Virus record (IMG/VR): IMGVR_UViG_3300020470_000137
Location: 1-30,227 of that record
Length of the DNA stretch: 30,227 nucleotides
Strand: one strand, 5' to 3'
DNA from: a virus
The first letter of the stretch is position 1; the number at the start of each line of letters is the position of its first letter. The notes under the pieces were generated by a model. It was not told where the DNA came from. It was given only the letters and a program-made list of their open reading frames with translations, and did no database searches. Made by a program: the position numbers and the translations under genes. Positions 1 through 30,227 of this stretch are shown here, piece by piece.

Positions 1-54
1 GGCGGTGGCGGCAGCACTGGTGGTGGTGGCGGCGGTTATGGCGGTGGTTACTAA
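1..54 (+). CDS. C-terminal end of an upstream gene, Gly-rich tail (partial)
   Basis: Frame 1 is open from the window edge and encodes GGGGSTGGGGGGYGGGY before a TAA at 52-54. The codons are almost all GGT/GGC, so this patch is far more GC-rich than the AT-rich DNA that follows. Only 17 residues are visible, so the protein cannot be identified. By T4 gene order the gene before 7 and 8 would be gene 6 (baseplate wedge), but nothing visible proves that. Gly-rich flexible tails are common at the ends of phage structural proteins. The 36 bases to the next ATG (55-90) hold no clear Shine-Dalgarno sequence or late-promoter box. Confidence 0.6.
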   Translation, partial: GGGGSTGGGGGGYGGGY

Positions 55-90
55 CTCTCATATTCTTACTAAGATCAACATATACAAAAA

Positions 91-3000
91 ATGATATCTA
101 CAGACATACAAAGAGTTCAGCTGCAAAGTATAGTTGCAAATCAACTCCCTTCTTTTGTAAAGGATGATTTTCCTTTAATAGCTGACTTTTTAAAAGAATA
201 TTATATTTCTCAAGAATTCCCAGGAGCATCTGTTGATTTAATACAGAATATTGATGAGTATTTGAAATTAGAGTCGTTAACTAATAATGCACAGGAAACT
301 GAGTTGGGAGCAGATATTTCATATAATGATACCACCATTACAGTAGCATTTGATTTATCTAAAGAAATTTTTGGTACATATCAATTCCCTGAGAGAGATG
401 GATTGATTCAAATTGGTAATGAAATTATTCTATATTCAGAAAAAACTAAAACGTCATTTACAGGATGTAGAAGAGGATTCAGTGGTGTAACTTCTTATAA
501 ATCTTTAAACAACACTGATCAATTAACTTTTTCAACTTCCACTACTGCTAAACATAAAGGTGGAGATAAGATTGTTAATTTAAGTGCATTACTTTTTAAT
601 GAATTTTTACTTAAAATTAAAAATCAATTAAGTCCTGGTTTTGAGAATAGAACTCTTTCCAGTGATTTAAATCAAAGACTGTTTATATCACGATCAAAAG
701 ATTTTTATCAAGCTAAAGGAACAGATGAATCCTTTAAAATGCTTTTTGGTGTTTTGTATGGTGAAGCAGTAGAAGTATTAAAACCACAAAATTTTGTCTT
801 TAGACCTTCGGATGCTGATTATAGAGTTACAAAGGATTTAGTTGTTGAAGCAATAGAGGGAGATCCTTCTCAACTTTTAAATAGCACTTTATTCCAAGAT
901 GCCTATACCAACTATGATATAGATGCAGCTTATTCTCCTATTTCTGCAATAGAGAAAATATCTTATAATAGTAAGGATTATTATAAGTTAAGTCTTGATT
1001 TTAACTATGCTAAAGATATTCCTCTACAGGGAAGTATCTATGGTGAATTTACTGTTCATCCAAATACTAAAGTTATAACTCCTGTAGCGATTGGTGCAAG
1101 TGTAATTGATGTAGACTCTACAATAGGATTTCCAGATTCAGGTGAACTAGCAGTTGGATCAGGAATATTAACTTATAGATCAAAATCAATAAACCAGTTT
1201 TATGGAGTAGGGGTAGCAAATACAACAGATATTGGAACTACATCTAGTGTTGAATCAAAAGCAGATATAAGATTGAATGTTAATGCTTATGGTTATGTTG
1301 GTATCGGGACTACAACTAAAGTAACGGTTAAAATAGGATCTGTTCTTGCAGAACCTGTAATCCAAAATGATACTTATTATTATTCTGTTAATGATAAAGC
1401 AAAGGTACAATCTCTAGGAATTACAACTTCTGGGCCAAAAGTTGATAATTGGTTTTATAATGTAGCTACACAATATGACGTAAAATCTATAACACTAGTT
1501 GATTCATCTGATTTTACTTATACTATAGAAACTTATACTGAAAATAATTTCAGATTAGGTGATACAGTTACTGTTACTGATTCTGTTGGAAATAATAAAG
1601 ATTCTATTGTAAATGAAGTTATTAATGATTTTAATTTTTCTATTAGAGGACAGGGATCTCTTTCTTCCATTAAAAGTGTACAGAGAAATTTAACAAGAGC
1701 AAAAGTTGATGTAGCTTTAAAAGATTATTATTATATTGATAATTATTTTGCAAATATTCAAAATACTTATATAGACTTTGATCGAAATGTTTTAGTTGCT
1801 TCTCCTTCTATTCCAAATTACTTTAATGGACCTTTAGATTTTTATGATAAGAAGGTTACATTAACTGGATCGTATAGTGGGGACACTTTTACGGTTTTAG
1901 ATGTAAATGATCATGGATATTATACGGGAGATGCGGTTTACTATAATTCTTTTGATATAATTTCAGAAGATTTCTTAGGTAATGAAAGTATATCTGTTAG
2001 TAAGTTCCCTGAAATCAATCCAGGTATTTTCTTTGTAAAAAGAGTAAATAAAAATCAATTCCAACTGGCTACTAGTCCTAGTAATATTAATAATAATAGT
2101 TTTGTATCTGTTTCTGGTATTGTAACTTCTAATACTATACAGTATATTGATTATTTTGATAAAAAAGTTGATAATCAATTATTGTTAAAGGAGATAAAAG
2201 AACCAGATAATGAAAGTGGTAGTTATATTACAGAACCTGGTAGTAGAACTGGTATTCTTGTTAATGGTGTTGAAATTCTTAATTATAAATCCAAAGATAC
2301 GGTTTATTATGGCCCTCTTCAGAAGATTAATGTTAGTGCAGAAGGAAAAGATTATGATATTTTAAATCCTCCTCTTATAAACATTGAAGATACAGTTGGT
2401 AGTGGTGCAACCGCTATCGCTGCTATTAGAGGAAATCTAAATGCTATTGATATTGTGGATCCAGGTTTTGATTATGTATCAGATCCTATCATAACCATCA
2501 CAGGAGGAAATGGTGTTGGTGCAGAAGCTTTTGCTAACACCATTCTTGCAACTCATGATGTTTCCTTTAATGCTTTTGGTGTAAAAGATTCAGATTCTGC
2601 TCGAATCAACCTAGATGCGGATACTATTGGTTTTTCTACTTATCATAAATTTAGAAATGGTGAAAAAGTAATTTATAAACCAGATGGAGGATCATTAGTC
2701 ACTGGACTTACCACTGATGCGGTTTATTATGTTCATACAGTTGGAGTATCTACAGTAAAACTTTATAAAACTCAAGATCAAGCTATTTCAGCAGGAATTG
2801 AAACAGTATCGTTAACTGCTTACGGAACAGGAATACAGAGATTACAATCTTTTGATAAAAAGAAAGTTTTATCCAATATTATTATTAAAAATTCAGGTAC
2901 AGGTTACGAAAATAAAAAAAGAACGATTCTTTCATCTACAGGAATAAACACTGCTCTTAATCAAATACACATAGATGATCATGGATATCAATCTGAAGAA

Positions 3001-6000
3001 ATTATTCAATATTCATATGATAAAGATAGAATAAGTGGTATTAACTCAAATACTCAATATTTGGTTACTAAAGTAGATAATAATAGTTTTAAATTATCTA
3101 GTGTTGGTGTTGGAACCACTGCTAAATCTTTTTATTATGATAATAAGGAATATATTAATTTTACAGTTGCGGGTCTAGGTACTGGAACCCATTCTTTTAA
3201 CTATGAACCAATTACTGTTGATTTAAGTGGTGAGATCGGAGTTGCTACTGTTAGTGGACAAGATTTTAGAGCTAAAATTCAACCTTTGTTTAGGGGATAT
3301 ATTGATTCGGTACAAATAACGAATTCAGGTAATTCTTATGGATCTGATGAGATTCTTAACTATGATAGACAACCTCTTGTTACAACTAAAACAGGTACAG
3401 GAGCTCAAGTTACTCCAGTTATTAATAATGGAAAACTTGTTGATGTTTTAGTTGTTAATGAGGGTTTTGGATATAACTCTCCTCCATCATTAGAATTAGA
3501 AACAGATGGGGCTGGAAAATATGCTGAATTAGTTCCTGTTCTTAAGGATGGTCAACTTAAAAGTGTAAGAATTCATAATGCAGGAATTGGATATACTAAT
3601 AGAGTAATAGTAGATGTAACTCCAAGTGGATCAAACGCTAAATTCAAAGTAGATATTAAAAATTGGACAGTTAATTTATTTGAAAAATCTTTCGACATTA
3701 TTTCTAGCGATGATGGAATTTTAGATGAGGCAGAAAATAAAGATTTAGGTATTCAGTACACTCATTTGTATGCACCTAGAAAATTAAGAGAATCTTTATA
3801 TGTTAGAAATCAAAATAATGATATTAAATATGGACTTCTTGATTTAGAAAGAGTTGATGGACAAGAAGTAAGTGCTTCATATCATTCTCCCATAATAGGA
3901 TGGGCTTATGATGGAAATCCCATTTATGGTCCTTATGGGTACACTACTCCTACTGGAGGGGCAGTAAGAGCTATGGAGTCTGGTTATAAACCAGTAACTA
4001 GTGATACTAGACCTTCTTTGTCTAATTTCCATCAAGGATTTTTTGTTGAGGATTTTGTATTTGATAATGCTGGAGATTTGGATGAATATAATGGACGTTT
4101 TTGTGTAACACCAGATTATCCAAATGGTGTATATGCATATTTCGCTACCATTAATCCTGGTAATGTTGAAAGTTCAGGGCCATTCAATAAGTACAAAATT
4201 CCACAGTTCCCCTATTTAATTGGTAACTCTTTCCAATCAAAACCAAATTCTTTTAATTATGTCAAATCTAATAATCAGACAGATTATGATCTAAATTCTT
4301 CTAAGTGGTTTAGAAATACTACCCCCTATGCATTAACAAAGAATAATGCATCTTATGATTTCTTAGTTCAACCAAATAAAAAGAAAACCCCTATAGTTGA
4401 TATTAAGGTAACTTCTTCTGGACAAATTGATAATGTGGGAATTTTGACAGGAGGAAATAATTATCAAGTAGGTGAAAAGATTCTTTTTGAACCTTTAAGA
4501 GGATCTCAGACCGCCAAAGCTAAAATTAAAGAAGTAGAAGGAAAGGAAGTTACTACTATTAGTGTAGCGACTAGTTCAATAACAAATTTAGAAATAGCTC
4601 CATATGATTCAAATGGAACTTTTGTAGCCATTTCCACATTGCCTCATGATTTTGTAAATAAAAATTTAGTTTCATTATCTGGATTTAATACTTCTATTAG
4701 TTCTCTTGAAGGGAGTTTTAATATTGGAGTAAGAACTGAAACATTAAATCTGACTGGAGGAGTAAGTACTACAGGTGTCACTGGATTGGTAACATATTTT
4801 GGAGTATCGGGATCTTTAAATAGTGACTTATTATCAATCGGTGTGAATGATACTTTAGGAATAGGAACTGAAGATGTAAAAGTACTTTCTGTTGATAGAA
4901 AAAATTATAGATTAAGAGTTTTAAGAGCTCAGAATAATACTGTTTCTCTTGCTCATACTGCAACATCTGTAATAACAGAGGATTCTAGAAAATTCACTTA
5001 TGAGTCATCTCCTCAAGATGATGTAACTTTTGAGTTAAATAAAGAAATTTATTTTGAACCTAAGGAAGCTTTAGGAGTTGGAACTATTACTGGTGTAGGT
5101 ATTGGAACGACTATTTCATTCTCTAATCCAGGTGCTGGTTTAACGCAGATTTATATTCAAACTGAATCTATTTTCCTTCCAGACCATGAATTAAATACGG
5201 GTGATGTTTTAACTTATTATAACAATGGAGGTGATTCTATTGGTGTATCTACCGACGGACACACTGCATTTACCTTACCTAATAAATCCACTCTCTATGT
5301 TGGTAAAATTTCAAATGATCTCATTGGAATTTCTACTTTTAAAGTAGGAATAGGTACAACTGGTACTTTTGTAGGAGTAGCAGCTACAACTGAAACTAGA
5401 GGATTATTAAAATTTACTGGATTTGGTACAGGTGTTTATCATAGTTTTGAAACTAATAAAGATAATGTAGTTACTGCTGAAGTTACTAAGAATATTGTTA
5501 CAGTAGCGACTGGGGCAACTCATGCATTACTTTTGGATGATAATGTAACTGTGAATGTCCAACCAGGAATAATAACTTCAGTTACTGTAAAATATAATGA
5601 CTTTAATAGAAGAATAGTTTTTGACCCTAAAGATTTTGCATCAGGAGATGTTGATGTAACTAATAATACTATTAGTATTAGTGATCATCAGTTAAACAAT
5701 GGAGACAAGGTAATTTACACTGCATCCACGGCTGCTGGTGGATTGGAAAATAATAAAATTTACTATATCTTTAAACAATCCAAAAATAAAGTAAAACTTT
5801 GTTTAACTAGACATCAAGCACTACAATTTACTCCTGAGGTGGTTGATATAACTTCTGCTGCTGCTGGAACTTTATCACCAATTAATCCTCCTTTGGATGT
5901 TTATAATAACAATACTGTAAACTTTAATCTATCAGATTCTTCTTTAGGATCTAAAGTTGGTGTAAGTTCTGTGGCTGCTTTTGACTTTAATTTATATTCC

Positions 6001-9000
6001 GATAGTAATTATGCTCATATATTTAAATCCACCTCTCTAGATGATAAGTTTGAAGTAACTAAGACTGGAACAGTTGGAGTTTCTACTGATGCAGAATTAT
6101 CATTAGTGGTCTCAGAGGGTCTTCCTTCAGTATTATATTATAAATTTACTCCTATTGATTCTGATAATCTTCCCGAAAATAAAAAAGGTATAGTTATTGA
6201 TAAAGAGGTTGATAATTATAGTACACTGAATCTAAAAGAAAGTATATACACAGGAGAATTTGTTGTAACAGGAACTGGTGTTACCACAATCTTTACTTAC
6301 AATACTATACAAACTCCTGAAAGATCCTCTTATAGTTCAGCAGAAGCAAAAATTAAATACTCTACCGATTCTACAAGGGCATACGGAGGGATTGCTAAAG
6401 TTGATTTAACATATAAAGGAAATAATTATACAGAGATTGTAGGCGTATCATCAATTAAGAGTGGTATAGGAACTAAGGCAGTTTTAGAACCATCTAGTAC
6501 ATCTATCGGTGAAATAATTTCAACCAATATAGAGGATATTGGGTTTGATTATCCTAGTGATAATACCTTAAGACCTGTTTTGAATTTACCTGAAGTTCTT
6601 CAGATAGAATCATTGACTTCATTTGAATCTATTGGAATTAGTTCTGTAGGTAAAAATTATACGATTGCACCAAATCTAGTTGTTATTGATGGATTTACTG
6701 GAGCTCAGGTTAAAGATGTTGACATAGAATATGAAATTGGAGATTCTACAGTAACTATTCTAAAGAATACTTTTGGAATGAATCCTGTAACTCCAACTAT
6801 AATTCCAACAGCTAATGTTAACGGTATTGGTATTAATACAATCAGTTATAATATGTCTACGAAGGAAGTGACTGTGGCTATTAATACTAGTTTCAGTAGT
6901 GCGAGTGATGTACCTTTTGTAGTTGGAGATAAAGTTTTAATTGAAAATGTTAGTGTTGGACTTGGCACAACTGGAACTGGTTATAATTCACTTAATTATG
7001 GATATTCATTATTTGAATTAACAAAAACTCATTTTCCCTTGGGAGGAAATGTTGGAGTTGTTACTTATAGTTTAGATGGATATATTGAAGATAATATTTT
7101 CCCAGGAAACTTTGATGCTCTTAATTCAGCAGGTATAATTGTTCCTGAAAAATATTTCCCTCAATTTGATATTGCGTTAAAAACTAATGATTTCTTAGAT
7201 GGTGAAAAAGTCACTTCGGGTAACATTGTAGGTAATGTTGAAAATTGGAATAATAGAATTGAATTATTAAAAGTATCTACAGATTCTGAATTTGACATAG
7301 GAGATGTAATTGTTGGTGAAACCTCACATACTCAAGGAAAAGTTACTTCTAAAATTGATTTCAATGCTGAAATTAAATTGGAGGCTGGATCAGTAGTTAA
7401 AAAAGGATGGACAAGGGATACAGGTTTCTTTAACAATAATTTAGAAAGACTCCCTGATAATAATTACTATCAGAATTTCTCTTATTCTTTAAAATCAAAA
7501 GTTGACTATGATACTTGGAATGAACCTGTTTATAACCTTAATCATCCTACTGGATTCTTAAAATTTAGTGATTTGCAAGTAGAGTCAACTGATGATACTT
7601 CATCTAGTGTTAGTGCTGATGAGGCTGATCTTTTTGTCTTCATAGATTCCGAACGTGTAGTAGATATAAATTGCTATTCTGCATTTGATTTGGTTACAGA
7701 AAATTCTTTAAGTATTAGTGATACTCAAACTGTTTCAGATGAAGTATTTTTCAATTCTAGAGTTTTAACTGATTACTTTGAATCAGTTGGTAACAGAGCT
7801 TTAGTCATTGATGATTTTAGTTCTGAGTTTAATAGTGATCCTAGAGGAACCAAGTTTTCAACAATAGATACATTTGATCTTGATCAACGATCTGTAAAAT
7901 ATGTAACTTTAATAAAAGATGCTACCTTTACTGGAGAAAGACAAGTTGTAATGGTTTCTCTTCTAAATGATGGAACTCGGATGTATGTTAATAATTATGG
8001 TAAAGAAGGAACTGTAAGTGATCTAGGTTGGTTTGATGGAAATATAAGTGGTACAGAAGGTGAATTACTTTTCTATCCTACTAAATTTGCAAATAATAAT
8101 TATAACGTAAGTGCTATAAGTTTTGGTGTATTGGGAATTAGCACTGCAGGTATTGGAACTACTACTTTAGGAAGTAGTGTTGATATTAAATCCAGTACAG
8201 CTAGTGTTCCCGCCAATACTACTACAACTGTTGTTGGAATTGCTTCTACTTACAGAAGTTCTAAAATTATTGTTCAGATAAGTGGTGATGATGGTAATTT
8301 TGAATATGATGAGTTAAATGTTATTCATAATGGAACCACTGTTGATCTGATGGAATATTCACAACTTACTACTCATTCTGTTGATGAATATGGGGCGGAA
8401 GTCGGACTAGGAACTTATGCAGCTGACATGAGTGATGGTGATATTAATATAGACTTTATTCCTACTGCTGGAATAGCATGTACTGTTAATACTTTAAGAA
8501 TATCTATAGCAAGCACTTTATCAACAGGAGTGGGAACTCAATATCTAGGATCAGGTGATCAAGATTTGGGATTCCTTAATTCCTCTTATACACACATTGC
8601 ATCTGCAGGATCTCCATTAGCTCATAAGATTGCTGAATATGGTATTAATAATACCTCTGAAGTAGACGACAATAACGCTGCTTACTATGTGATCAGTGTT
8701 GAAGATACTGCTAATGAAGAATATGAGATGATAGAGGTAATTGTAGTTAATGATAGTTCAGAAGCATATATTACTGAATATGGAAACGTAACTACTAATG
8801 AAGGAGCAGTATATTCTGGATTAGGTACAGTTGGTGCTGCTGTTTCTACCACAACTTCACATACTCAATTGTTCTATACTCCAAATGCTGGTATTGGAGT
8901 TTCTGTTCGTGTTTTCCAAGCAGCACTTCAAATTGCAGCTGAAAATTCTGACATTGATTCTGTTGATGGTATTGATTTAGGCACAGCTGAGATCAACGGT

Positions 9001-12000
9001 GGATATGGTGTTTATGAAGGAACTGAAATAGATGTGAAACGTGCGTTTAACTTGCAACATAAACAAAAGAATATTTTCTCTCGAACCTTCGATGCAAGTG
9101 ATAGTACAATTGTAAATGTAACTGATAACACGGTTACCATTCCCGATCACTTCTTTGTAACTGGAGAAGAGATTACTTATGCTCAAGGTGGAACTCCTAT
9201 TAGTATTGCGTCCACAACTATTTCAGGAATTGGAGTTACTACCCTCCTTCCCTCTAATCTTTTCCTTGTTAAGGTTGATAATCAAACAGTTAAGTTTGCT
9301 AAGACTGCACAAGATGCTTTAAAAGAAGTTCCGAATATATTAGAATTTAGTGCTGTAGGTGTAGGTGCAGCTCACACTATATTTGCAAGAAATCAAAATA
9401 CTAAATGTTTAATTGCTATTGATAATGCAATACAATCACCTTTGGTATCAACTGCTGTTACTACAGGAATTACAAGTGAAATTGGTATTGCTCAAAGGGT
9501 CGTAAGTGTCTCAGGAGTAACATCATTCTTTGGTGGAGATTTGATTAAGATTAATGATGAGATAATGAAAGTCAATACGGTGGGTTATGGAACTACTAAT
9601 GCAATACTTGTTGAGCGTCCTTGGATGGGAACAAATTTAGGAATACACACTGAAAATTCTCTTGTAACTAAAGTTGATGGTGATTATCATATTGTTAATA
9701 ACCAAATTAATTTCATCACTGCTCCTCAAGGCCCTGTTCCCATAGGTAGCACTACTAATGCTCCTGATGATAGATATTGGGTAGGTATTACAACTCACTC
9801 CACGTTCCAAGGAAGATCGTTCATGAGATCTGGAATTGAAGATAGTAGTAAGAGAACTTATGAAACCAATTATCTATTTGATGATATCTCACATGAATTT
9901 AATGGTATCAGCACTGCATATACGTTAAAAGTTAATGGAGAGAATGTAGCAGGATTCTCCACTGATAATGGTGTTGTTTTAATTAATGGTGTATTCCAAG
10001 GACCAACAGGAGATTTACTACAAAGTCAAGATTATTCTTTTGTAGAAGGAAATACTGGAATTAGTAGTATAGTTTTTGCTGGAGTTGCAGCTTCTGTTGC
10101 TAGTGATCCTCAAAGCGGATCTATCCCTGTTGGTGGAATGATTGTCTCGGTAGGTTCTACTGAAGGTCTAGGATATCAACCTCTTGTTGCTGCTGGTGGA
10201 ACTGCTGTTGTTTCTGCTGCTGGTACTGTAAGTTCTATCAGTATTGGTAACTCAGGATCAGGTTATAGAGTAGGAGTTCAAACAACTGTTAATGTTGCTA
10301 TTCAAACAGGTACTAACATTACACCACTCTTAATTGGTATTGGTACTGCTGCAATTACTAATGGACATATCACAGGAATAGCAATTACAAATAATCAAGT
10401 AATTTATGTTCCTCGATCAATTTCAGATGTTGGATACAGTTCTGTAACAGGAGTTACAACAGTCACCACATCGACCTCACACGGTCTTCTAGTAGGGCAA
10501 GAAGTGAAGTTATCGGGAATTGCATTCACATGCGATTACCTCCCTGCTGTGGGCGTTCAGAGTGCCGTATACACTGCTTCTACAGGTATAATGACGGTTA
10601 CTACCTCTACTGCTCATGGACTATCTGTAAGTGGTAAAGCTAGTGATGTTATTCTAACGGGATTAGCATTTACATGTGCATTAGATAATGGTAGTGCTCT
10701 TCATCTATATCCTAGAACAACTGACCCCGCATATGGTGGTACGCAAGTTACAGGAGTAGCAAGTGTAACTCAATTTACAATTAACGCAGGTATTTCCACT
10801 GTTCCAACATTCTATGTTTCTGGAGGTACAATACAACCTGCTTTAATAGCACCTAGAAGTACTAATAATTCTTCTAGTGGTGCAGATCCAGCCTTCCAAG
10901 GATCTACTGTTTTAACAATTATTGATAATACTTCATTCACGATTAATTCTGGTGTATCCACAAGAGCACACTTCTATGCAAGAGGAGGAAGAGTTGATAG
11001 AGCGATGGATGTTGTAATTGACGAACCACTCTCTTACTCTGATATGCCTTTAATTTACAGTAGTGATTCTCCTGGTGGTGCGAGTGTGGGAGTTGGAACT
11101 CAAGCAACTGTTAATGTAGTTGTTGGGCAAGGTTCTAGTGTTGTCAGTTTTGAAGTGTTAAATGAAGGATATGCTTACGCAAATGATCAAGTCCTAACAG
11201 TGGCTATTGGAGGAACGACAGGTATCCCAACCGATACAACTAAAACCTTTAGAGAATTTCAAATCACCGTTGAAGATATCATATCAGATGAATTCTCTGC
11301 ATGGCATTTTGGTAACTTGGAAGTATTAGATAAGATTGAAAGTGAATTTGATGGAACTACCAGATCATTTACTCTTAAGAAAGATAAGGATCCTGTTACT
11401 ATTAGAGCAGCAGAAGGTTCTGATATTGATGTTCAGTCTACTCTTTTAGTATTCTTGAATGATATTTTACAAGTTCCTGGTGATGGTTATACATTGAGTG
11501 GAGGAAGTGTACTTACATTTGCATCAGCTCCTAGAGGGCCTCAAGTAGAGGGTTCATTCAAAGGTGATACTTGTAAGATTTTATTCTATAAGGGAACTGG
11601 TGATCAAGATGTGATATTTAATGATGTAAGAAAAACAGTAAAAACGGGAGATATGTTGACCATTCGCCATAATAAGGAATTATGTGCTAGGTCAATAGAA
11701 CAAGATGCTCGACTTGTAGAAGATGTGGTAGCCACTAATATCGTGGATACTAATGCTTATGCGGGTATGGGTATCAATGGAAGTCCTGACTGCGAGAGAC
11801 CTGTTACTTGGTGTAAGCAAACTGCGGATAAAGTAGTTAATGGACAAGTAATTAGTAAGAGTAGAGAAGAAGATAATGCAGCAGTTAATCCGACTACAGT
11901 TATTATTCAATCTGTGGGTGTTGGATCTACCGTAATTTACACTGAAAGTTTGAAACCTTTCTTTGATCCTGAAAATGAAAATCAAGGTAATGTAAAAACA

Positions 12001-12861
12001 CAAAAGATTTCTATTACTTCTCAAGATAATATTGTAGGGGCTGCTGCAACTGCTATCGTATCAATCGCTGGTACTATATCTTCAGTATCAGTAAGTTATG
12101 GGGGAACAGGATATACCTCTGCTCCTGATGTAATTATTGGTACACCTGTTGGATTGGGAACAACCACCAGAGCATCTGCAACTGCTACTCTTACAGGTGA
12201 TGCAGTTTCTTCTATTACTGTTACTTCTCCTGGCACAGGATACACCATTGCAACTCCTCCTGAAGTTCTTATTGAAGTTCCTTCTTTAACAAGAGAAGTT
12301 AATACCACGGGTAGTTATGAAGGTGACTTTGGAGAGATTATAGGAGTATCAACTACGTCTGTAGGAGTTGCATCCACGGGTGTAGTGTTTGATTTCTATA
12401 TTCCCACTAATTCGGTATTAAGAGATAGTATTATAGCAGGAACTGCGGTTACTATTAGTGGAATTCAAACAGGTTATTATTTCACTGTAAGTAATAGTAA
12501 TATTGGAAGTGGATTAACATCCTTATATCAAAATAATGGTGTTTTAGGTATAGGAACTACCTTTATAGATAATGTGTATGAAGTGGCTGCAGTATCGGTA
12601 GCACAAACTTCCACGCCAGGAATTGCCCTAACATACGTTGCTCAAGTAACAGTTAGTGTAGATTCTTATAATGGTTTAATCAATGCTGGTTTGGGATATA
12701 GTGAATTCTTTGGTAATTACTCATGGGGAAGAATAGATATGGGTGCTAGAAGTTCTCCAGAAGCTTTTACTGCTTATACTAATAATGGTTTTACAGGACT
12801 TTCTACTTCTGCTGTTATCAGTAGAGTAACTCCTTTAAGATCTAAAGATTATTCCTCTTAA
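91..12861 (+). CDS. gp7: Giant baseplate-wedge / fibre protein, gp7-like N-terminus (4256 aa)
   Basis: Virion structural protein, inferred to anchor in the baseplate through its N-terminus and project a long chain of beta-rich modules. Residues ~199-230 (SRSKDFYQAKGTDES..., then FGVLYGEAVEVL) resemble, as I recall it, the block in the C-terminal half of T4 gp7 (SRSYDFYSTKG..., KVLYNEEVEI). The gene also lies directly before gp8, as gene 7 does in T4. T4 gp7 is about 1030 residues, so this protein is four times longer and lacks gp7's N-terminal part. Downstream modules: IGxEIxxY/RRG/HxGG unit (~75-165, related unit 3138-3197); six DHG-type units (~604-3100); G-x-GY repeats (several between ~800 and 2200, and at 3995-4063); a YHYH-like domain (1262-1382); three tandem ~120-aa repeats (2602-2947); two FNG-x-LQ units (3264-3332, 3749-3836); HGL/AFTC units (3451-3640); a C-terminal NYSWGRI block. 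No signal peptide or membrane segment is seen. The ATG at 91 has no Shine-Dalgarno but begins the conserved N-terminal block. The gp7 assignment is moderate; structural protein is near certain. Confidence 0.8.
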   Translation: MISTDIQRVQLQSIVANQLPSFVKDDFPLIADFLKEYYISQEFPGASVDLIQNIDEYLKLESLTNNAQETELGADISYNDTTITVAFDLSKEIFGTYQFPERDGLIQIGNEIILYSEKTKTSFTGCRRGFSGVTSYKSLNNTDQLTFSTSTTAKHKGGDKIVNLSALLFNEFLLKIKNQLSPGFENRTLSSDLNQRLFISRSKDFYQAKGTDESFKMLFGVLYGEAVEVLKPQNFVFRPSDADYRVTKDLVVEAIEGDPSQLLNSTLFQDAYTNYDIDAAYSPISAIEKISYNSKDYYKLSLDFNYAKDIPLQGSIYGEFTVHPNTKVITPVAIGASVIDVDSTIGFPDSGELAVGSGILTYRSKSINQFYGVGVANTTDIGTTSSVESKADIRLNVNAYGYVGIGTTTKVTVKIGSVLAEPVIQNDTYYYSVNDKAKVQSLGITTSGPKVDNWFYNVATQYDVKSITLVDSSDFTYTIETYTENNFRLGDTVTVTDSVGNNKDSIVNEVINDFNFSIRGQGSLSSIKSVQRNLTRAKVDVALKDYYYIDNYFANIQNTYIDFDRNVLVASPSIPNYFNGPLDFYDKKVTLTGSYSGDTFTVLDVNDHGYYTGDAVYYNSFDIISEDFLGNESISVSKFPEINPGIFFVKRVNKNQFQLATSPSNINNNSFVSVSGIVTSNTIQYIDYFDKKVDNQLLLKEIKEPDNESGSYITEPGSRTGILVNGVEILNYKSKDTVYYGPLQKINVSAEGKDYDILNPPLINIEDTVGSGATAIAAIRGNLNAIDIVDPGFDYVSDPIITITGGNGVGAEAFANTILATHDVSFNAFGVKDSDSARINLDADTIGFSTYHKFRNGEKVIYKPDGGSLVTGLTTDAVYYVHTVGVSTVKLYKTQDQAISAGIETVSLTAYGTGIQRLQSFDKKKVLSNIIIKNSGTGYENKKRTILSSTGINTALNQIHIDDHGYQSEEIIQYSYDKDRISGINSNTQYLVTKVDNNSFKLSSVGVGTTAKSFYYDNKEYINFTVAGLGTGTHSFNYEPITVDLSGEIGVATVSGQDFRAKIQPLFRGYIDSVQITNSGNSYGSDEILNYDRQPLVTTKTGTGAQVTPVINNGKLVDVLVVNEGFGYNSPPSLELETDGAGKYAELVPVLKDGQLKSVRIHNAGIGYTNRVIVDVTPSGSNAKFKVDIKNWTVNLFEKSFDIISSDDGILDEAENKDLGIQYTHLYAPRKLRESLYVRNQNNDIKYGLLDLERVDGQEVSASYHSPIIGWAYDGNPIYGPYGYTTPTGGAVRAMESGYKPVTSDTRPSLSNFHQGFFVEDFVFDNAGDLDEYNGRFCVTPDYPNGVYAYFATINPGNVESSGPFNKYKIPQFPYLIGNSFQSKPNSFNYVKSNNQTDYDLNSSKWFRNTTPYALTKNNASYDFLVQPNKKKTPIVDIKVTSSGQIDNVGILTGGNNYQVGEKILFEPLRGSQTAKAKIKEVEGKEVTTISVATSSITNLEIAPYDSNGTFVAISTLPHDFVNKNLVSLSGFNTSISSLEGSFNIGVRTETLNLTGGVSTTGVTGLVTYFGVSGSLNSDLLSIGVNDTLGIGTEDVKVLSVDRKNYRLRVLRAQNNTVSLAHTATSVITEDSRKFTYESSPQDDVTFELNKEIYFEPKEALGVGTITGVGIGTTISFSNPGAGLTQIYIQTESIFLPDHELNTGDVLTYYNNGGDSIGVSTDGHTAFTLPNKSTLYVGKISNDLIGISTFKVGIGTTGTFVGVAATTETRGLLKFTGFGTGVYHSFETNKDNVVTAEVTKNIVTVATGATHALLLDDNVTVNVQPGIITSVTVKYNDFNRRIVFDPKDFASGDVDVTNNTISISDHQLNNGDKVIYTASTAAGGLENNKIYYIFKQSKNKVKLCLTRHQALQFTPEVVDITSAAAGTLSPINPPLDVYNNNTVNFNLSDSSLGSKVGVSSVAAFDFNLYSDSNYAHIFKSTSLDDKFEVTKTGTVGVSTDAELSLVVSEGLPSVLYYKFTPIDSDNLPENKKGIVIDKEVDNYSTLNLKESIYTGEFVVTGTGVTTIFTYNTIQTPERSSYSSAEAKIKYSTDSTRAYGGIAKVDLTYKGNNYTEIVGVSSIKSGIGTKAVLEPSSTSIGEIISTNIEDIGFDYPSDNTLRPVLNLPEVLQIESLTSFESIGISSVGKNYTIAPNLVVIDGFTGAQVKDVDIEYEIGDSTVTILKNTFGMNPVTPTIIPTANVNGIGINTISYNMSTKEVTVAINTSFSSASDVPFVVGDKVLIENVSVGLGTTGTGYNSLNYGYSLFELTKTHFPLGGNVGVVTYSLDGYIEDNIFPGNFDALNSAGIIVPEKYFPQFDIALKTNDFLDGEKVTSGNIVGNVENWNNRIELLKVSTDSEFDIGDVIVGETSHTQGKVTSKIDFNAEIKLEAGSVVKKGWTRDTGFFNNNLERLPDNNYYQNFSYSLKSKVDYDTWNEPVYNLNHPTGFLKFSDLQVESTDDTSSSVSADEADLFVFIDSERVVDINCYSAFDLVTENSLSISDTQTVSDEVFFNSRVLTDYFESVGNRALVIDDFSSEFNSDPRGTKFSTIDTFDLDQRSVKYVTLIKDATFTGERQVVMVSLLNDGTRMYVNNYGKEGTVSDLGWFDGNISGTEGELLFYPTKFANNNYNVSAISFGVLGISTAGIGTTTLGSSVDIKSSTASVPANTTTTVVGIASTYRSSKIIVQISGDDGNFEYDELNVIHNGTTVDLMEYSQLTTHSVDEYGAEVGLGTYAADMSDGDINIDFIPTAGIACTVNTLRISIASTLSTGVGTQYLGSGDQDLGFLNSSYTHIASAGSPLAHKIAEYGINNTSEVDDNNAAYYVISVEDTANEEYEMIEVIVVNDSSEAYITEYGNVTTNEGAVYSGLGTVGAAVSTTTSHTQLFYTPNAGIGVSVRVFQAALQIAAENSDIDSVDGIDLGTAEINGGYGVYEGTEIDVKRAFNLQHKQKNIFSRTFDASDSTIVNVTDNTVTIPDHFFVTGEEITYAQGGTPISIASTTISGIGVTTLLPSNLFLVKVDNQTVKFAKTAQDALKEVPNILEFSAVGVGAAHTIFARNQNTKCLIAIDNAIQSPLVSTAVTTGITSEIGIAQRVVSVSGVTSFFGGDLIKINDEIMKVNTVGYGTTNAILVERPWMGTNLGIHTENSLVTKVDGDYHIVNNQINFITAPQGPVPIGSTTNAPDDRYWVGITTHSTFQGRSFMRSGIEDSSKRTYETNYLFDDISHEFNGISTAYTLKVNGENVAGFSTDNGVVLINGVFQGPTGDLLQSQDYSFVEGNTGISSIVFAGVAASVASDPQSGSIPVGGMIVSVGSTEGLGYQPLVAAGGTAVVSAAGTVSSISIGNSGSGYRVGVQTTVNVAIQTGTNITPLLIGIGTAAITNGHITGIAITNNQVIYVPRSISDVGYSSVTGVTTVTTSTSHGLLVGQEVKLSGIAFTCDYLPAVGVQSAVYTASTGIMTVTTSTAHGLSVSGKASDVILTGLAFTCALDNGSALHLYPRTTDPAYGGTQVTGVASVTQFTINAGISTVPTFYVSGGTIQPALIAPRSTNNSSSGADPAFQGSTVLTIIDNTSFTINSGVSTRAHFYARGGRVDRAMDVVIDEPLSYSDMPLIYSSDSPGGASVGVGTQATVNVVVGQGSSVVSFEVLNEGYAYANDQVLTVAIGGTTGIPTDTTKTFREFQITVEDIISDEFSAWHFGNLEVLDKIESEFDGTTRSFTLKKDKDPVTIRAAEGSDIDVQSTLLVFLNDILQVPGDGYTLSGGSVLTFASAPRGPQVEGSFKGDTCKILFYKGTGDQDVIFNDVRKTVKTGDMLTIRHNKELCARSIEQDARLVEDVVATNIVDTNAYAGMGINGSPDCERPVTWCKQTADKVVNGQVISKSREEDNAAVNPTTVIIQSVGVGSTVIYTESLKPFFDPENENQGNVKTQKISITSQDNIVGAAATAIVSIAGTISSVSVSYGGTGYTSAPDVIIGTPVGLGTTTRASATATLTGDAVSSITVTSPGTGYTIATPPEVLIEVPSLTREVNTTGSYEGDFGEIIGVSTTSVGVASTGVVFDFYIPTNSVLRDSIIAGTAVTISGIQTGYYFTVSNSNIGSGLTSLYQNNGVLGIGTTFIDNVYEVAAVSVAQTSTPGIALTYVAQVTVSVDSYNGLINAGLGYSEFFGNYSWGRIDMGARSSPEAFTAYTNNGFTGLSTSAVISRVTPLRSKDYSS
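685..780 (+). other. gp7-like core motif in the giant protein
   Basis: Residues 199-230 encode SRSKDFYQAKGTDESFKM followed by LFGVLYGEAVEVL. The layout (SRS-x-DFY-x-x-KG, then SFKMLFGVLY, then acidic/hydrophobic VEVL) is the one I remember in T4 gp7 and in wedge proteins of other contractile-tailed phages. It is the main evidence that the fibre-like 4256-aa protein is rooted in the baseplate. A profile comparison has not been made. Confidence 0.6.
3874..4236 (+). other. YHYH-like domain within the giant protein
   Basis: Residues 1262-1382 show the order of elements typical of the YHYH domain family: SPIIGWAYDGNPIYGPYGY (1266-1284), then DLDEYNGRFCVTPDYPNG (1329-1346), then VYAYFATI (1347-1354), then FPYLIGNSF (1373-1381). 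The namesake Y-H-Y-H tetrad reads Y-A-Y-F here, so both histidines are lost while the GWAYDGNPIYGPYG signature is intact. The family's biochemical role is not established. In a virion protein it is more likely a structural or surface-binding module than an enzyme. Confidence 0.75.
7894..8931 (+). repeat. Three tandem ~120-aa divergent protein repeats
   Basis: Residues ~2602-2680, 2723-2807 and 2864-2947 of the giant protein share one pattern. A strand with V/I alternation (KYVTLIKD, KIIVQISGDD, YYVISVED) is followed by YE/YD-x-x-E and an NDGT/HNGT/NDSS turn. Then come a Y-x-x-x-YG or EYG element and a G-rich loop, and each ends with a strand of the type LLFYPT, IDFIPTAG or LFYTPNAG. The third unit contains EVIVVNDSSEAYITEYG. 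The repeats are clear in protein but have diverged in DNA. They look like stacked beta-sandwich modules of a fibre. Confidence 0.6.
10441..11010 (+). repeat. HGL / AFTC beta modules in the giant protein
   Basis: Residues ~3451-3640 contain two units starting TVTTSTSHGLLVGQEVKLSG and TVTTSTAHGLSVSGKAS, each followed by GIAFTC or GLAFTC. Each continues with a Phe-rich strand (TQFTINAGIST, TSFTINSGVST), and they end YVSGG and YARGG. A unit of the same type occurs in the last gene of the window (29281-29526). The second copy seems partly embedded in the first, as if by nested duplication. Confidence 0.6.
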
Positions 12862-12868
12862 CAATCTT

Positions 12869-12880
12869 AATAAATAAATA
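12869..12880 (+). promoter_or_regulatory. Overlapping AATAAATA boxes before gp8 (weak late-promoter candidate)
   Basis: Two overlapping matches to the T4-type late promoter element (NATAAATA) lie at 12869-12876 and 12873-12880 in the 32-base gap between the giant gene and gp8. They end only 13-17 bases before the gp8 ATG. Initiation a few bases downstream of the box would leave almost no leader, and no Shine-Dalgarno sequence is visible. The match may simply reflect AT-rich spacer DNA. Confidence 0.3.
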
Positions 12881-12893
12881 AAAACTCTGTCCA

Positions 12894-14447
12894 ATGGCTG
12901 CAATTATAACTGATCAACTGCGTATATTAAATACTAAGGATTTTGTAGCAAGCGTAGCTTCAACAACAAATTCTTATTATACTTGGATTGGGTTGCCTAA
13001 TCCTACCCAAGTAGATTCTGATTGGAATGTGACTCCCCCCGATCCGAAAGATAGTTTCGATGAGGAAGACAATTATTGGGATACAATGATTGCTCTGAAG
13101 AAAATAACTACATCAGATGTGAAGCAAGTGGTGAGTAAGAATACTTGGACATCAGGTATTACTTATGATATGTACAGAGGTGATATTACTTCGACCAACT
13201 TATCAAAACCTTCTAATGCTACCAATTTATATGATGCTAATTACTTTGTAATGAATTCTGATTACAAAGTTTATATTTGCTTACAAAATGGTACGGATCC
13301 TGATAATCCAGATGGCAGAGCATCTTTGGATGAACCAACATTTACTGATTTAGAACCAAGGGCAGCTGGTACTAGTGGCGATGGTTATATTTGGAAATAT
13401 CTTTATACAATTAAACCTGGTGATATCATAAAGTTTGATTCTACAGACTTTATGCCTGTTCCTAAGGATTGGTCTACTAATGCTGCTGATGCGGCAGTGA
13501 GAGATAATGCATCCACTAGTGGTCAACTTAAAATTGTTACTATCACTAATAGAGGAGTTGGATTAGGAACAGCAAATCAAACTTATACTAAAGTTCCTAT
13601 TAAAGGAGATGGAACTGGTGCTGAAGCTACTGTTGTTATTAATAGCAATTCAAAAGTTGAGTCAGTTACTGTTTCCAAGGGTGGTTCTGGATATAGTTTT
13701 GGAACTTTAGATTTGGATGCAGGAGGAGTTCCTGCAGGTTCTACTGATCCTGTATTTAATGTTATTATCCCACCTCAGGGAGGACATGGATCTGATATAT
13801 ATCGGGAATTAGGAGCCAAAAACGCTCTTCTTTATTCAAGGATTGAAAATGATACAGAGAATCCTGATTTCATAACAGGAAATCAATTTGGACGTATTGG
13901 TATAGTTCAAAATCCTAAAGCATATGGTACGAGTACAAATTTAGAATTAGATAAAGCAAGTGCTGTTTACGCACTTAAACTAACAGGAGCTGGATCTAGT
14001 ACTGCTACATTTAATGCAGATGCATTTATTACTCAAACTGTTGGTTTAGGATCTACTGCTATCGGAAGAGTTATTTCTTATGATCAAAATACTCAAGTTT
14101 TGAAATATTGGCAAGATAGAACAACTGCTGGATTTAATACTAATGGTACTCAAAATTCAGATCCAGAATATGGATTTACTCTCAACAGATTTAGTTCTAC
14201 TACCCATACTGGTGGGTCGTTAAATATTATTGGAGGATCTGCTACTTTAGCAATCCAAAGTTCATTTACAGGTGTATCTACTGTAATAAATAGTAAGACG
14301 TATTATCTTGGACAGTCATTCACCAAAGGAGTGGCAAATCCAGAAGTTAGAAAATATTCTGGCAATATTATTTACGTTGATAATAGACCAGCAATCACTA
14401 GGTCTACCAACCAAAAAGAAGATATCAAAGTCATTTTGCAATTCTAA
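12894..14447 (+). CDS. gp8: Baseplate wedge subunit gp8 (517 aa, with an internal module)
   Basis: gp8 is a subunit of the baseplate wedge that sits against gp7 and links to neighbouring wedge and fibre proteins. The N-terminal part carries family landmarks also present in T4 gp8: YWDTMIALKKI (61-71), the YDMYRGD block (91-97), YKVYICLQN (124-132) and GDGYIWKYLYTI (162-173). The C-terminus has IIYVDNRPAITRSTNQKEDI (492-511), then KVILQF, which is also typical. T4 gp8 is about 334 residues; much of the excess is a segment around 212-292. That segment carries the G-x-G-Y type repeat (KIVTITNRGVGLG..., VESVTVSKGGSGYSFG) seen in the giant proteins. The gene follows the gp7-like gene by 32 bases and is 6 bases ahead of the next gene. 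No Shine-Dalgarno sequence is evident at the ATG. Assignment is strong; the idea that residues 212-292 are an insertion is an inference from length and repeat type. Confidence 0.88.
   Translation: MAAIITDQLRILNTKDFVASVASTTNSYYTWIGLPNPTQVDSDWNVTPPDPKDSFDEEDNYWDTMIALKKITTSDVKQVVSKNTWTSGITYDMYRGDITSTNLSKPSNATNLYDANYFVMNSDYKVYICLQNGTDPDNPDGRASLDEPTFTDLEPRAAGTSGDGYIWKYLYTIKPGDIIKFDSTDFMPVPKDWSTNAADAAVRDNASTSGQLKIVTITNRGVGLGTANQTYTKVPIKGDGTGAEATVVINSNSKVESVTVSKGGSGYSFGTLDLDAGGVPAGSTDPVFNVIIPPQGGHGSDIYRELGAKNALLYSRIENDTENPDFITGNQFGRIGIVQNPKAYGTSTNLELDKASAVYALKLTGAGSSTATFNADAFITQTVGLGSTAIGRVISYDQNTQVLKYWQDRTTAGFNTNGTQNSDPEYGFTLNRFSSTTHTGGSLNIIGGSATLAIQSSFTGVSTVINSKTYYLGQSFTKGVANPEVRKYSGNIIYVDNRPAITRSTNQKEDIKVILQF
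13527..13769 (+). repeat. G-x-GY beta repeats inserted in gp8
   Basis: Residues ~212-292 of gp8 hold two copies of the pattern 'strand ending TIT/TV, then NRGVGLG or KGGSGY, then a strand with a V or L pair' (TITNRGVGLG and VTVSKGGSGYSFG), separated by GDGTGAEATVVI. The same layout recurs in the giant protein, gp14, the DUF4815-type protein and the last gene. It is not part of gp8 as I know it from T4. Confidence 0.55.
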
Positions 14448-14453
14448 AGAATT

Positions 14454-17400
14454 ATGTCTCAGGAAACCAATCTAAACGTAGCTCCCTACTTTGACGATTT
14501 TAATGCAAATAATGACTATTATAAGGTACTATTTAAACCTGCTTATCCAGTTCAAGCAAGGGAGTTAAATAATCTCCAATCAATATTACAAAATCAGGTT
14601 GAAAAACTAGGGCAACATTTTTTTAAAGATGGTGCGAAAGTAATTCCTGGTAATACATCTTTTAACACGTCATATTATGCAATTGAATTAGAAGATAAGT
14701 ATTTGGGTATACCTTTGTCTGATTATATTAATCAAGTGAAGGGATCAAAAATTACAGGATTGACTTCTGGTGTTACAGCTATCGTTGATAAAGTTCTTTT
14801 ATCTAGAAATTCAGAAAAGGGAAGATATACTTTATATGTTAATTACGTAGGATCAAATTCTGCAGATAATTCTTCATTAACATTTTTAGATAATGAGTTA
14901 TTAAGTTCAAATGAAGATATCTTATCTGCTAACACAATTATTCCGCCAGGAGAAGCATTTGCGTCTACGGGAGTAAGTGGTGCTAATTCTATTGGATCCT
15001 CATTCTCTATTTCCAATGGAATATATTTTGCACGAGGAAATTTTGTTACTGTTCAGGATGAAACTATTCTTCTAGATCAATATTCAAATACACCTAGTTA
15101 TAGGATAGGACTATTTTTAAATGAGCAAATAATTAACTCTGATATTGATCCCAGTCTCAATGATAATGCAAGAGGATTTACTAACTATGCAGCTCCAGGT
15201 GCGGATAGATTTAAGATTACAACTTCATTATTTAAAAAAGCTTTAGATGATTATGATGATAATAATTTTATTGAACTGGCAACTATTGAAAATGGTGTAT
15301 TAAAATCCCAAAAAGAATCAACAGAGTATAATATCCTTCAAGATGAACTAGCAAGAAGAACCTATGAAGAATCGGGTGATTATTACATCAAACCATTTAA
15401 TACTTCCCTTAAAGAATCTTTAAATAATTATAAGGGAAATAATGGTATATTTAATGCAAATCAAACTACCTATAGTGGAGGTGTTCCTTCAGATGATTTA
15501 GCATTATATAATATTTCTCCAGGTAAGGCATATGTAAAAGGATATGAGATAGAGAAAATTAGTTCTACATATTTGGATGTTAAAAAACCAAGAACTACAA
15601 AATCACTAGAAGATCAAGGTATTGATTATCATACTGGATCTACCATAAAATTAAATAGATTTTATGGATCCCCTAAAATTGGTATTGGTAACACTTATGT
15701 CCTAAGTTTAAGAGATAAAAGAGTTGGTGCGGCTGCTACTCTCCCTGCAGGTAAAGAAATTGGAGTAGCAAGAGTATATGATGTTGATTTAGAATCAGGA
15801 TCATATGATAGAGCTAATTCAAATACTAATGAGTGGGACTTAATTCTTTATGATGTTCAAACAGTTACTGAAATTACTTTAAATGAACCAATAACATTAG
15901 CAGTACCTACTCATATCAAGGGTAAGTATAGTGGAGCTACAGCATTTTTGAAAGATGCTGCAACTAACACTACTTCTTTATCTGTATATGAGGTAGAAGG
16001 TGAGTTTGTACAAGATGAAAACTTTGTTATAGATGGTGTAGAAAATACAAGAGTTGCTATTGCAGTAACAACATTTGGTATTTCAGATATTAAATCAGTA
16101 TTTGGAAATACTAATGGTTCTAATATGAATACTGTTGGTGCAGCACAGACATTCTCAGCTGACACTATTCAAACTCCTATTACAAATATAGGGGTAGCAA
16201 CTATAACTCCTCATCGATATGATTCTGGTCTTTCAGGATATCCTAGTGGATCTATTAGTACAGTAAGAAGCACCAATCCACTATTTCCAGGAGATATTAA
16301 AGTTGGAAATATTCTTCAATTTAGTCCTTCTCAAACCAGTGAATTTAATGATCCAATCCTTGCCAGTGTAGTTAGTGTTGGCACAACTCATGTTGTAATG
16401 ACAGGGGTTCATACTGTTAGTGGTGTGGCTGATGGTAAATTACCTGATGCAATAACTCAAGTCTCTGATCTAAAAGTAGTAGGAACAGATTTATTAAAAT
16501 CCGATGATAATTCCTTCTATACTATTTTACCAAAAAGAAATATAGAAAATGTAGATTTAACAGATGCTTCTTTAACAATCAGAAAATCTCAAAGTGTTCG
16601 TATAGTTGGTAACCAACTTTCGGAAGCAGTATCTTCTGGTAGTAATCAAACATTTTTACCATTCACTCCTGAAAGGTATTCTCTAATTAAAAGTGATGGA
16701 ACTACTGAAACTTTAACAAGTGATAAAGTTCAATTTAATTCAGGGTCTACTGAAGTAAATATTTTTGGATTAAGCACTGGTACAGATGATGCTACTTTAA
16801 TTACTACTATTAAGAAATTAAAACCAAAATCCAAGAAAAAAATAAGAAATAGAGTTAATAGTATTATTGTAGATAAATCTACAGAATCAGCTTCTGGAAT
16901 TGGATCTACTACCTTAAATGATGGTTTGACATTTGGTAACTATCCATTTGGAACTAGGGTTCAGGATGATAGAATATCTCTTAATGTAGCAGATCTTATA
17001 GAGATTCAAGGAATTTATGAGTCGGTTGATACAGGTAATCCATCAGCACCTAGTGTTGTTATATCTGCTCTTACAGGACCAACAGGTAAAACTTCCGATT
17101 TGATTATAGGAGAACAATTCAAAGGTAAAACTACGAATTCTTGTGCTATTGTTGCTGAAAGAATTTCCGATTCTAAGATAACATTTATTCCTAAAAATGA
17201 TTTAAACTTTAAAGAGGGTGAAGTTATCCGTTTTGAAGAATCTAAAATAGAAGGAGTTGTTACTACATTAGACACAACCGATTTCAATATTACTTCCAAT
17301 TTCACCACTGATAATGGACAAAATCAATCTTTCTATAATTACCCTACAATTAATAGAAAAACGGATGTAGAAGCTCCTGAGAAGAGATTAAAAATTTATT

Positions 17401-20400
17401 TCTCCAATGGATATTATGAATCAACGGATGATGGGGATATTACCACCATAGATTCTTATTCGTCATTTGATTATGGTACGCAAATTCCATTAGTGAATGG
17501 TGTCAGAAATACTGATTTAATTGATATTAGACCTAGAGTTTCTGATTATACTGTAGCGGTTGATACCAGATCTCCTCTTGAATTTTTTGGAAGAGAGTTT
17601 AATGCCTCTGGAAATTCAGCAGCAAATATTTTAGCTTCTGATGAAACTATTGTAATAGATTTCTCTTGGTATCTAGGAAGAATTGATTGTATCTATGTAA
17701 CTAAAGATGGTAGTTTCCAAGTTAATTATGGAACTCCTTCAGAAAATCCTCAAATACCTACTGGTGTTGATGATGCCTTAAAGATAGCAACTGCTTATCT
17801 ACCACCATATCTTTTTAATGTTGAAGATGCTTCTATAAACTTCTTTGATTATAAGAGATATAAAATGTCGGATATTAATAGACTTGAGAACCGAATCAAG
17901 TCTCTTGAATATTATACATCTCTTTCATTACTAGAAACTAATACAGCAAGTCTATTTCTTCCTGATTCTGCAGGATTGAATAGATTTAAAGCTGGATTCT
18001 TTGTAGATAATTTTACATCTTTCCTCGCACAGTCTCAACTTGTAGATTATAAAAATAGTATTGATATAAGTAACAACGAATTAAGACCAAGGCACTATAC
18101 AACAGGAGTTGACTTAGAATTAGGCCCTGTAGAAGGAGTAAATCCTGCTGCTGACAAAGCGTTTATTAATCCTCAAGGAAATAATATTAAAAGAACAGGA
18201 GACATAATTACTTTAAATTATAATGAAGTTGAATGGTTTAAACAAACTGCTGCTACTAGAAGTGAAAGCGTAACTCCATTTATTTTAACATTCTGGACTG
18301 GAACAGTTGAACTTACTCCTGCTTCAGATAACTGGTTGGATACTCAAAGATTAGACGCAAATGTAATTAATGTTGAAGGCAATTTTGCTGAAGAGATGGC
18401 AATTGCTAGTAGAGATTTTGGTGTAGATCCTCAAACAGGATTTGCGGCTACTGTATGGAATTCATGGGAAACATTATGGGGAGGTACTACATTAATTGGT
18501 ACAGGATCTCAAACTAACGTTAACTTCTTAAGTTGGGCATCTCAAGGAGTGAGAAGAGAGTTAGTGGAACAGTTTACTGTTGATACTTTTAGAAGAGATG
18601 AAGGTCAACTTAGAACGGGAACAAGAGTTCGTGTAACGGAACAACTAGATCAAACATCTCAAGGAGATAGGTTAGTAAGTAGAGATTTGATTACCTTTAT
18701 GAGATCTCGAAATGTTCAATTTGTCGCAAAAAGAGTAAAACCAAATACTCAGCTGTATGGTTTCTTTGATGGTGTTGATGTAACCAAATATTGTGTTCCA
18801 AAACTATTAGAAATTGCTATGGTTTCGGGAACTTTCCAAGTAGGAGAAACTGTAACAGGCACTACAAGACCCATTGGTTCTTTACCTGTTCAAAATTCTA
18901 ATTCTCCTGAAATTACATTTAGAGTTGCTGTTTCTAATCATTTAGAGGGGCCATATAATGCACCAACAAAGAGATATGGAGTTAGTCCTTATTCTACTAA
19001 GTTGGTTCCTGCGTCATACTCTTCTACTTCTACAACATTAAATATTGATACTTTCTCATTATCCAATCAACCTCAAGGATCCTATTTTGGATGGGTAGAA
19101 GAAGATATGATTTTAGTAGGAGAAACTAGTGGAGCATTAGCAACTATTTCTAATGTAAGATTAATATCTGATATCTCCTCTAATTTATTAGGAAGTTTTT
19201 GGATTCCTGATCCAAATATGACATCTTCTCCTCGATTTGAAACTGGAGATAGAACTCTTAGATTTATTAATAATGAGACTAATGATAGAGATAATGCTAC
19301 CACCCTAGCGGAACAAGGATTTAGTTCTACAGGAATATTAGAGGTGGTTCAAGAGGATATTATCTCTGTGAGAAATGCTGTTCGTGTTTCAGAAGCACTT
19401 CAAGAAGAAAGAACAATAAATGAAACTTTCCAAGAGTTTACTTTAGATAACTCATTTGAAAGAAATCGCACGATGTGGGTTGATCCTTTAGCTCAATCCT
19501 TTACCGTAGAAGATAATGAAGGAGTTTTCTTAACTAGTTGTGATGTATTTTTTGCAACTAAGGATGACACGGAACTCCCTGTAACAATGCAGTTGAGAAC
19601 AATGCAAGGTGGTCAACCCACTACTAGGGTTATTCCATTTTCAGAAGTTTCATTAGATCCTAATCAAGTTGCTGTTTCATCTAATGGATCTTTAGCCACA
19701 ACATTTACATTTAAATCACCAGTTTATCTAGAAGGTGGAATTGATTACTGCGTAGTGCTTCTTTCTGAGTCGGCAAAATATGGTGTTTATATATCCAGAG
19801 TAGGAGAGACTGATTTACTCACTGAAACATTTATTTCTACTCAACCTTATCTTGGATCTCTATTTAAATCACAAAATGCTTCTACATGGGAACCTAGTCA
19901 ATGGGAAGATTTAAAATTTACTCTTTATAGAGCAGATTTTGCAAGCACTGGTTCTTTAGAACTTTACAGTCCTGAACTCACTAAGGGTAATAAGCAAATT
20001 GCTACTTTACTTCCCAATCCACTTAATCTTAGTTCTAGACAATTAAGAGTGGGTATTGGTTCTACATTAAATGATAGTGATCTTAAATTTGGATATACTA
20101 TCAAACAACGTGGTAGTAATGCAACTGGTACTTATGTAAACAATGCGGGAATTGCTACAGGAACTCTTAATATAATCAATGCGGGTATTGGACTTACTCC
20201 TTTAGCAGCTGGATACGTATTTACGGATGTTCCATTAACGAATGTTACTTCTAGTGGAGGTAATGCAACGGCAGATATTACAGTTAGCAATGGTGTTGCA
20301 GTAGCTGCTACAATTGCAACTGGGGGTGATGGATATGTAGCAGGTGATGTACTAGGAATTGCGACTATTGGTAATAATTCATTAGGATCTAATGTTAGAT

Positions 20401-21935
20401 TATCAGTTGTTTCTATTGCTAATACAACTCAATTAATTCTTGATAATGTCCAAGGTGATTTTGCTACTGGAGTTGGTAAGACTGTTCAATATATTAGATT
20501 GGACGGAAGCACAGGAATCACAACAGATTTAAATGGTGCAAACAATGTAGGAGGAAATGTTACAATTTCTGATACAACTGTTGTAAATAGTGGTCTTAAT
20601 ATTCTGGTTAATCATAAGAATCATGGAATGTATTTTGATGAAAACTATGTAACTCTTTCTGATGTAGAAAGTGATATTATTCCTACAAAACTTGTCAATG
20701 ATTTAGATACAACTACTACTGGTGAAATTTCAGTGGATGATGTGGATAATTTAGATACATTTGAAAATGTAGGGGTGGGAACTACTAACTATGGATATTT
20801 AAAGATTGGTGAAGAAATTCTTTCTTATGAGTCAGCTTCAGGATCTGTTATTGGTATAACATCTAGATCTATTGATTCTACAACTGCTAAAAATTATCTA
20901 GCAGGCACTTTAGTTTATAAGTATGAACTAGATGGAGTATCTCTCCGAAGAATCAATAAAACTCATAATTTAGATGATGTTACTATTGCTGATCCAATAA
21001 CTTTTGATTCTTATAATATTAAATTGGACATGGGTTCAAGTGGATTGGGTAGATCTACTGGAGAAAGTTTCCCAATTCTATATACATCCAAAACCAAAAC
21101 AGCTGGTGGAAGTGAAGTGACCGCTACTCAAAATATTCCTTTTGAGTTAATACGTCCAGCGATTCAAAATATGACAGTTCCTGGAACTAATATTAGTGCT
21201 CAAATGAGAACTATTAGTGGAGCTAGTTTAGATGGAACCGAAACTCCTTTTGAGGATCAAGGTTTTGAAACTGTTACACTAGGTGAAAATAATGTAGTTT
21301 CCACTCCTAGAATTATTGCTTCTAGGATTAATGAAACTAACAACTTAAGCACATTACCTGGTAACAAATCATTCAATATGAGACTTAATCTAACTACTGC
21401 GAGTTCTAAGTTATCTCCTGTAATTGATAGTCAACGGATGAGTGCATTTTTTACCTCTAATAGAGTTAATAGTGCTATTTCAAATTATGTAACTGATAAT
21501 AGAGTTAATACTCTTAATGATGATCCTACTGCCTTCCAATACTTATCAAAAGAAGTTCAATTAGAGAATCCAGGAACTTCTATTAAAATCTTGTTGAATG
21601 CTTATTTAAATACAGATTGTGATATTAGAGCATTCTATGCCATCAGTAATTCTGAAAACTTCACTCCAATTTATTTGCCTTTCCCAGGATTTAATAATTT
21701 AAATGAGAGAGGTGAGGTTATTAATCAAGCTGATAATGATGGAAGATCTGATGCTTATGTAGCTCCTACTGCTAATGAAGAAACCTTGAATTCGGATCTT
21801 GAATTTAAAGAACGTTCATTTACAATGAATGATCTTCCTTCATTCAAGTTCTATAGAGTGAAGATATTAATGACTTCTACTAATCAAGTTTATGTACCTC
21901 GTATGAAGGATCTCCGAGTCCTTGCACTCGCTTAA
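14454..21935 (+). CDS. DUF4815-type virion structural protein (2493 aa), tail/baseplate-fibre
   Basis: Large virion protein in the place where T4 has genes 9-12, so probably baseplate- or tail-fibre-associated. The N-terminus matches the DUF4815 pattern: APYFDDFNANNDYYKVLF (10-27), PVQARELNNLQSILQNQVE (32-50), then a GIYFARGNFV strand near 187 and a SPGKAYVKGYEIE block near 355. Near 1138 lies NRLENRIKSLEYYTSLSLLE, a short coiled coil. Around 1670-1830 a block begins MWVDPLAQSFTVEDNEGVFL and includes QPYLGSLFKSQNA; in my recollection it accompanies DUF4815 in marine phages. Between ~1880 and 2180 lie inserted fibre modules: G-x-GY (TIATGGDGYVAGD), a DHG-like unit (NHGMYFDENYV) and an IGEEILSY unit. 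The C-terminus (PSFKFYRVKI..., RMKDLRVLALA) looks like the conserved end. It starts 6 bases after gp8. No enzyme motif is seen. The function of DUF4815 is unknown to me beyond virion association. Confidence 0.82.
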   Translation: MSQETNLNVAPYFDDFNANNDYYKVLFKPAYPVQARELNNLQSILQNQVEKLGQHFFKDGAKVIPGNTSFNTSYYAIELEDKYLGIPLSDYINQVKGSKITGLTSGVTAIVDKVLLSRNSEKGRYTLYVNYVGSNSADNSSLTFLDNELLSSNEDILSANTIIPPGEAFASTGVSGANSIGSSFSISNGIYFARGNFVTVQDETILLDQYSNTPSYRIGLFLNEQIINSDIDPSLNDNARGFTNYAAPGADRFKITTSLFKKALDDYDDNNFIELATIENGVLKSQKESTEYNILQDELARRTYEESGDYYIKPFNTSLKESLNNYKGNNGIFNANQTTYSGGVPSDDLALYNISPGKAYVKGYEIEKISSTYLDVKKPRTTKSLEDQGIDYHTGSTIKLNRFYGSPKIGIGNTYVLSLRDKRVGAAATLPAGKEIGVARVYDVDLESGSYDRANSNTNEWDLILYDVQTVTEITLNEPITLAVPTHIKGKYSGATAFLKDAATNTTSLSVYEVEGEFVQDENFVIDGVENTRVAIAVTTFGISDIKSVFGNTNGSNMNTVGAAQTFSADTIQTPITNIGVATITPHRYDSGLSGYPSGSISTVRSTNPLFPGDIKVGNILQFSPSQTSEFNDPILASVVSVGTTHVVMTGVHTVSGVADGKLPDAITQVSDLKVVGTDLLKSDDNSFYTILPKRNIENVDLTDASLTIRKSQSVRIVGNQLSEAVSSGSNQTFLPFTPERYSLIKSDGTTETLTSDKVQFNSGSTEVNIFGLSTGTDDATLITTIKKLKPKSKKKIRNRVNSIIVDKSTESASGIGSTTLNDGLTFGNYPFGTRVQDDRISLNVADLIEIQGIYESVDTGNPSAPSVVISALTGPTGKTSDLIIGEQFKGKTTNSCAIVAERISDSKITFIPKNDLNFKEGEVIRFEESKIEGVVTTLDTTDFNITSNFTTDNGQNQSFYNYPTINRKTDVEAPEKRLKIYFSNGYYESTDDGDITTIDSYSSFDYGTQIPLVNGVRNTDLIDIRPRVSDYTVAVDTRSPLEFFGREFNASGNSAANILASDETIVIDFSWYLGRIDCIYVTKDGSFQVNYGTPSENPQIPTGVDDALKIATAYLPPYLFNVEDASINFFDYKRYKMSDINRLENRIKSLEYYTSLSLLETNTASLFLPDSAGLNRFKAGFFVDNFTSFLAQSQLVDYKNSIDISNNELRPRHYTTGVDLELGPVEGVNPAADKAFINPQGNNIKRTGDIITLNYNEVEWFKQTAATRSESVTPFILTFWTGTVELTPASDNWLDTQRLDANVINVEGNFAEEMAIASRDFGVDPQTGFAATVWNSWETLWGGTTLIGTGSQTNVNFLSWASQGVRRELVEQFTVDTFRRDEGQLRTGTRVRVTEQLDQTSQGDRLVSRDLITFMRSRNVQFVAKRVKPNTQLYGFFDGVDVTKYCVPKLLEIAMVSGTFQVGETVTGTTRPIGSLPVQNSNSPEITFRVAVSNHLEGPYNAPTKRYGVSPYSTKLVPASYSSTSTTLNIDTFSLSNQPQGSYFGWVEEDMILVGETSGALATISNVRLISDISSNLLGSFWIPDPNMTSSPRFETGDRTLRFINNETNDRDNATTLAEQGFSSTGILEVVQEDIISVRNAVRVSEALQEERTINETFQEFTLDNSFERNRTMWVDPLAQSFTVEDNEGVFLTSCDVFFATKDDTELPVTMQLRTMQGGQPTTRVIPFSEVSLDPNQVAVSSNGSLATTFTFKSPVYLEGGIDYCVVLLSESAKYGVYISRVGETDLLTETFISTQPYLGSLFKSQNASTWEPSQWEDLKFTLYRADFASTGSLELYSPELTKGNKQIATLLPNPLNLSSRQLRVGIGSTLNDSDLKFGYTIKQRGSNATGTYVNNAGIATGTLNIINAGIGLTPLAAGYVFTDVPLTNVTSSGGNATADITVSNGVAVAATIATGGDGYVAGDVLGIATIGNNSLGSNVRLSVVSIANTTQLILDNVQGDFATGVGKTVQYIRLDGSTGITTDLNGANNVGGNVTISDTTVVNSGLNILVNHKNHGMYFDENYVTLSDVESDIIPTKLVNDLDTTTTGEISVDDVDNLDTFENVGVGTTNYGYLKIGEEILSYESASGSVIGITSRSIDSTTAKNYLAGTLVYKYELDGVSLRRINKTHNLDDVTIADPITFDSYNIKLDMGSSGLGRSTGESFPILYTSKTKTAGGSEVTATQNIPFELIRPAIQNMTVPGTNISAQMRTISGASLDGTETPFEDQGFETVTLGENNVVSTPRIIASRINETNNLSTLPGNKSFNMRLNLTTASSKLSPVIDSQRMSAFFTSNRVNSAISNYVTDNRVNTLNDDPTAFQYLSKEVQLENPGTSIKILLNAYLNTDCDIRAFYAISNSENFTPIYLPFPGFNNLNERGEVINQADNDGRSDAYVAPTANEETLNSDLEFKERSFTMNDLPSFKFYRVKILMTSTNQVYVPRMKDLRVLALA
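20218..20390 (+). repeat. G-x-GY module in the DUF4815-type protein
   Basis: This segment encodes a unit with TNVTSSGGNATADITV, a strand, then ATIATGGDGYVAGDVLG. It is the same 'strand - TGGxGY - strand' module found in four other genes of the window. It lies in the variable part between the QPYLGSLFKSQNA block and the conserved C-terminal block, where module exchange would be best tolerated. Confidence 0.5.
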
Positions 21936-21936
21936 T

Positions 21937-22158
21937 ATGACTTATTTGAAAGTAGAGGGGCATAGTGGTTTGTATAGGGATTCTAAAACAAATTCCATTG
22001 TGAATCGAAATAACTCTGAATATAATGAGTATATGTCTCGTAAAAAAATTAAAGATAACGAAATGGAAAAAGTAGATACTATGAAAGAAGATCTTGATAA
22101 TTTAAAAAGTGAAATTAATGAAATCAAATCTTTACTCAAGGAGTTAGTAAATGGCTAA
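21937..22158 (+). CDS. Small coiled-coil phage protein (73 aa)
   Basis: The first 27 residues read MTYLKVEGHSGLYRDSKTNS and then IVNRNNS. Residues ~31-72 are highly charged and heptad-like (MEKVDTMKEDLDNLKSEINE, then IKSLLKELVNG), which predicts a coiled coil. I place the start at the ATG at 21937, one base after the preceding stop, rather than at the TTG at 21922. The TTG lies inside the upstream gene, whereas the ATG gives the MTYLKVEGH start I recall from small proteins at this position in cyanophages. The gene overlaps the next start by 8 bases and contains that gene's AAGGAG ribosome binding site, so the two are probably translationally coupled. Function is unknown; a small assembly or linker protein is a guess from its position. 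Confidence 0.75.
   Translation: MTYLKVEGHSGLYRDSKTNSIVNRNNSEYNEYMSRKKIKDNEMEKVDTMKEDLDNLKSEINEIKSLLKELVNG
22138..22143 (+). promoter_or_regulatory. Shine-Dalgarno AAGGAG before the 215-aa gene
   Basis: AAGGAG lies seven bases before the ATG at 22151, inside the end of the 73-aa gene. It is the best ribosome binding site in the window; most other late genes here lack a clear one. It fixes the start of the 215-aa protein despite the 8-base gene overlap. Confidence 0.75.
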
Positions 22159-22798
22159 TCAAAATATAACATTTGATACCGAGTCAGGAACTGCCTTCGA
22201 GGCTAATTTGACCATTAATGGTGGTGCAAATTTTAGTAATATTTTTACCGTAAAAAATCCCGATTCAACAGCGTTTGATTTCACTGATTATAGTGGTTCT
22301 TCGCAAATGACAAAGAGTGTTGCAGTGGGTTCCACAGGATTTCCTGATGCCACATTTACCGTTGGATTTACCAGTGCTGTTGAAGGAAAACTTGAGATTT
22401 CATTAGGGTCTACAGCTACTAGAAGTTTAGCAGCAGGAAGATATGTTTATGATATTTTGGTAAATTCTGCATCTTCTAGTAATACTACGAATGTGTTAGA
22501 AACGGCAATATCAGTGGGAAGCACTGCAGGTATTGGAACCACTACATTCACCGTAAACAAGGTTACTAACGTCGCTGTTGGTGATTCCATATCAATAGGA
22601 GATAAACTTACAGATGTTCCTGTAGTTACAGTTTCTACTGGTAATACTGTTGAGGTTGGAACTGCGTTTACATCCTCCTCACAGATCCTTCCAGGTACTG
22701 CTGTGACCTTCAGTAGGACATCAACCACATCTACCATTTATAGAATTGTTTCGGGTTCTATAATAGTCAAGGCAGGTATCTCTTCTGCACCCTCCTAA
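22151..22798 (+). CDS. Virion structural protein, beta-rich, with inserted module (215 aa)
   Basis: The N-terminal part (residues 1-104) looks like a compact beta-sandwich: NITFDTESGTAFEANLTING, then FDFTDYSGSSQMTKSV (42-57), and AAGRYVYDILV (94-104). The C-terminal part (195-215, STIYRIVSGSIIVKAGIS) would be the last strand of the same fold, because RYVYDILV normally continues directly into a YRIVSG-x-I-x-V strand in this class. The intervening residues 105-194 form a separate Ser/Thr/Val-rich unit (TTFTVNKVTNVAVGDSISIG, then TVEVGTAFTSSSQILPGTAV) of the type in the fibre proteins. A 20-base stretch in it is identical to DNA inside the giant gene. The start has a good AAGGAG. The protein lies between the DUF4815-type gene and gp13, where T4 has fibritin (wac), but no fibritin coiled coil is seen. 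The fold statement is an inference from motif pattern. Confidence 0.75.
   Translation: MANQNITFDTESGTAFEANLTINGGANFSNIFTVKNPDSTAFDFTDYSGSSQMTKSVAVGSTGFPDATFTVGFTSAVEGKLEISLGSTATRSLAAGRYVYDILVNSASSSNTTNVLETAISVGSTAGIGTTTFTVNKVTNVAVGDSISIGDKLTDVPVVTVSTGNTVEVGTAFTSSSQILPGTAVTFSRTSTTSTIYRIVSGSIIVKAGISSAPS
22463..22732 (+). other. Inserted fibre-type module in the 215-aa protein
   Basis: Residues ~105-194 interrupt what reads as one beta-sandwich (RYVYDILV ... YRIVSGSIIV). The unit contains the SVGSTAGIGTTTFTVNKVTN stretch. Bases 22520-22539 within it are identical to 8140-8159 in the 4256-aa gene. Confidence 0.5.
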
Positions 22799-22823
22799 AT
22801 AATTCCACAGGAATAGTAAATAG
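22794..22823 (+). promoter_or_regulatory. Candidate late promoter and leader of gp13 (CCTAAATA ... ACAGG)
   Basis: CCTAAATA (22794-22801) overlaps the stop codon of the 215-aa gene and resembles the T4 late element TATAAATA with its first two bases changed. It is followed by ACAGG (22807-22811), whose AGGA is the only Shine-Dalgarno-like string before the gp13 ATG at 22824. ATTCC/GGAAT (22802-22806 and 22810-22814) can form a 5-bp hairpin with a 3-base loop that includes the AGGA. The same CCTAAATA/ACAGG pair occurs before gp15. Confidence 0.4.
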
Positions 22824-23672
22824 ATGGCTCAACCAAACAGTAGGACGGAATTAATTAATTATGCCAAAAGGCAGTTGGGTGCTCCTGTCTTGGAAATAAA
22901 TGTTGCTGATGAGCAAGTAGAAGATATATTGGATGATGCTATTCAATATTTTCATGAAAGACATTTTGATGGAGTTCTAAGAACCTATTTAAAATATCAA
23001 GTAACACAGAATGATATTGATAGGGGAAAGGGGCCTGGAGAAGCGGGAGTAACAGGTATAACAACAACTACAGCTACTGCTACCATTGATGGAGCATCAA
23101 TGGATTTTGATTGGAAAGAAAATAGTAATTATTTACAAGTTCCACCTGCTGTTATTGGAGTAGAGAAAATATTTCATTTTGACGGAAGTAACACTGTTAC
23201 TAACAACATGTTCAGTGTTAAATATCAGTTATTTTTAAATGATGTAGCATTTAATCTTGGATATAATGGTCTTTTAAGTTATGCCATGACACGGACTTAC
23301 TTAGAAGATATTAATTTCTTACTAACCACACAAAAACAGATAAGATTTAATCAAAGAATGGATAGGTTATATCTTGATATTGATTGGTCTAGTCTTACAT
23401 CAGGGGATTGGTTAATTTTGGATTGTTATAGAACTCTTGATCCGAATGATTATACTAGAGTATACAATGATTCCTTCCTTAAGAAATATTTTACTGCCTT
23501 GTTAAAGAGGCAATGGGGACAAAATTTAATTAAATTCCAAGGAGTAAAACTTCCTGGTGGAGTTGAACTTGATGGTAGAGCCATTTATGAAGATGCTATG
23601 AAAGATTTGGAAATTATAAGAGAAATGATGTCCAATACTTATGAACTTCCACCTCTTGATATGATAGGATAA
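22824..23672 (+). CDS. gp13: Neck protein gp13
   Basis: Head-tail connector (neck) protein that, in T4, joins with gp14 to complete the DNA-filled head before the tail attaches. The sequence is a full-length match in layout: an N-terminal NYAKRQLGAPVLEINVADEQ (12-31), VEDILDDAIQYFHERHFDGV, KYQLFLNDVAFNLG, TYLEDINFLLTTQKQIRFNQ, RMDRLYLDIDWSSL, WLILDCYRTLDP and LKRQWGQNLIKFQGVKLPGG, ending PPLDMIG. Its 282 residues are close to T4 gp13 (~309). Unlike its neighbours it carries no obvious fibre-type insertion; only a Thr-rich loop (ITTTTATATIDG) near residue 80 looks variable. It overlaps gp14 by one base (TAATG), which suggests coupled translation and equimolar production of the two neck proteins. 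Confidence 0.93.
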   Translation: MAQPNSRTELINYAKRQLGAPVLEINVADEQVEDILDDAIQYFHERHFDGVLRTYLKYQVTQNDIDRGKGPGEAGVTGITTTTATATIDGASMDFDWKENSNYLQVPPAVIGVEKIFHFDGSNTVTNNMFSVKYQLFLNDVAFNLGYNGLLSYAMTRTYLEDINFLLTTQKQIRFNQRMDRLYLDIDWSSLTSGDWLILDCYRTLDPNDYTRVYNDSFLKKYFTALLKRQWGQNLIKFQGVKLPGGVELDGRAIYEDAMKDLEIIREMMSNTYELPPLDMIG

Positions 23673-25066
23673 TGGCATTAAATCCTTTTTTTATCCAAGG
23701 AACTTCTGGTGAACAGAATTTAGTTCAAGATCTCATCAACGAACAGTTGAGAATGTATGGTGTTGAGTGTTATTATCTTCCTCGTCAATATGCAACAACT
23801 GACAATGTTATAAAAGAAGTAATATCATCCGATTTTAACTATTCATATCCTATTGAGGCTTATGTAGAAAATTATGAGGGGTATGGGGATAATGTTGTAA
23901 TGCTTTCTAAGTTTGGAATTCAAGCAGAAAATGAATTAACGGTAACCATATCCAAAGAAAGATTTGAAAATTATATCAGTCCTTTAATTAAAAACTTACC
24001 CAATGTCGAATTATCTACAAGACCTAAGGAAGGAGATTTAATATATTTTCCATTAGGTGATAGGTTATTTGAGATTAAGTTTGTAGAGCATGAGAAACCC
24101 TTTTATCAGTTAAAGAAAAATTACGTTTATACATTAACTTGTCAACTATTCAGACCAGAAGACGAAATACTCGATACTGGTATTGAAGAGATTGATGATA
24201 CATTTGATACAGACTTTAACCTTAGAACTCTTACAGTCGTGGCTGCTGGAACCACGGCAACCGCATCTGCTGGCATTGTAACAACAGGTGGTGTTAATCA
24301 GATTATCATAACAGATAGAGGTGAGAGATATCTTTCTGCACCTACTGTAGCAATTTCATCTTCTCCAAGAATAGGAGGGCAAGCAGTTGGTGTTTCAACT
24401 CTTCTTTCTGGAATTACTAATTGTGATGGTACAGATATAGGAGAAAAAGTTCAAGGAATCTATATCACAAATCCAGGTATTGGATATACTGATAATCCAG
24501 GTATTGTTATTTTACCTGTGGATGGTGATGATGGTGTAGGAGCAGCTGCAACAACTAGAATTTCTGATAATGTGGTTGGTGTCGTCACATTAACAAGTGG
24601 TGGTTCGGGATATACCACTGCACCTTCTGTAACGATAAGTGGGCCTGGTATTGGAACTACGGCAACTGCTATTGCTGTTGTCAGTGGTGCAGGAACTATT
24701 TCTAATGTTTATGTTACCTATGCTGGTGCAGGTTACACTGTTGCACCTACAATTACTATTGGTGATCCTTATATGGCAGGTACAGGAACTTATGAAGATA
24801 ATGAAACTATCACAGGATCTTCTAGTGGTGTAACTGCTGTTGTGAAGACATGGAATGCCGTATCTGGTGAAATAGTAATATCTAATTCTACAGGAGACTT
24901 TGTAGAAGGAGAGAATATTACAGGTAGCGATAGTGGTGCAGTTTATCAATTAAGAACTGAGCAGGATGATAATACTGTTGATGAATATCCTTCTAACCTA
25001 GAGATAGAAAATGCAGCTGATGATATTTTAGACTTCACTGAAAAAAATCCATTTGGAACACCCTAA
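23672..25066 (+). CDS. gp14: Neck protein gp14 with large internal beta-repeat insertion (464 aa)
   Basis: Second neck protein, partner of gp13. Residues 1-182 match the gp14 family: LRMYGVECYYLPRQY (26-40), YVENYEGYGDNV (64-75), FGIQAENELTVTIS (81-94), KEGDLIYFPLGDRLFEI (119-135) and PFYQL (143-147). T4 has MRGVECYYVPREY and KEGDLIYFP at the same places. T4 gp14 is 256 residues; here ~245 residues lie between this core and an acidic C-terminal tail (431-464, ENAADDILDFTEKNPFG). The extra part holds four G-x-GY-x-x-x-P repeats (208-228, 261-282, 302-324, 343-365). A GETITG/SGA unit follows (369-428: ETITGSSSGVTAVVKTWNAV, FVEGENITGSDSGAVYQL). Such units occur in the fibre proteins. The start ATG overlaps the gp13 stop by one base. 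The identity of the core is strong; the decoration role of the insert is inferred. Confidence 0.92.
   Translation: MALNPFFIQGTSGEQNLVQDLINEQLRMYGVECYYLPRQYATTDNVIKEVISSDFNYSYPIEAYVENYEGYGDNVVMLSKFGIQAENELTVTISKERFENYISPLIKNLPNVELSTRPKEGDLIYFPLGDRLFEIKFVEHEKPFYQLKKNYVYTLTCQLFRPEDEILDTGIEEIDDTFDTDFNLRTLTVVAAGTTATASAGIVTTGGVNQIIITDRGERYLSAPTVAISSSPRIGGQAVGVSTLLSGITNCDGTDIGEKVQGIYITNPGIGYTDNPGIVILPVDGDDGVGAAATTRISDNVVGVVTLTSGGSGYTTAPSVTISGPGIGTTATAIAVVSGAGTISNVYVTYAGAGYTVAPTITIGDPYMAGTGTYEDNETITGSSSGVTAVVKTWNAVSGEIVISNSTGDFVEGENITGSDSGAVYQLRTEQDDNTVDEYPSNLEIENAADDILDFTEKNPFGTP
24293..24766 (+). repeat. Four G-x-GY-xxxP repeats inserted in gp14
   Basis: The key segments are IIITDRGERYLSAPTVAIS, IYITNPGIGYTDNPGIVIL, VTLTSGGSGYTTAPSVTISG and VYVTYAGAGYTVAPTITIGD. 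Each is a strand, a tight G-x-GY turn, then x-x-(A/N)P and another strand; spacing is about 40-53 residues. The regular pattern predicts a small stacked beta structure projecting from the neck. Confidence 0.7.
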
Positions 25067-25090
25067 ATATAATATAACAGGTCTAAAAAG
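25062..25090 (+). promoter_or_regulatory. Candidate late promoter and leader of gp15 (CCTAAATA ... ACAGG)
   Basis: CCTAAATA (25062-25069) overlaps the gp14 stop, ACAGG lies at 25077-25081, and the gp15 ATG follows at 25091. From the end of CCTAAATA to the ATG is 21 bases here and 22 before gp13. The repetition of both parts at almost the same spacing is the reason for listing it; either copy alone would be weak. Confidence 0.4.
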
Positions 25091-26101
25091 ATGTTTGAGT
25101 ATTATTACCACGAAATATTAAGACGAACGATTATTGCTTTCGGAACTCTTTTTAATGGAATTGAAATTAAGCATGATGATTCTGATGGTGACGTTACTAG
25201 CGTTATTAAAGTTCCTCTTGCATATGGGCCAACTCAGAAGTTTTTAGCAAGATTACAGCAATCTCCTGATCTTAATAAAGCAACTCAAATATCATTACCC
25301 AGAATGTCATTTGAGTTTGTGGGTTTGCAGTATGATGGATCAAGGAAAGTAACAACAACTCAGACATTCAAATCAGAAACGGTAGGAATAGCAACGGCAA
25401 TTAGAAAAACATATATGCCTGTTCCTTATAATATGTCTTTTGAGTTAGCAGTATTTACAAAGTTGAATGATGATATGCTTCAGATTGTGGAACAGATATT
25501 ACCTTATTTTCAACCTGCGTATAATTTGAGTGTTGATCTAGTAAGTACCATTGGAGAGAAAAGAGATATACCTGTAGTGATTGAGAATATCACAATGGAA
25601 GATGATTATGAGGGTGATTTTACAACCCGCCGATCATTAATTTATACCTTCAGATTTACTGCTAAAACATATCTATTTGGCCCTGTGGGATCCAGAGCAG
25701 ATGGAGACAAGGATCTTATCAAGAAGGCAACTATTGGATACATTGCTGGTGGATATACCAAGACTCCAAGCAGAGATGTTACTTATTCTGTTGTACCTCG
25801 TGCTACTAAGGCATATGATAATGATGTAACTACAAACTTAGCTGAAAATATTGCTGCTGATACTCTTCTTATCGAAGTAAATGATTCCTCTGGTATTGCC
25901 GAGAATACTTATGTTATAATAAATTCTGAGTCAATATATGTTGATAAGAAAGATGGTAATAAACTCTTTGTTAAGAGAGGTCAAGATCAGACTCTCCCAA
26001 CTGCTCATGTCGCAGGTGCAGCTGTAAATCTTATTACTGCTACTACGAATTCTCTAATTGAAGTTGGAGATAACTTTGGATTTGATGGAAGTCTGACATG
26101 A
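25091..26101 (+). CDS. gp15: Tail completion / sheath stabiliser protein gp15 (336 aa)
   Basis: In T4, gp15 caps the finished tail tube and sheath and connects the tail to the gp13/gp14 neck. The core matches well: MFEYYYHEILRRTIIAFGTL (1-20), FNGIEIKHD, MPVPYNMSFELAVFTKLNDD (109-128), MLQIVEQILPYFQPAYNLSV (129-148), GEKRDIPVVIENI and a TTRRSLIYTFRFTAKTYLFG block (178-197). T4 gp15 is about 272 residues. The surplus lies near the C-terminus, where residues 247-315 form a unit (NIAADTLLIEVNDSSGI..., YVIINSESIYV, KRGQDQTLPTAHVAGAAVNL) that also occurs in the giant proteins. After it comes a short end, SLIEVGDNFGFDG, that looks native to gp15, so the unit seems inserted. gp15 overlaps gp16 by ATGA. 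A CCTAAATA/ACAGG element precedes it. Confidence 0.92.
   Translation: MFEYYYHEILRRTIIAFGTLFNGIEIKHDDSDGDVTSVIKVPLAYGPTQKFLARLQQSPDLNKATQISLPRMSFEFVGLQYDGSRKVTTTQTFKSETVGIATAIRKTYMPVPYNMSFELAVFTKLNDDMLQIVEQILPYFQPAYNLSVDLVSTIGEKRDIPVVIENITMEDDYEGDFTTRRSLIYTFRFTAKTYLFGPVGSRADGDKDLIKKATIGYIAGGYTKTPSRDVTYSVVPRATKAYDNDVTTNLAENIAADTLLIEVNDSSGIAENTYVIINSESIYVDKKDGNKLFVKRGQDQTLPTAHVAGAAVNLITATTNSLIEVGDNFGFDGSLT
25829..26035 (+). other. RG/HxxG fibre-type module inserted in gp15
   Basis: Residues 247-315 follow the scheme 'x-L-x-I-x-V-x-DSSGI, then I-x-x-E-x-I-x-V, then V-x-RG-x-x-x-T, then AHVAG-x-x-V'. A similar order occurs at residues ~75-165 of the 4256-aa protein (IQIGNEIILY, CRRGFSG, KHKGGDKIV) and ~3138-3197 (IKINDEIMKV, ERPWMGT, IHTENSLV). 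Confidence 0.55.
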
Positions 26102-26520
26102 CCATGAAACAACTAGATAATGCTTTCAATATTACTCCCGAAGTGATGAAACCCGAAAAGGTGGGGATTACACCTGAACAAAAACCTGATAGAATAACTA
26201 AAGACGATATTACGAGAGATTATGAATATACAAGAGGCAATTTATATTCTATCATTGAAAAAGGACAAGAAGCAATTGACGGAATTCTTGAACTTGCTCA
26301 AGAGAGCGACATGCCGAGAGCGTATGAGGTAGCTGGACAACTTATCAAGAGTGTTTCTGATGCCACGGATAAGTTGATGGATCTTCAGAAAAAACTAAAA
26401 GATGTAAATGAAGAACAACAATTAAAAGGCCCAAATACAGTTAATAATGCATTGTTTGTAGGGTCTACTGCTGAACTTGCTAAACTTCTAAAAAATGGAG
26501 TAAAAGAAGTAGATAAATAA
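26098..26520 (+). CDS. gp16: Small terminase subunit gp16
   Basis: gp16 regulates the DNA packaging motor by recognising concatemeric phage DNA and stimulating the large subunit gp17. The 140-residue product matches T4 gp16 in the central helical part: DITRDYEYTRGNLYSIIEKG (37-56), GQEAIDGILELAQESDMPRA, YEVAGQLIKSVSDATDKLMD and the C-terminal NALFVGSTAELAKLLKNG. T4 has SDYQRVRTSSYGIINQGQ, PRAFEVVSEL and NNVFVGSTEEL at the same places. The length is close to T4 (164). The ATG at 26098 overlaps the gp15 stop (ATGA); a second ATG at 26104 is possible and would shorten the protein by two residues. No fibre-type module is present. In T4 gene 17 follows directly; here a giant structural gene does. 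Confidence 0.9.
   Translation: MTMKQLDNAFNITPEVMKPEKVGITPEQKPDRITKDDITRDYEYTRGNLYSIIEKGQEAIDGILELAQESDMPRAYEVAGQLIKSVSDATDKLMDLQKKLKDVNEEQQLKGPNTVNNALFVGSTAELAKLLKNGVKEVDK
26512..26519 (+). promoter_or_regulatory. T4-type late promoter box GATAAATA before the last gene
   Basis: GATAAATA fits the T4-like late element NATAAATA exactly. It sits at the gp16 stop codon, 43 bases before the ATG at 26563, which would leave a leader of some 35 bases. This is the best-placed late promoter candidate in the window. The leader has a small GGGA/TCCC hairpin (26526-26529 and 26536-26539) and no good Shine-Dalgarno sequence near the start; a purine run (AGAGGGAGAG, 26523-26532) is about 30 bases upstream. 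Confidence 0.5.
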
Positions 26521-26562
26521 AAAGAGGGAGAGAAATCCCAAAGTACCTAAGCTACTCATAAC

Positions 26563-29500
26563 ATGTCGGAAGACAATATTGAAAATTTGCCGTCTATAGA
26601 AGACTATAAAGATAATTCGGAAGAATTGCCATCAGTAGATGAATTTATAGCTGAGGAGAAAGAGTTACCCTCAGTACAAGAATTTATTGCAGAAGAAGAG
26701 ATAAAAGAAGAAGTAAAAACTGATAATTGGAAAGATGATTATAAACCAACTGAATATGAAACTGTTGATGTAATCAAAGCTCCGCAATGGGGTGAATTGG
26801 TTCGTATGGTGAATGATGTTAGGGAAAGTATCCCTGATATTCCAGAAATTAAATATTATGATAAAGAACTCCAAGAACTTTCTGAACATTTAGAAGAATT
26901 AAAAGGAAGTATTCCAGAAGTTCCAGAGGTAAAGTATTATGATACTGAAGTAGAAGCAATATGTGAGCAGATTGATTTAGTAAGAGAAGAGGTTAAAAAT
27001 CTTCCTGAGGTAAAATATTATGATGAACAATTAAATACCATCGAGGAGAGGATTAAGAATCTTCCTGAACCAAAGTATTATGATGGTGAAATAGAAGCAA
27101 TATGTGAAGCTATTGATCAAGTTAAGGAACAAATTCCTACTTTCCCCAAATGGGTAAATGAGGTTAATGAGGTTCCTGATTTTTCATGGATTGGTAAAAC
27201 CTTTAGCGTTATTGACGATGATTTTATTAAGGTTGGAGATCATATCAAAGATCTTAAAACTAAATTTGATTCTGATCTGGAGGAATTAACTGAGAACTTA
27301 GATCTTAAAGATTTTGAGAAAAGAGTAGAGATTGAGGAATTAAATAAAGCTAAAGATAAGATCTACGAAGAACTAAAAGAAGCTGCAATTAAAATATGGG
27401 CTCATCATGATGAGTTTAAGGATGATGATAGAAAGTTAAAGAAGAGTATCTTAAGTAAGTTAAATGAGACAAGACAAAATATTGAGAAACAAATAAGTGA
27501 ATTAGATAATAAGAGTTATGAGTCGGATAAAAATCTTAAAGGTTATTTTGAGGGTTTAAAGGAAGAAATTGCTAATCTTCCCGAACCAAAATATTATGAT
27601 GATAATATCTCAGAGTTAAAGAAGAGTTTATATAGTCTTGATCAAAAGTATACAGATCAAACAACTAATATTGCTGACCTTTATAAAATTGTTGAAGAAT
27701 TAAAAGGACAGCAACAAGAGATTACTGAGATTTATAATGATAGACCTTTAACTCCTGATCCTTCCCTCAAACAAGGTGATGATCCTCTTACTCCAACTGA
27801 TCAGAAGTTTGCTACTCTTCAAGACTTAGCAGCCAATTATAGGTTATTTGTAAATAGAGTTGAACAACAATTATACACTATCGGTGGCGGTGGTGCTGTA
27901 AGACTCGACACCTTAGATGATGTTGGTATATCCACTTATAGTGTTGCGTCAGGATATGGATTAACTACTAATCAGTTGTTAATATATGATGGATATAAAT
28001 GGATTGGTATTGCCAGCACTGCTATAACAGGAACAGGTGGTGGTTCAGGTGCTGGTAGTACAGCATGGACTACTACCTCAGTTGGAATTCATACACTAGT
28101 CTCAGTGGGAATAGGGACTACAGCAAGAGCTCATTTTCCTTTATATGTTGGAAAGGCAGGAATACAAACTGTAGCATATTTTGATGGGGATATTTCTGTT
28201 GGAGGAACTATATTTTATGAGGATGTTCAGCACGTAGATTCTATTGGTATATCTACCTTTAGAACAGATGTTCAGATTGGTAATAACTTATCTGTTGTAG
28301 GGTTAACCACACTTGGTTCTGGTAATGGAATTGGAACCGTACAAATTGGTACGGGTAATACTGCCCTCTATGTGGACGGTGATGCTCGTGTGGTCGGTAT
28401 ACTCACCATAGGTCGAGCATCTGTAACCATTGATGGTACTACTAATAAGGTTACTATCGGTGATGAAGATGTCGTTATTTCAAATTCAAGTGTAACCATT
28501 GGTGATAATGTAACCATTCAAGCTGGTGCGTCTGGTATTAACTCTGCACCTAATGTTTTCTATGTTGCAAAAGATGGTAGCGATTCTAATAACGGAACAT
28601 CTATTGATAATGCTAAACTAACCATTGCTGGTGCAGTTGGGGTTGCCACATCAGGATCAACAATTAAGGTGATGTCTGGTAATTATCAGGAAGCAAATCC
28701 TATTGAAGTTGGTGCTAATGTATCAATTGTAGGTGATGATCAAAGATCTGTTAATGTTAGTGGAACAGCAGCTCATAAAGATATCTTCTCAGTAAGAAAA
28801 GGAGTTAAGTTAGCAAACATGACTTTCACTGGTCATACAGGATCGGCAGCTGCCGTTGGATTCCCAACCAGTGAAATTGCCGAAAATGTTGGTGGTGGTA
28901 AGTGGAAAGGCCCTTACATTCAAAACTGTACAAGTAATACAACCACAGGTGTAGGAATAAGAATTGATGGTAATCAGGCACGATTGCTTAAGACCATGAA
29001 CGTCGATGCTTTCACTCAATACAATCAAGGTGGAGTGGGAGTTGCTGTGACTAATCAAGGTTATGCTCAGTTAGTATCAGTGTTCACTATTTGTTGTGAT
29101 GAAGCAATTACCTGTCATAAAGGTGGTCAAGCAGATGTAGCAAATAGTAACTGTAGTTTTGGAACATTAGGGTTAGTTTCGGATGGTAAAAGTGATTTAC
29201 AATTTACTGGAGTTGTAACCTCTGTAGGAACTGCAGCTCAAGATGAAATCACTGTCAATGTAGGAATCACAACCTTTACCATATCAGGTGTTGCCTATAC
29301 TCATACCACTGGTGAGGCCACTGTGACCACTGTTGGAGCACATCCTTTCCAAGTAGGAATGGGAGTAAGTCTTGCTGATATTGGATTCTCATGCGACTTT
29401 GGATTTAAAAACTATCCTGAGAAAAGACCTTTTGTTTTTAGGGTAGAATCAGTTCCTTCTGCAAATACCTTCACTGCAAATATAGGAATTTCCACACTTG

Positions 29501-30227
29501 CTCATACTTATGTGGGTGCAGGTGCATCTGCTGGAACTGCAAAGATTGATGTTGATAGACCTTATAATGGTCAAATAGTTTACTTTGATGAATTATACGA
29601 ATCAGTTGAATCTATTACCGTGACAAATGGAGGCAGTGGTTATACTTCTACCCCTACGGTGACTTTAGATGATCCTTCGGGCCCTAATGGAGAAACATGC
29701 ACAGCATTTGCAACTCTTGAAGGAGAGTCAATTGCTTCTATTACTATCATTAGTAGTGGTAGTCAGTATACCGAAACTCCTGATGTTACCATTAGCGGTG
29801 GTGGTGGATCTAGTGGAGCTGCAACTGCGGTAATGTCACCAACTTATTATACAATAAATAGTTCCACACCCGTAGTATCTGGAATTACTACATTAACTCT
29901 TGATGAAAATCTAATCAATACTGTCGGTGTTGGAAGTACTGTATACTTCTATCAGCAAAGTAAAATCATTGCTAGTTCTCATACTTTTGAATATATTGGT
30001 TCAGGTAATACTATTACTCAAGCTACTCCCAAAAGAGGTGGAGTTACAATTCAAGCAAATGAAGTTGTAACCACGAATGGTGGAAGTGTGGTTTATACCA
30101 GCACGGATCAATCAGGTAATTTTAGAATAGGTGATGACTTCCAAATTAATCAAACTACTGGTACAATTAGTGGAAGATCCTTTAGTAAGAGTCTATTCTC
30201 TGAAATGACACCATTTATCCTAGCACT
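26563..30227 (+). CDS. Giant tail-fibre-like structural protein, partial at the window end (>1221 aa)
   Basis: The frame stays open from the ATG at 26563 to the edge. A stop at 26548-26550 rules out an earlier in-frame start. Order of modules: an acidic N-terminus with ELPSV(D/Q)EFIAEE repeats (about 14-47); KYYD repeats with helical linkers (93-174, again 339-346); a long charged coiled-coil stalk to about 400; then LDTLDDVGIST and LLIYDGYKWIG (~450-485). Next is a shaft with NLSVVGLTTLGSG and VTIGD repeats (~560-655) and a parallel beta-helix-like domain opening with FYVAKDGSDSNNGTS (664-876). An HPF/FSCD unit (907-988), G-x-GY repeats (1015-1091) and a VVYTSTDQSGNFRIGDDF block (~1177-1191) follow. 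All these are familiar in cyanophage fibre or appendage proteins. The acidic coiled-coil N-terminus is probably the virion-attachment end. It lies after gp16 where gp17 (large terminase) is expected in T4. Receptor binding is plausible but not shown. Confidence 0.85.
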   Translation, partial: MSEDNIENLPSIEDYKDNSEELPSVDEFIAEEKELPSVQEFIAEEEIKEEVKTDNWKDDYKPTEYETVDVIKAPQWGELVRMVNDVRESIPDIPEIKYYDKELQELSEHLEELKGSIPEVPEVKYYDTEVEAICEQIDLVREEVKNLPEVKYYDEQLNTIEERIKNLPEPKYYDGEIEAICEAIDQVKEQIPTFPKWVNEVNEVPDFSWIGKTFSVIDDDFIKVGDHIKDLKTKFDSDLEELTENLDLKDFEKRVEIEELNKAKDKIYEELKEAAIKIWAHHDEFKDDDRKLKKSILSKLNETRQNIEKQISELDNKSYESDKNLKGYFEGLKEEIANLPEPKYYDDNISELKKSLYSLDQKYTDQTTNIADLYKIVEELKGQQQEITEIYNDRPLTPDPSLKQGDDPLTPTDQKFATLQDLAANYRLFVNRVEQQLYTIGGGGAVRLDTLDDVGISTYSVASGYGLTTNQLLIYDGYKWIGIASTAITGTGGGSGAGSTAWTTTSVGIHTLVSVGIGTTARAHFPLYVGKAGIQTVAYFDGDISVGGTIFYEDVQHVDSIGISTFRTDVQIGNNLSVVGLTTLGSGNGIGTVQIGTGNTALYVDGDARVVGILTIGRASVTIDGTTNKVTIGDEDVVISNSSVTIGDNVTIQAGASGINSAPNVFYVAKDGSDSNNGTSIDNAKLTIAGAVGVATSGSTIKVMSGNYQEANPIEVGANVSIVGDDQRSVNVSGTAAHKDIFSVRKGVKLANMTFTGHTGSAAAVGFPTSEIAENVGGGKWKGPYIQNCTSNTTTGVGIRIDGNQARLLKTMNVDAFTQYNQGGVGVAVTNQGYAQLVSVFTICCDEAITCHKGGQADVANSNCSFGTLGLVSDGKSDLQFTGVVTSVGTAAQDEITVNVGITTFTISGVAYTHTTGEATVTTVGAHPFQVGMGVSLADIGFSCDFGFKNYPEKRPFVFRVESVPSANTFTANIGISTLAHTYVGAGASAGTAKIDVDRPYNGQIVYFDELYESVESITVTNGGSGYTSTPTVTLDDPSGPNGETCTAFATLEGESIASITIISSGSQYTETPDVTISGGGGSSGAATAVMSPTYYTINSSTPVVSGITTLTLDENLINTVGVGSTVYFYQQSKIIASSHTFEYIGSGNTITQATPKRGGVTIQANEVVTTNGGSVVYTSTDQSGNFRIGDDFQINQTTGTISGRSFSKSLFSEMTPFILA
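26839..27084 (+). repeat. KYYD repeats in the stalk of the last gene
   Basis: The octapeptide (I/V/L)PE(I/V/P)KYYD starts at residues 93, 120, 147 and 167 (spacing 27, 27, 20), with charged helical linkers such as TEVEAICEQIDLVREEV and GEIEAICEAIDQVKEQI. A fifth LPEPKYYD appears at 339 (27577-27600). The AICE(Q/A)ID linkers are near-identical, so part of the array is a recent duplication in protein terms. Confidence 0.8.
28552..29190 (+). other. Parallel beta-helix-like domain in the last gene
   Basis: Residues ~664-876 open with VFYVAKDGSDSNNGTS, the entry motif of many right-handed beta-helix proteins. KVMSGNYQEANPIEVGANVS and IVGDDQRSVNVSG are then typical first coils. Further coils follow with short V/I strands (VKLANMTFTGHT, YIQNCTSNTTTG, VANSNCSFGT). 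Catalytic residues of a lyase or hydrolase cannot be assigned, so a surface or glycan-binding role is as likely as an enzymatic one. Confidence 0.65.
29605..29835 (+). repeat. G-x-GY repeats in the last gene
   Basis: Residues 1015-1091 contain VESITVTNGGSGYTSTPTVT and IASITIISSGSQYTETPDVT, two direct copies about 43 residues apart. This matches the module in gp14 and at 3995-4063 of the 4256-aa protein. Confidence 0.7.

Follow-up and report, generated by a model that had tools for sequence, protein, structure and literature searches.

The window analyzed here, a 30,227-base fragment from a virus record, opens with the 3' end of gp6 (positions 1 to 54, + strand), whose Gly-rich C-terminus also ends the gp6 ORF of a closely related contig. 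An ORF at 91 to 12861 (+) follows, with 4256 codons, no internal stop, and a product of about 457 kDa; over its whole length, from residue 7 to residue 4251, the ORF aligned with one family, phrog_2885, which has 4179 columns and the annotation "baseplate wedge subunit." On the same strand lie gp8 of the baseplate wedge (12894 to 14447; phrog_438, E = 2e-163; PF09215) and a VrlC-like protein (DUF4815) that is distinct from gp7 (14454 to 21935; phrog_358; PF16075, E = 2e-50). Farther downstream come two small ORFs (phrog_473; L-shaped fibre assembly) and gp13-like, gp14-like, gp15, and gp16 genes. A fibre ORF of at least 1221 aa (26563 to 30225) stands after gp16, inserted ahead of the expected gp17, and runs past the end of the window. 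A contig 95% identical to the window over residues 1 to 330 of the giant protein carries intact gp25, gp6 (698 aa), and gp7 in this order, and its gp6 ORF was recognized by phrog_219 ("baseplate wedge subunit"; E = 2.6e-191). From the window and the related contig together, the T4 gene order is therefore recovered, with gp9 to gp12 replaced. An earlier note on this DNA had placed the giant ORF before gp8, and the flanking genes agree with this; the same gp25-gp6-gp7-gp8 placement is found in S-SM2, Bellamy, and P-SSM2. Contigs sharing 90 to 96% identity with the window protein over residues 1 to 320 exist, and an assembly artefact was ruled out as the origin of the giant ORF, since the collinear family phrog_2885 and closely related contigs cover it. 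In some relatives, but not in the window, a further gene separates gp7 from gp8: in P-TIM68 (28942 to 31386) this gene gave a short match (E = 2.6e-8) to PF07880, the N-terminal domain of gp9/gp10, and in RN05-S (18681 to 20012) it is annotated as a tail fibre connector.

The earlier note had also reported a block of T4 gp7 within the giant ORF at positions 685 to 780, which encode residues 199 to 230, ISRSKDFYQAKGTDESFKMLFGVLYGEAVEVL, and this block proved to be real. When residues 192 to 232 were compared with PDB chains by phmmer, they matched residues 721 to 761 of T4 gp7 (5hx2_A, E = 1.2e-4) and a second gp7 sequence (9f4a_AY, E = 1.9e-3), with no match to anything other than gp7 at E < 10 in this chain set. 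With a profile of 29 sequences of relatives, two gp7 sequences led at E = 9e-6 and 1.2e-5. Moreover, an HMM of this segment (the KGT block) trained on nine gp7s from outside the Kyanoviridae, with the window left out, scored 43.5 bits at residues 192 to 242 (664 to 816, +), compared to 2.7 bits for the best of 200 shuffles. Recognition was direct both ways: a Kyanoviridae-only HMM gave T6 35.8 bits, and a Straboviridae-only HMM gave the window 32.7 bits. Residues 1 to 60 (91 to 270, +) contain the first helices of the core, with the motif QLPxFV..DFPL..xFLKxYYxxQE, and were assigned from invariant columns and from hhalign to the N-terminus of the small gp7s; in the alignment built from Kyanoviridae N-termini, residues 10 to 334 aligned with the small gp7s of OC, YB07, phiM9, and RHph at E = 1e-17. 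Behind the KGT block, a beta domain at residues 245 to 306 (823 to 1008, +) gave a weak hhalign match to the same place in T-even gp7, and its strands were predicted with a pLDDT of about 80.

Structure prediction gave a concordant but weak result. The AlphaFold model of residues 1 to 330 had a mean pLDDT of 63, and Foldseek with this low-confidence model returned 9f4a_A0 (E = 1.5e-5), 5iv5_BJ (E = 2.4e-4), and T4 gp7 5hx2_A (E = 6.4e-3) at ranks 1 to 3. All three are baseplate chains of 1,004 to 1,031 residues, and global TM-scores to gp7 were low (0.13 to 0.16); we infer from chain length and entry that 9f4a_A0 and 5iv5_BJ are also gp7. The model of residues 2329 to 2520 had a mean pLDDT of 55, and its top fold match, again 9f4a_A0, was nonsignificant (E = 0.88). 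The structural test, as far as such models go, thus lends supportive but weak evidence to the gp7 identity. Sequence, position, and the best structure match together support the conclusion that ORF 91 to 12861 encodes the orthologue of gp7.

The earlier note had confined the gp7 homology to the N-terminus, which did not hold. A second core element (YYQ.FSY...HP.G), containing NNYYQNFSYSLKSKVDYDTWNEPVYNLNHPTGFLKF, lies at residues 2456 to 2502 (7456 to 7596, +), where an HMM of the HPxG region from non-Kyanoviridae gp7s scored 24.0 bits (i-E = 3e-8; best shuffle, 3.3). The HPxG motif was first noticed by eye and the HMMs were built afterwards; the window was outside the training sets. Directly before this element is a further beta domain (residues 2369 to 2418; 7195 to 7344, +) predicted with a pLDDT of 84 to 91, for which the fold match was nonsignificant. 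Both non-Kyanoviridae HMMs matched all 14 Kyanoviridae gp7s compared (the window and 13 others) and, in addition, S-PM2p081, in which the two elements scored 29.3 and 39.3 bits. The HPxG peptide was found at 468 places in 467 phage records, as a rule once per record; nearly all of these records were of cyanophages, the others being of OC, pf16, and Desulfovibrio phages. Among the ORFs of the window, the element is confined to gp7, and its interpretation as a general wedge feature was rejected because gp6, gp8, gp10, and gp25 gave no significant match.

The connection of the second element to T4 is less direct than that of the KGT block. The small gp7s aligned with T-even gp7 at E = 1e-8 through the second motif around HPxG (hhalign). 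A Kyanoviridae-only HMM of the element gave T6 11.4 bits (best shuffle, 4.6), but a Straboviridae-only HMM scored the window at -2.2 bits and thus did not recognize it, though the alignment fell at the right place. Neither direct phmmer of the PDB with OC gp7 as the query nor a profile of the second element alone against the PDB chain set found gp7, and the T4 link of this element therefore rests on the HMMs and the hhalign path. Its homology to T4 thus runs through OC- and YB07-like proteins.

From these alignments, the gp7 core is very probably split in two, with about 2,040 to 2,100 residues inserted between the halves and a tail of 1,754 residues after the second half. Comparison with other gp7 sequences demonstrated three sites of growth. 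Site 1 is a beta module between the first helices and the KGT block (283 to 570, +) that is absent from OC and YB07; it occupies about 100 aa in the window and about 600 aa in S-TIM4, S-ShM2, and P-RSM3. The stretch ahead of the KGT block measures about 200 aa in the clade of the window and about 700 aa in those three phages, compared to 90 to 92 aa for OC and YB07. The same module recurs in the window protein at residues 337 to 402 and 3114 to 3192. Site 2 comprises residues 331 to 2368 (1081 to 7194, +), was delimited by its modules and by the spacing of the core halves, and contains a YHYH domain along with modules of the Hbarrel and GY-repeat types. The spacing is 2222 aa in the window and 1,575 to 2,820 aa in the Kyanoviridae compared (window included), versus 88 to 89 aa in T-even gp7, 111 aa in OC, 273 aa in YB07, and 430 to 432 aa in phiM9 and RHph. 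Site 3 is the C-terminal tail (7597 to 12858, +), delimited by comparison of tail lengths: 132 to 137 aa in T-even gp7, 14 aa in S-CREM2, and 1,426 to 3,715 aa in the other Kyanoviridae compared, the longest being that of P-RSM3; the tail of P-SSM2 measures 2,670 residues.

S-CREM2 is the most informative of these relatives. Its gp122, of 1937 aa, lies between gp6-like and gp8-like genes, and the non-Kyanoviridae HMMs located the KGT element at residues 173 to 232 and the HPxG element at 1874 to 1923, after which 14 residues remain. The large expansion of this protein sits wholly between the core halves and is therefore an insertion into the core rather than a chain appended to a cap. Mass spectrometry of purified virions detected gp122, with 27.2% of the protein covered by 91 unique peptides (PMC10665884).

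Giant gp7s as such are already known. S-SM2 (4156 aa), Bellamy (4067 aa), and P-SSM2 (5195 aa) have a protein at this position that is annotated as gp7 or as baseplate wedge initiator, and GenBank labels orthologues "gp7" in several cyanophages; in the other Kyanoviridae retrieved, the protein at the gp7 position ranges from 3,048 to 7,312 aa, apart from the 1,937 aa of S-CREM2. The giant size is accordingly not peculiar to this genome but found across the Kyanoviridae (1937 to 7312 aa). The annotations of the S-SM2, Bellamy, P-SSM2, and P-TIM68 proteins as gp7 cover the whole protein and do not mention a split core. In the three complete relatives S-SM2, Bellamy, and P-SSM2, no separate gp7 gene of the kind that the earlier note had named as a refutation was found: a phrog_964 profile matched one gp7-like place per genome. 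The genome of the window, represented by a fragment of 30,227 bases, might still have a second. The published record differs. Sullivan et al. (2010) placed gp7 in the non-cyanophage core (PMC3037559), and according to a 2020 paper, cyano- and pelagimyophages lack gp7 and have VrlC in its stead (PMC7029224). Judged by the sequence evidence, the split gp7 contradicts this published absence, and the statement should be corrected. S-PM2p081 (5073 to 14219) is annotated as hypothetical, yet it carries both gp7 core elements. Two smaller proteins with both elements also have no functional annotation: gp212 of Pseudomonas phage pf16 (3882 to 5453; elements at residues 70 to 127 and 371 to 419), annotated as hypothetical, and the ORF at 5293 to 7053 of Desulfovibrio phage 7757 (elements at 71 to 131 and 239 to 286), whose record is unannotated.

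The inserted chains are built from recurring modules. The window gp7 contains six copies of the Hbarrel beta module, three copies of a "GFP...EIxxY" module, and a YHYH domain at residues 1260 to 1356 (3868 to 4158, +; PF14240, E = 1.3e-23). The earlier note had called the protein a fibre mosaic; the term is loose, the modules being repeated beta domains and not recognized trimeric fibres. GY repeats are common to gp7, gp14, gp8, and the fibre ORF, and therefore several virion proteins use one module pool; another gp7 repeat is common to the fibre ORF. In the gp14-like protein (23672 to 25066), three GY repeats follow the head-closure domain (residues 255 to 367), and gp8 has one at residues 238 to 278. 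A cassette of about 200 aa with fibmod repeats (residues 3440 to 3640; 10408 to 11010, +) is missing from most relatives: nearly all of those tabulated lack it while being about 60% identical on both flanks, and the two closest retain it at 80 to 98%. One of its repeats also occurs in the fibre ORF at 26563 to 30225 (fibre residues 904 to 945). Exchange of modules is evident in these comparisons, and for the cassette they suggest recombination between the gp7 and fibre genes.

In the window, gp7 begins with the core, and the N-terminal domains of T4 gp7 (residues 1 to 600), which in T4 function with gp10 and gp11, are missing. Both T4 gp7 1 to 600 and gp11 (PF08677) were present in all four Straboviridae searched; neither was found in five Kyanoviridae, OC, YB07, and phiM9, with a threshold of E <= 0.01 for T4 gp7 1 to 600 in the five Kyanoviridae genomes. 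Relatives of these two are thus undetectable by sequence in the related genomes. The gp9/gp10 N-terminal domain (PF07880) gave one short match in P-TIM68 and a weak match in phiM9 and was otherwise absent from the same non-Straboviridae set. In agreement with this, g10, g11, and g12 were reported missing from cyanomyoviruses (PMC2984593). T4 gp10 touches gp7 at its domain B, with which the whole gp10-gp11-gp12 unit presumably moves (PMC3004832). The core lies at or near the N-terminus in several non-Straboviridae lineages (OC, YB07, pf16, and Desulfovibrio phage 7757 among them) and T4 gp7 1 to 600 was found in the Straboviridae alone, which makes a loss by cyanophages less economical. Probably, therefore, the Straboviridae gained the N-terminal domains along with the gp10-gp11 pins, and the suggestion of the earlier note that the wedge initiator had shrunk to a C-terminal part probably runs counter to the actual direction of change.

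We consider it highly likely that the giant ORF encodes a split-core gp7 wedge subunit with covalent arms. By analogy with T4 and XM1, gp7 would join two gp6 subunits in a (gp6)2-gp7 wedge trimer through its split core. The wedge core would be formed by two halves packed as in T4, one being the helical N-terminal region that includes the KGT block (residues 1 to 60 and about 165 to 330) and the other the HPxG element (about 2370 to 2502). Between the halves, about 2,040 residues of successive beta domains would loop out, and another chain, some 1,750 residues long, would leave from the C-terminus. We infer the packing, the copy number, and the shape and function of the arms from this analogy. 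With six copies per baseplate, as in T4, there would be twelve covalent arms, and the six proteins would total about 2.7 MDa, versus about 0.7 MDa for T-even gp7 (copy number as in T4; PMC3004832). Appendages built into the wedge protein, as the earlier note had envisaged, are the natural reading of a gp7 orthologue with such long module chains. The arms probably constitute the outer baseplate, taking over the roles of the N-terminal domains of T4 gp7, gp10, and gp11, and might dock fibres, possibly touch the host, and signal directly to the wedge core. They would replace the network of pins and short fibres as a docking surface and perhaps as adhesins, although receptor binding by the arms themselves is less likely than not. 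It is likewise only a tentative proposal that pin, short-fibre, and receptor-binding functions moved into one wedge polypeptide in marine T4-like cyanophages; in that event, the two arms, at the core loop and the C-terminus, would carry exchangeable adhesin cassettes, and host contact would reach the (gp6)2-gp7 core directly, without a gp10-gp11-gp12 relay.

Other explanations of the giant ORF were weighed against this one. If gp7 had been reduced to a C-terminal block capping about 4,000 residues of fibre modules, a match of residues 192 to 232 to T4 gp7 721 to 761 with a long module chain behind it is what one would see, but the second core element at residues 2456 to 2502, its place at the C-terminal end of the S-CREM2 protein with almost nothing appended, and small gp7s of other lineages that already begin with the core make such a cap highly improbable. 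Scarcely tenable is the view that T4 gp7 is absent, that VrlC replaces it, and that the giant ORF encodes a different structural protein. It is stated in print (PMC7029224) and accords with the listing of gp7 in the non-cyanophage core (PMC3037559) and with the hypothetical annotation of S-PM2p081; however, it is the ORF flanked by gp6 and gp8 that has the gp7 core elements, as does S-PM2p081, and VrlC (DUF4815) is a separate ORF after gp8 with zero matches to either non-Kyanoviridae gp7 HMM.

Two further possibilities concern the fate and function of the split gp7. Its arms could be passive, forming a thicker or double-layered baseplate or a platform for fibre docking without receptor contact of their own, and to this variant of the preferred reading we give an even chance. 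Much of the protein keeps the same order and about 60% identity from relative to relative, as a scaffold would, separate fibre ORFs exist (26563 to 30225), and the loops of XM1 gp17 bind spikes rather than receptors; against it, a discrete 200-residue cassette has been swapped, with repeats common to the fibre ORF. Alternatively, the protein could be cleaved during assembly, with the modules becoming separate virion proteins. Very long virion proteins are sometimes processed, which is no direct support for cleavage here, and we regard it as very unlikely: the 91 unique peptides of S-CREM2 gp122 were reported for a single virion protein, and the second core element, located after the insertion, would drop out of the wedge chain.

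T4-like cyanophages are among the most abundant viruses of the ocean, and the split-core gp7 bears on where their baseplate pins and short fibres went. No published Kyanoviridae baseplate structure was found in the literature searched; with gp7 present, split, and carrying thousands of residues at defined sites, there are named residues to look for in cryo-EM maps. Annotations such as that of S-PM2p081 are corrected as well. The results suggest that a core part of a contraction machine can accommodate over 2,000 inserted residues within its conserved core, that the simple phage XM1 has its spikes at the same kinds of sites (internal loop and C-terminus), and that large outer baseplate structures may be built directly into the core machinery by the phage.

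Among the closest known systems, the gp7s of S-SM2, Bellamy, P-SSM2, and P-TIM68 are collinear with the window protein, 39 to 51% identical to it over the first 320 residues, and of the same split geometry; those of S-SM2, Bellamy, and P-TIM68 lack the cassette at residues 3440 to 3640 that the window has. T4 gp7 shares the KGT block, a weak second element, the gp6-gp7-gp8 order, and the best structural match, but its core block is preceded by about 700 residues and its halves are about 88 apart, whereas the corresponding lengths in the window protein are 203 and 2222, with a further 1,754 residues behind the core. The small gp7s of Ochrobactrum phage OC (631 aa), Stenotrophomonas phage YB07 (503 aa), pf16 (523 aa), and phiM9 (903 aa) possess both elements in the same order as the window, with 111 to 432 residues between the halves and without the giant expansion; that of Desulfovibrio phage 7757 is of similar size (~586 aa). 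The VrlC/DUF4815 protein resembles the window gp7 in being a giant, neighboring product of the baseplate region and is the gp7 substitute proposed in print, but it has its own ORF (14454 to 21935) and no gp7 core element; of the three large ORFs scanned, it alone matched PF16075, and the gp7 ORF did not. In Vibrio phage XM1, gp17 is a gp7 orthologue of 242 aa whose residues 80 to 106 and 201 to 242 each carry six tail spikes (PMC10457771). As related in that study, its core is N-terminal and its spike-carrying extras occupy an internal loop and the C-terminus, as in the window protein, although they measure 27 and 42 residues versus about 2,040 and 1,754. By this analogy, XM1 gp17 would be the best precedent for the function of the gp7 arms.
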